A stretch of DNA of 51,114 nucleotides from a virus, in the IMG/VR virus record IMGVR_UViG_3300033182_000250, positions 1 to 51,114 of that record. One strand, 5' to 3'. Positions 1-51,114 of the stretch are shown here, piece by piece (position 1 is the stretch's first letter; every line of letters begins with the position of its first letter). A program made the translations under genes and the position numbers. The notes beneath the pieces are model-generated. The model searched no databases and was not told the DNA's origin. It saw only the letters and a program-made list of their open reading frames with translations.

Positions 1-2333
1 TTCAGTTCATTAATAGGTGTCCAATCAACTTCTTGGATTGCTTCGTTGGAAAGTTCGTCAATCTGACTCTGATATGGATCCGCTTCTTCAGTCTTACTTA
101 TCACAGATTGACGTAAGTTATCTACGTTGTTTCTGTGTTCGTATGCTTCTTTTAACGTTTCGTAAAAAGTATTTGGCTTTCCGTCTAAGTCGCCTATAGA
201 TTCTAAACCTTTTAATACTTCTGCTAATTTAGTATTAACTTCTAATTGATAAGAAATAGAATCTTCTAAATCCTTTGCTTTAGACTCTAATAGTTCTTGT
301 TTTTTGTCCTCGTGTAGAGCTTGTCCGCACGTAGAACACACAGCATCTTCTAATTCTAAGACGTCTTTTTCAATCTTTTTAACACGCTTGTCTGCTTGCA
401 ATAGAGCAGCATCTAATGTGCTTTTTTCTTTATTAAGAGCCGTCTTTGCTGTGTTTAATTCAGTCCAGTTAGCAAGTTTTTCGTGTAATCCAAGCTCTGC
501 CTCGATGTCTAATTTTTCTAACTCTGCTAAACCTTGCTGTAAACGTACAAGATCTTGCTGCTTTTTAGCATGCCATGCACTTTGTTTAGTACGTAAACTA
601 CGAATAGTTTCTTCAATATGCGAGTTTGCTTTATTGATAGCATCAATTTTTAGTGTTTCTTCTGTAATACTTTCTTTTGTGTTACGAATTTGCTCTTTAA
701 GAGCTTCCGCTTTCTCAGAAAGTATTGTGATGCCGAGCAACTGCTCAATAATAGCACGTTGATCATTAGTTCGCATCGCAAGGAACGGCTCGGAGTATGT
801 GTTAAGAGCGACAATGTGTTTAAACATATCATGAGACATGCCTAACAATTCGCAGATAGCTTCCTGAGTCTTACGTGAGTCACCTTGTGATTCATCTTCG
901 GCATCTGAATCTTGTTCCTGGTCATTAATATAGAACTTTAAGAACGTAGGTGAACGTCCCCTTTCAATTCTATAATCAATGCCATCCTTTTCAAAGTCCA
1001 ACGATACAACCATACCTTTTGAATTTGTTTTATTGATAAGGTTGTTTTTCTTAATATTTGTTAGTGCTGTTCCATAGAGTGCGTAAGACAGTGCGTTGAT
1101 TATTGTGGTATTATGAGTCACTACAAAGTCGTCTGTAATATAAAGACTGTCTTTGTGATCGATCATAATACATTGACATTCTTCTTCTACATCTTCTTCT
1201 ATCGAAACAAATTTTGATCTTAGACGATTTTTGTATTGATAGTCTTGTTTGACTAGATTTTGTTTTCTAGTTAGAGAAAACAAATCCTTTGAAAAGTTAG
1301 ATCTCACAGATACGGTATACGAGTCTCTATGATTAATAGAGCTGTGTATTTTTTTAGAAACATATGTTAAACCTCCTAAACTTCTAACAATATAAGCAAC
1401 ATCTAATGCCAGCTGGTAACTGGTTGATGTAAATGTAGGAGTTCCAGTTCTAGAATCAACAGTCCCGTCAGAGTCAAATAATCCTCTTAATATTTCCAAT
1501 CTATCAGCTATTGAAGAGTTTTTGTAATCATCTGGTATTGATTTTTCATAAGATACCTTACCATTGAGATTGTATTCTTTGAGTAATACTCGAAGAGGAT
1601 GAGACTTACCTTTTCCAAAACCAGTTATTCCGTAATCATATTTTCCTGGCAGCTTTTTAATCGATAAATCTAGACTTTCTTTTAAAACATGTTTGGCTTT
1701 GTTTATTAATTCGTTGTCTGCCGAACTAAATCCTATACCAGTTTTTGTAGATAAGCATCCGTCTCCTAGCAAAAACCCGAGAAGCCACGGGTTGATCGAC
1801 AAGTTTTTCTTTTCAAACTCTATTGCTTGAGGTAAAGGAGCATACATATACGCACAAGAATTTTTCTTTCCATTAGGAAGAATATACTTGTTGAGTTTTT
1901 TAGATATTTCTTCTGTTGTTAAAACTTTAGTTTTAGCGGTTGGACAATCTTTTTTAAACCAACGGTTGCTATATACTGACCATAGATGATCAGCTGATGC
2001 TCGAGTTTCTCTACCGTCTTGAAACTTAACACGATATGTTTTAAGTTTTCCTTGAGGAAACACACCTGTTACAGTTGAAGTAGTACCGTCATGTGCAATA
2101 ACAGAGTCGCCTACTTTAATGTCCCCCATTCTAACCCATCCAGTAGGCGTAAGTATTTTTGCACTTAAGGGTTGAGATTTACCTGTTCCATTACGCGAAC
2201 CAGTGTCATCACCACCTTGATCAAGGTTTTCTCCTAACACTAACGTTAACTTTTCACGGCTGAAGTCTACTGCTTGAGTTTGATTACCCACGCTCATAAA
2301 ATTCTTAACCGTTAAATCCTTAATTCTAATCAT
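1..2333 (-). CDS. 46: gp46-like recombination endonuclease subunit (SbcC/Rad50 family), intein-containing, 3' end cut by window edge
   Basis: ATPase subunit of the gp46/gp47 (Rad50/Mre11-type) complex, which processes DNA ends for recombination-dependent replication. The ATG at 2333 follows the gp47 stop with no gap. Residues 1-52 carry the N-terminal strand and the first part of the Walker A loop (SRNGTGK). The loop resumes after the intein as TTIINALSYALYG, so the spliced product reads GTGKTTIINAL, matching T4 gp46 GKSTMLEAL in register. Downstream come a conserved LNTYSEPFLAMR stretch, long charged coiled-coil sequence, and a zinc hook CSTC at precursor residues 666-669 (about 310-313 after splicing). 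The second coiled-coil half, signature and Walker B lie beyond the left edge. There are 777 codons in the window with no stop or frameshift. Expression is probably from the sigma70-type promoter at 3370-3398, shared with gp47. Confidence 0.93.
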   Translation of the reverse strand, partial: MIRIKDLTVKNFMSVGNQTQAVDFSREKLTLVLGENLDQGGDDTGSRNGTGKSQPLSAKILTPTGWVRMGDIKVGDSVIAHDGTTSTVTGVFPQGKLKTYRVKFQDGRETRASADHLWSVYSNRWFKKDCPTAKTKVLTTEEISKKLNKYILPNGKKNSCAYMYAPLPQAIEFEKKNLSINPWLLGFLLGDGCLSTKTGIGFSSADNELINKAKHVLKESLDLSIKKLPGKYDYGITGFGKGKSHPLRVLLKEYNLNGKVSYEKSIPDDYKNSSIADRLEILRGLFDSDGTVDSRTGTPTFTSTSYQLALDVAYIVRSLGGLTYVSKKIHSSINHRDSYTVSVRSNFSKDLFSLTRKQNLVKQDYQYKNRLRSKFVSIEEDVEEECQCIMIDHKDSLYITDDFVVTHNTTIINALSYALYGTALTNIKKNNLINKTNSKGMVVSLDFEKDGIDYRIERGRSPTFLKFYINDQEQDSDAEDESQGDSRKTQEAICELLGMSHDMFKHIVALNTYSEPFLAMRTNDQRAIIEQLLGITILSEKAEALKEQIRNTKESITEETLKIDAINKANSHIEETIRSLRTKQSAWHAKKQQDLVRLQQGLAELEKLDIEAELGLHEKLANWTELNTAKTALNKEKSTLDAALLQADKRVKKIEKDVLELEDAVCSTCGQALHEDKKQELLESKAKDLEDSISYQLEVNTKLAEVLKGLESIGDLDGKPNTFYETLKEAYEHRNNVDNLRQSVISKTEEADPYQSQIDELSNEAIQEVDWTPINEL
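1110..2177 (-). other. Intein with LAGLIDADG homing endonuclease inside the gp46 P-loop
   Basis: In-frame 356-codon insertion that splits Walker A between Lys and Thr. Splicing motifs seen: Ser1 followed by QPLSAKILTPTGW (block A), SADH with His64 (block B), a block F-like stretch CIMIDHKDSLYITDDF, and the C-terminal VVTHN followed by Thr+1. Two LAGLIDADG (DOD) motifs are present: LLGFLLGDG near residues 132-140 (Asp139) and LRGLFDSDG near 230-238 (Asp237). All expected splice residues are there, so it is probably active for splicing, and the paired acidic residues suggest an active endonuclease. The boundaries are set by restoring the gp46 alignment: removing exactly Ser1 to Asn356 gives a normal GKT loop. 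Whether it splices or cleaves is inference. Confidence 0.93.
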
Positions 2334-3344
2334 TTATAGCTCGTTGTAGATATCTAATAGTAGTTTCTTATTAAAATTATCGCTATCAATAGCAGATATT
2401 TCTTTAGATACAATTTCGTCAACACTTTCAAAAGCAGAAATATCTAAGTTAGTTGTAATTTCTTCAATCTGCTTTTGAGGAATAAGTGTAATTTCGCGAC
2501 AGTTATGTTGCGACATGTAAGTTTCTTTAATAAACTGTGCTTCTTCGTAACTAATAGGCAGGTCAATAGTAACACGCAGATACATTTTAGGTTTGATAAT
2601 ATCTGCATCTGGGTCTAATAACTTGCTTAGAGTAGTTGTGCGATACTTTGGACAGTTCCACCAATTAATATATCGCGGCTCAGCTCCGTTCTCTTTGTCA
2701 AGTATCATCATGCCACGTTCATCGTCCCATGCATCTGCATAGTTGTGCGGAAATGCATTACCGATGTAATGAATTTTACCTTGTACTTGACGTTTGTGGA
2801 AGTGTCCACTGAATACATAATCCTGATGCTCAAAGTGTTCAATACGCAAGTCACCGTGTTCAGGCATTTGAACCATTGCATTCATATAGAAGTGCGGAAG
2901 TTCAAAATGTCCAAACATATACTTTGCAGTGCATTGTTGTATTTTCTTCCACTCAGTACCTACAAGCCACGGTACAAGTGCTACATCGTCTTGTTCAATA
3001 AATTCATTTACGACAGTTACTCCTGGAATATGTCTACCAAACTCTACAGAGTGTACATCTCGTTTGTCTTTATAATAAAGATCGTGATTACCAGGAAAAA
3101 AGTAAAACTTTTCAAATGCTGCACCAAGTTTTTCAAGACTACGAAGTGTAGATTGCATAGTAGTAACATTTAAACTATTACGATTGTGGTGCCAGTCTCC
3201 ACAAAAAATTGCTGTTTCGCAATTATTTTCTTTAGCCTGATCGATAAACCAATCAACAAATTCTTCACAATCTTCGTTGTGGGTCCTGCTATTTCCTTTT
3301 AAACCAAAATGTATATCTGTAAATACTGCTGCCTTCTTAAACAA
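2334..3344 (-). CDS. 47: gp47-like recombination endonuclease subunit (SbcD/Mre11 family)
   Basis: Calcineurin-like metallophosphoesterase, nuclease partner of gp46. The order of metal-binding motifs is complete over 336 residues: FTDIHFG near residue 8, CGDWHHNR near 48, FFPGNHDLYY near 82, then FGHFELPH and FSGHFHKRQ in the 140-190 region. Length is close to T4 gp47 (339 residues). The start is TTG at 3344: an in-frame TAA lies just upstream, there is no in-frame ATG, and a GGAGA site at 3351-3355 sits 6 bases before the TTG. The gene abuts gp46 directly (TAA then ATG), so the pair is likely translated together. A sigma70-type promoter lies in the gap between this gene and gp55. Confidence 0.95.
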   Translation of the reverse strand: MFKKAAVFTDIHFGLKGNSRTHNEDCEEFVDWFIDQAKENNCETAIFCGDWHHNRNSLNVTTMQSTLRSLEKLGAAFEKFYFFPGNHDLYYKDKRDVHSVEFGRHIPGVTVVNEFIEQDDVALVPWLVGTEWKKIQQCTAKYMFGHFELPHFYMNAMVQMPEHGDLRIEHFEHQDYVFSGHFHKRQVQGKIHYIGNAFPHNYADAWDDERGMMILDKENGAEPRYINWWNCPKYRTTTLSKLLDPDADIIKPKMYLRVTIDLPISYEEAQFIKETYMSQHNCREITLIPQKQIEEITTNLDISAFESVDEIVSKEISAIDSDNFNKKLLLDIYNEL

Positions 3345-3350
3345 GAGTTA

Positions 3351-3355
3351 TCTCC
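3351..3355 (-). promoter_or_regulatory. Ribosome binding site fixing a TTG start for gp47
   Basis: GGAGA on the minus strand, 6 bases upstream of TTG at 3344. An ATG overlapping this site (in another frame) opens only a six-codon peptide, so it is not the gp47 start. Confidence 0.8.
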
Positions 3356-3369
3356 ATATTTGTGTTATC

Positions 3370-3398
3370 ACTATAACTTCTTTGTAAAATAAAGTCAA
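3370..3398 (-). promoter_or_regulatory. sigma70-type promoter for gp47-gp46
   Basis: On the minus strand TTGACT (3393-3398), 17-base spacer, TATAGT (3370-3375): one mismatch in each box from consensus with ideal spacing. It lies just after the end of gp55 (the -35 box is 3 bases from the gp55 stop) and about 25 bases before the gp47 TTG. A start near 3363 would leave a short leader holding the GGAGA site. Confidence 0.8.
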
Positions 3399-3400
3399 CC

Positions 3401-4228
3401 TTAGTAGTCGCCGTTTTCTTGTTCACGTTTCACAGCGTATTCCCATTCTGCATTGTGCTGGCGTGTATAACTTGGAGTTAAATCATTCATTTCTAAAATG
3501 TCATCTCGTATATTTTGATTGCGTTTTTCAATATTAATAATGCGTACAAATGAATTAGTAACGGCTGCTGTGTAATAAGCAAACGGGTTATTTGATTTAG
3601 ATTCGTCAAACTGCAATCCAATTTGTGCTAATTGTAAAATAGCCTGTCCACGCATCTCATCGTTGTAGGTATAGCCACGAACATTACCGCGAGTGGCATA
3701 ACGATCACACAATTTCATCCACATACGAGCAAGTTTATCTGTAGCTTGTCCTTTTTTAAGTTCAAACTTGCCAGAGTCAACATCGCCTTTCCAGTGGCTC
3801 TTGCCTACACATACAAGATTATCTTCTTCATCAAATTTCCAGTGTTGGAAAGGAGGAAAGTTTAATTTAACTTTTGTATCTGCTACGCTTTTAGGATTTT
3901 TCTTTCTGCCAGGCTCGTCTGGAATATGATCATAAGTCATTATCCGAAATATTAGTTCGTCTTTGGTTATTTTTTTATAGTCGTATTCGCATTCTGATTG
4001 TTTACATTTTTCTCCTGCGAGTTTCCTGCGTTCATATTCTTCTTGACTTAAACGTTTTGCTTTGTTTCTTTTTGCTTCTGCGATTGTTCTTATGTTTATT
4101 TTTTCTAAATTGTCTAAAATAATATCATAACAGTTATATTCTGGCTTTGTATAACTGGAAAATGTATTTTTTGATTTATGTATCTCTGCTAATAGATCCT
4201 TGTTGTTTAAATAATTTACTTTCTTCAA
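3401..4228 (-). CDS. 55: gp55-like late-transcription sigma factor
   Basis: T4-type sigma factor that directs host RNA polymerase to late promoters. The N-terminus VNYLNNKDLL matches the YVNNKELL of T4 gp55. The C-terminal half (MRGQAILQLAQIG, NNPFAYYTAAVTNSFVRIIN) matches the sigma region 2-like core of gp55 (EMIADGIEASIKG, NPHAYITQACFNAFV). At about 275 residues it is much longer than T4 gp55 (185); the extra sequence lies near residues 35-145 and is rich in Lys, Glu and Trp. I could not see an obvious counterpart of the T4 C-terminal sliding-clamp-binding segment. The TTG at 4228 is preferred over the ATG at 4255, because the latter overlaps the -10 box of the gene's own promoter and AGGAG at 4236-4240 is correctly spaced for the TTG. 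Confidence 0.88.
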   Translation of the reverse strand: MKKVNYLNNKDLLAEIHKSKNTFSSYTKPEYNCYDIILDNLEKINIRTIAEAKRNKAKRLSQEEYERRKLAGEKCKQSECEYDYKKITKDELIFRIMTYDHIPDEPGRKKNPKSVADTKVKLNFPPFQHWKFDEEDNLVCVGKSHWKGDVDSGKFELKKGQATDKLARMWMKLCDRYATRGNVRGYTYNDEMRGQAILQLAQIGLQFDESKSNNPFAYYTAAVTNSFVRIINIEKRNQNIRDDILEMNDLTPSYTRQHNAEWEYAVKREQENGDY

Positions 4229-4235
4229 AGAAGTT

Positions 4236-4240
4236 CTCCT
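4236..4240 (-). promoter_or_regulatory. Ribosome binding site fixing a TTG start for gp55
   Basis: AGGAG on the minus strand, 7 bases before TTG at 4228. It lies inside the ORF that would start at ATG 4255, which argues that the upstream ATG is not used. Confidence 0.8.
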
Positions 4241-4253
4241 AATAATAACGTAC

Positions 4254-4282
4254 ATTATAATATATGCACTTTAAAAAGTCAA
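4254..4282 (-). promoter_or_regulatory. sigma70-type promoter for gp55
   Basis: On the minus strand TTGACT (4277-4282), 17-base spacer, perfect TATAAT (4254-4259). Predicted transcription start is near 4247, downstream of the ATG at 4255 and about 20 bases before the TTG start of gp55. Confidence 0.85.
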
Positions 4283-4289
4283 CTAAATA
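4282..4289 (+). promoter_or_regulatory. Possible late promoter box for the baseplate block
   Basis: ACTAAATA, one base off the NATAAATA pattern seen before other structural genes here. It is followed by AGGAGA at 4296-4301 and the ATG at 4308. It directly abuts the -35 box of the divergent gp55 promoter. Confidence 0.5.
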
Positions 4290-4307
4290 CTTAGCAGGAG
4301 AATCATT

Positions 4308-5117
4308 ATGGCATTAGATGACTTGATACAAGGTACAGCAGCTAGGGTAGGCTCTGAAATAGTTTCTGCAGGAACAAGTATTGCAAACAATGCAGTGCAA
4401 GCAGGACTTAGCGCAGTTGCAAGTACAAATTTTGGACGTGTACTATCAGCAGTAGGTATTAATTTAGGAGCAGAACCGTCAGGAACTAATATTGCTTTTG
4501 GTGCGTGGGACACTGGTGAGGAAACAGATTGGAGAGTAAAATTATCAATACCACCAACTGCTGAATATCAAGATAGTAGCTTATTAAATCCTTTGAAGGA
4601 AACTAACGGATTTGTGTTCCCATATACACCAACGGTATACATTCAACATAGTGCTAGATATAATTCAGTAGATCCAACGCATAGTAACTATCCATTTCCT
4701 GTATATGCAAATAGTTCCGTAGATCAATTTTCAATTTCAGGCGAATTTACAGTAGAAAATCCAAGAGAGGCAGAATATTGGATAGGCGCAGTGCATTACT
4801 TAAAATCTGTAACTAAAATGTCGTACGGAGAATCATCAACACAAGGTGCTCCTCCTCCTGTAGTTAAATTAAATGGGTACGGCGATTACGTTTTTAAAGA
4901 CGTTCCTGTAGTTATTGTTAATTTTACAGTTAACTTAGAACCGGATGTAGACTATATTAAAGCAAAAATAGGTCCAAACGGAAGTTGGGCTCCTACTAAA
5001 TCTTTAATTACAGTTACTTTACAACCTGCTTACAGTAGAGATAAAGTTAATAAGTTTAGTCTTGATAAGTTTGTTTCTGGAGGATATTTAACAGATATTA
5101 ACGGTGGGTACTTATAA
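4308..5117 (+). CDS. 48: Baseplate tail-tube cap/initiator protein (gp48-like)
   Basis: Likely joins the baseplate hub to the tail tube. The N-terminal 60 residues are Ala/Gly/Ser-rich and low in charge. From residue 75 it has a conserved beta-rich body with WRVKLSIPPT, VYIQHSARYN, DPTHSNYPFPVY and DQFSISGEFTVEN, a tube-protein-like fold shared by gp48, gp54 and gp19 relatives. Marine T4-like phages carry a very similar protein just before gp53, as here. At 269 residues it is shorter than T4 gp48 (364), so assignment to gp48 rather than gp54 rests on context. AGGAGA lies 6 bases before the ATG. The stop overlaps the gp53 start by one base (TAATG). Confidence 0.7.
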   Translation: MALDDLIQGTAARVGSEIVSAGTSIANNAVQAGLSAVASTNFGRVLSAVGINLGAEPSGTNIAFGAWDTGEETDWRVKLSIPPTAEYQDSSLLNPLKETNGFVFPYTPTVYIQHSARYNSVDPTHSNYPFPVYANSSVDQFSISGEFTVENPREAEYWIGAVHYLKSVTKMSYGESSTQGAPPPVVKLNGYGDYVFKDVPVVIVNFTVNLEPDVDYIKAKIGPNGSWAPTKSLITVTLQPAYSRDKVNKFSLDKFVSGGYLTDINGGYL

Positions 5118-5419
5118 TGGCAAAATATGACGGAAACAGTCCTTGGAATAAAACAAAAATAGTTAAAAATCAGTACTTAGATATATTATCTATTCGTTCA
5201 ATACCTGCAGAAAACGATGATATTTTGTACGCTATACAACCGCAGTTTACATATAGACCTGATTTATTAGCATACGGTTTGTACGGTAGTCATAAACTAT
5301 GGTGGGTATTTGCCCAACGAAACATAGATGTTTTAAAAGATCCAATATATGATTTTGTGGCTGGAACAGAAATTTATCTTCCTAAAGGAAGAAATCTACA
5401 AAAACTGCTAGGAACTTAA
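5117..5419 (+). CDS. 53: gp53-like baseplate wedge protein
   Basis: Small baseplate wedge subunit of 100 residues. The central YGLYGSHKLWWVFAQRN matches T4 gp53 YGNPQLYWVLLMCND, followed by DPIYDFVAGTEIYLP, a stretch resembling the LysM-like end of many wedge/base proteins. About half the length of T4 gp53 (196), with only the conserved core present, which is usual in marine relatives. It starts on the last base of the preceding stop and ends 1 base before the next ATG, consistent with coupled translation. Confidence 0.8.
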   Translation: MAKYDGNSPWNKTKIVKNQYLDILSIRSIPAENDDILYAIQPQFTYRPDLLAYGLYGSHKLWWVFAQRNIDVLKDPIYDFVAGTEIYLPKGRNLQKLLGT

Positions 5420-5420
5420 A

Positions 5421-7985
5421 ATGGCAGATATTAACACTAATGCAGCTGATACAGTTTCTGCAGACTCGTCTGGTCCTCCAGGAGCAGTGTGGGATGACAA
5501 TTTAGGTGAATATGTTGTTGAAGATGAAGATAGAAGCATTTCTAGCACCGGCGGAAATACAGGAATTAGTATCCCAATTGAAAACAAGTTAAGTAAATTT
5601 GCCAGCTACAATTATATCTTTACTTTTGGTCCGTTAACAAATACAGAACTTAACTTTCCAGATGCAACTTATAGAAAAAATGGTCCTAGTATAATTCTTA
5701 TACGTTCTGGAGGGACAGGAGACAAGCAAGTACAACATTTTTATGATAAACAGCACGGAGTACGAACAGAGTATTTTATTGACGAAGTAGAGATCGAAAC
5801 CCTTATAGCTCCAAACCCAAAAACTAAACAAACAAACGCAACCAGCATTAACTTTCAAGTCATCGAACCTTATTCAATGGGGCTGTTTTTAAAGTCTTTA
5901 CAAACTGCTGCTATGCAGGTAAATCCTAATTCAAATTATATCGAAGTGCCATTTTTGTTGACAGTAGAATTTATAGGATGGGATGATGAAGGAAGGTATA
6001 CAACCATTCCTCAAACTAAAAGAATGTTCCCATTAAAACTTGCGAGTGTATCGTTTAGTGTTACTGAATCAGGAAGTGTTTATGATGTATCAGCTATACC
6101 TTGGCAAGAAACAGCATTTGCTGATGAAATACAAATGCTACAGACAGATCTTGACTTAGAAGGCGAAACGCTTTTAGAAATGTTGCAAACCGGCCCTAAT
6201 AGTCTTGCGTCGCAATTAAACACTAGACAGGTAGAACAAGAAAATGCTAAAAACAAAGTTACCGGAGACCAATATGTAATTTTGTTCCCAACCCAAAGAA
6301 GTTCTATAGATGAACAATTAGCTGGAGAGTCAGAAAATAATGCCGGTGCTACTACTACGTCTGGTCAAGGTGAAATTAGAGAATTAACTGATGAACAGAA
6401 GTCACGGATTTTTCAATCTCTATCTGGCATTGAAGGACAAAATCTTCCAGAAGATTTTGATACAGAGTTAAACAAACTTTTAGGTGTAGTAGTTACTCGT
6501 AGTGCATTAGGAGAAACTATTAGAGAATTTGCAGAAGATGAAGCAAATACGAATAAAATAGGTTTATCAAAAATTGCAAAAAGTTATCTCGACGGCGGAA
6601 AAACATATTTTGGAAAACCAGCCTTTGTTGAAGATGAAAATAACTCTGGAGTGTTTAAGAGAGGCGACATTGTTATATCAGGGGAAGCCAAAAAAATACA
6701 ATTTCCAAAAGGTGCTAAGATACAAGATGTCATTGAAGAGTTAATTTTATTATCAGAATACGGTCGTCAATTTGTGTCAGAGACACCAGATAGTGTAGGG
6801 ATGAAAAAGTGGTTTAAAATTGAAGCAAATGTTTTTAATGTAACAGATCCAGAGAATGTGGCACAGACAGGTAAAACACCTAAGGTATTTGTTTATAGAG
6901 TTATTCCGTACGGAGTTCATGCAGGAAGAACAGCAGGACCAACACAAGTTCCGCCGGGCTATAAAGAATTAGTAAAACAAGCCTTAAAAGAATACAATTA
7001 CATTTACACAGGTAAAAATGATGATATAATTAATTTTAATATTGAAATTAATACTGCCTTTTATCTAGCAGTTATGGGCGATTACGGACAACAACATGCA
7101 GATGCTGTTGCTGGCGGTAGAAATAAAATTGCTGCCGATACTCCTTCTGCCACACCGGGATTGCAAGAAGGTACAGACGTAACTTCTGAGACAGGTACTA
7201 AATCAGTACAAGAAACTACAAAGACTTCGTCTGGAGGAATAGGAAGCGGAGCAGAAGTAAGTTCAGAAACACAAATTGCACGTTCGTTAAATGATGCAAT
7301 AGTAAATAGCCCTACTGACTTAGTTGCTGTAGATTTAGAAATATGGGGAGATCCATATTATATAGCTGATAGCGGCATGGGTAATTATAATGCTTCTGAG
7401 TTAGCAGGAGTTATGAATATGACCATTGACGGAGGCATAGACTATCAAAGCTCAGAAGTTGATATTGTTATTAATTTTAGAACTCCTCTTGACATAGGTA
7501 ATGATGGTAATATGATTTTTCCTGAGTTAGGTTCTAAACCAATAGGAGCATTTAGCGGATTATATCAAGTATTATCAGTGGATAATAAATTTAGCGGCGG
7601 AAAATTTATACAAGTTTTAAAAACTATTCGTAGAAGTAATCAACCTTCCGACACAAACGATGCTGCACCAACAGGAACCGGAGCAGCATTTGTAGAAAAA
7701 GCTGGTGCAGCACTTGCTCCTTTGCCTGATCAATCTGTTGGACCAGGGCAATTTATTCCTGAAGGTTTTGATGTTAGTGCTGCATCTATTGGAGGGAAAG
7801 GCGGAATAAGTATTCCAGGAGATGTTTTATCAGAGTACGGCATTGATTTGTCAGCAGCAAAAGATTTCCTAAATGGAAAAATACCAGACGGTGTAAACAA
7901 TTTTGCTAAAGATATTGCGAATAATATTACTCAGAGTAATACAGATCAAAAAGTTTGGGACGATAATTTAGGAGATTATATCTAA
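5421..7985 (+). CDS. Large baseplate hub-like structural protein
   Basis: 854-residue protein between gp53 and the gp5 spike. Residues 45-270 form a conserved beta-rich part (SKFASYNYIFTFGPL, VPFLLTVEFIGWDDEGRY, PLKLASVSFSVTESGSVY). Residues 625-745 form a second (DLEIWGDPYYIADSGMGNY, GAFSGLYQVLSVDNKFSGG), reminiscent of hub proteins of the gp27/gpD kind. The middle and residues 565-625 are Ser/Thr/Gly-rich linkers. The position next to gp5 supports a hub role; the exact T4 counterpart is uncertain. A WDDNLG(E/D)Y motif occurs near both the N-terminus (residues 24-31) and the C-terminus. AGGAA at 5410-5414 is the likely ribosome site. No enzymatic motif was recognised. Confidence 0.65.
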   Translation: MADINTNAADTVSADSSGPPGAVWDDNLGEYVVEDEDRSISSTGGNTGISIPIENKLSKFASYNYIFTFGPLTNTELNFPDATYRKNGPSIILIRSGGTGDKQVQHFYDKQHGVRTEYFIDEVEIETLIAPNPKTKQTNATSINFQVIEPYSMGLFLKSLQTAAMQVNPNSNYIEVPFLLTVEFIGWDDEGRYTTIPQTKRMFPLKLASVSFSVTESGSVYDVSAIPWQETAFADEIQMLQTDLDLEGETLLEMLQTGPNSLASQLNTRQVEQENAKNKVTGDQYVILFPTQRSSIDEQLAGESENNAGATTTSGQGEIRELTDEQKSRIFQSLSGIEGQNLPEDFDTELNKLLGVVVTRSALGETIREFAEDEANTNKIGLSKIAKSYLDGGKTYFGKPAFVEDENNSGVFKRGDIVISGEAKKIQFPKGAKIQDVIEELILLSEYGRQFVSETPDSVGMKKWFKIEANVFNVTDPENVAQTGKTPKVFVYRVIPYGVHAGRTAGPTQVPPGYKELVKQALKEYNYIYTGKNDDIINFNIEINTAFYLAVMGDYGQQHADAVAGGRNKIAADTPSATPGLQEGTDVTSETGTKSVQETTKTSSGGIGSGAEVSSETQIARSLNDAIVNSPTDLVAVDLEIWGDPYYIADSGMGNYNASELAGVMNMTIDGGIDYQSSEVDIVINFRTPLDIGNDGNMIFPELGSKPIGAFSGLYQVLSVDNKFSGGKFIQVLKTIRRSNQPSDTNDAAPTGTGAAFVEKAGAALAPLPDQSVGPGQFIPEGFDVSAASIGGKGGISIPGDVLSEYGIDLSAAKDFLNGKIPDGVNNFAKDIANNITQSNTDQKVWDDNLGDYI

Positions 7986-7986
7986 T

Positions 7987-9849
7987 ATGGCAAAAAAACC
8001 AGAATCTAGCAGATCAAGCTCAGAGTTATTTGACCCTCGAGGAAATCCTGGACCGTATCTTGCTATTGTTAGAAATCATCTTGATTCTAAGTATATGGGA
8101 AGTTTAGAAGTTGAAATTCTATATACAAACGAATCAGGTAATGCGCCAAATGTTCCAGGACGTCTTGCGCAAGCGCGATATTTGTCTCCTTTTTATGGCG
8201 CGACTTCATACGACGGACTTACAAAAAATCCGGGATATAAGTTTTCTCAAAAATCTTACGGAATGTGGTTTGTACCACCGGATGTAGGATCAATGGTGTT
8301 AGTAATATTTGCTGAAGGGATTAGAGGTAATGGTTTTTGGATAGGATGTGTTCAAGATGAATATATGAATTTTATGGTCCCTGCTGTAAATCCTTCGACT
8401 ACATATAATGATCAGGATCCTAATACAAAGTTGCCAGTTGGCGAATATAACAAAAAAATTGAAACAGGTGTAGGAAGAGATCCTACACGTTTTATTAAAC
8501 CTGTTAATACAGATGCAGTGAATATTTTAGATGCACAAGGATTAACAGAAGATGAAACTAGAGGAATAACAACAAGTTCTGCACGCAGAGAAGTTCCAAG
8601 TACAGTATTTGGTATAAGCACTCCTGGTCCGCAAGATAGACGCTTTGGATCTCCTGGTATTAGATATGGTGAAAATTTTGCACAATCTGTAACGGCATAT
8701 AATAGACTTGGTGGCAGTTCGTTTGTAATGGACGATGGCGATCCTACACTTTTGCGTAAAGGAGAAGCAGCAGATAGTCCATCAGAATATGCTAATAAAG
8801 AAGGTGGTGAAGAAGGTGGATTTCCTACTATTCCTCATAACGAACTTGTTCGTATTAAAACACGAACAGGGCATCAAATTTTAATGCATAATTCAGAAGA
8901 TTTAATTTATATAGGAAATTCAAAAGGTACTACTTGGATAGAGATGACTTCTAACGGAAAGATCGATATCTACGCCGAGGATAGTATTTCGATCCATTCT
9001 GAAACGGACTTAAATTTTAGAGCAGATAGAGATATTAACATAGAAGCAGGAAGAAACTTTAATGTTAAAGCCTTAAAAAATATACAAATGGAAAGTGTAG
9101 AAAATTATCAGTTGTATGTTACTAAAGATAAACTTGTTAAAGTTTTAGGAACAGATGAAAATAAAGTAATGGGAGACAAAAAAGTAACTGCAAGAGGAAA
9201 TTATGTAGAACATGCTACAGAAATTCACATGAACAGCGAAAGTCAAACAGAAGCAGAGTCGGCACAAGCATTAGAAGTATTTCAAACATTTGATTTGCCT
9301 AATCCCTTTTTATGGGGACCTTATGATGGTGAGTATGATTCAGAGGATAGAGAGAAATTCTTAAGTATGATGAAGCGTGTTCCTATGCACGAACCTTGGT
9401 ACCAGCATGAAAATCTTAATCCGTTAGAAGTAACAAAAAATAAAACAGACATTAATTTAGAAGTGTTGCTAAAACAATACGGATATAATCCAGCATCAGA
9501 ATATACTGAAGAAGAATTAGAAGGAATAAAAGAAGAAATAGCAGCAATACAAGAAGAAGAAGCAGCGTTAGTAGCAGAGGAAGAAGCATTAGCAGCAGAG
9601 GAAGAAGCATTAGCCGCAGCAGAAGCAGAAGCAGAAGCAAGAGCTGCTGCTGAAGAAGCAGGGGAAGAATATATTCCTCCTCCTGAAGACGAACCAGAAG
9701 TAGAAAAAGAACCAATTACAATAGAACCGACATACCATACTTCAACTCCAGATACTTTCCGTAAAAATAAGAGTAAAACTTCTAGTCAAAGTGTTAAGAG
9801 TTCAGAAGTGCAAGCGTCAAATAATGGTGTTATAAAATCTAAAGAATAG
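7987..9849 (+). CDS. 5: gp5-like baseplate hub/spike protein without lysozyme domain
   Basis: Central spike of the baseplate. Residues 20-130 look like the OB-fold of gp5/VgrG/gpV proteins (GPYLAIVRNHLDSKYMGSLE, YGMWFVPPDVGSMVLVIFAEG, GFWIGCVQDE). Residues 290-420 look like the membrane-piercing beta-helix, with short repeats such as KIDIYAEDSISIHSETDLNF and RDINIEAGRNFNVKALKNI. T4 gp5 has a lysozyme domain between these parts; none is visible here, only a 160-residue Gly/Pro-rich linker. Residues 510-575 are an Ala/Glu-rich helical segment encoded partly by 21-base repeats, then a Pro-rich, Glu-rich segment and a Ser/Lys-rich tail. AGGAGA at 7970-7975, within the end of the preceding gene, is the likely ribosome site. 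Confidence 0.8.
   Translation: MAKKPESSRSSSELFDPRGNPGPYLAIVRNHLDSKYMGSLEVEILYTNESGNAPNVPGRLAQARYLSPFYGATSYDGLTKNPGYKFSQKSYGMWFVPPDVGSMVLVIFAEGIRGNGFWIGCVQDEYMNFMVPAVNPSTTYNDQDPNTKLPVGEYNKKIETGVGRDPTRFIKPVNTDAVNILDAQGLTEDETRGITTSSARREVPSTVFGISTPGPQDRRFGSPGIRYGENFAQSVTAYNRLGGSSFVMDDGDPTLLRKGEAADSPSEYANKEGGEEGGFPTIPHNELVRIKTRTGHQILMHNSEDLIYIGNSKGTTWIEMTSNGKIDIYAEDSISIHSETDLNFRADRDINIEAGRNFNVKALKNIQMESVENYQLYVTKDKLVKVLGTDENKVMGDKKVTARGNYVEHATEIHMNSESQTEAESAQALEVFQTFDLPNPFLWGPYDGEYDSEDREKFLSMMKRVPMHEPWYQHENLNPLEVTKNKTDINLEVLLKQYGYNPASEYTEEELEGIKEEIAAIQEEEAALVAEEEALAAEEEALAAAEAEAEARAAAEEAGEEYIPPPEDEPEVEKEPITIEPTYHTSTPDTFRKNKSKTSSQSVKSSEVQASNNGVIKSKE
9574..9615 (+). repeat. 21-base tandem repeat encoding an Ala/Glu heptad
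   Basis: Two copies (9574-9594 and 9595-9615) differing only at the last base, each encoding AEEEALA. Degenerate copies continue on both sides (AALVAEE before, AEAEAEARAAAEEAG after). The period of 21 bases keeps frame and makes a seven-residue, probably coiled-coil, pattern. Confidence 0.9.
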
Positions 9850-9853
9850 CTAA

Positions 9854-9861
9854 GATAAATA
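9854..9861 (+). promoter_or_regulatory. Late promoter-like box before gp25
   Basis: GATAAATA, a match to the NATAAATA late box of T4-like phages. It ends only 4 bases before the gp25 ATG, so initiation at the usual distance would start at or inside the gene. Confidence 0.45.
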
Positions 9862-9865
9862 CCAT

Positions 9866-10312
9866 ATGAGCACGTTAGAAAAAAATATCTATAAACAAAT
9901 TTCTGTACCTAGCAATCAAAAAAAGTCTGCTATTCCAGAAAGCAAAGCATATAGAGGACTCAGCACAGTAAATTCCGATGCAGCTGATTGGACGCTTTAT
10001 GATATTTCTTTAATTAAACAAGATATTATTAATCATTTTCATATTCGCCAAGGTGAAAAACTTTCTAATCCAGAATTTGGAACTATCATTTGGGACGCAT
10101 TATTTGAACCTTTAACCGAAAGTTTAAAAGACACTATTATACAAAATGTAACAGCAATTATCAACTATGATCCTAGAGTAAGTGTTGATAATATTACTGT
10201 TACGAGTTATGAAAGTGGGTTGCAAATAGAGTGTACAGTAACTTACCTTCCTTATAATATTTCTGAAAGTATGCGCATGAAATTTGACGAAAATGCAGGA
10301 TTCTTAACATAA
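9866..10312 (+). CDS. 25: gp25-like baseplate wedge protein
   Basis: 148-residue gp25/GPW-family wedge subunit, the sheath-like part of the baseplate. The family core is clear: IKQDIINHFHIRQGEKLSNP, EFGTIIWDALFEPLTE, then a C-terminal beta part (DPRVSVDNITV, ECTVTYLPYN). Length agrees with T4 gp25 (132). There is no recognisable Shine-Dalgarno site before the ATG, and a late-promoter-like box sits almost against it; a start further inside cannot be excluded, since the first 40 residues are not part of the conserved core. It lies between gp5 and gp6 as in T4. Confidence 0.88.
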   Translation: MSTLEKNIYKQISVPSNQKKSAIPESKAYRGLSTVNSDAADWTLYDISLIKQDIINHFHIRQGEKLSNPEFGTIIWDALFEPLTESLKDTIIQNVTAIINYDPRVSVDNITVTSYESGLQIECTVTYLPYNISESMRMKFDENAGFLT

Positions 10313-10339
10313 GAATTAACTACGCAGTTATTTAGAAAA

Positions 10340-10347
10340 AATAAATA
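10340..10347 (+). promoter_or_regulatory. Late promoter box for gp6
   Basis: AATAAATA in the 55-base gap between gp25 and gp6, followed by AGAGGA at 10355-10360 and the gp6 ATG at 10368. Spacing to the gene is normal for a T4-like late promoter. Confidence 0.65.
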
Positions 10348-10367
10348 TAGTATAAGAGGAATGCAAT

Positions 10368-13300
10368 ATGTCATCAACAGATAGACAGAATAGACTACTA
10401 GCAGCAGAAGATTGGAAACGTGTATACCAATCTTTCCAAAACGCTGATTTTAAGAGTTACGACTTTGACAATTTACGTCGTACAATGGTTTCTTATATTA
10501 GAGAAAATTATCCAGAAGATTTTAACGATTACATTGAAAGTTCAGAGTATCTAGCACTTATTGATCTTATTGCATTCTTAGGTCAAAACATCGCATTCCG
10601 TATCGACCTAAATGCTCGTGAAAACTATTTAGAATTAGCAGAGCGTCGTGAAAGCGTATTACGTTTAGCAAGATTGCTTTCCTATAATCCTAAGCGTAAT
10701 CAAGCAGCAAACGGTTTATTAAAGATAGAAAGTGTTAGTACCACAGAAGAAATTATTGATTCTAATAATATTAATTTAGAAAACCAAACTATTCTTTGGA
10801 ACGATCCAAGTAACCCTGATTGGTACGAGCAATTTATTAGAGTTCTTAATGCTGCACTTCCAGTTAATGGTACAATAGGACGTCCAAATAAAAGAGAAAC
10901 TATAAGTGGTATACCTACAGAACAATATCGTTTTACTAGCACAAATACAGTGGTGCCTGTTTATAGTTTTACGAAAACTGTAGATGGAAAGTCTGCTTCT
11001 TTTGAAGTTGTATCAACTAATTTAACTTCCGATAGTATTGTAGAAGAAGCACCATTTCCAGGCAATAACTTTGCATTTATATACAGAGAAGACGGAAGAG
11101 GTCCAGCAAGTTCTAACACAGGATTTTTCTGTCATTTTAGACAAGGTACATTAGATCAAGGTACTTTTAATATTACTAATCCGTCGACTAATCAAATAGT
11201 TGCTATTGATGCACGAAATGTTAATAATAGTGATATTTGGTTATACAAGCTAGATAGTTTAGGTAATGAAGAAGAGTTATGGACTAAAGTTGATGCTATC
11301 GAAGGCAATAACATTATCTATAACAGTTTAAGTAAAAATATTAGAAATATATATTCTGTATTAACTCGTGTCGAAGATAGAATCAGTTTAATTTTCAGTG
11401 ACGGAACCTTTGGATCTTTACCGCAAGGAAGTTTTAGAGTATATTACCGTACAAGTAAAAATCAGCGTTTAATTGTAACTCCAGATAACTTGCGTGGAAT
11501 TTCAGTAAGGATTCCTTATGTATCACGTGCTGGTAAAGCAGAAACAATTACTTTAACGCTTGAATTAAAATATACTGTTGACAATGCAACGCTTTCAGAA
11601 TCAAATACAAGTATTAAACGAAATGCTCCGGCAACCTATTATACACAAAATAGAATGATTACTGCTGAAGACTATCAGATAGGACCATTGACAATTAGTC
11701 AAGAAATCGTAAAAGCAAAATCTGTTAATAGAACAGCAAGCGGAATTTCAAGATATTTTGATTTAGTTGATGCTACTGGAAAGTATTCTACTACAAATTT
11801 ATTTGGTACCGATGGTGCCCTTTATAAAGAATATTTAAATCTTAAAACTTCATTTACATTTGATAATTTAACAGATATTGAAGGTGCTATAGTCAATGTC
11901 GTAGAACCAATTTTAAGTGAAATTAAAGTTAGAAACTATTATCTCGATAAATTCCCGCAGTTGCTAGTAGAAGATTTAGGAGCAGTTTGGAATCAATCAT
12001 CGTCGTCTACTAATTTGTCTACAGGATACCTTATAAATCCAAACGGAGTAAGAGTTAAGGTAGGTGCATTTACTGCATCGAATATGAAATATGTGAAATC
12101 AAATTCTTTGTTAAAATTTGAACCGCCAACAGGTTATCATTTCCTTAACGGAGAATTAGTATCTGGTCAACCTGATTATCGCGGCGGTTCGTTATATCAT
12201 TGGGTTAAAGTTATTTCTGTAATTGACGATGGCACCGAAGTGCAAGATAATGGCACAGGACCAATTATGTTTAACGATGTAATTCCAACAGGCGCAAAAC
12301 TAGTAGAAATTCGTACAGCACTCCCTGGGTCATTGACAACAGACGTACAAGCACAAGTAACAGATCAAATTTTTGCTTATAAAACATTTGGATTAAGATA
12401 CGCACAAGGACAAGGAGAATGGAGGCTTATCACAGAAAATAATCTTAATATTTCTAGTCCTTTTTCAACAGGAAAAACAGGCGATGTTTCTAATCAACAG
12501 TTAGATTCTAGTTGGTTGTTAATATTTAATACTGACGGCGAAAAGTATACGATAACATATCGTACTATGCGATATGTATTTGAAAGTGATACGCAGATTA
12601 GATTTTATTACGATTCTTCAGATAAGATTTATAATAATAAAACAGGTAAGATTGTTAAAGATAAAATATCAGTATTGAATATAAACACACAGCCAGATTC
12701 ATCGTATCCTTTTAATTATGATATTGACTGGGAAATTGTTGAAGAGTACCGCGATGCTGAAGGGTATGTAGATAGCAAGAAAATACAAGTAAGTTTTTAT
12801 GATGATGATGAAGACAGTGTAGTTGATAACCCAGATATTTTCAAAGAAATTATTCAAGAAACAGTTAATGTTAAAAACAAGTTAGTATTTTTAGAAAAAA
12901 CTACTAGTGCCGACGGTGTAAACGATTATACTTATGTAAGTAAGGATAGTCTTGGTTTAACAGATAATACTATTTTAGAATCTAAATCGTCTTTAGGTCC
13001 GTTAAGTCAATATGATAATAATCAATTATTTTATTTTATTCAAGAAGATATTTTTGAACGTCTTAATACAAATACCTATACATTAACAATCGAAACTGAT
13101 TATAAAGCTCGTATTGGTAGAGATAATTTAAAATTCCAATATATTCATGCAGCAGACCAAAACAGTAGAATTGATCCAAGTGCAAGCAATATCATTGATA
13201 CTTATTTGTTAACTAGAGCATACGACACAAGTTATAGACAGTGGTTAGATGGAACTTTAAGTTCTAAACCTTTACCTCCAAGTAGCGATAACTTGTATAT

Positions 13301-13802
13301 AAGCTATTCAACAAATCTTAATAAAATTAAATCATTAAGTGATGAAATTATATATCATCCTGTAAAATACAAAGCATTATTTGGTTCACAAGCAGATGCA
13401 GACTTGCAAGCGAGATTTAAAGCAGTTAAAAATCCAGATTTAGTTATTAACGACAATCAACTTAAATCAGATATTATTAGTGCAGTGAACAGGTTCTTTG
13501 CATTAGAAAATTGGGATTTTGGTGATAAGTTTTATTTCTCAGAACTAGCCAGTTATGTAATGAATGAATTAAGTCCAGATTTAGTAACATTTATTATAGT
13601 TCCGGTACAAGAAGAACAAACCTTTGGATCTTTGTACGAAGTTAAATCCGAAGCAGATGAAATTTTTATTAGTGCCGCAATTGTTAGTGATATAGATATT
13701 ATTGATTCTATAACGGCAAGTAGATTAAAAGCGTCTGGTGCAGTAGTCACAGAATCGACTACTTCAAACACAGGCATACAAAGTAGCACAACTGGAGGCT
13801 AA
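10368..13802 (+). CDS. 6: gp6-like baseplate wedge protein
   Basis: Wedge protein (gp6/baseplate J-type) that forms the inner ring of the baseplate. The N-terminus is the conserved part: DFDNLRRTMVSYIRENYPED, LIDLIAFLGQNIAFRIDLNA and ENYLELAERRESVLRLARLL at residues 35-105. The centre has beta-rich segments, including SVLTRVEDRISLIFSDGTFG and GKAETITLTLELKYTV, then NAPATYYTQNRMITAEDY near 420. The C-terminus (NRFFALENWDFGDKFYFSEL) resembles the terminal part of gp6. It is 1144 residues, far longer than T4 gp6 (660). AGAGGA lies 7 bases before the ATG. gp7 follows after 8 bases. Confidence 0.88.
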   Translation: MSSTDRQNRLLAAEDWKRVYQSFQNADFKSYDFDNLRRTMVSYIRENYPEDFNDYIESSEYLALIDLIAFLGQNIAFRIDLNARENYLELAERRESVLRLARLLSYNPKRNQAANGLLKIESVSTTEEIIDSNNINLENQTILWNDPSNPDWYEQFIRVLNAALPVNGTIGRPNKRETISGIPTEQYRFTSTNTVVPVYSFTKTVDGKSASFEVVSTNLTSDSIVEEAPFPGNNFAFIYREDGRGPASSNTGFFCHFRQGTLDQGTFNITNPSTNQIVAIDARNVNNSDIWLYKLDSLGNEEELWTKVDAIEGNNIIYNSLSKNIRNIYSVLTRVEDRISLIFSDGTFGSLPQGSFRVYYRTSKNQRLIVTPDNLRGISVRIPYVSRAGKAETITLTLELKYTVDNATLSESNTSIKRNAPATYYTQNRMITAEDYQIGPLTISQEIVKAKSVNRTASGISRYFDLVDATGKYSTTNLFGTDGALYKEYLNLKTSFTFDNLTDIEGAIVNVVEPILSEIKVRNYYLDKFPQLLVEDLGAVWNQSSSSTNLSTGYLINPNGVRVKVGAFTASNMKYVKSNSLLKFEPPTGYHFLNGELVSGQPDYRGGSLYHWVKVISVIDDGTEVQDNGTGPIMFNDVIPTGAKLVEIRTALPGSLTTDVQAQVTDQIFAYKTFGLRYAQGQGEWRLITENNLNISSPFSTGKTGDVSNQQLDSSWLLIFNTDGEKYTITYRTMRYVFESDTQIRFYYDSSDKIYNNKTGKIVKDKISVLNINTQPDSSYPFNYDIDWEIVEEYRDAEGYVDSKKIQVSFYDDDEDSVVDNPDIFKEIIQETVNVKNKLVFLEKTTSADGVNDYTYVSKDSLGLTDNTILESKSSLGPLSQYDNNQLFYFIQEDIFERLNTNTYTLTIETDYKARIGRDNLKFQYIHAADQNSRIDPSASNIIDTYLLTRAYDTSYRQWLDGTLSSKPLPPSSDNLYISYSTNLNKIKSLSDEIIYHPVKYKALFGSQADADLQARFKAVKNPDLVINDNQLKSDIISAVNRFFALENWDFGDKFYFSELASYVMNELSPDLVTFIIVPVQEEQTFGSLYEVKSEADEIFISAAIVSDIDIIDSITASRLKASGAVVTESTTSNTGIQSSTTGG

Positions 13803-13810
13803 GTTTATTA

Positions 13811-16800
13811 ATGGCGTACGATAACGATCAAAAAGAGTTCCCGCTACCAACAGGAGATAACGATGGAAGACGTCGCAGCGCAGCACATCTTCCTAGATAT
13901 TTTAGAACTCAAACTAATACAAAATTTTTATCTAGCACGTTAGATCAATTAATTCAGCCAGGTACTGCTGAAAAATTAAATGGGTATGTTGGACGTAAGC
14001 AAGCCAAAGGATATAATTATGGTGATAACTATATCGGCGATGTTAGTGTAGATAGAGAAAATTACCAGTTAGAACCAGTTGCTGTTATTAAAGATGAATT
14101 AGACAATGTCAAGTTTTATGCTGATTATAACGACTATGTTAACCAAATTCGCAATTTAGACGGTAATGTCGATGACTATAGTTTATTAAGTAGACAGGAA
14201 TATTATGCATGGAATCCGCATATTGATTGGGACAAATTTGTAAATTTCCGTGAGTACTATTGGCTACCTTCTGGACCGCAAACTATAAATGTTATCGGAC
14301 AAAATATTGATGTAGAAAGCACGTACACTGTAAAAGCAGTTAATAATGGCGATAATTATGGTTATGTGTTCACACCAGACGGACTAACACAAAATCCTGA
14401 ACTTACTTTATATAGAGGTATAACATATAAGTTTGAGATTAATGCTCCTGGTAATCCTATATCTTTTAGAACCGGAAAAGTTGCTGCCGATAAATGGACT
14501 AAATCCAAATATTACGACACTGGCGAAAAAGCCCTTTATAATGGAACAATTTATACAGCAATAACAGAGCATTTATCAAGAGATTCGTTCGAACAAGATA
14601 GTGATAAATGGGAATTAGATACAACATTTAACCTTGTTTCCCAAGTCTCAAACCAAAGTGTTGAAAACGGAACAATTGAATTAAAATTAGATGCTGCAAC
14701 TCCAGATTTAATTTATTATATGTCTGACAAAGACATATATGCTTCTGGTTTAATAAGAGTAAAAGATATTTCCGAAGCAACATTTATAGATGTTGAGAAA
14801 GAGATATTAGGAAAGAAAACTTATACTATGGATAACGGTTATGCGTTATCTAACGGAATGAAAATAAGTTTTCAAGGTACTGTCGTCCCAGAAAAATACG
14901 CAGAAGGTGCATGGTATGTTGAAGGTATAGGAAGTGAAATTACTTTAATATCAGAAGAAGAGTTAAATGTGCCAAGTGCATTTACACAAGATTTAACGGT
15001 TTCTTTTGATACAGAAGGGTTTGATAGATTGCCTTATTCTGAAGCACTTGGATATCCTATTAATAAAGATTACATTACTATTAACAGAGGTAGCGCCGAC
15101 GGTAATTTATGGTCAAAATACAACCGTTGGTTTCATAAATCAGTCATAGAAATTTCAGAACAAGTTAACGGGCAAGAACCAGAGTTAGATCAATCTTCTC
15201 GTGCAACTAGACCTATAATAGAATTTGAAGCAGGATTAAAATTATTTAATTTTGGAACGTACATTAAACCAAATGTTGATTTAGTTGACGATTTTACAAA
15301 AGATGCATTTAGTATTGTTGAAGGTTCAACTGGATATAATATAGACGGTATAGATGTATCTAATGGAATGCGGGTAATTTTTACAGCGGATCCGGATCCG
15401 TTAGTAAAAGGAAAAATTTATGAAATAAGATTTATTACTCATAACAATAATAGACAAATTACTTTAGTAGAAACTGAAGATTCAACACCTTTAGAAAATC
15501 AAACTTTGTTATGTAAACAAGGCGCTGTGTATAAAGGTAAAATGTTATGGTTTAATGGCGATAACTGGATATTAGGTCAAGACAAAACTTCCACAAATCA
15601 ACCACCATTATTTGACGTATATGATTGCGGCGGATATAGTTATGCAGATACTAGCGTTTATGAATCCTCAACTTTTACAGGAACTAAGATTTTCTCGTAT
15701 GAAGTTGGTACAGGATCTAGCGATAGTGAATTAGGATTTCCGCTCTCTTATAGAAGTATTCAGAATGTTGGAGATATAGTTTTTAAATTTGATTTATTGT
15801 CTGATTCGTTAACTTATTGTCCGTTTGCTTCTAATCCACAAGAACAAATAATTGGATCTGGATTTTTAAGACGCTACAGTAATATAGATAGTTTTGAAAT
15901 AGTTAACGGTTGGACAAAAGCCAACGAGCTAAGTTCGCAGCCAGTTATACGACAGTATACAGTTGATAATACTAGAACTTTTTATCCTATTGATGTTTAT
16001 GATAATAGTGGATTGTTAAATGATTTATGGACAAGAGTTTATGTAAACAATAGATTATTATTCGAAGATCAAGATTACACTATTACTGTAGATGCTCGTC
16101 AGCGTGCTGTTGTTAATTTTCTTTTAGAATTAAACTTTGGTGATGTAATTATTATTAAAACTCGTTCGAGTGCTGTTAAGAATAATAACGGATTGTATGA
16201 AATCCCTGCTAGTTTAGAACGTAATCCACTTAACGAAGATATAGTTAATTTTACATTAGGAGAAATCAACGATCACGTAGGCACAATTGTTGAAGAAGCA
16301 ACTGCGTTTAACGGTGCCTATCCAGGAACAAGTAATTTAAGAGATTTAGGAAGTGTATCTAAGTACGGTAAAAGAATAGTAAAACATTCTTGCCCTCTTA
16401 ATCTACCATTGTATCATTTAATTGATAAAGACGCTAATATTGTAAAAGCATTAAAATATGCTAGAAGAGAATATGGAAAATTTAAGAGACAGTTCTTACA
16501 AGTTGCACACGATTTAGGTTTTAGCGGACCGGTTAAAGAACATGTAGATAAAATATTAAATGAAATAGTAAAAGATAAAACTAAAACAATGCCTTTCTAC
16601 TTCTCAGATATGGTACCTTTTGGTGCTGCTGTGCATAATGTATTTGAGATCGACGATCCAGATTTAATTTATTTTGCACTATCTCGTGTTTTTGACATAA
16701 CTCAAGCAAGCGATAAAGCAGTAGAAATTTATCAAAACGATATCCAATTATTATACGGTAAAGATTATACATTCAATGATCAAGGATTTGCTATCATAAC

Positions 16801-19800
16801 TACAGATAAGGTCATTGGTGATGTAATTGACATTTACGAGTATGAAACTACAAATGGCTGCTATACTCCTCCAACACCAACTAAGTTAGGATTATATCCA
16901 AAGTATGAACCAAGTAAGTTTGTCGATGATACGTATTTAGAAGCTAAAGAAGTAATTCAAGGACATGATGGAAGTATTACTATTGCGTTTAATGATTATA
17001 GAGATGATCTATTATTAGAGCTAGAAAAAAGAATTTACAATAACTTAAAAGTTTCTTATGATGCCACATTATTTGACATTAATGATTTTATACCAAGCGA
17101 ATATAGAAATACAGGAATTTTAAAGTCTCAATTTGATAATAGTATAATAGGAGATTTTGTTCAATGGCTGCAATTAACTGATGAAGACTATACTACAAAT
17201 ACATCATATTTAAGAGAAGATACATTTACCTTTAACCATACAGGAATGACTTCTCCATCCGGAAATGTTGTCGGTGGATATTGGAGAAATGTTTACAAAT
17301 ATAGTTATAATACAGATCGACCTCATACTCATCCATGGGAAATGTTAGGTTATAGCATTAAACCTACATGGTGGGATGACCAATACGGAGAAGCACCTTA
17401 TACCAGTAATAATTTATTAATGTGGGAAGACATTGAAGCAGGCATTATTAGAGAACCAGGTCAGTTGCCTATAGTAGATAAAAAATATATACATACGGGT
17501 CTAATAAGTCATTTACCAGTAAACGAAGATGGTAATCTAATTAGTCCTGTATTGAGTGGATATATTAAGAATTATAGTACCACAAGATTAAATGCTAATT
17601 TTGTATTTGGTGAGTCTGGCCCAGTAGAAACTGCATGGAGACGCAGCTCTGAATATCCTTTTGCACTGCTAACTTCGATAGTATTAAATCAACCTGCTCG
17701 TGCATTTGCCACAGGATTTGATAGATTACGTCAAAAGAAAGGTCCGGTAGATGATATCATTTATAATTCTCCAAATAGACAGTTAAGATTAACTGATATA
17801 CAGTTTCCTAATAATGTCAATGCAAAAGAAAGAACATATACATCTGGCTTTGTAAATTATATCTATGATTATCTAGCATCTAATGTCACAGTAACATATG
17901 AATCTTATATAGAAAATTTGCAAGCTATTGATAATCAAATTGGTTTTAAACTTGCTGGATTTACATCTAAAGACAAGTTTAAACTAATTCTTGATAGTCG
18001 TACTCCTTCAAATGAAGGAAATGTTTTTGTCCCAGACGAAAATTATCGTATTGTGTTAAACAAAAGCGTTCCTGTACGTAATGTATATTATAGTGGTGTT
18101 ATTATTGAAAAACAAGCATATGGTTTTATTGTTAAAGGTTATAATAATGACCAACCATATTTTCAATATAATAAAGCTAATATTTCTGCAAGCGATCCTT
18201 TACTTAATATCGGCGGCATCAGTCAAAATTTTGTATACTGGGATGTAAACAAATTATATTCTAAAGGTGTTGTTGTTGAATTTAATAATTCTTATTATAG
18301 AGTAACTGAAGCGCATACAAGCGGCGCAGACTTTGATGGTACAAAGTTTGCTAAACTTCCAGCATTGCCATTAGTAGGTGGTACAGATGCATATTTTCGT
18401 AAAAAGTTTAGTTCTAAAGTAAGCATTTTGCCTTATGGATCCGTATTAGCAACTATACAAGACGTGGTAGACTTTTTATTAGGATACGGAAATTATCTTG
18501 AAGAACAAGGATTTGTGTTCGATTACTACTCAGCAGAAAATGAGTTCGTAGCGGATTGGAATACCTCGGCAAAAGAATTTATGTTCTGGACAACACAAAA
18601 TTGGAAAGCAAGTTCAGTAATTACACTAAGCCCAGGAGCATTTCAACTTAAATTTGTATCTGATTATGCTATAGTTGATGATATATACGATACATTTTAC
18701 GGCTATAGATTACTTAAAGCTGATGGTAAAAAGTTAATACCAGAATATGTTTCTTTAACCAGAGAAGAACCAAAAGAGTTTATATTAAGAACTAAAATTA
18801 CAGAAGATGGAATTTTTGCCGTTAGGTTATCGCTTGTTCAGAAAGAACATGTAGTATTAATAGATAACCGCACTGTGTTTGGAGATATTATATTTGATCA
18901 AGAACCTGGTTATCGTCAAGAGCGTATTCGTATATTAGGTTATAGAACAACAGATTGGGATGGTTCTATAAACATACCTGGTTTTATATTCGATAATGCT
19001 AAGATTACAGAATGGGCACCGTGGACCGATTATGCAATTGGTGATCTTGTAAAGTATAAAGAATTTTATTATACAGCACGTAATAAAATTTCTGGAACAG
19101 AAGTATTTGATGACACCCAATGGTCACGATTAGCAGAAAAACCAGAAATGGGGTTAATACCTAATTTTGAATATAAAACAAATCAATTCGCAGACTTTTA
19201 TGATTTAGATACTGATAATTTTGATGTAGAGCAACAGAAGTTTGCACAGCATCTAATTGGTTATCAGAATAGACAATATCTTGCAAACATTATTAATGAC
19301 GATGTTTCGCAGTATAAATTTTATCAAGGTATGATACAAGAAAAAGGTACACGTAATGCTCTTGATAAGTTGTTTGATGTTCTAAGCTCAGCGGATAAAG
19401 ATAGTATAGAGTTTTATGAAGAATGGGCTATTAAGTCCGGACAGTATGGCGCTGCTGACGGATTTGAAGAAGTAGAGTATATCTTAGACGAATCTAAGAT
19501 GCGTTTGGAACCTCAAAGTTTTGAATTAGTTAATAGAGTTACTGGAGAAGAAACAGACTTAGTTTATAGAATACTTCCGTATCAAACTTATTTAAGACCA
19601 AGTGATTATGCTCATGCTCCGTTCCCTGAAAAAGTTATTGATGTTAACACCACTTATGTAAAAAATAGTGGTTATGTAAATCCAGAAGATGTAGAATTTA
19701 TTGTAGCAGATTATAACGCAATAAAAAACATAAATTATTTAACTTGTAATATAGGTGACAGAATTTGGGTTGGCAACGATGAGTTATCTTGGAATGTTTA

Positions 19801-22800
19801 TACACATATTAATACTAATTTATTAATAGAATCAGCAGAAGAAACAGATTTAGTTAGTGTAAGATTAACATTAGCTTCTACGCCTGATTATTTTAATGTC
19901 GGAGAAATAATAGGAGTATACAATATAAATGGATTATCATCTGGGTTCTATGAAATTTTATCAGTATCGGGTAATATCATAGAAATAAGTACTCCTTCAC
20001 CAATAACAGCAGATGCGTTAAATATCGAAGGAAAAATTACTAGATTAGTTGATGTTCGTGTAAACAATATTACTGACGCAAACACGCTTTTACAAAATAC
20101 TTCAACAGATGATATAACTAGACTATGGATAGACGATGATAGTACAGGGCAATGGATAGTTTTAGAAAATAAAGGAAGGTTGTTAGAACACCAAGTTCTA
20201 ACAAATTCAGATTTAGGTTCGAGTCATAATTATGCTACAGCAATTGCCGCAGATAATAAGAATACTGTTCTTGCAATAGGTGCTCCAGATAACGGTGATG
20301 GTAAAATATTCATATATACTCGAGCTGGTAATAGTGGTTCGTATCAATTAGTACAAGAAATTGAAGCAGAAGATGGCTTTGCGGATGATTTGCAAAAATT
20401 TGGTGCAAGTCTTGCGATGTCACCAGACGGAAAATTCTTAGCAGTAGGATCTCCAAACGCATCTAATGTTAAATCTGTATATAAAAATGATTGGGATCCA
20501 GTACAGGATTATTCAACAGGAGATATAGTTCGTTATCAAGATTCATTGTGGAAAGCACAAGAAAACATTGAAGGTCAGGAAGATAATATACAGTTTAATA
20601 GTTTTCACGGAGTTGCACAGACATTAGTAGAATTAAATCTAGACTCAAGTGATGATGAAACGTTATCGGTAATATTAACTGGTAATTATCCGTTTAATAA
20701 TGTTGAAGCAGATCATATCTTAATAAAAGCGCCTAAGAATATGTATGAAGGCACTACAGTAGATAACTTAATTCGTACAGCATGGAATAAGTATTCTTTT
20801 GCTAATCAAAGCGCAACATCTACAGATGATATTCAACCGTTTGGTGGAAATATACCTTTACTTGATAGCGCATTTTTTACAAGTGATCTTACTATTAAAG
20901 ATAAGATTGATTTTATTTTATATGTTGAAGAATCTAATACTATACCGTTAGTAGGTCAAGTTGTCGAAGTTCCAGGAGGATTTGGTACAGTAGCATATAC
21001 TTTTAATCCAACAGATGAAAGCACAACAACCGCAGCAGTAACAATTTATGTTAAAAATGTAAACGGTACATTTGGATTACAAGGAAGTTTAACTACATCA
21101 ATTGGTGAATATGTAGGAGAATATGTAACAGCAGCACCTACTGAACAAGCTGTAGGAATAGAAAATATTTATGAAGGATTTTGGTTAATTCCTACTCCTA
21201 CATATTCTGTCGCTACAATAAATTCTGATCAAGGCAGAGGTTTGGTAATAAAAGATGTAATTACCGAAGTAAGCAACGACAGTACAGATAGTTATTTTTA
21301 TAATGCACTTGATTATAAAACTTCTACAGTATCCGGTTATAATACAAGAAACAGTCAAGTTACTGTATTAACATATGAAGGCATTCCAGGATTAGTAGCT
21401 GATACGTATGAATCTCCTTTGTATGTTATTAGGGCGCCTAAAGAACTTACTGACAATTTGTCTCCAGGACAAAAATTTAATTTATTCTATAATCCATTGC
21501 CGTTATACGAAGATGCAGATTGGGAACCAGAAACTTTCTATACATTAGGAACAATATTAAGATATCCTACAAGTGCATTTTCTAATGTATACTGGAGAGT
21601 TAGACAAGATCATACTAGTCCGCAAGAATTTTTATTTTTAAATTTATCTACAGTTGATCCAACTGATTTAACATATAATAGTTCTTACTACGAACCGTTA
21701 TCGGAACTTCCTTGGAAAGACCCAGCTAGTATTGCATTAGACATTAATGAGCTTAATAAAGAACAAACAGTATATGATCTATGGGACGGATATATAGATG
21801 TTGAGTTAACAAAAACTTATGCTCCTACAGGCGAATACATTGAACCAAAAGTTGGTATAACTGTACAAGATGTAACTAATTTAGGAACAGCAGAAGTTGT
21901 TTTCTATCAAAGATTTGATACTCGAAATATTAGAATATATGTTAAAGGTGTTTCAGGAACATGGGCACAAGGTAACTTATTCGGAGAAAACAGAGAGATA
22001 CAACTTTTATCTGACGGTTCAGGAGATCCAATTTATGACCCAGCAGTCGGATACCGAGTGTTTGGACAGATACAATCTCGCAGTTTAGGCCTTGATAGTG
22101 CTGGCATTGGTAAATTAATTGTTTTAGATTATGGCGTAAATATCGAGTTAGAACGTCCGTCTGATGCTGCTTTAACAGATGAATATTATACAATTCTTGA
22201 TGCAGAATATTGGTTGTATGACATAGACACTATCTTTGGCATTGAAAGATTACCAAGTATACCAGCAGAAAATAATAACTCTTGGTTACAAGTCTATAAT
22301 GTTCCTGCATCGTCTGGTGGAATACCTAGTGGGTTGTCTAATGAAGGTATGTATCATATATACGAACGCCGAGGAGTAGGACAATTTGTTAAAATTAATT
22401 CTTATATTGTGCCAGAAAGACAAGCAGGAAATCGTTTAGGAACTGATCTAAGATTTTCTAAACTTAACGATTTTTATAGATTATTTGTCAAGACAGAAGG
22501 TGCAGAAGATAGCACTACTACAGCAGGTAAGATCTACGTCATTAAAAACGGCATAGAAAATGATTATACTTATGTATGGGATCTTGGTAAAGATAAAGAA
22601 TATAAAGGAGTATTTGATTCTTCTAGAGCATATTTTGAAAATGATATAGTATATTATGATAATACATTATATCAAGCAATCACTAATGTAGAACCTCCTT
22701 ATACATTATTACCTCCAGCCAATGCAATAGATTGGGCAACAGTTGAAGGAACACGGTCGTATGTTGGTTATATGCCAAATGATTTAGAAATTCTTGTACA

Positions 22801-25800
22801 CGATAGTTCGAGACTTGATAATTTTGATAATGCGGTGTTAGATCAAACATACCTCGCAGACTTTGCTAAAGACTTTGATGTTAGTTTAAACGGTGAAGTT
22901 GTAGTAGCAACAGTATTGTATTCAAATGATGTTATAACTAAAGTTGCTGTTTATAGAAATTATCAAGGACATTTTGAACTTTCGCAAACAATTGATGCTC
23001 CTAACAATGATGTTCAATTTGGGTCAAGTATTTCCATAAGTGCTGATGGCAGAATGATAGCTGTTGGAGCACCTGCAGATGATACTAGAAATGTTGATAG
23101 TGGAAAAGTTTATATTTATAAACAAAATACTCAAGGATTGTTTGACTTAGTTCAAGAACTTATTTCTGGAGATAATGACAGAGCAGAGGCATTTGGATAT
23201 AGAGTACAATTTGATGGAAACAGATTAGCTGTATCTTCTAAAAACGGAAATGCTTATACAGAAACAACATTTGATACGTATAGTGAACCGTTAACAGGAT
23301 ATGTGTTAGATCCAAATTCATTATTAACTGATAACCCAACTACGTTTGATAGAGGGTTTACTACTATTAGAGATTATAATAACGATGCTGGCACAGTGAA
23401 AGTTTATCAAAGATTTAATGATTCGATGATCTATGGACACATTGTTGATTTTGATTTTTATGATGAAAATGACACTACAAATATAGTTAGATATTTTGGC
23501 AGAAATACGTTATTATCAAATAATCATTTATATGTAGGAATTCCACGCTTGCATTATAATTCTGCAACAAGAGAAGGTGTTGTTGTAGATTATAGAATTC
23601 CTGATAATACAACAATATGGTCCACATTAAGAAATGTTAAAAATCCAGTTGATGTTAACAAAATTAAGCGTGTAATGCTGTATAATGCTAAAACTAAAGA
23701 TTTGATTCAGTACCTAGACTATGTTGATATTTTACAAGGCAAGATCCCTGGTCCGGCAGAACAAGAAATTTCTTACAAAACATATTACGATCCGGCCACA
23801 TATTCAACTGGCACAGGAATTAGTGTTGATGCAGGAAATAGTTGGGGCAAAGAATACGTTGGAAAATTATGGTGGGATTTAACTAATGCTAAGTTTATTA
23901 ATCCTTATCAAGAAAATGTTGTGTTCAGTGCAAACAGTTGGAATGAAGCGTATTCAGAAAATAATACTATTGATATATATGAATGGGTAGAAAGTTTATA
24001 CCTTCCGTCAGAATGGGATTCTTTAAGTGGAACTGAGCAAGGCGTTATACAAGGAGTTACAGGAACAACACGTTACGGTGACGACGTTTATGTCTCTAAG
24101 AGAGTGTACGATACTGCATCTGATACCTTTACTACTTATTTTTATTATTGGGTTCTTAATAAAACTACAGTGCCTAATATTGAAAGTAGAACAATTTCTG
24201 CACAACAAGTGTCTGCACTAATATTAGATCCGGCGAATGAAGGTTATCGTTTTATTAGTTTTATTAGTCCAACACAATTCGCATTATATAATTGTACAGA
24301 TTTGATCAGAGGCGATGATGTTGCATTAAGCATACAATATTGGGTTATCGACGATCAAGAAATTAATATACACAATCAATACCAGATATTAACAGAAGGG
24401 TTAGAATCAAGTAAGCCAAATAGAGATATTGAAAAGAAATGGTTTGATAGTTTAGTAGGGTATGACGCTGCAAATAGACAAGTTCCAGCACCGGAGTTAA
24501 GTCCAAAAGAACGATATGGAATTCTTAATAACCCACGACAAGGATGGTTTGTTAATAGAACAGAAGCATTAAAACAATTAATTGATAGAATTAACAGCGT
24601 ATTAATTAATACGTTAATTGTAGACGACAAAGATATATCTTCATTAACACAAAGAGAAGAGCCGCCTTTACTTTCAAGTAATCGATACGATAGAACGGTC
24701 GATGCGTTAATTGATTTACAGTTTGTTGGTGTAGCGAAAGCTGTCCAAGCAGAATTAACACCTAGAGTTGAAAATGGCAAAATTGTTGATGTACAAATCA
24801 CAAATGCAGGTAGAGGATATATTAATCCTCCAACAGTAACAATATTTGGAACAGGCGAAAATGCTGTCGTTACAACTGAAATTGACTCGCAAGGTCGTGT
24901 TATTGCAGTAGAGATAGAGAATTCAGGTCAATATTATGATTCAAATACAAGACTAAGCGTAAGAAGATTTACTGTTTTAGTAGAAGCAGACGAATCATTA
25001 AATGGTAAGTGGGCACTTTATGAAAGAGACACAGTTGCTAAAGAATGGATACGTGTAGAGAGTCAAGCATATGATGTAAGTTTATACTGGGATTATGCAG
25101 ACTGGTATGACACTGGTTATAATTCATTCACAGAAATTGATCACTTAATTGACTATTCTTATAATTTAGATTCTGTTAACGATAATACTGGAGACATAAT
25201 TAAGATTCAAAATGTTGGATCAGGTGGTTGGTTGTTACTCGAAAAGGTTGCTAGTCAAACTAATGCTGATTATACCGTAAATTATAAAACAGTTGGCCGC
25301 CAAAATGGGACAGTACAATTTAAGAGCACTCTTTATGATACTACTACAAGTTTAGTTGGTTATGATATAACAAGTTATGATGCATTATTATTTGATAGCC
25401 TTCCGTCAACTGAAACAAGAATTATATTAGAAACAATTAGAGATAATATATTTGTTGACGAGTTAGAAGTTGAATATAATAAGTTATTCTTTGCAAGTTT
25501 ACGTTATGTGTTTGCTGAACAGAGTTATGTTGACTGGGCATTTAAAACTAGTTTTATTAAAGCACAGCATAATGTTGGAGAATTAGAACAACACGTTAAT
25601 TTCCAAAATGATAATTTGCCAAATTACGAAGATTATATTAAAGAAGTAAAACCTTATAAAACAAAAATAAGAGAATATTTAAGCGCATATGAAAAGTTAG
25701 AAAATTCACAATCAATGATATCTGATTTTGATTTGCCTGCAAGATATGTAGATAGATTTAAAGGTATTGTTCCTCAAATTGTTAAAGTAATTGATAATGA

Positions 25801-28800
25801 AATAATAGAACAAAATGCAGATTTAGATGTATACCCAAATAAAAACTGGGCAGACAATGTAGGGTACAAAGTTTTACGAATTGAAATAGCAAATGAAGGT
25901 GTAAAATATGCCGGAATTCCTTTAATTAAACTTGTTGGTGGTGGAGGCACTGGCGCTACTGCGATAGCATCTTTAGGAGTTAACGGCACCATAAGTTCAA
26001 TTAAGGTAGTAAATCAAGGTAAAGGATACTTATCCGCACCTGAAGTTGTAATTGAAGGTAGTTTACTAGCTGGAGGCTCTGAAGCAAAAGCAGTTGCAGT
26101 TATAGGAAATACTCCTGTAAGAACTATGCATACTGTTGTTAAATTTGATAGAGTGTCAGGCACATACGAATTTGTTAATCTTGCTACTACAGAAACATTC
26201 GTTACTACAGGTAATAAAGAAACGTTTAATTTAAAATGGCCAATGGATTTAAGAACGACTCGTGTAGCAGTTTACTTAGATAATGATGAGGTATTAGGTA
26301 GACAATATACATATGAGAATCTTTTAGACACCTCTAAAGGTTATGATCGTTATTACGGACAAATACAATTTATAGATCCACCTAGTACTGGAAAAGAATT
26401 ACGTGTAGAATACTACAAAGACATTAAGATGCTTAATGCACAGGATCGTATTAACTTAGCATACGAGCCAACTACAGAGCAGTTTGGTAAAACACTTGGT
26501 CAGTTAATGGACGGCGTTGATTATGGCGGTGTTGAAGTTAGATCCTTCGAGTTTGGCGGAACAACAGGATGGGATAGTCAACCTTGGTTTACACAAGGAT
26601 GGGACGTATATGATACAACTTTTGAAGATTATGTAATAACGTCCAAACGTATAGAATTAACATTACCATCTAATGTTAGTGTCCAGCAAAATCAAGAAAT
26701 AATACAAGATGTTACAGGTGCTACTGGTATAGTAGTAACAAATAGTACAGGAAATGTAATAACCTTAATAACAGAATTTGGTACAGAGTTTAGTACTGAG
26801 AATGAGCTAAGATTTGATGACAGTACTATGGTCGGACCTAGCAATGGAGAGTCGATACCTTCAAGTATTGATCAATATCTACAGCTAACTGCTGTATTAG
26901 AAGATGATGTTGAGTATAATGTTTATAGATTAGGTTATGATTCTACTAACATATTAATTAGAAATCATCGTCTTGATGATAGTAATTGGGATGGCTCTAC
27001 AGTAGGTACTTCTACAAATCCTGAAGCAAGAATGTTACCTATAGTAGGTGATGGAACAACGACAACGGTATCATTAATTGATAACAATATTTCAACGGCA
27101 GTCGCAGCAGATGAAGAATATGTAATTATTATTGTTCGTAAGAATACATCAGACGGTGCATTCCTTCCAGATCCAGATAGTTACGATACTTTATTACAGG
27201 GCGGTGATTTAGCATACTCAACTGCAACTGGATTAACTGCTGCTGATATTAATATCGACGGCGATGGGTTTGTAACAACGACAACAAGCAAAGGTCCAGA
27301 AGAAGTAGTTCCAGGGCAAGTCCTTGATACAGTAGACATCACAATTTACGAAAAACCAATTGGCGGCGCAAGCCAAGTAGTTTCTAGAAATTATACAGGT
27401 GATGGGTCTACTAGAGAATTTAATTTAGGAACAATACCTGTTAAAGCAGAAAATCTTTTTGTAAAGGTTGATTATTCTGTACAAGAATTAACTACGGATT
27501 ATAGAATTAATTACACTACTGGTATAGTACAATTTGTTACAGCTCCACAAGATGGCGCTAGAATTAGTTTAATAACACTAGAAAATTCCGCAGCACAAAT
27601 ATTAGATATTGACATATTTGAAGGTGACGGTGAAACTGTAGAATTTTTAACTAATGCTAGATGGGAGGATAATGCAGATGCGTTTGTAACTATAAATGGT
27701 GTGACAACTGAAGTTACACTGATACAAGCAGATAATAGTTACGAATATCCAAATAATTTTGTAGTTAAAACTCCTACGCCAGCAGCAGCCGGTGCTAGAA
27801 TCAGTGTTATGATAACAGTAGGCGGAGAGACAGATGTAGAATACAGTCAAGTTAGTGTAGATACTATTGTTGCAGACGGTAGTACAACTGTGTTTAATTT
27901 GTCTGATTCTTCTGGAATATTTGCACAAGAACCACTACACTTTTATACGCTAGTTAAAGTTAACGATACCGTATTAAGTGCAGGATATAGTCAACAATTC
28001 ACAGTAAGCGGTAGTGTAAGAGAGTATCAGTTGGATTTGGCGCAAGTTCCTGTGGCTAGTTTAAATTATTATGATATACAAGTATATCTAAATGGCAGAC
28101 AACTTGAGTATTTGCAAGAATGGTTGTTTGAAGGAGCAGGTGCTTATGATTCTAGTTTGCCTCCTGCTTCTCAGCCAGGAAGTACAGTTACTCTTGAGAG
28201 AGGTGTAGCAGAAGACGGAGACGAGTTAAAGGTATTTGTAATTACTAGAGGAGAGTATAGGTTTGGCTATTTAGATAGCGCAAACGATTATGTTAGTACT
28301 CCGACTACATTGTACTTAGACAATGCATACAATGAAGGCGATATAATTTCAGTATACCAATTTAGTAATCATGATAGCCAAGGTTTAGAAAGATATACAT
28401 TGGAAGTAACAGAGAAGACAGATTTAACTGTTAATACTGAGGCTTATTATAATTTTGCATTATTACAAAGAGGAATTATAGCACTACGTAATCAAATACA
28501 AGACGATCAGTATGTATGGATTGCATTAAACGGTACTTTATTAACACCAAGCGTAGATTATTCTTTAACAGAAAATAGACGCTATGTTAAGTTAGTATCT
28601 ATACCTCAAGAAAATGATATAATAGAAGTTATACATTTTGCTAATCAAGTAGTTATTAACAAGTTTGGCTGGAGACAGTTTAAGGATATGCTCAACAGAA
28701 CGCATTATAAGCGTTTAGATGATGCATATACACTGGCACAAGATTTGAATTGGTACGACAAAACTATTGAGATTGTCGATGCTACAGGTCTACCAGAGCC

Positions 28801-29374
28801 AAAATATGATGCTAAACAACCTGGCGTAATCTTTATTGAAGGCGAGCGTATTGAATTTTTTAATAGAACTGGAAATACATTAAATCAATTACGTCGAGGT
28901 ACATTAGGTACCGGTGTTAAAGAAGTTTATGAAGTAGGTACTAATTTAATAGAACAAGGTGTAGATACAAATATGCCTTATAAAGACGAAACTGAAGTGA
29001 TAACAATTACAGCAGACGGCACTTCTTCAACTTTTGAATTGCCATTTGATACAGATTTGTTTAATTTAAGATATGGTACAGCTAAAGATTTATTAGAAGT
29101 ATTTGTTGGAGGACGTAGGTTACGTAAAAATGCTATACAAGTTTATAATAACGAGTTAGCCCAAGATAGTCCAGAAGGCGATGAAGAGCATCAAGCAGAT
29201 TTTACAATTAGTGGAAATACTTTAACTTTAGCGGATACTCCAGATATAGGTATCAAAATAAGCATTATTAGAAAGATTGGAAAACCGTGGAAAGAATCTG
29301 GAACACCGCTTTCTCAAGCAGATAGTGACATAGCAAGATTCTTACGTGCGAAGACAACGGATCTACCACGATAA
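13811..29374 (+). CDS. 7: Giant gp7-position baseplate wedge/structural protein (5187 residues)
   Basis: Single uninterrupted gene of 15.6 kb directly after gp6, where T4 has gp7 (1032 residues). The first 170 residues (SAAHLPRYFRTQTNTKFLSS, TLDQLIQPGTAEKLNGYVGR) are a recognisable opening of large structural proteins in marine T4-like phages. Later parts are modular: six W/Y-rich modules resembling CBM5/12 carbohydrate-binding folds (near residues 227, 1475, 1734, 2226, 2569, 2931); FG-GAP-like propeller blades near 2137-2225 and 3017-3260 (FGASLAMSPDGKFLAVGSP, FGSSISISADGRMIAVGAP); two Gly-rich GY(x)nP repeat units near 3642-3714 and 4020-4099; and several DGxTxxF beta-modules between 4130 and 5080. 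The C-terminal GVIFIEGERIEFF and LNQLRRGTLGTG are again conserved. No inteins or catalytic motifs were seen. GGAGG at 13794-13798 is the likely ribosome site. The gp7 name rests mainly on position. Confidence 0.7.
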   Translation: MAYDNDQKEFPLPTGDNDGRRRSAAHLPRYFRTQTNTKFLSSTLDQLIQPGTAEKLNGYVGRKQAKGYNYGDNYIGDVSVDRENYQLEPVAVIKDELDNVKFYADYNDYVNQIRNLDGNVDDYSLLSRQEYYAWNPHIDWDKFVNFREYYWLPSGPQTINVIGQNIDVESTYTVKAVNNGDNYGYVFTPDGLTQNPELTLYRGITYKFEINAPGNPISFRTGKVAADKWTKSKYYDTGEKALYNGTIYTAITEHLSRDSFEQDSDKWELDTTFNLVSQVSNQSVENGTIELKLDAATPDLIYYMSDKDIYASGLIRVKDISEATFIDVEKEILGKKTYTMDNGYALSNGMKISFQGTVVPEKYAEGAWYVEGIGSEITLISEEELNVPSAFTQDLTVSFDTEGFDRLPYSEALGYPINKDYITINRGSADGNLWSKYNRWFHKSVIEISEQVNGQEPELDQSSRATRPIIEFEAGLKLFNFGTYIKPNVDLVDDFTKDAFSIVEGSTGYNIDGIDVSNGMRVIFTADPDPLVKGKIYEIRFITHNNNRQITLVETEDSTPLENQTLLCKQGAVYKGKMLWFNGDNWILGQDKTSTNQPPLFDVYDCGGYSYADTSVYESSTFTGTKIFSYEVGTGSSDSELGFPLSYRSIQNVGDIVFKFDLLSDSLTYCPFASNPQEQIIGSGFLRRYSNIDSFEIVNGWTKANELSSQPVIRQYTVDNTRTFYPIDVYDNSGLLNDLWTRVYVNNRLLFEDQDYTITVDARQRAVVNFLLELNFGDVIIIKTRSSAVKNNNGLYEIPASLERNPLNEDIVNFTLGEINDHVGTIVEEATAFNGAYPGTSNLRDLGSVSKYGKRIVKHSCPLNLPLYHLIDKDANIVKALKYARREYGKFKRQFLQVAHDLGFSGPVKEHVDKILNEIVKDKTKTMPFYFSDMVPFGAAVHNVFEIDDPDLIYFALSRVFDITQASDKAVEIYQNDIQLLYGKDYTFNDQGFAIITTDKVIGDVIDIYEYETTNGCYTPPTPTKLGLYPKYEPSKFVDDTYLEAKEVIQGHDGSITIAFNDYRDDLLLELEKRIYNNLKVSYDATLFDINDFIPSEYRNTGILKSQFDNSIIGDFVQWLQLTDEDYTTNTSYLREDTFTFNHTGMTSPSGNVVGGYWRNVYKYSYNTDRPHTHPWEMLGYSIKPTWWDDQYGEAPYTSNNLLMWEDIEAGIIREPGQLPIVDKKYIHTGLISHLPVNEDGNLISPVLSGYIKNYSTTRLNANFVFGESGPVETAWRRSSEYPFALLTSIVLNQPARAFATGFDRLRQKKGPVDDIIYNSPNRQLRLTDIQFPNNVNAKERTYTSGFVNYIYDYLASNVTVTYESYIENLQAIDNQIGFKLAGFTSKDKFKLILDSRTPSNEGNVFVPDENYRIVLNKSVPVRNVYYSGVIIEKQAYGFIVKGYNNDQPYFQYNKANISASDPLLNIGGISQNFVYWDVNKLYSKGVVVEFNNSYYRVTEAHTSGADFDGTKFAKLPALPLVGGTDAYFRKKFSSKVSILPYGSVLATIQDVVDFLLGYGNYLEEQGFVFDYYSAENEFVADWNTSAKEFMFWTTQNWKASSVITLSPGAFQLKFVSDYAIVDDIYDTFYGYRLLKADGKKLIPEYVSLTREEPKEFILRTKITEDGIFAVRLSLVQKEHVVLIDNRTVFGDIIFDQEPGYRQERIRILGYRTTDWDGSINIPGFIFDNAKITEWAPWTDYAIGDLVKYKEFYYTARNKISGTEVFDDTQWSRLAEKPEMGLIPNFEYKTNQFADFYDLDTDNFDVEQQKFAQHLIGYQNRQYLANIINDDVSQYKFYQGMIQEKGTRNALDKLFDVLSSADKDSIEFYEEWAIKSGQYGAADGFEEVEYILDESKMRLEPQSFELVNRVTGEETDLVYRILPYQTYLRPSDYAHAPFPEKVIDVNTTYVKNSGYVNPEDVEFIVADYNAIKNINYLTCNIGDRIWVGNDELSWNVYTHINTNLLIESAEETDLVSVRLTLASTPDYFNVGEIIGVYNINGLSSGFYEILSVSGNIIEISTPSPITADALNIEGKITRLVDVRVNNITDANTLLQNTSTDDITRLWIDDDSTGQWIVLENKGRLLEHQVLTNSDLGSSHNYATAIAADNKNTVLAIGAPDNGDGKIFIYTRAGNSGSYQLVQEIEAEDGFADDLQKFGASLAMSPDGKFLAVGSPNASNVKSVYKNDWDPVQDYSTGDIVRYQDSLWKAQENIEGQEDNIQFNSFHGVAQTLVELNLDSSDDETLSVILTGNYPFNNVEADHILIKAPKNMYEGTTVDNLIRTAWNKYSFANQSATSTDDIQPFGGNIPLLDSAFFTSDLTIKDKIDFILYVEESNTIPLVGQVVEVPGGFGTVAYTFNPTDESTTTAAVTIYVKNVNGTFGLQGSLTTSIGEYVGEYVTAAPTEQAVGIENIYEGFWLIPTPTYSVATINSDQGRGLVIKDVITEVSNDSTDSYFYNALDYKTSTVSGYNTRNSQVTVLTYEGIPGLVADTYESPLYVIRAPKELTDNLSPGQKFNLFYNPLPLYEDADWEPETFYTLGTILRYPTSAFSNVYWRVRQDHTSPQEFLFLNLSTVDPTDLTYNSSYYEPLSELPWKDPASIALDINELNKEQTVYDLWDGYIDVELTKTYAPTGEYIEPKVGITVQDVTNLGTAEVVFYQRFDTRNIRIYVKGVSGTWAQGNLFGENREIQLLSDGSGDPIYDPAVGYRVFGQIQSRSLGLDSAGIGKLIVLDYGVNIELERPSDAALTDEYYTILDAEYWLYDIDTIFGIERLPSIPAENNNSWLQVYNVPASSGGIPSGLSNEGMYHIYERRGVGQFVKINSYIVPERQAGNRLGTDLRFSKLNDFYRLFVKTEGAEDSTTTAGKIYVIKNGIENDYTYVWDLGKDKEYKGVFDSSRAYFENDIVYYDNTLYQAITNVEPPYTLLPPANAIDWATVEGTRSYVGYMPNDLEILVHDSSRLDNFDNAVLDQTYLADFAKDFDVSLNGEVVVATVLYSNDVITKVAVYRNYQGHFELSQTIDAPNNDVQFGSSISISADGRMIAVGAPADDTRNVDSGKVYIYKQNTQGLFDLVQELISGDNDRAEAFGYRVQFDGNRLAVSSKNGNAYTETTFDTYSEPLTGYVLDPNSLLTDNPTTFDRGFTTIRDYNNDAGTVKVYQRFNDSMIYGHIVDFDFYDENDTTNIVRYFGRNTLLSNNHLYVGIPRLHYNSATREGVVVDYRIPDNTTIWSTLRNVKNPVDVNKIKRVMLYNAKTKDLIQYLDYVDILQGKIPGPAEQEISYKTYYDPATYSTGTGISVDAGNSWGKEYVGKLWWDLTNAKFINPYQENVVFSANSWNEAYSENNTIDIYEWVESLYLPSEWDSLSGTEQGVIQGVTGTTRYGDDVYVSKRVYDTASDTFTTYFYYWVLNKTTVPNIESRTISAQQVSALILDPANEGYRFISFISPTQFALYNCTDLIRGDDVALSIQYWVIDDQEINIHNQYQILTEGLESSKPNRDIEKKWFDSLVGYDAANRQVPAPELSPKERYGILNNPRQGWFVNRTEALKQLIDRINSVLINTLIVDDKDISSLTQREEPPLLSSNRYDRTVDALIDLQFVGVAKAVQAELTPRVENGKIVDVQITNAGRGYINPPTVTIFGTGENAVVTTEIDSQGRVIAVEIENSGQYYDSNTRLSVRRFTVLVEADESLNGKWALYERDTVAKEWIRVESQAYDVSLYWDYADWYDTGYNSFTEIDHLIDYSYNLDSVNDNTGDIIKIQNVGSGGWLLLEKVASQTNADYTVNYKTVGRQNGTVQFKSTLYDTTTSLVGYDITSYDALLFDSLPSTETRIILETIRDNIFVDELEVEYNKLFFASLRYVFAEQSYVDWAFKTSFIKAQHNVGELEQHVNFQNDNLPNYEDYIKEVKPYKTKIREYLSAYEKLENSQSMISDFDLPARYVDRFKGIVPQIVKVIDNEIIEQNADLDVYPNKNWADNVGYKVLRIEIANEGVKYAGIPLIKLVGGGGTGATAIASLGVNGTISSIKVVNQGKGYLSAPEVVIEGSLLAGGSEAKAVAVIGNTPVRTMHTVVKFDRVSGTYEFVNLATTETFVTTGNKETFNLKWPMDLRTTRVAVYLDNDEVLGRQYTYENLLDTSKGYDRYYGQIQFIDPPSTGKELRVEYYKDIKMLNAQDRINLAYEPTTEQFGKTLGQLMDGVDYGGVEVRSFEFGGTTGWDSQPWFTQGWDVYDTTFEDYVITSKRIELTLPSNVSVQQNQEIIQDVTGATGIVVTNSTGNVITLITEFGTEFSTENELRFDDSTMVGPSNGESIPSSIDQYLQLTAVLEDDVEYNVYRLGYDSTNILIRNHRLDDSNWDGSTVGTSTNPEARMLPIVGDGTTTTVSLIDNNISTAVAADEEYVIIIVRKNTSDGAFLPDPDSYDTLLQGGDLAYSTATGLTAADINIDGDGFVTTTTSKGPEEVVPGQVLDTVDITIYEKPIGGASQVVSRNYTGDGSTREFNLGTIPVKAENLFVKVDYSVQELTTDYRINYTTGIVQFVTAPQDGARISLITLENSAAQILDIDIFEGDGETVEFLTNARWEDNADAFVTINGVTTEVTLIQADNSYEYPNNFVVKTPTPAAAGARISVMITVGGETDVEYSQVSVDTIVADGSTTVFNLSDSSGIFAQEPLHFYTLVKVNDTVLSAGYSQQFTVSGSVREYQLDLAQVPVASLNYYDIQVYLNGRQLEYLQEWLFEGAGAYDSSLPPASQPGSTVTLERGVAEDGDELKVFVITRGEYRFGYLDSANDYVSTPTTLYLDNAYNEGDIISVYQFSNHDSQGLERYTLEVTEKTDLTVNTEAYYNFALLQRGIIALRNQIQDDQYVWIALNGTLLTPSVDYSLTENRRYVKLVSIPQENDIIEVIHFANQVVINKFGWRQFKDMLNRTHYKRLDDAYTLAQDLNWYDKTIEIVDATGLPEPKYDAKQPGVIFIEGERIEFFNRTGNTLNQLRRGTLGTGVKEVYEVGTNLIEQGVDTNMPYKDETEVITITADGTSSTFELPFDTDLFNLRYGTAKDLLEVFVGGRRLRKNAIQVYNNELAQDSPEGDEEHQADFTISGNTLTLADTPDIGIKISIIRKIGKPWKESGTPLSQADSDIARFLRAKTTDLPR

Positions 29375-29377
29375 ATA
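29370..29377 (+). promoter_or_regulatory. Late promoter box
   Basis: GATAAATA overlapping the stop of the giant gene, followed by AGGAAG at 29385-29390 and the ATG at 29397. Confidence 0.6.
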
Positions 29378-29396
29378 GTATAGCAGGAAGAAAAAA

Positions 29397-30011
29397 ATGG
29401 CAGACAATTTTAACGATTTAAACGGTGTATTGCTCCAAGGGCATATCAAAATACACAATCCAGAAACGGGCGAAGTATTAATTGATAAGCGCAATGCTAT
29501 ACACTACGAAAACATGAGCATATCTCTAGCAGAGAGTATTGGCAATGGTGGTACCGGTTGGATATATGAAATGGCGTTTGGTAACGGCGGAACATCAGTT
29601 GACCCAACAGGAATTATTACGTACTTAACACCAAATAGTACAGGCACAAATGCTAGTTTATACAATGAAACTTATTCGAAAGTAATTGATGATAGATCAG
29701 TTAATAATTTAGATCCAATACGTAACAAAATAGAAACTCGTCACGTGAGTGGTACTAACTATACTGATATTGTTATTACATGTTTACTAGATTATGGTGA
29801 ACCAAACGGTCAAGATGCGTTTGATAACGCAACTGACGAAAATAGCTCGTATATTTTTGACGAGTTGGGATTAAGAGCATATTCTACAACTGGTACAGGA
29901 CGTCTGCTTACACACGTTATCTTCCATCCTGTACAAAAGTCGCTGAATAGACTTATCCAAGTTGATTATACAGTTAGGGTACAATCTCTATCAGGTTTTA
30001 ATGAGGTGTAA
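29397..30011 (+). CDS. Baseplate/tail structural protein, T4 counterpart unclear
   Basis: 204-residue protein between the giant wedge gene and the fibre genes, the place of gp8-gp11 in T4. Visible features: GHIKIHNPETGEVLIDKRNA at the N-terminus, a Gly-rich WIYEMAFGNGGTSVDPTG, and a C-terminal FDELGLRAYSTTGTGRLLTH followed by VIFHPVQKSLNRLIQVDYT. Proteins with this ending occur in many large myoviruses, usually as unnamed structural proteins; this is recollection, not a search. No enzymatic motif. It has its own late box and AGGAAG ribosome site, and ends 3 bases before the next start. Confidence 0.6.
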   Translation: MADNFNDLNGVLLQGHIKIHNPETGEVLIDKRNAIHYENMSISLAESIGNGGTGWIYEMAFGNGGTSVDPTGIITYLTPNSTGTNASLYNETYSKVIDDRSVNNLDPIRNKIETRHVSGTNYTDIVITCLLDYGEPNGQDAFDNATDENSSYIFDELGLRAYSTTGTGRLLTHVIFHPVQKSLNRLIQVDYTVRVQSLSGFNEV

Positions 30012-30014
30012 TAG

Positions 30015-32054
30015 ATGCCATATACTATAGCATATACAGATGAAGCGAACAACGGTACTATTACAGTAGTTGATCAAACTATTGATCAGACTACTACATT
30101 AAAACTACCTGGTAAAAATACTACAGCATACGGTACTGCTATTGCTGAAAATTTCTTGCATTTACTAGAAAATTTTGCTAGTGCTACTGAACCACCTCGT
30201 CCTACTGAAGGACAGTTATGGTACGATACAACTCCAGGAGCAGAACAACTGAAAGTGTATGATGGTACGAGTTGGGTTCCTAGTGGAGGATTAAATAAAG
30301 GTGCTGCACAACCTGATGTGGTACTATCGCAAGCAGGTGACCTTTGGGTAGACACGGATAATCAACAATTATACTTAAATGCAGGTTCAGGATGGGTGCT
30401 AGTTGGTCCAACATTTAGCGACGGACTTGCTACAGGAGCTTCACCACTAAGTGTTATAGGAACAGACAACGTAGAATATAATGTTTTATTAATAGAAGTA
30501 GAAGCACAACCAACAGTAATCGTATCTAATGATTTATTTACACCAAAAGCAGTTATACCAGGATTTACTACAATTAAACCTGGAGTTAATTTATCTACTA
30601 GAGATGTAAAAGGTGATGGAGTAGGAAAATATTACGGCACCGCTGAAAAGGCAGAAAGTCTTGTAGTTAGTAATGAAACTGTATTAGCAGGAAATTTCTT
30701 AAGAGGAGATGTTACTAGTACAACATTATTTCCTTTGAATGTACAAAATAATACAGGTCTAATTATCGGTACTGATGCTGCATTAAATATTGGAGTTGAA
30801 GGTCAATCTGGTATTATACGACACCAGATTGAAGGGTCCAACATTGATATTCAAGTTAAGTCTAGTGGCACTACAAAAACAGTATTACGTGTTGATTCAT
30901 CGGAACGTGTAGGTATTAACAATGAAGCGCCTGATGAAGCACTTGATGTTATAGGGAATATTCAAACTAACTCTAGTGTGTTTATTAATGGTACTACAGA
31001 AAGCAATTCAATTGGTACTGGATCACTTATTGTAAAAGGCGGAGCAGGAATTGCTAAAAATTTATCCGTTGGCGGAAACACAACTTTAAAAAATCTTACA
31101 ACATTAGAAACTACAGTACCAAACGGAAATAATCAGTATAATCTAGGATCAGTAACAAATAAATGGCAAAATGTATATTCTACAACTTTTGTAGGTAACT
31201 TAACAGGTAATGTAAATGGGACTGTTTCGGGTATTGCAGGTTCTGCTAATAAATTAACTTCTGCAAGTACGTTTAGAATAACAGGTGATATTGTAGCGAA
31301 TGACATTACCTTTGATGGTCAAACCGGAGGAAGTTTAAAAACGTTTACTACTACTATCGGTAATGCTATTATCTCAAGCAAAACAGAAACAACAATTACT
31401 CAGTCAGACGATGAATTTATTTTAAATAGAAAATCAGGATCTACAGGATTATATAAAGTTTCAAGAAGAAACTTGTTAAATGCAGTACCGATTAATCCTG
31501 TCGGAGTAATCTTGCCTTATGCAGGAACATCTGCTCCAGTTGGTTGGTTATTGTGTGATGGATCTGAACATCGTATTTCAGAATATTCAAATGGTACAGA
31601 TTTGTTATTTGATGTTATTGGATATACATACGGTGCATCGCCTACTGTAACTACTGGATTTTTTAAAGTTCCAGACTTGAGAGGTAGGGTGCCTTTAGGT
31701 GCTGACAATATGGGCGGATCTAGCGCAAATGTTGTAACGGCATCTTATGCAGACGCAGTTGGTTCAACAGGTGGCTCAGAGACACAAAATATTACACTTA
31801 ATAATTTACCAGAACACGAACATGATTTGCGAGGAGATTCTGGCGCTCAGTATTATGCTTTGAGAGATGTAAGTGGAACTCCTGCAGATACTGACGCAAT
31901 CATTTATGATGCTCCAACAGCATTAGGTAATGGTCAGGCTTTATCAAATAGTGGCGGAGTGTTAAACACTACAGGAAATCCGTTAGGCGATCCTCTTAAC
32001 ATAATGAATCCTACGTTAACATTATCGTATATTATCTATACTGGCAGGAATTAA
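30015..32054 (+). CDS. Tail fibre protein with C-terminal phage tail-collar domain
   Basis: 679 residues. The N-terminal 140 residues hold a module shared with the next two genes (TIDQTTTLKLPGKNTTAYG, AENFLHLLENFASA, PTEGQLWYDTT, LKVYDGTSW). The middle is beta-rich, with repeat-like NVNGTVSGIAGSANKL. Residues 495-565 are a tail-collar domain (ILPYAGTSAPVGWLLCDG, FFKVPDLRGRVPLG), then LNNLPEHEHDL, whose His-x-His recalls the metal site of T4 gp12, and a C-terminal MNPTLTLSYIIYTG. The likely role is a short tail fibre or receptor-binding protein. GAGGTG at 30003-30008 sits before the ATG. Confidence 0.8.
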   Translation: MPYTIAYTDEANNGTITVVDQTIDQTTTLKLPGKNTTAYGTAIAENFLHLLENFASATEPPRPTEGQLWYDTTPGAEQLKVYDGTSWVPSGGLNKGAAQPDVVLSQAGDLWVDTDNQQLYLNAGSGWVLVGPTFSDGLATGASPLSVIGTDNVEYNVLLIEVEAQPTVIVSNDLFTPKAVIPGFTTIKPGVNLSTRDVKGDGVGKYYGTAEKAESLVVSNETVLAGNFLRGDVTSTTLFPLNVQNNTGLIIGTDAALNIGVEGQSGIIRHQIEGSNIDIQVKSSGTTKTVLRVDSSERVGINNEAPDEALDVIGNIQTNSSVFINGTTESNSIGTGSLIVKGGAGIAKNLSVGGNTTLKNLTTLETTVPNGNNQYNLGSVTNKWQNVYSTTFVGNLTGNVNGTVSGIAGSANKLTSASTFRITGDIVANDITFDGQTGGSLKTFTTTIGNAIISSKTETTITQSDDEFILNRKSGSTGLYKVSRRNLLNAVPINPVGVILPYAGTSAPVGWLLCDGSEHRISEYSNGTDLLFDVIGYTYGASPTVTTGFFKVPDLRGRVPLGADNMGGSSANVVTASYADAVGSTGGSETQNITLNNLPEHEHDLRGDSGAQYYALRDVSGTPADTDAIIYDAPTALGNGQALSNSGGVLNTTGNPLGDPLNIMNPTLTLSYIIYTGRN

Positions 32055-32057
32055 TAA

Positions 32058-33911
32058 ATGAGTTATAAAATTAATAAAACAGATGGCGAATTAATAGTAG
32101 AATTAGCAGACGGTCAGATAGATACAACTACCACTGATATTACTCTTATTGGTAGAAATTATAAAGGGTTTGGCGAGCTATTTAATGAAAATTTTGTTAA
32201 AATTTTAGAAAATTTTGCTAATACAGCTCCGCCTGGATCTCCGTTATTAGGGCAATTATGGTATGATACAACACAAGGACGCTTAAAAGTATATGACGGC
32301 AGCTCGTTTAAAGCAAACGGCCCAATAGTTAGCAATGTGCAGCCAACAATGGTTGCTGGTGATATATGGATTGATAACGAAAATAATAAAATGTACTTTT
32401 TTGACGGTACAGATTTAGTATTAGTAGGTCCAGAGTATAACTCCGGCCAAGGTCAAACAGGATTTGAAGTAGTGTCCGCTATAGATATTTCAAATCGTGA
32501 AAGGGTTGTTCTTAAAATTTGGGTAGGTGGCACACTATTTGGCGTAATTGCTAAAGACGAATTTAGACTTTCTGGCGATAGAAAAATTGCAGGGTATCCA
32601 GACGATCCAGATGATGTAGCATTTCCTAAACGACAGCTTTTTGAAAAAGGGTTTAATTTAGTAGATGCAGATTATTGGTACAGAGGTACAGCAACTTCTG
32701 CTAGATCATTAGTAGATGCAGAAGGTAATGTTAGAACAGCAGCTAACTTTATGCCTACAGATGCTGTCGGTATTACTTCTTACGGTATTATAATTAAAAA
32801 TTCAGCTGGACTATCAGTAGGAATAGGTGATACACAATATGCAATATTAAAAGTTGTTGGAACAACTTCTGTATTAGAGACTCAACAAAGTAATACAGAC
32901 CTTGCTATAAGAACTCGAATAGGAAACCAAACTAAAGACTCGATTTATATTGACACATCTGAACAGAAGATAGGCATTTATAAAAATAATCCTGCATATA
33001 CTTTAGATATTAATGGAACTCTTAGAACAACAGGTAATACTGTTATTGACGGTGATTTAACAGTTAATGGTTCAGCGACATATGTAAATGTTTCTAACAT
33101 TCAAGTCGAAGACAAAAATATTGAGCTAGGCGTAACAAGTGGTTCATTTGGCGACGACACTGCTATTAACGGTGGTGGCATTATTTTAAAGTCAACAGAC
33201 GGTGATAAGACTATTTTATTTGATAATGCAAATGATTCGTTTGACTTTAATCAAAATGTTAATTTAGCAGTAGGCAACGAATATAGAATTAATGATATTT
33301 CAGTTCTTAATTCGACTACATTAGGATCGTTTGTTGTTTCTAGTTCTTTGACATCTGTTGGTACGTTAATTGAACTTGATGTAGACAACATTAACATTGA
33401 TAGTAATAGGATCAGCTCTACTGGAGGAAATCCGATTGATTTAGTTTCTGCTAATAATGTTATTAATGTAAATAATGCAACTATTACTAACGTAGTAGAT
33501 CCTACTTCTGCACAAGATGCAGCAACAAAACAGTATGTCGATGACAATGTTGCACAAGAAAGGATTGTTTTTTCTTTAGACATTACAGGACTAGCATCTC
33601 CAGATACGGACGTAAAAAATATATTAGAAAGTATGTATTCTGCTTCTGCTACTGCAAACGGAAAAACAGCAGTAATACATTGTACTTCGTATACAAGTGT
33701 TACAATTACAGGAATAGACATTGAAGCAGCGTTAACAAAGAGTTATTTAAGTGTATTGGCAGATGATTCTAGCGCACAATCAGTATTACAAGATATTAGT
33801 TTTACAACAGCAACAGGTATTTCTTCGCCAACACCAGCAAGAACGACAAGAACTTACGAAATTAGTGGCGGAACATGGACTCATGTCTCGACAACGAGTT
33901 ATACACCGTAA
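32058..33911 (+). CDS. Tail fibre protein, paralogue without collar domain
   Basis: 617 residues. The N-terminal module matches its neighbours (ITLIGRNYKGFGELFNENFV, GQLWYDTTQGRLKVYDGSSF, FDGTDLVLVGPEY). The middle carries YTLDINGTLRTTGNTVIDGD and LTVNGSATYVNVSNIQVEDK, typical of beta-helical fibre shafts, then TSAQDAATKQYVDDNVAQER, a common fibre motif. The C-terminal 115 residues have no collar or chaperone domain that I recognise and are Ser/Thr-rich. It probably forms another part of the fibre set or an alternative receptor-binding tip. AGGA at 32046-32049 precedes the ATG; the start is 3 bases after the previous stop. Confidence 0.75.
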   Translation: MSYKINKTDGELIVELADGQIDTTTTDITLIGRNYKGFGELFNENFVKILENFANTAPPGSPLLGQLWYDTTQGRLKVYDGSSFKANGPIVSNVQPTMVAGDIWIDNENNKMYFFDGTDLVLVGPEYNSGQGQTGFEVVSAIDISNRERVVLKIWVGGTLFGVIAKDEFRLSGDRKIAGYPDDPDDVAFPKRQLFEKGFNLVDADYWYRGTATSARSLVDAEGNVRTAANFMPTDAVGITSYGIIIKNSAGLSVGIGDTQYAILKVVGTTSVLETQQSNTDLAIRTRIGNQTKDSIYIDTSEQKIGIYKNNPAYTLDINGTLRTTGNTVIDGDLTVNGSATYVNVSNIQVEDKNIELGVTSGSFGDDTAINGGGIILKSTDGDKTILFDNANDSFDFNQNVNLAVGNEYRINDISVLNSTTLGSFVVSSSLTSVGTLIELDVDNINIDSNRISSTGGNPIDLVSANNVINVNNATITNVVDPTSAQDAATKQYVDDNVAQERIVFSLDITGLASPDTDVKNILESMYSASATANGKTAVIHCTSYTSVTITGIDIEAALTKSYLSVLADDSSAQSVLQDISFTTATGISSPTPARTTRTYEISGGTWTHVSTTSYTP

Positions 33912-33929
33912 TTAAAAAAAGAACAATAC

Positions 33930-33937
33930 GATAAATA
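33930..33937 (+). promoter_or_regulatory. Late promoter box
   Basis: GATAAATA in the 50-base gap between the second and third fibre genes. AGGGG at 33949-33953 and the ATG at 33962 follow. Confidence 0.6.
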
Positions 33938-33949
33938 TGTTATATAACA
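33938..33949 (+). repeat. 12-base perfect palindrome next to the late promoter
   Basis: TGTTATATAACA starts immediately after the GATAAATA box and would cover the expected transcription start. It could be an operator-like site or chance in AT-rich DNA. Confidence 0.4.
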
Positions 33950-33961
33950 GGGGTTTAGCAG

Positions 33962-35464
33962 ATGGCTTATACTATCGATAGATATAATAGAACAGTTTTA
34001 ACTGTGGTAGAAGACGGTACTATTGATCAAAGTACCGACTTAAAATTAGTTGGTAAAAACTATGCAGGTTACGGTGAGATACAGAATGAAAACTTTGTTT
34101 ATCTGCTAGAAAACTTTTCAAGCGGAACAGCACCGTCAAGACCAATCAGTGGTCAAGTGTGGTTTGATTCTGGAACAAGCAAACTTAAATTTTACGATGG
34201 AAGTAAATGGCGCACAACAGGTGGCGCAGAAGTTGCAGGTTCAACTCCAACAGGGCTCACAGAAGGTGACTTTTGGTGGGATACTGCTAACGAACAACTT
34301 TACGCTTACAACGGTACAGACTATGTATTAGTTGGTCCGCAGGATGCAGGTGACGGCATCACACAAATGAAATCTCGAACAGTTCGAGATATTGGTGGAA
34401 CAGCTCATGCGGTTATTACTGCTATTACTAATGATACAGTGGTGTTTATCGTATCAAATGATGCATTTACTATTGATAATACTGATGCAGAAAATACAAT
34501 CCCTGGATTTGATGTTGTTAAACAAGGTGTAACGTTAGTTAATACTATTGCTTCGACAAACGGCGTAACATCTACAAATCATCAGTATTGGGGAACAGCA
34601 TCTGCTGCCAAAGGACTTGTTGTTAACGGAGCATTAGTAACAGCAGATCAATTTGTGCAAACTGGATCAGCGTCATTTAATACACTTGCAGAATTTGCAG
34701 ATGTTGGTATCGCAATTGGTGATTCTAATGACTTAAGAATACAGATACAAAACGATAATGAAGCAGTTATTAGTAATCAAGTAGGACAAAAGATTTTCTT
34801 CAAAACAAAAAATGTTGGAGGATCTATTTTAAATCCTCTTATTGTTGAAGCAAATGCATTATTACCTGGTTTGCAAAGCGACGGAACTACTACTGAAACA
34901 GTTACTTTAGGAAGTGTAACAAGAACCTTTAATAATGTATATGCAGATAATTTTACAGGATTGTCTCAAAAAGCTAGTACACTGGTTGTTTCAGGAAATA
35001 ATAGATCAGGCGACATTAATGCAGTAGAGAATACGGTTGCAGTAAGAACAGCAACAGGTGATCTTAAAGCAAATTTATTTGTTGGTGTTGCTACACAAGC
35101 AAAATATGCTGACTTAGCAGAAAAATATACCACAGACCAAGAATATCCAACAGGAACAGTAATGGCAATTTGCAGCCATTCAGACCATGAAGCTGAAGCT
35201 GCAAGTGCAAAAGATATAGCAATAGGCGTTATTTCTGCAGAACCTGCATATTTAATGAATTCAGAATTGGAAGGTGGACAGGCAATAGCATTAAAAGGAC
35301 GTGTACCAGTTCGTGTAAAAGGACCAGTTTCTAAAGGAATGCCAGTATTTGCATGGGACAACGGTGTATGTACAACTATCGGAACACAATCAATGGTCGG
35401 AATCGCATTAGAAACAAATAATTCAGAAGAAGAAAAGTTAGTTGAATGTGTACTAAAGGTATAA
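33962..35464 (+). CDS. Tail fibre protein, third paralogue
   Basis: 500 residues. It shares the N-terminal module (DGTIDQSTDLKLVGKNYAGY, LLENFSSGTAPSRPISGQVW, GTDYVLVGPQDAGDG). The shaft-like middle includes SVTRTFNNVYADNFTG. The C-terminal 130 residues begin with VATQAKYADLAEKYTTDQEY and continue PTGTVMAICSHSDHEAEAAS and QAIALKGRVPVRVKGPVSKG; this ending is common in fibre proteins of marine T4-like phages. It differs from the endings of both neighbours. It has its own late box upstream; its stop overlaps the next late box. Confidence 0.78.
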   Translation: MAYTIDRYNRTVLTVVEDGTIDQSTDLKLVGKNYAGYGEIQNENFVYLLENFSSGTAPSRPISGQVWFDSGTSKLKFYDGSKWRTTGGAEVAGSTPTGLTEGDFWWDTANEQLYAYNGTDYVLVGPQDAGDGITQMKSRTVRDIGGTAHAVITAITNDTVVFIVSNDAFTIDNTDAENTIPGFDVVKQGVTLVNTIASTNGVTSTNHQYWGTASAAKGLVVNGALVTADQFVQTGSASFNTLAEFADVGIAIGDSNDLRIQIQNDNEAVISNQVGQKIFFKTKNVGGSILNPLIVEANALLPGLQSDGTTTETVTLGSVTRTFNNVYADNFTGLSQKASTLVVSGNNRSGDINAVENTVAVRTATGDLKANLFVGVATQAKYADLAEKYTTDQEYPTGTVMAICSHSDHEAEAASAKDIAIGVISAEPAYLMNSELEGGQAIALKGRVPVRVKGPVSKGMPVFAWDNGVCTTIGTQSMVGIALETNNSEEEKLVECVLKV

Positions 35465-35467
35465 ATA
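35460..35467 (+). promoter_or_regulatory. Late promoter, perfect T4 consensus
   Basis: TATAAATA, identical to the T4 late consensus, overlapping the stop codon of the third fibre gene. GAGGAT at 35485-35490 and the ATG at 35496 follow at normal spacing. Confidence 0.8.
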
Positions 35468-35495
35468 TAAAGTACATACATTATGAGGATAGATT

Positions 35496-36530
35496 ATGGC
35501 AGTAGCAGTAGGCGATAGCATTACAGCAGCACAATTTAATGCTTTACAATCAAGAATAGATAATATTTTAGGGATTGGAGCTCTTCAAGATGGCTACGGT
35601 CAAGCTCTGAGCAGTGCTCAAGTTACTCCGCCGTCAAGTTCTGGCGCAGGTGATGGTGATACAGTCGAAGCAGAGTTTACAAGAGCGTTATATGATGATA
35701 TGAATAAAGCATATACGCATCAAACTGGTAACGATATTTCTGGTATTTTGTTCAAAGTTAGAGATGCTGATATTATTGGTGCAGATCAAACAGGTGAAAA
35801 TTTAACATATGCGGCAGACGGTTCATATACATTTAATCAAGCGAATCCAACAACTGCTGCAAGAGGCGGATTTAATGATTACTTATCTGCAATGACTACG
35901 ATAGAAAGCGGTAAATTAAACATTGCAGCTAGTCAACAAACGTTAGCTGATGCTACTACTAATACAAGAACCACTACTTGGAATGGTACTATTGACATGG
36001 AGTTTACTGCTACCTTTACTAGTTACAATCATCGCAGACATTTTTTTAATTCTGGCGGCCAAATTCGTATAACAACTAGTATGGCATCACCATCTGGTGC
36101 AAAAGAATTAGATTGGAATACTATGTTTACTAATGTTGGTGCTATAAAATTTGCATATAACAGTACAACAGCCGGCAGCGGAACTGGTTCTGCAATAGGC
36201 GGAAATAATCTTTCTACCGACTCTCCAAAATTAACTACTACTTTTCAGCAGATTTTTACAAAGTCTGGTTCTGGAGTATATGCAGAGAACATTTATAAAG
36301 TAGAAGCAAAAGAAGATAGTGCTAATGGAACAGTTCTTAGATTTAAAGTGACATTGGCAGACAACGATACAGGTGATAGACCAGATCCAAGTCCTCCGCC
36401 ACCATATGGGGCTTTAGTAGACGAAAATGTTGCAGCAGACATTACTGTAACTATGGGTACACTTAGAGCAAGCGGAGCAAATGTTAGTGTGAATGCTCCG
36501 ACATTTGCAGTAACAAATACTTTCGAATAA
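35496..36530 (+). CDS. Virion structural protein of unknown role, fibre-associated by context
   Basis: 344 residues. The N-terminus SITAAQFNALQSRIDNILGI is helical and is followed by DGYGQALSSAQVTPP. The centre has RHFFNSGGQIRITTSMASPS and KELDWNTMFTNVGAIKFAYN, a pattern I associate with unnamed tail structural proteins in marine myoviruses. The rest is Ser/Thr/Gly-rich with a PDPSPPPP stretch near residue 300. No signal peptide, membrane segment or enzyme motif. The perfect late promoter just before it and its position at the end of the fibre genes support a virion role. It is the last gene before the hairpin at 36544-36585. Confidence 0.6.
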   Translation: MAVAVGDSITAAQFNALQSRIDNILGIGALQDGYGQALSSAQVTPPSSSGAGDGDTVEAEFTRALYDDMNKAYTHQTGNDISGILFKVRDADIIGADQTGENLTYAADGSYTFNQANPTTAARGGFNDYLSAMTTIESGKLNIAASQQTLADATTNTRTTTWNGTIDMEFTATFTSYNHRRHFFNSGGQIRITTSMASPSGAKELDWNTMFTNVGAIKFAYNSTTAGSGTGSAIGGNNLSTDSPKLTTTFQQIFTKSGSGVYAENIYKVEAKEDSANGTVLRFKVTLADNDTGDRPDPSPPPPYGALVDENVAADITVTMGTLRASGANVSVNAPTFAVTNTFE

Positions 36531-36533
36531 TAC

Positions 36534-36562
36534 TTGACATAACACTCCTAATACTATATAAT
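36534..36562 (+). promoter_or_regulatory. Perfect sigma70 promoter at the head of the accessory block
   Basis: TTGACA (36534-36539), 17-base spacer, TATAAT (36557-36562): full consensus with ideal spacing. Expected start is near 36569, within the 3' half of the hairpin that follows. It begins 3 bases after the last late structural gene. Confidence 0.92.
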
Positions 36563-36585
36563 AAAGTATAGATTAGGGGTTTTTT
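36544..36585 (+). terminator. Terminator-like hairpin overlapping promoter and ribosome site
   Basis: The 5' arm 36544-36558 pairs with the 3' arm 36567-36580: 14 pairs including one G-U, a one-base bulge at 36553, and an eight-base loop 36559-36566. It is followed by a run of T (36580-36585) that ends at the ATG of the next gene. The 3' arm contains AGGGG (36575-36579), the ribosome site of that gene, and the -10 box lies across the 5' arm and loop. It would end, or block translation from, late transcripts reading in from upstream. Confidence 0.75.
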
Positions 36586-36939
36586 ATGGATGAACGATTA
36601 CAAAAAGCATTAGACTTTTCAAACTACATGGTCACGCTAAACAACCAAAAGCGTGTTCTCAAAGAGCGTTATCGTGAGCAAACTGTTTATTATTATCAAG
36701 GCGGGCAGTTTACAGTAACAAAAGAGCTTATTACATTTGTTAGTATGCTTGTTGAGCAAGGCAATGACGAAGATGTTGTACTTGTCGACGACAATGAAAC
36801 GCCAATTATGGTAAAAGATCTAACAAACTTCCAAGCAGAATTACTAAACACTTATTTTACCGCAGCAAACGAGTATCATGCTGAGTATGAGAAATTGCGT
36901 AAAAATAGAAATGTAGAGAAATTAGTTGAATATGAGTAA
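36586..36939 (+). CDS. Small conserved-looking protein of unknown function
   Basis: 117 residues, not recognised. The sequence is largely helical and charged: DERLQKALDFSNYMVTLNNQ, then a Tyr-rich YREQTVYYYQGGQFTVTKE, a short beta part VVLVDDNETPIMVKDL, and a C-terminal helix with many Glu and Lys. No membrane segment, Cys pair or catalytic motif. AGGGG at 36575-36579 precedes the ATG by six T residues. It is the first gene read from the perfect sigma70 promoter, so early expression is likely. It ends with an 8-base overlap with the first glycosyltransferase. Confidence 0.7.
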   Translation: MDERLQKALDFSNYMVTLNNQKRVLKERYREQTVYYYQGGQFTVTKELITFVSMLVEQGNDEDVVLVDDNETPIMVKDLTNFQAELLNTYFTAANEYHAEYEKLRKNRNVEKLVEYE

Positions 36940-37819
36940 AGGCGTATTAGTTTTTGCTCGTAATAATGCTCAAATTGATTATTGTAAACAAGCAGTATTT
37001 CTAGCAAAACGTGTAAAACGATTTTTAGACCTTCCAGTTACTATTGTAACAGATAGTACAGAATTTTTATTGACTGAATATCCTAATGCGAACACGGTTT
37101 TTGATAAAATAATTTCTATCGTTTGGAAAGAAGAAGACTTAAAGGGTAATACTACATTATCTAAAACTGAATACCATGGCATGCGTACTTTTTTTGACGG
37201 TACATTAGTAGAAAAGAAACTCCAATTTAAAAATGAAACTAGAACATTAGCATATGAGCTATCTCCTTATGACGAAACACTTGTGTTAGATACAGATATT
37301 GTTATATGTAACGATGTATTTAAATATTGCTTTACTCAAGAACATGATTTTCTTATTTACGATAAATCGTACGAGTTTGTTGATCTAGATAGAGAAGGAA
37401 TTTTTGATAGAATTTCAGATTCGAGCGTCAAATTTTATTGGGCGACTTGTGTTTTTTTTAGGAAAACAGAAACTAATAAAATTTTCTTTGATTTATTGCA
37501 ACATATTCAAGAAAATTGGAAACATTACGATAGAATATTTCAAGTAAACACTCCATATTATCGAAATGACTATAGTTTTAGTATTGCTATTCATATTATG
37601 AATGGCTATCAAAAAGGAGACTTTGCTAAATCAATGCCAGGAAAATTATATTTTGCCACAGATAAAAGTATTTGTTGGGAAATTAAGGATACAAGTATTT
37701 TGATGTTACTTGAAAAAGATGGGTTTAGAGGAGAGTATACTCTTATGCGCATAAAAGGCGCAAATTTTCATGTAATGAATAAGTTTAGTTTAAATAGGTG
37801 TATTGATGAAAACGACTAA
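36932..37819 (+). CDS. GT8-like glycosyltransferase
   Basis: Probable GT-A fold glycosyltransferase of about 295 residues. GVLVFARNNAQIDYCKQAVF and LPVTIVTDST form the N-terminal nucleotide-binding part, and LSPYDETLVLDTDIVICND carries the metal-binding DxD at residues 120-122. Overall organisation resembles the next gene, so they are tandem paralogues. The donor and acceptor cannot be read. ATG at 36932 is chosen over the TTG two codons upstream; it overlaps the preceding stop (ATGAGTAA), consistent with translational coupling. Confidence 0.75.
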   Translation: MSKGVLVFARNNAQIDYCKQAVFLAKRVKRFLDLPVTIVTDSTEFLLTEYPNANTVFDKIISIVWKEEDLKGNTTLSKTEYHGMRTFFDGTLVEKKLQFKNETRTLAYELSPYDETLVLDTDIVICNDVFKYCFTQEHDFLIYDKSYEFVDLDREGIFDRISDSSVKFYWATCVFFRKTETNKIFFDLLQHIQENWKHYDRIFQVNTPYYRNDYSFSIAIHIMNGYQKGDFAKSMPGKLYFATDKSICWEIKDTSILMLLEKDGFRGEYTLMRIKGANFHVMNKFSLNRCIDEND

Positions 37820-38642
37820 TAGAGGATTTGTAATATTCGCTGATGGAACAGAATATGTAAAACAAGCATATCTGTGTGCTATGAGTTTGCTTGCTTCTAA
37901 GAATAAGTATCCTGTAAGTATTGTTACTTGTGACAATGTGCCAAAAGAATATAAATGGGTATTTCATAATATAATTGATATACCTTGGTATGAAAAAGTA
38001 GAAAGTAGATTCCAAACAGAACATCGATGGAAGATTTATCATGCAACGCCCTATGATGAAACTATCGTATTAGATAGCGATGTTCTTGTTTTACAGGATT
38101 TAGAATACTTTTGGAATTTTGCATCTAATTATGATTTATATTATCCTACTAGAGTTTTTACTTATAGACAAGAAGTAGTAACTAGTAATTATTATCGCAA
38201 GGCATTTGTTGCAAATAACCTGCCAAATGTATATAATACTTTACATTATTTTAAAAAATGCGATAAAAGTAAAGAATACTATACATGGGTAGAGCTCATT
38301 AATAATAACTGGGAACTATTTTATGGACATTTTTGTAAAGAGTATTTTCCTAAAACAGCAAGCATGGATGTTACATGTGCTATAGCTGCGAAAATTATGG
38401 ATATAGATACAGAAATGACTAACACACGACAAGACATGCCTATGATTGTGCATATGAAACCTATGATTCAAGGATGGCGTCATGTCGCTGAAAGTTGGCA
38501 GAATCGTGTTGGAGTATACCTAACAGAAAATTTAAATCTCAAAATAGGTAACCATTTACAAAATACTATTTTTCATTATACAGAAAATAATTTTGTTACA
38601 CCGGATATAATAGGAAAATATGAAAAATGTTTGATCAATTAA
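37806..38642 (+). CDS. GT8-like glycosyltransferase, second copy
   Basis: About 278 residues. GFVIFADGTEYVKQAYLCAM and YPVSIVTCDNVP parallel the N-terminus of the preceding protein; ATPYDETIVLDSDVLVLQD carries DxD at residues 90-92. A C-terminal HMKPMIQGW suggests the His often found after the donor site in GT8-type enzymes. Compared with the first copy it lacks about 30 residues before the DxD. ATG at 37806, 14 bases inside the preceding gene, is preferred over the adjoining TTG. Sugar and acceptor unknown. Confidence 0.75.
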   Translation: MKTTNRGFVIFADGTEYVKQAYLCAMSLLASKNKYPVSIVTCDNVPKEYKWVFHNIIDIPWYEKVESRFQTEHRWKIYHATPYDETIVLDSDVLVLQDLEYFWNFASNYDLYYPTRVFTYRQEVVTSNYYRKAFVANNLPNVYNTLHYFKKCDKSKEYYTWVELINNNWELFYGHFCKEYFPKTASMDVTCAIAAKIMDIDTEMTNTRQDMPMIVHMKPMIQGWRHVAESWQNRVGVYLTENLNLKIGNHLQNTIFHYTENNFVTPDIIGKYEKCLIN

Positions 38643-39202
38643 TGTATGTGAGCTTCAATAAAGACAATGGTGATATCATTAGTGTAGGAAATGAAGTTCC
38701 AGAAGAAATAAGTTATGTCACTGTTCCTTTATCTGAGGTTCTTACAATTTTAAACGGGTTAGAGCCGATGCGGAATTATGTAGTGCAGTTTAACCCTAAA
38801 ACTAAAACTTTAGAATTTGTGTCTCGATTTGAATATGTCTACGATAATTATTCAGTAAACGAATTAATATATCAGATACCAGAACAAACGATCGAAGATC
38901 CTGATGTATTGCTAATACAAGATATACCAAATACTTGTTGGAAAATTCAGATAGGCAAAGAATTTAAAAAGAATCTTAAATCAAAAGGCGCAAGTCTAAA
39001 TGCAAATATTATGTTTAGCATTACTGAAAAAAATGATCCAAACATTTTATACAAAACTCTTTTTGTAGATTTCGCAAAAGCGGTAAACGATAACTATTAC
39101 ATAATACCGTTTAGTATGCCATTTGAAACAGTAGATACTCCTATTAGTGTGTATACATCAAAAAGATTTGACACTTACCAGTTTAAAAGAATTTATGAAT
39201 AA
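38627..39202 (+). CDS. Protein of unknown function in the accessory block
   Basis: 191 residues, function not recognised. Mixed beta-rich sequence with LMYVSFNKDNGDIISVGNEV, then NYVVQFNPKTKTLEFVSRFE, DIPNTCWKIQIGKEF and a C-terminal PISVYTSKRFDTYQFKRIY. I recall similar unnamed proteins in marine T4-like phages, but cannot confirm this. No signal peptide, membrane segment or catalytic motif. It starts 16 bases inside the preceding glycosyltransferase gene and overlaps the next gene by 8 bases, so it is translated as part of the same set. Confidence 0.65.
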   Translation: MFDQLMYVSFNKDNGDIISVGNEVPEEISYVTVPLSEVLTILNGLEPMRNYVVQFNPKTKTLEFVSRFEYVYDNYSVNELIYQIPEQTIEDPDVLLIQDIPNTCWKIQIGKEFKKNLKSKGASLNANIMFSITEKNDPNILYKTLFVDFAKAVNDNYYIIPFSMPFETVDTPISVYTSKRFDTYQFKRIYE

Positions 39203-40088
39203 AATTAGAGTAGTAGACCAAGACATTATTTTCCTAAGTTACGACGAGCCTAATGCCGAAAAGAACTATGCAGATTTATGTCAAAAAGTGCCGTGGGCGA
39301 AACGTGTGCATGGAGTACATGGTTCAGATGCAGCACATAAAGCCTGTGCAGATTTAAGCGAAACAGAATACTTTGTTACTGTAGATGCTGACAATATTAT
39401 TGATCCAAAATTTCTTAATGTTGAAATAGACTTAGACGAACTAGGACTAACACCTGAACACGTATTTTCATGGTGTGGTAAAGTACACGTTAACGGACTA
39501 ATGTATGGCAATGGCGGACTGAAGCTATGGACAAGAAAGTTTGTACAAAATATGCGCACACATGAAAACTCAGTAGAAGGCGACGATAAAGGACAAGTAG
39601 AATTTTGTTTTGATGACAAGTATTATCAGTTTAACGAAAACTATAGTACAAGTTATACAAACGCAACAGCATTTCAAGCATGGAGAGCAGGATTCCGTGA
39701 AGGCGTTAAGATGTGTTTAGATCAAGGTACTAAGGTAGATGATCTACGCAAAACATGGTGGCAGAACTTTGATAGACTGCGTGTATGGTGTTCAGTAGGT
39801 GCTGACGTTGAAAACGGCGTATGGAGCATTTATGGAGCAAGAGAAGGTCTAGTAAAAACAATGCTAACTGATTGGGATCATGCAAATGTAAGAGATTTTA
39901 AATGGCTAACGCAACATTGGGAAGACAAGAGCATATCAGAAGATGAGTTAATAGAAAGCATTGTAGGATATGGTGATAGGATTAGATCAGAGCTAGGCAT
40001 TGAAGTAGCAGAACTTGATAGTAACGGCAGTCACTTCTTTAAAGCATTGTATCATAATACACCAAGAGTTATAAGAAAGCGTAAATGA
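39195..40088 (+). CDS. DxD glycosyltransferase-like protein (EPNA family, single domain)
   Basis: 297 residues from the preferred ATG. DIIFLSYDEPNAEKNYADLC, KRVHGVHGSDAAHKACADLS and YFVTVDADNIIDPKF form a GT-A-like N-terminal domain with DxD at residues 64-66. VHVNGLMYGNGGLKLW and TAFQAWRAGFREGVKMCLDQ follow. The protein at 50036 belongs to the same family and has this domain twice. The longer reading from GTG 39147 adds 16 residues unlike the family; the ATG at 39195 overlaps the preceding stop (ATGAATAA). It is likely a sugar transferase, acceptor unknown. Confidence 0.7.
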   Translation: MNKIRVVDQDIIFLSYDEPNAEKNYADLCQKVPWAKRVHGVHGSDAAHKACADLSETEYFVTVDADNIIDPKFLNVEIDLDELGLTPEHVFSWCGKVHVNGLMYGNGGLKLWTRKFVQNMRTHENSVEGDDKGQVEFCFDDKYYQFNENYSTSYTNATAFQAWRAGFREGVKMCLDQGTKVDDLRKTWWQNFDRLRVWCSVGADVENGVWSIYGAREGLVKTMLTDWDHANVRDFKWLTQHWEDKSISEDELIESIVGYGDRIRSELGIEVAELDSNGSHFFKALYHNTPRVIRKRK

Positions 40089-41464
40089 ATAACGAATTAC
40101 AAAAAATTAAAGATATAATTCCTATTACAGATGCGGCTATCAGCCCTACATTTTGTATGGCAAAATGGCATCACACTACAATTTATTTGCAAACAGGAGA
40201 AACACACAGTTGTTATCATCCTGCACCTCATAAGATTCCGTTAAATGAGCTTGTTAATAATCCTAGCGCATTACATAACACAACAGAAAAAAAACTTCAA
40301 CGTAAAGAGATGATTGAAGGAAGACAACCAGATGGTTGCAGTTATTGTTGGAAGATAGAAGCAATGGGAAAAGATTATGTTAGTGACAGGCATATTAAGA
40401 CCGCAAGTATCTATACTCCAGAACGATTAGAAGAAATAAAAAAGAATGGATTTAATTACAATGTCAACCCTGAATATATCGAAATTAGTTTCTCGAATGA
40501 ATGTAACTTTAAGTGCGGCTATTGTCACCCAAAAGCCTCAAGCAGATACTGGAACGAAATTAAAGAATACGGACCATACAGCACAAGCTCAGAACACCGA
40601 CAAGACATAGATTGGTTTAAAGTTTATCATAAAGAAGAAGAAAATCCTTATGTGAAAGCATGGTGGGATTGGTGGCCTGATGTAAGTAAAACATTAAACA
40701 TATTGCGTATTACCGGTGGCGAACCTTTAATGCATCGTAGTACCTGGGAATTATTTGAACGATTAGACAAAGAACCTAAACCGCATATTCAGATTGAATT
40801 AAACAGTAACTTAGGTGTTAAACATAGTCTTGTACAAAAACTGACTAATATAGTAAGACGTTTAAAAGAAGAAAATAAAATTCGTAGTTTTAAACTATAT
40901 ACTAGTATTGACACATGGACAAAACGTGCTGAATATGCTCGTACAGGTTTAGACATTAATTTATGGGAAAAGAACTTAGACTATTATCTAAGCAATACAG
41001 GTTGGCCTGTAACATTTATGATTACATTTAACATTTTCTCTGTTACAAGTTTTGATTCTTTGTTAGAAAAGATATTAGAATGGCGAGAAAAATATAACAG
41101 CGATGCTAACGAAACACAATGGCAACGAGTTAGATTTGATACACCGCATTTAAAAGAACCTGCAATATTTGATATGAACATTCTTCCTAAAGAGGAATTT
41201 ATGCCGTACATGCATAAACATTTACAATTTATTAAAGATAATCTTAATGATGCAGATCGTACAAAGTTTACATCATTAGAATATGAAAAATTTAAACGTG
41301 TAGTAGATTATATGCAATCTACTATGTATGATGCTAATGTACTTAAAAATGCACGGCGTAATTTTTATAACTGGTTTGCAGAATATGATAAACGTAGAAA
41401 TACTAATCTAATTAATTTTTTTCCTGAAATGAAAGAATTTTTGGAGTTATGCAGTGAAATTTGA
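40085..41464 (+). CDS. Radical SAM protein with twitch/SPASM-like Cys region (pair 1)
   Basis: 459 residues. The radical SAM 4Fe-4S motif is CNFKCGYC, Cys140/144/147, after YIEISFSNE; the SAM-binding ITGGEPL follows about 75 residues later, and LYTSIDTW fits a later strand of the barrel. Before the core there is a Cys region (FCMAKWHHTTIYLQTG, HSCYHP, CSYCWKIEA) that resembles an auxiliary cluster or twitch-type segment placed at the N-terminus. A Trp-rich insert (AWWDWWPD) lies before GGEP. It starts with ATGA overlap and ends 11 bases inside the next gene. Reaction unknown; context suggests a sugar or peptide modification. Confidence 0.85.
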   Translation: MNNELQKIKDIIPITDAAISPTFCMAKWHHTTIYLQTGETHSCYHPAPHKIPLNELVNNPSALHNTTEKKLQRKEMIEGRQPDGCSYCWKIEAMGKDYVSDRHIKTASIYTPERLEEIKKNGFNYNVNPEYIEISFSNECNFKCGYCHPKASSRYWNEIKEYGPYSTSSEHRQDIDWFKVYHKEEENPYVKAWWDWWPDVSKTLNILRITGGEPLMHRSTWELFERLDKEPKPHIQIELNSNLGVKHSLVQKLTNIVRRLKEENKIRSFKLYTSIDTWTKRAEYARTGLDINLWEKNLDYYLSNTGWPVTFMITFNIFSVTSFDSLLEKILEWREKYNSDANETQWQRVRFDTPHLKEPAIFDMNILPKEEFMPYMHKHLQFIKDNLNDADRTKFTSLEYEKFKRVVDYMQSTMYDANVLKNARRNFYNWFAEYDKRRNTNLINFFPEMKEFLELCSEI

Positions 41465-42380
41465 AGAGTATAATATAGATCGATCTATAGGAATATTAGA
41501 AGATGCAATCTCAGTTAAGATTAATAATGAAAATTTAAAACCAAACTGGGTAGAGCATCCTGCTGAATATACAGAATTTTATATTAATCGAAATAAAAAA
41601 AATTTACTTGTTGTAATCGGAGAAAGTTGGACATACGGAGAGACGCTTAGAGGTATAGCAACAGGAATTCGACAGTATAATTTTTCAGCACAATTAAGAT
41701 ATACAATTGGATCTAGAATGGCAACGGCGTTAGACTCAGATTTATATCAATATGCAGTGCCAGGTAATTGTAACTTTTATATGTTCACAGAGCTAGAAAG
41801 AATTTTAGAATATGTTTCTACACTTGGCTACGAGAAAATTTATGTTTCTTTACAAATGACCGAACCTTCTAGAGAAACGCCTATATTACAAGCAGTAGAA
41901 AATGCGAAACATTCTCTAATGGATATTATTAACACTAAAGAAAAAATCTTAATTCAAGATTGGCTAGAAAAATACGATGATGTCTTTTTTGATCAGTATG
42001 ATCAAATAATATCAAAATATAATAATTTAGAACCGATTCTTTGGAAAAATTTTTGTAGAATTAACTCTAAAAACGTAAATAGAAAATTTAAAATTATTGG
42101 TACTACTTGGATAGAACACTCATCTAGAATGTTAGCCAGAAATCTTAAAGCACCTTCTTTTTATGCAGTTGGATGGGTTCATCATATAATGAATGAAACT
42201 CCTAGATTTAAACATATCATCATAGATAATGAATATCTTATGAAAGAGTTAGACTTAATAGAAGCATCAAATCAATTTATTAAAGCAAATCCTTTGCATA
42301 GCCATCATCCAAATGAATTTGGACATTTGTTATGGGCTCAATTTTTATTAAGAAAGTCGGAATGGATTAATGATATCTAA
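41454..42380 (+). CDS. SGNH hydrolase-like protein (pair 1)
   Basis: 308 residues. LLVVIGESWTYGE (Ser58) fits block I of SGNH/GDSL hydrolases with Glu in place of Asp, YAVPGNCNFYMF may hold the Gly/Asn blocks, and HSHHPNEFGHLLWA near residue 290 fits the catalytic His block. Such enzymes remove or transfer acyl groups on sugars; this activity is inferred from motifs. The start is GTG with GGAG 7 bases upstream, inside the end of the radical SAM gene. It overlaps the next gene by 11 bases. No signal peptide, so a cytoplasmic role is likely. Confidence 0.7.
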   Translation: MKFEEYNIDRSIGILEDAISVKINNENLKPNWVEHPAEYTEFYINRNKKNLLVVIGESWTYGETLRGIATGIRQYNFSAQLRYTIGSRMATALDSDLYQYAVPGNCNFYMFTELERILEYVSTLGYEKIYVSLQMTEPSRETPILQAVENAKHSLMDIINTKEKILIQDWLEKYDDVFFDQYDQIISKYNNLEPILWKNFCRINSKNVNRKFKIIGTTWIEHSSRMLARNLKAPSFYAVGWVHHIMNETPRFKHIIIDNEYLMKELDLIEASNQFIKANPLHSHHPNEFGHLLWAQFLLRKSEWINDI

Positions 42381-43554
42381 TACTTTTTGTATTTTGCCTT
42401 GGATACATTTATATGCAAATCCTGATGGAAATGTTCTTCCTTGTTGTGTAGGTGATTATAGACTGCCGCTTGGCAATGTACAAAAAAATACTATTAAAGA
42501 AGTATGGAATAGCGATAAGTTTAAAGACATGCGTTTAAATATGCTCGCAGGAAAAAAATGTAACGAGTGTGTTTCTTGTTATAACGACGAAGAAGCAAAT
42601 AATCGTAGTTTTAGGCAATCGTCCAACAAGCAATATTCAGAATTCTTATCAATAGTCGATGACACTAATGATGACGGATCATTAGATAATATAACATTAA
42701 AGTATCTTGATATAAGATGGAGTAATATTTGTAATTTTAAATGTAGGAGTTGTAGCGGAACATATAGTTCAAGTTTAGCAAAAGAAGAAGCAAGAGATAA
42801 AATTTATATTTTTGCTGGTGGCAACTCTAACGATTTTTTATATAAACAAATTGAACCATACTTGTCCAGCATTAACGAAATTTATTTTGCAGGTGGCGAA
42901 CCGTTATTAATGGATAAACATTATGAAATTCTTAATACGTTAATCGATACAAATAATACAGATATAAAAATTCGTTATAATACAAATTTAAGTTCTTTAA
43001 AATATAAAGATATTGTAGTTACGGATCTGTGGAAAGAGTTTTCAAATTTACATGTAAGTGTAAGTTTAGATAGTTGGAGTGAAAGAGCAGAATATATTAG
43101 AGAAGGAACAGATTGGAATAGAATAATATCTAATCTTAGATTTATTAAACAAGAATGCCCACAGATTCATATTGGAATCGCATCTGTTATTTCTGTATTT
43201 AATGTGTATACTCTTCCTGATTTTATCGAATACATGAATGATAATGATTTAATTGATAAAGATATGTATGCAGTTATGTATTCATTAATTAATCCTAACT
43301 TTTATAGTTTCAATATTTTTCCTAATTTGTTAAAACAACAAATAATTGACAAATTAACAAAAGTTAATTATAATACACAGTTACAGACTCAAATTAATAA
43401 TGTTATAAGTCTTTTGAAAAAATCACATTTTGATCCTGCTTTGCAAGTAGAATTTAAAAAGAATACAGAGCATTTTGACTCTATTAGAAATAAAAGTTTT
43501 ATAAAAACATTTCCAGAGTTAAAAAATTTTTATGAAGGAATACAGATTAAATGA
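42370..43554 (+). CDS. Radical SAM protein with twitch/SPASM-like Cys region (pair 2)
   Basis: 394 residues. The N-terminus FCILPWIHLYANPDGNVLPC followed by a second Cys, then KKCNECVSC, is a cluster-binding segment typical of twitch/SPASM radical SAM proteins. The core motif is CNFKCRSC, Cys121/125/128, preceded by YLDIRWSN; YFAGGEPLL is the SAM-binding motif, and VSLDSWSERAEYIREG parallels TSIDTWTKRAEYARTG of the first radical SAM protein. The two are paralogues. It begins 11 bases inside the SGNH gene and ends with ATGA overlap with the next. A perfect sigma70-like promoter lies in its 3' end. Confidence 0.85.
   Translation: MISNTFCILPWIHLYANPDGNVLPCCVGDYRLPLGNVQKNTIKEVWNSDKFKDMRLNMLAGKKCNECVSCYNDEEANNRSFRQSSNKQYSEFLSIVDDTNDDGSLDNITLKYLDIRWSNICNFKCRSCSGTYSSSLAKEEARDKIYIFAGGNSNDFLYKQIEPYLSSINEIYFAGGEPLLMDKHYEILNTLIDTNNTDIKIRYNTNLSSLKYKDIVVTDLWKEFSNLHVSVSLDSWSERAEYIREGTDWNRIISNLRFIKQECPQIHIGIASVISVFNVYTLPDFIEYMNDNDLIDKDMYAVMYSLINPNFYSFNIFPNLLKQQIIDKLTKVNYNTQLQTQINNVISLLKKSHFDPALQVEFKKNTEHFDSIRNKSFIKTFPELKNFYEGIQIK
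43346..43374 (+). promoter_or_regulatory. Internal sigma70-consensus promoter
   Basis: TTGACA (43346-43351), 17-base spacer, TATAAT (43369-43374), inside the 3' end of the second radical SAM gene and about 170 bases before the second SGNH gene. Full consensus, but in AT-rich coding sequence. Confidence 0.6.
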
Positions 43555-44294
43555 ATTTAAAAAAATATAAAAGGTTTTTTGCATTTGGTTGCAGTATGAC
43601 ACAGTATGCTTGGCCTACCTGGGCTGACTTAATTGCACAAGAGATACCAGAATCGTACAATCTTGGAAGATGCGGAGCAGGAAATTTATACATAGCCTGT
43701 CAGGTAGCGGAAGCAAATCTTCGTTATAACTTTAATAATGATGATTTAGTAATGATTATGTGGACATCTGTAGCAAGAGAAGACAGGTATACTCAGAGAA
43801 ATGGCTGGATAACTCCTGGAAATATCTATACGCAAGATGTTTACAGCGATAAATTTGTTAAGAAGTTTTCTGATAATGCTGGATATTTTTTACGAGATAT
43901 GAATCTAATCACTCTTACTAAAGGATTATTAGATAATTTGAAAATTGATTACTATATGATGAGCATGGATACGTTTGTTACAAAAGAAGATTTGTTGTTA
44001 GAAAAAATTACGGAAATAAAAAATCATTATCAAGATACATTTAATTGTATTTTACCTGATCTACTGACATTAGGGTTAAATGGAACGTGGCCGCAGCATC
44101 CTATATCAAAGATCGGAGGTCAATCAGCAGACTATCATCCGAGCCCAGCACAACATTTTGGTTATTTAAATAAACTTTTTCCTATAAAGTGGTCACTTAA
44201 CACATTAGAATTTTTAAAAAATGAACAACATAAGATGGAACAATATAGAGATTTTGACAAAATGATTATCGAAAATCCAAAAAATATTTTATGA
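43551..44294 (+). CDS. SGNH hydrolase-like protein (pair 2)
   Basis: 247 residues. FFAFGCSMTQYAWPTWADLI (Ser15) fits block I with Cys replacing Asp, NLGRCGAGNLYIA gives the Gly and Asn of blocks II/III, VMIMWTS is the following strand, and DYHPSPAQHFGYL near residue 195 gives the DxxH-like final block. The blocks are clearer than in the first SGNH protein, and the two proteins are otherwise quite different. It starts with ATGA overlap with the radical SAM gene and ends the same way into the next gene. Acyl-hydrolase or acyltransferase activity on a sugar is inferred. Confidence 0.75.
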   Translation: MNLKKYKRFFAFGCSMTQYAWPTWADLIAQEIPESYNLGRCGAGNLYIACQVAEANLRYNFNNDDLVMIMWTSVAREDRYTQRNGWITPGNIYTQDVYSDKFVKKFSDNAGYFLRDMNLITLTKGLLDNLKIDYYMMSMDTFVTKEDLLLEKITEIKNHYQDTFNCILPDLLTLGLNGTWPQHPISKIGGQSADYHPSPAQHFGYLNKLFPIKWSLNTLEFLKNEQHKMEQYRDFDKMIIENPKNIL

Positions 44295-45469
44295 AAATTC
44301 TTAATCAAAAAATTCCTCAAATTAATACATACGATCCAAATAATCCACAGATAACATTAGGGGACAACCATACAGCAGGAATATTGGCATTACAAGAAGA
44401 TCCTAAGTTTGATTTTGATTTTTGGTATTGTTTATTTTCTGATGCAAAGAGTTTTAAATTTTATAAAATTTCTGCATTAATAGATCATAAAATCTTGCGT
44501 AAAATACAAAAGAAGAACGCATACTTAGTTCTTGACAATACGCTAGAACCATTTTTAGATGCAATCGATTCAATATATAAAAATATTGTTCTTGAAGAAA
44601 ATATTCCATCGTCGCAAGTTATATTATTAACAAATATGTATGACGCTAAAGAATATAGTGATCGAGTTGCTAAACAATTAGGTATAAAAAGTATTAGAAT
44701 TTTTTGGTATACTGTGTTTGAACAAGACTTGCACTTTGCATCTTTATATACAACTTATGCAAATGGTAATTTACCTAAGACACTTCAAGTAAAAGAATAT
44801 CCAAAAGCATATTTAAATTTAAATCGCCGATGGAGGTTACACAGACCATTTCTAACAACTTTGTTACACGGGCGCAATCTTTTAGACAAAGGTTACGTAA
44901 GTTTAGGTCCGTGCGACGATAAAGACAGTTGGGATTATAAGTGGCGTGAACTGCAACATTATTTTAGAGATGATGAAAATATGCTAAAAATATTAGAGTC
45001 ATATTCATCTGTTCAAGATTTACCGCCAATGTATCTTGATACCAACGAGTTACATATTAATCGTGCAGAGTCTACTATTGACACTAATGTTTATTACGAA
45101 AATAGTTATTTTAGTGTAGTAAGCGAAACAACATACTTTCAAAAAGAATGGTTTTATTCTGCAAGATTTTTAAGTGAAAAAGCATTTAAAGTTATTGCTA
45201 TGCAACATCCTTTCATTCTTGTTAGTGTGCCTAACAGTTTAGAAATTTATCGCAAGATGGGCTACAAAACGTTTGACAAAATCATAAACGAAAGTTATGA
45301 CTTAGAACATGATGACGGGAAGCGTATGTTAATGATTGCAGATGAAATCGAAAGACTGTCTAATCTTAAAGGTCAAGAATTAGAAAAATTTATCTTGACA
45401 GCAAAAGATATTTGCCAATATAATTATAATGTTTTAACATCTAAGAAACAGTTTATTACGGAATTATAA
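44291..45469 (+). CDS. Unrecognised family, glycosyltransferase-like C-terminus (copy 1)
   Basis: 392 residues, family not named with confidence. The C-terminal half has YFSVVSETTYFQKEW, then FLSEKAFKVIAMQHPFILVS, EIYRKMGYKTFDKIINESYD and a C-terminal helical part. The SEK(A/T)F(K/R)xI stretch recalls the donor-site motif of GT10-like and other GT-B transferases, which is only a tentative link. LNLNRRWRLHRPFLTTLL in the middle matches SRLWRPHRALASFMLWH of the minus-strand protein at 47508, so both are one family. ATGA start overlap; its stop shares one base with the next ATG. A sigma70-type promoter for the following gene lies in its end. Confidence 0.6.
   Translation: MKILNQKIPQINTYDPNNPQITLGDNHTAGILALQEDPKFDFDFWYCLFSDAKSFKFYKISALIDHKILRKIQKKNAYLVLDNTLEPFLDAIDSIYKNIVLEENIPSSQVILLTNMYDAKEYSDRVAKQLGIKSIRIFWYTVFEQDLHFASLYTTYANGNLPKTLQVKEYPKAYLNLNRRWRLHRPFLTTLLHGRNLLDKGYVSLGPCDDKDSWDYKWRELQHYFRDDENMLKILESYSSVQDLPPMYLDTNELHINRAESTIDTNVYYENSYFSVVSETTYFQKEWFYSARFLSEKAFKVIAMQHPFILVSVPNSLEIYRKMGYKTFDKIINESYDLEHDDGKRMLMIADEIERLSNLKGQELEKFILTAKDICQYNYNVLTSKKQFITEL
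45395..45424 (+). promoter_or_regulatory. Internal sigma70-consensus promoter before the B12-type radical SAM gene
   Basis: TTGACA (45395-45400), 18-base spacer, TATAAT (45419-45424), 45 bases before the ATG at 45469. Both boxes are perfect and the distance to the gene is ordinary. Confidence 0.7.
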
Positions 45470-47505
45470 TGCCTTACCAAGAAGGAATGGACAAGCACTT
45501 AGTTACGCTTGCAGCTATTCAAAAATATGCAAAGCCTGTAGAGCAGAAAAATGTCACAACAGTGAATATTGAATATGCTACACGTAAATCAAAGTTAATG
45601 CTAGTTATTCTTCCTCAGTGGGCAGCCGAGTTTCCTCCATTTAACTTATGTCGCTTGTCCGCTGTTGCAAAACAAGCAGGATACGAAAGTCGTGTACTTG
45701 ATGGAAATATTAGAGCTTATCGGTATTACGAAAAACATGTAGCAGATAAACTTGATTATAAGTTGTGGGACCCAACGACAATTTGGCGGTGGACTCCAGG
45801 TAATTACGAAGAAATACATAAGCATATTGAACCTGTAATGTATGAATTACTTGAAGAAATTATAGAGTATAATCCAACACTGTTAGGTTTTACAATTTAT
45901 CAAATGAATGAAGAGCCTACAAAGTGGATGATACAAGAAGTTAAGAAGCGGTTGCCTAAGGTGCAAATTGCAGTAGGAGGACCAAATGTTCAAAAGGGTT
46001 ATTTCATAAAGAAGCCTTATTATGATTATGTAGTTGCAGGTGAAGGAGAAGAAGCAATTTTACAAATACTTGATCAAGTTGAATTTAACATAGAACACCC
46101 TAATCAAATTTATATCACACAACCAGAAAATCAAAGGCTTAATCTTAATAAGTTTCCTATGCCTGATTATGACCACATTAATTTTAATGATTATAAAGTT
46201 TCAAATGGTGTTACTACAGAACTTAGTCGAGGATGTATTGCAAAATGTACATTTTGTGAAGAAACACACTTTTGGAAATACAGACAACGCATGGCAGTCG
46301 ATGCTCTTGCAGAAGTAGAATATTTGTATAATGAAAAAGGTACAAGAGTATTTTGGTTTGTTGATAGTCTTGTAAACGGTAATTTAAATGAGCTACGAGG
46401 ATTTGCAAACGGTGTTATAGCAAAAGGACTTGATATTAAGTGGACTGGTTATGCTCGCAACGACGGACGCATGGATAAAGAGTATATGCAAGACCTTGCC
46501 GATAGCGGCTGTGTATATTTAAATTATGGCTGCGAATCTGCAAGTCAAAAAGTGTTAGATGACATGGATAAAAAAGTTACTGTTAAAGAAATGGAACAGA
46601 ACTTTAAAGACGGCGCCGCTGTCGGAATCCAAGCAGCAACTAACTGGATTGTAGCATTTCCTACAGAAGAATATCAGGACTATGCAGATACTTTAGCATT
46701 TTTGTGGCGTAATCGTAATACGAATATTAACAATATGAGTACCGGTATAGGCTTTGGCCAAGGTCCTGAAACTATTACAGGACAGAATCCAGATAAGTTT
46801 AATTTGTCGTATCAAAAGTATCTTGGACATTGGATTACTAAAGACTTTAAAATGGGCGGGACACACACTCATATGCGTGTTAAACTTATCAGTATGTATC
46901 TTGACCAAATTATTGGTGATAGAAAAATTAGTTACCCAGTAAGACCTAATTTACGTAAGTATCATTATGATATCAATTATACTGATCCGACTATACAAAA
47001 TGACATTGAGTATGAAAAGTTTGATTATAATATAATCAAACCAGATATTAATCCGTATGCAGACGGACTTGTAAATGAAATATGGCCATGGTTACGTATG
47101 ATATGGAGAACCCGTGGTAGTTACGAAACAACAGTTCGCTTTAGACCTGAGTTAGACGCACATGAATTCGGAAATGCATACGGCACAGGAAAATATACTG
47201 CAACCTTTAAGTTTAAAATTGATGTTAACGGAAATTGGAATGCGGACTTTGCATGGAACTTTAAACAAGAATGGGAACATAATCCTTACATTGAAGAACA
47301 TAGACAAGGTCCGTTTTTTGCACAAGACTTTAGTAAGATGGATAGTAATCCTGCTATACGTGCGAGAAAACTATCTAAACCTAGCTGGGGCATTGACGGA
47401 AGATCAAATGATGATTATAGCAAACTATTTGCCGAAGAAGATAAATTAAACAAAGAAGTTGACTGGTCTTTCAATTACGAATGGAAGGGAACAGGCAAAT
47501 GGTAA
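45469..47505 (+). CDS. B12-binding-type radical SAM protein
   Basis: 678 residues. Residues 40-210 resemble a cobalamin-binding Rossmann domain (LMLVILPQWAAEFPPFNLCR, LSAVAKQAGYESRVLDGN, VQIAVGGPNVQKG, YDYVVAGEGEEA), without an obvious DxHxxG motif, as in many such enzymes. The radical SAM motif is RGCIAKCTFC with Cys256/260/263, then WFVDSLVNGN, ARNDGRM and YGCESASQKVLDDM typical of the class. The C-terminal 200 residues, rich in aromatic and charged residues, are not recognised. Family members carry out methylations and other C-C bond chemistry; the substrate here is unknown. It has its own promoter-like sequence at 45395-45424, and converges on the next gene with 2 bases between stops. Confidence 0.85.
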   Translation: MPYQEGMDKHLVTLAAIQKYAKPVEQKNVTTVNIEYATRKSKLMLVILPQWAAEFPPFNLCRLSAVAKQAGYESRVLDGNIRAYRYYEKHVADKLDYKLWDPTTIWRWTPGNYEEIHKHIEPVMYELLEEIIEYNPTLLGFTIYQMNEEPTKWMIQEVKKRLPKVQIAVGGPNVQKGYFIKKPYYDYVVAGEGEEAILQILDQVEFNIEHPNQIYITQPENQRLNLNKFPMPDYDHINFNDYKVSNGVTTELSRGCIAKCTFCEETHFWKYRQRMAVDALAEVEYLYNEKGTRVFWFVDSLVNGNLNELRGFANGVIAKGLDIKWTGYARNDGRMDKEYMQDLADSGCVYLNYGCESASQKVLDDMDKKVTVKEMEQNFKDGAAVGIQAATNWIVAFPTEEYQDYADTLAFLWRNRNTNINNMSTGIGFGQGPETITGQNPDKFNLSYQKYLGHWITKDFKMGGTHTHMRVKLISMYLDQIIGDRKISYPVRPNLRKYHYDINYTDPTIQNDIEYEKFDYNIIKPDINPYADGLVNEIWPWLRMIWRTRGSYETTVRFRPELDAHEFGNAYGTGKYTATFKFKIDVNGNWNADFAWNFKQEWEHNPYIEEHRQGPFFAQDFSKMDSNPAIRARKLSKPSWGIDGRSNDDYSKLFAEEDKLNKEVDWSFNYEWKGTGKW

Positions 47506-47507
47506 AT

Positions 47508-48731
47508 TTATTTTTGTTGTAAGGTTAACAGAAAGTTATATAACGAATTTTTAGACAATGCAGAGGCAGTCATAACGTTGAAATTATGTATTAAAAGCTC
47601 TTTGTTTTTAAATCTCCAATCTATCCGTTCAGACTTACTCATAGCAGATAATTCGTTAGTAACACGAATTACTTCTTTTAATAGTTTTCGATAACGCATA
47701 GTTGTATCTTCTTCAAAGTCAAAACTTAAATCAAACCATTCGTCATAAAGTTTGTATCCTAATTCTTTTAAGTAATGATTACAACCAGGCTGACCAAAAA
47801 TAACAAACGGTTGAAAATACCCAATTGGTCTAAATGTTTTTTCACTGTAAAACATGCTAGTTTTATCTCGATCATCTGCTTGAGTTTCGTTTACTATTTG
47901 AAATATTGTTTGAGCATGTATATGACTATATGGAAATTCGCTAGTAGCCCAATTATTATTAAAATCTGTACGATCAACGACTAACGGTAATTTTTCTCTC
48001 CAATCCATTACTTGTTTATCAGTATAATCAGTTAAACCAAAGTTTTCTCTCCATTTAGCAGGATTTTCTGCAGGAACGATATTTTGACTTATTAGCATCC
48101 TATCTTTTATTTCACTATGCCATAACATAAAAGAAGCTAACGCTCGATGTGGCCGCCACAGTCGACTTAGGCTAGACGCCATTTTAGTTGTGTGGTGTTC
48201 TGTACAGTCTGATTTTACTTTAAAAAATTCTTTTTCTGCATTAACTTTTCCTCGAGCATCGTCATTTGTAACTACGCTTTCAAACGCAGGGAATGTAAAG
48301 ACATTTATTGGATCTACACTATTTTCTTTACAATACTGTGCCAAATTGTCGTTGTCTCTATGATTTGCAGATACATATATAATCTTTGACGGAGATACGT
48401 TGTATTTTTTGCAATTAAAATAAAGCATGTCAAAGAATGGAAACTCTTTAACAGGGCTAAATCCTTCAGTACTGTAATCGAATATAAAGAATGCTTTCCC
48501 TCCGCATAATCTTTTAAAATATTGAGGACGAATAAATCTAAATATATCAGTGGTAGGAGTCCAATTAGGATATCTTGCTAACCCATGAATAAAAATAGAT
48601 CTTGACAATTTTTTATATTTTTCTATATTTGAACTATACGTGTTACGTAGAAGATTCAAAAATACAGTATTTGAAAAATTTTCTATGTGGCCGTTGTTAT
48701 TGGAAAGAGAATTGCTCGGAATGTCTAACAT
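47508..48731 (-). CDS. Unrecognised family, glycosyltransferase-like C-terminus (copy 2, inverted)
   Basis: 407 residues on the minus strand. The C-terminal part FYSEKTFRPIGYFQPFVIFG, YLKELGYKLYDEWFDLSFDF and the middle LSRLWRPHRALASFML parallel the plus-strand protein at 44291. The N-terminal part (FFIFDYSTEGFSPVKEFPFF, KIIYVSANHRDNDNLAQYCK) is fuller here. Divergence is high at the protein level. The start has no visible Shine-Dalgarno site. A perfect minus-strand TATAAATA lies 29 bases upstream, so unlike the plus-strand genes around it this copy may be transcribed late. Function tentatively sugar transfer. Confidence 0.6.
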   Translation of the reverse strand: MLDIPSNSLSNNNGHIENFSNTVFLNLLRNTYSSNIEKYKKLSRSIFIHGLARYPNWTPTTDIFRFIRPQYFKRLCGGKAFFIFDYSTEGFSPVKEFPFFDMLYFNCKKYNVSPSKIIYVSANHRDNDNLAQYCKENSVDPINVFTFPAFESVVTNDDARGKVNAEKEFFKVKSDCTEHHTTKMASSLSRLWRPHRALASFMLWHSEIKDRMLISQNIVPAENPAKWRENFGLTDYTDKQVMDWREKLPLVVDRTDFNNNWATSEFPYSHIHAQTIFQIVNETQADDRDKTSMFYSEKTFRPIGYFQPFVIFGQPGCNHYLKELGYKLYDEWFDLSFDFEEDTTMRYRKLLKEVIRVTNELSAMSKSERIDWRFKNKELLIHNFNVMTASALSKNSLYNFLLTLQQK

Positions 48732-48745
48732 AAAAAAAATAAACC

Positions 48746-48753
48746 ATTAAATA
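48746..48753 (+). promoter_or_regulatory. Possible late box for the nucleotide-sugar dehydrogenase
   Basis: ATTAAATA, one base off NATAAATA, before AGGAGA (48767-48772) and the ATG at 48778. It forms an inverted repeat (TAAATA, six bases, TATTTA) with the minus-strand late box. Confidence 0.35.
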
Positions 48754-48759
48754 CGCATA

Positions 48760-48767
48760 TATTTATA
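48760..48767 (-). promoter_or_regulatory. Late promoter box on the minus strand
   Basis: TATAAATA on the minus strand, exact T4 late consensus, 29 bases before the start of the minus-strand gene at 48731. Its last base overlaps the ribosome site of the divergent plus-strand gene. Confidence 0.6.
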
Positions 48768-48777
48768 GGAGACAAAC

Positions 48778-50013
48778 ATGAACATTGGATTTATTGGAGT
48801 AGGCAAACTTGGAATGCCATGTGCAGAAGCAGTTGCGCAAAAAGGACATACAGTAGAAGGATATGACGTTGCACAAGTTAATAGTGACTATATTAATATA
48901 GTCGATTCTATTGAAAAAGTTGTAAAAGACAAGGACATCGTGTTTATTGCTGTGCCAACTCCTCACGATCCGGACTATGACGGAAATGCGCCTACGGCAT
49001 ATCTTCCACCAAAAGATTTTTCTTACGATATAGTTAAAAAAGTTCTTACAGAAGCAAACAAGTATATGAACAAAAATCAGTTACTTGTGTTGATTAGTAC
49101 AGTTCTTCCAGGTACAACTCGGAGACAATTTGTACAATTAGTTGACAATACAAGATTTGTGTATAATCCTTACTTGATTGCAATGGGTTCAGTTGCATGG
49201 GATATGGTAAATCCAGAAATGATAATGATTGGTACTGAAGATGGAACTGAAACTGGTGATGCGCATCAACTTGTAGAATTCTACAAAACTGTAATGGAAA
49301 ATGATCCACGTTATGTTATTGGTACTTGGGACGAATGCGAATGTATTAAGGTCTTCTATAACACATTTATATCAACTAAGATTAGTTTAGTTAACATGGT
49401 ACAAGACGTAGCAGAGCGTCAAGGTAACATTAATGTTGATGTTGTAACTAAAGCACTTGCTGAAAGTACAATGCGCATTATGGGCAAGCAGTATATGACT
49501 GCTGGCATGGGCGACGGCGGTGCGTGTCATCCACGTGATAATATTGCATTACGGTATCTAGCTGATGAGTTAAATCTTGGGTATGATTTATTTGATGCTA
49601 TTATGAATGCTAGAGAAATACAAGCAGAAAATCTTGCTAAAGAATTAGTACGGCATGCAGAAGAAAATGAATATCCAATTTATATACACGGTAAAGCATA
49701 TAAACCAAATGTTCCATATTTAGACGGTAGTTATAGTTTACTTGTAGGGTATTACTGTGAAGAGTTAGGATATCCTGTAACATATATTGATCCTTGTACA
49801 GGCGATGATGTACAACCAGAAGATCCAGGAGTATTTTTATTAGCACATTCTGCTGAAATTACGTATGAATATACCGGCAAAAAGCAGCACGATACATTAT
49901 ACTGCGTTATTCCGCCAAATAGTGTAGTCGTAGATCCGTGGCGTAAGTTTGATTCTAGTGTGAGTAAAGTAATTCATTATGGAAATACTAGAAATAGGAC
50001 TAGACATCGTTAA
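48778..50013 (+). CDS. UDP-glucose/GDP-mannose dehydrogenase family protein
   Basis: Probable NAD-dependent nucleotide-sugar 6-dehydrogenase making a uronic-acid-type donor. 411 residues. The NAD-binding GVGKLG lies at residues 7-12, VFIAVPTPHDPD and LISTVLPGTTRRQF follow, the FYNTFISTKISLVN helix carries the conserved Asn and Lys, and GGACHPRDN holds the catalytic Cys250 (family usual GGSCFPKD, so Lys is replaced by Arg). The C-terminal HGKAYKPNVPYLDGS matches the family's third domain. AGGAGA lies 5 bases before the ATG. It is placed next to glycosyltransferase-like genes, which fits donor-sugar supply. Confidence 0.88.
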   Translation: MNIGFIGVGKLGMPCAEAVAQKGHTVEGYDVAQVNSDYINIVDSIEKVVKDKDIVFIAVPTPHDPDYDGNAPTAYLPPKDFSYDIVKKVLTEANKYMNKNQLLVLISTVLPGTTRRQFVQLVDNTRFVYNPYLIAMGSVAWDMVNPEMIMIGTEDGTETGDAHQLVEFYKTVMENDPRYVIGTWDECECIKVFYNTFISTKISLVNMVQDVAERQGNINVDVVTKALAESTMRIMGKQYMTAGMGDGGACHPRDNIALRYLADELNLGYDLFDAIMNAREIQAENLAKELVRHAEENEYPIYIHGKAYKPNVPYLDGSYSLLVGYYCEELGYPVTYIDPCTGDDVQPEDPGVFLLAHSAEITYEYTGKKQHDTLYCVIPPNSVVVDPWRKFDSSVSKVIHYGNTRNRTRHR

Positions 50014-50035
50014 TAAATGATGCTATATTATAATA

Positions 50036-51079
50036 ATGTATGATATAGTATTCTTAGGTTCTGATACTGATACAGAATATAAAAGATTAAAGGTTAAATT
50101 TCCTACGTTAAAGCGAGCTGATTCTCTTGAACGTGCTCGCAAGTTAGCCTTCACAAAATTTTTCTGGATAGTTTGGAATGACATTGTTGTTAACGACGAG
50201 TTTGATTTTTCGTATAAAGTTTCTGAATGGGATGAAGAATACATACATGTTTTTAAAAATGGAGCACATTATAACGGTGTGTGTTTAGTTCCTAAGAAAC
50301 GAAAAATAGCAGACAAGGAATTTAAATATAGGTTCTTTGTTAATAGAAAAGAAATTGATGTATTAGCAAGTAATCCTAGGTTAATAGAATCTAAGTTTGA
50401 TATAACATTTATAAGTTATCAAGAACCTAATGCAGATAAAAATTGGAATATTTTAAGATCTCGTTTCCCACAAGCAATTAGAATAGAAAATGTAAAAGGT
50501 ATACATCAAGCACACATTGAAGCGGCAAAGTTGTGTAGCACTGAAATGTTTTGGGTAGTTGATGGCGATGCAGTTATACTCGACGATTTTAGTTTCGATT
50601 ATAGCGATCCTGAGAAATTTACAGTACATGTTTGGAGAAGCCGCAACCCAATAAATGACTTAGAATATGGGTACGGTGGTGTTAAATTATTACCTACGCA
50701 AATGACTTTAGATATGGATGTAACTACTCCAGATATGACAACAAGTATTTCGAAAAAATTTGTATCAGTTCCAAAAGTTTCGAATATTACAGAATTTAAC
50801 ACAGATCCGTTTAATACATGGAAATCGGCATTTAGAGAATGCGTTAAATTATCGAGTAAAACAATAGAAGGACAGATAAATGAGGAAACGGAGCGTCGAT
50901 TAAAAGTATGGACAACAATAGGCATAGATCGCCAGTTTGGAAATTTCGCAATTAAAGGCGCATTAGCTGGAACGAAGTTTGGCCATGCTAATAAAGATGA
51001 TCCTAATCAGTTGTTTTTTATAAATGATTATGATTGGTTGCATGAACAGTATTTAAAGGATAATCAATGTACGGAATAG
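50036..51079 (+). CDS. Tandem-domain glycosyltransferase-like protein (EPNA family)
   Basis: 347 residues. The second domain (residues 120-250) has DITFISYQEPNADKNWNILR, VKGIHQAHIEAAKLC and FWVVDGDAVILDDF with DxD at 176-178, matching the single-domain protein at 39195. The first 115 residues repeat the same pattern (DIVFLGSDTDTEYKRLKVKF, SLERARKLAFTKFFWIVWND), but DGD is replaced by Asn48-Asp-Ile, so that copy has probably lost metal binding. The C-terminal FNTWKSAFRECVKLSS parallels FQAWRAGFREGVKMC of the other protein. No clear ribosome site. The next gene begins 13 bases before its stop. Confidence 0.7.
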   Translation: MYDIVFLGSDTDTEYKRLKVKFPTLKRADSLERARKLAFTKFFWIVWNDIVVNDEFDFSYKVSEWDEEYIHVFKNGAHYNGVCLVPKKRKIADKEFKYRFFVNRKEIDVLASNPRLIESKFDITFISYQEPNADKNWNILRSRFPQAIRIENVKGIHQAHIEAAKLCSTEMFWVVDGDAVILDDFSFDYSDPEKFTVHVWRSRNPINDLEYGYGGVKLLPTQMTLDMDVTTPDMTTSISKKFVSVPKVSNITEFNTDPFNTWKSAFRECVKLSSKTIEGQINEETERRLKVWTTIGIDRQFGNFAIKGALAGTKFGHANKDDPNQLFFINDYDWLHEQYLKDNQCTE

Positions 51080-51114
51080 TAGGATACGGGTTTGTTGGCA
51101 GAGCAACACGAAAA
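51067..51114 (+). CDS. Second nucleotide-sugar dehydrogenase, N-terminus only (cut by window edge)
   Basis: 16 codons up to the right edge, reading MYGIVGYGFVGRATRK. GYGFVGRAT is the NAD-binding opening of the UDP-glucose/GDP-mannose dehydrogenase family. It starts with a 13-base overlap with the preceding gene. Too short for more than a family-level call. Confidence 0.55.
   Translation, partial: MYGIVGYGFVGRATRK

Follow-up and report, generated by a model that had tools for sequence, protein, structure and literature searches.

A conserved cassette of glycosyltransferase, radical SAM and SGNH-like genes behind the fibre genes of a probable jumbo T4-like phage

The window analysed here is the whole of IMG/VR record IMGVR_UViG_3300033182_000250, 51,114 bases long, and its last part, which ends with the record at position 51,114, holds a block of 14 genes (g1 to g14) that overlap for the most part (Table 1). 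From g1 to g11 each neighbouring pair overlaps by 1-17 bases, in line with the translational coupling described for most genes in the initial annotation; g12 is convergent with g11, and g13 and g14 follow on the + strand. That annotation did not count g1 or g4, to neither of which we can assign a function.

Table 1. Features of the block and its upstream border, in window coordinates.
Feature	Position	Strand	Remarks
Fibre/adhesin-like gene just upstream of the cassette	35496..36530	+	probable acceptor
Perfect sigma70 promoter 5' of g1	36534..36562	+	12/12, spacer 17
g1, 117 aa, unknown	36586..36939	+	conserved first cassette gene
g2, GT8/glycogenin-like GT-A transferase	36926..37819	+	g3 paralogue, glycogenin profile match, invariant DxD
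g3, GT8/glycogenin-like GT-A transferase	37803..38642	+	g2 paralogue, invariant DxD, weak PF11051
g4, 191 aa, unknown	38627..39202	+	kept between GT8 and GT(g5/14) in 19 loci
g5, GT-A-like transferase, g14 paralogue	39195..40088	+	29% to g14, E 3e-23
g6, N-terminal-twitch radical SAM	40085..41464	+	NF033640 E 8e-92, CxxxCxxC invariant
g7, SGNH-like esterase/acyltransferase candidate	41454..42380	+	invariant GESWxYGE, PGNCN, HHPN
g8, N-terminal-twitch radical SAM	42370..43554	+	NF033640 E 1.5e-113
Perfect sigma70 promoter within g8, upstream of g9	43346..43374	+	
g9, SGNH-like esterase/acyltransferase candidate	43551..44294	+	FGCSxT, GxGN, DxHP conserved
g10, predicted GT-B transferase, g12 paralogue	44291..45469	+	
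Perfect sigma70 promoter within g10, upstream of g11	45395..45424	+	
g11, B12-binding radical SAM, C-methyltransferase-like	45469..47505	+	PF02310 + PF04055
g12, predicted GT-B transferase	47508..48731	-	AlphaFold pLDDT 90.9
Late-promoter motif TATAAATA	48760..48767	-	36 bases upstream of g12
g13, UDP-glucose dehydrogenase family	48778..50013	+	PF00984/PF03721 above cut-off, phrog_9148 E 8e-99
g14, GT-A-like transferase	50036..51079	+	AlphaFold pLDDT 89.5, pTM 0.68
Start of another Rossmann-type gene, 16 codons	51067..51114	+	MYGIVGYGFVGRATRK, cut by record end

The four DxD glycosyltransferase-like genes noted initially are present, and they form two paralogous pairs, g2/g3 and g5/g14. A profile of g2 and g3 finds glycogenin (E 1e-7, N-terminal half covered), and this homology together with the invariant DxD places both in GT8. 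The open reading frame of g5 begins at 39147, its likely ATG being at 39195. The g14 model resembles GT-A enzymes in Foldseek searches (best E 3e-6), at low TM-scores that lie below the value of 0.38 obtained for g12. Two further genes, g10 and g12, are indeed copies of one unrecognised transferase-like family (22% identity, E 5e-15). The g12 model was matched to trehalose-6-phosphate synthases (Foldseek E 2.7e-5, probability 1.0, TM-score only 0.38), a remote similarity from which we predict that the family consists of GT-B glycosyltransferases; the viral structural relatives of g12 include one fused to a UDP-glucose dehydrogenase.

The three radical SAM genes that had been listed are of two types. 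Both g6 and g8 belong to N_Twi_rSAM (NF033640; 308 and 380 bits, against a curated cut-off of 170 bits), with the CxxxCxxC motif and the N-terminal twitch cysteines as invariant columns, while g11 joins a B12-binding to a radical SAM domain and scores E 4e-30 against TIGR03975, under that model's cut-off. At least 80 viral relatives of g11 were found; a search for a bacterial one returned none. The twitch profile finds BtrN, which works in an aminoglycoside pathway, and twitch domains occur in peptide-modifying enzymes too. The radical SAM enzymes might mature a peptide, either a RiPP or fibre side chains, with the sugar genes as bystanders: many Twitch/SPASM enzymes mature peptides, and the best score of g11 is to a RiPP C-methyltransferase model, albeit far under its cut-off. 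We give this almost no credence, given the constant company of sugar enzymes, and we rejected the RiPP version because the overlaps from g1 to g11 leave no gap in which a precursor gene could lie.

The two proposed SGNH hydrolases correspond to g7 and g9, in which SGNH-type Ser, Gly, Asn and His blocks are invariant; neither gave a Pfam, PHROG, NCBIfam or PDB sequence match, and we treat them, on their motifs, as SGNH-type candidates. In g13, the NAD and central domains score above cut-off, the catalytic Cys motif GGACHPRD aligns to GGSCFPKD, and the C-terminal UDP-binding domain PF03720 reaches 18.9 bits against a cut-off of 30. The product of UDP-glucose dehydrogenase is UDP-glucuronic acid, a common precursor of envelope sugars, a point in favour of a target in the host envelope. 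The gene set first described therefore stands except for the second nucleotide-sugar dehydrogenase: g13 is complete, while the other is only 16 residues long (MYGIVGYGFVGRATRK) at the contig end.

Searches beyond these families returned little. Solved-structure profiles of g10/g12, g5/g14, g7 and g9 gave nothing usable, and that of g4 found no relative; Rfam gave no hit in the window or in L005, the block had no megablast match among isolate phages, and the g11, g12 and g14 families had no tblastn match among 50,697 isolate phages.

Among uncultivated relatives, on the other hand, the neighbourhood is strongly conserved. At least four of the five enzyme groups lie near g11 in 43 of the 54 non-redundant contigs that bear it, the g5/g14-type transferase is adjacent to the g6-type radical SAM gene in 34 loci, and the g6 and g8 types are adjacent in 32. 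The core gene order is kept in many contigs, while the periphery varies. The genes are thus not scattered singly in relatives, the outcome that had been named as speaking against a common function, and a sugar-modification system is well supported by this conserved neighbourhood of sugar enzymes.

Further sugar-tailoring genes occur in relatives: carbamoyltransferases, epimerases, a DegT enzyme of 196 residues and an amidinotransferase of the streptomycin type. The amidinotransferase is closest to inosamine-phosphate amidinotransferase (1bwd, E 6.5e-58) and retains the catalytic D/H/C motifs in 35 of 39 cases, which places it in the StrB type of streptomycin-type guanidinylation, with inosamine-phosphate as a putative substrate. 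These StrB-type, DegT-type and carbamoyltransferase partners, the resemblance of the twitch profile to BtrN, and the B12 radical SAM enzymes, which are typical of natural-product pathways, would all suit a soluble small molecule, for instance one like an aminocyclitol or aminoglycoside, that is either released from the infected cell or serves inside it. We nonetheless regard such a product as very unlikely: the cassette has many transferases and sits behind fibre genes, its recurrent families include no recognised cyclitol synthase, exporter or resistance gene, and the amidinotransferase/DegT pair is missing from the window itself. Our literature search found no paper describing this enzyme set, which, with the streptomycin-type partner genes of its relatives, appears to be undescribed.

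Upstream of the cassette lie the gene for a 5187-aa virion structural protein (phrog_10938) and three tail-fibre/collar-like genes, followed by the fibre/adhesin-like gene that borders g1, for which library searches gave no match. Every relative with flanking sequence has a same-strand gene of ~300-345 aa, or a fragment of one, directly before g1. The fibre region is generally plastic in T4-like genomes, so the adjacency may reflect insertion hot spots. The closest baseplate relatives of the window phage are the jumbo phages Atu_ph07 and SCTP-2, and the window derives from a large, uncultivated, aquatic phage, probably of the jumbo T4-like kind. Proteomics of XacN1, which its authors group with Atu_ph07 and SCTP-2, showed two or more glycoproteins in the virion (PMC5852040), which we count in favour of a virion target. 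Phage transferases can also glycosylate DNA, as the available text of PMC7029224 states, so that a complex sugar on hypermodified bases of the phage genome might be considered; the place of the genes behind the fibre genes argues against it, and the route through TET/JBP enzymes is unsupported, with 0 hits in 35 records, where the control was silent as well. We consider this reading extremely improbable.

A change of the host envelope, the initial preference, deserves more weight. In this reading the substrates of the soluble transferases would be lipid-linked precursors of O-antigen or capsule on the inner face of the membrane, host machinery would export the product, and superinfection would be blocked. 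Comparable clusters have been read in this way, as O-antigen modification in pelagimyophages (PMC7029224, in the text available) and as LPS clusters in cyanophages (PMC3037559). The two functions of a lipid-linked envelope polysaccharide pathway are, however, almost missing, an initiating lipid-carrier transferase being found in one of 35 related records and a flippase in none, by searches in which control genomes were positive. No membrane segments were detected in the cassette families, and the constant position behind fibre genes also speaks for another target. The preference for the envelope is weakened by these results; we see envelope remodelling as a possible but doubtful alternative, and we favour glycosylation of the virion fibre.

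The promoters do not settle the target. Three perfect TTGACA/TATAAT sigma70 promoters, confirming those initially reported, all fall within the block, where 0.15 would be expected across the whole window, and the + strand of the block has no NATAAATA late motif, while the five late-like motifs on the + strand of the window all precede structural genes. The motif upstream of g12, TATAAATA, also occurs 36 bases upstream of the fibre/adhesin-like gene. This pattern suits the proposed early expression, and with it the envelope, but in relatives perfect sigma70 promoters are also placed in front of fibre genes, and late motifs in front of g1. Since early expression fails to separate an envelope from a virion target, the sigma70 promoters leave the choice undecided; they fit expression ahead of virion assembly, and we have counted them against a fibre target.

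On balance we think it probable, if by no great measure, that the block is a glycan-assembly cassette whose product is placed on the upstream fibre/adhesin. Most likely it builds and attaches an unusual sugar modified by radical chemistry, and from the enzyme families we infer the following reactions, order and acceptor. The dehydrogenase g13 would supply UDP-glucuronic acid, and the GT-A and GT-B transferases would assemble a short glycan in the cytoplasm from nucleotide sugars; the acceptor would most likely be the freshly made fibre/adhesin encoded directly upstream. The twitch radical SAM enzymes may oxidise or epimerise sugar carbons, as the likeness to BtrN suggests, g11 may C-methylate, and the SGNH-like proteins may add or remove acyl groups. 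In relatives the same sugar might be further decorated with amino, guanidino and carbamoyl groups. We speculate further, and hold it to be unlikely, that a widespread lineage of uncultivated aquatic jumbo phages makes an antibiotic-like, radical-SAM-tailored aminosugar, guanidinylated and carbamoylated in many members, and displays it as a glycan on its own tail fibres; aminoglycoside logic would then be employed, perhaps for host binding or defence evasion. A glycan on virions would mean that the phage encodes its own route of protein glycosylation, with a role in host recognition, and one on the host would mean superinfection control. The initial interpretation is thus upheld as to a sugar system, less so as to the envelope.

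The earlier statement that the combination does not match a known T4 pathway goes too far, since the literature describes comparable clusters in both pelagimyophages and cyanophages. Phage-borne sugar clusters have been on record for years, and marine phages are known to have similar, simpler ones; in the searchable literature we saw neither a product nor an acceptor assigned to any of them. The pelagimyophage host recognition cluster (HRC) likewise places its sugar genes next to tail fibres, within the structural region, and has in common with the cassette GT8 transferases, radical SAM genes and UDP-glucose 6-dehydrogenase. The HRC is by definition a large, non-syntenic island, whereas the core order of the cassette is conserved. 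The HRC lies between VrlC and gp14 of a pelagimyophage; the cassette has the 5187-aa structural protein upstream, and what would be its gp14 side falls beyond the record. The closest baseplate relatives here are jumbo phages and not pelagiphages. SGNH, GT-B and B12 radical SAM genes and an amidinotransferase module were not seen for the HRC in the available text (PMC7029224).

The LPS clusters of cyanophages P-SSM2, S-SSM7 and S-SM2 and the cluster of Bellamy resemble the cassette in their sugar-nucleotide, transferase and carbamoyltransferase genes, but those in the literature are located close to hli03 or phoH and not behind fibres (PMC3037559). In the Bellamy region examined, the only window family found is that of g13 (UDP-glucose dehydrogenase, 60% identical). 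An uncultivated marine T4-like phage, TARA_ERS488813_N000010, has 12 radical SAM genes, which in the available text are discussed as Fe-S metabolism, with no sugar cassette seen there (PMC5332604). Vibrio phages KVP40 and K566 carry several N_Twi_rSAM-like genes, but these are only 20-25% identical to g8 and the cassette's sugar genes are absent. In Synechococcus phage S-SCSM2R (PQ898602), a mini-DegT (58%), radical SAM, transferases and an inosamine amidinotransferase (69%) are adjacent; this module is homologous to that of the relatives, which the window lacks, and its stretch has no g11, g6/g8 or g10/g12 homologues except for a 2OG oxygenase, which corresponds to the additional portion of one long g12-like ORF. 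The cassette is marked by its conserved core order, its fixed place beside the fibres, and an enzyme content from which unusual reactions are predicted (radical oxidation and C-methylation, with guanidinylation in relatives), and as a cultured cyanophage, S-SCSM2R, holds part of the relatives' module, the question can be tested.

The block that the initial annotation had read as a sugar-modification system is present in the window and holds 14 genes (g1 to g14), and we consider it very likely that they form a sugar cassette. From g1 to g11 every gene overlaps its successor; g12 lies on the opposite strand and is followed by g13 and g14. The paralogues g2 and g3 have an invariant DxD and match glycogenin by profile (E 1e-7), while for the second paralogous pair, g5 and g14, the predicted g14 model (pLDDT 89.5) has structural similarity to GT-A enzymes, for example chondroitin polymerase (E 3e-6), at low TM-scores. 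Both g6 and g8 are N_Twi_rSAM proteins scoring far over the curated cut-off, and the g8-family profile matches, through its N-terminal twitch part, the aminoglycoside-pathway dehydrogenase BtrN; the third radical SAM protein, g11, is of the B12 type. All four SGNH blocks are present in g7 and g9, which no library searched recognised, and g10 and g12 were not recognised in the libraries used. The predicted g12 model (pLDDT 90.9), which stands for g10 and g12, has trehalose-6-phosphate synthases (E 2.7e-5) and further GT-B enzymes as structural matches, with a TM of only 0.38, perhaps owing to a differing orientation of the two domains. Among viruses, its structural relatives are for the most part uncharacterised Caudovirales proteins from uncultured phages, and one of these relatives is fused to a UDP-glucose dehydrogenase. 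That family includes g13, with the catalytic Cys kept; the second nucleotide-sugar dehydrogenase originally proposed amounts to just 16 residues at the window edge.

With g12 and g11 as queries, 85 loci were recovered from viral contigs, and co-occurrence was counted in 54 that are non-redundant at 90% for g11, window included. As loci were selected by g11 or g12 and many are truncated, presence counts within the available stretch are lower bounds, uninformative for phages without g11: SGNH-type genes occur in 51/54, g10/g12-type in 50/54, twitch radical SAM and GT-A genes in 42/54 each, and UDP-glucose dehydrogenase in 29/54, with at least four of these five groups in 43/54. Neighbour pairs with gaps of at most 10 bases recur (rSAM8-rSAM7 in 40 loci, GT5/14-rSAM6 in 34). 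Among 50,697 isolate phages, g11, g12 and g14 had no matches. Very long ORFs, up to ~7.5 kb, match the g5/g14 family in some relatives. In three others the UDP-glucose dehydrogenase gene is interrupted near residue 250 by ~1.3 kb carrying a 283-aa ORF that resembles phage endonuclease I; an Rfam search of one of these (L005) gave no intron match.

Features of the window and of related loci; the NATAAATA late-promoter-like motifs lie 27-36 bases upstream of gene starts
Record	Position	Strand	Feature
Window	3-2333	-	gp46-like recombination protein
Window	10340	+	NATAAATA motif
Window	13811-29374	+	virion structural ORF, 5187 aa, phrog_10938; adjoins fibre genes
Window	29370	+	NATAAATA motif
Window	33930	+	NATAAATA motif
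Window	35460	+	NATAAATA motif
Window	36586-51114		14-gene block
Window	48767	-	NATAAATA motif
L004	2372-4892		interrupted dehydrogenase gene
L005	6059-8579		interrupted dehydrogenase gene
L006	7251-9771		interrupted dehydrogenase gene
L032	14571-22040		long g5/g14-family ORF
L040	16204-21072		long g5/g14-family ORF
L042	12156-12746		DegT-like protein
L067	13699-15519		long g12-like GT-B ORF
L154	9296-12963		S-SCSM2R operon

Relatives add a family whose best solved-structure match is the inosamine-phosphate amidinotransferase of streptomycin biosynthesis (E 6.5e-58). Of the 85 loci, 39 have it, 35 of them with the catalytic motifs, and it usually lies close to a 196-residue DegT-like protein (36/39 loci), g11 and a GT-B gene. 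The amidinotransferase/DegT pair is absent from the window, where g12 is the sole gene between g11 and g13. DegT-like proteins of ~196 residues, found in 37 loci (e.g. L042), keep the PLP lysine region at about half the normal length. Carbamoyltransferases, epimerases and further SGNH-like families also recur. The cultured cyanophage Synechococcus phage S-SCSM2R carries DegT (58%), amidinotransferase (69%), transferases and a radical SAM gene in one operon; the extra part of the long L067 ORF matches its 2OG-Fe(II) oxygenase, which suggests a GT-B fusion.

We favour the adjacent fibre as the acceptor of the glycan, given where the cassette lies, the absence from it of membrane and lipid-carrier enzymes, and the detection of virion glycoproteins in XacN1, a phage named together with Atu_ph07 and SCTP-2 in a list by its authors (PMC5852040). 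Wherever a relative has flank, g1 is preceded on the same strand by a gene of ~300-345 aa, or by a fragment of one; this gene looks fibre/adhesin-like, except possibly in L145. The arrangement recurs in phage-like contigs that had been assigned to bacterial MAG bins (L093, L115, L118, L128, L143-L145). The main rival, action on host O-antigen, is how comparable clusters are interpreted in published work (PMC7029224), but the place beside the fibre speaks against it, and no cassette family looks membrane-bound. In 35 related records, the longest of 364 kb, the PF01943 flippase was found in none (controls positive in 13/14 genomes) and the PF02397 initiating transferase in one (controls 9/14).

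The perfect sigma70 promoters earlier taken to indicate early expression are indeed outliers (3 found, all in the block, vs 0.15 expected in the whole window); in relatives such sites are also seen ahead of fibre genes and of DNA ligase-like and QueE-like genes. Late-type motifs on the + strand of the window stand solely ahead of structural genes, and the one on the - strand lies 36 bases upstream of g12; in relatives they precede g1 in two cases and the dehydrogenase in seven. The sugar genes may therefore be made earlier than virions, which would fit either acceptor.

The 51,114 bases are the entire virus record, which is classed linear, so the window is probably a fragment. Genes for a late sigma factor, the baseplate, the tail and fibres lie in its left part, together with one for a T4-type recombination subunit that contains an intein. 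The intein, in the gp46-like protein, has a LAGLIDADG domain and is inserted in the Walker A motif. The baseplate wedge protein has its nearest relatives in jumbo phages such as Phosso, Atu_ph07, SCTP-2 and PA5oct (33-37% identity), so the source is probably a jumbo phage.

Bdellovibrionota genomes (L094, L095 and other contigs) are rich in N_Twi_rSAM genes, which mostly come without sugar genes and in places stand about nine together; two Bdellovibrionota MAG contigs form the sister group of the phage g6 clade. One viral contig (G011, 76.8 kb) has ~20 N_Twi_rSAM-like matches. Radical SAM cassettes in such phages have already been mentioned (PMC7029224, PMC5332604), and the kind is therefore known. 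In its working the cassette is similar to a host recognition cluster (HRC), but the HRC definition includes non-synteny, which the window cassette does not display, and its place relative to gp14 lies outside the visible sequence; for these reasons we do not file it as an HRC. Within the literature searched, what appears new is the combination of enzymes, the conservation of their order and the relatives' guanidinylation module.
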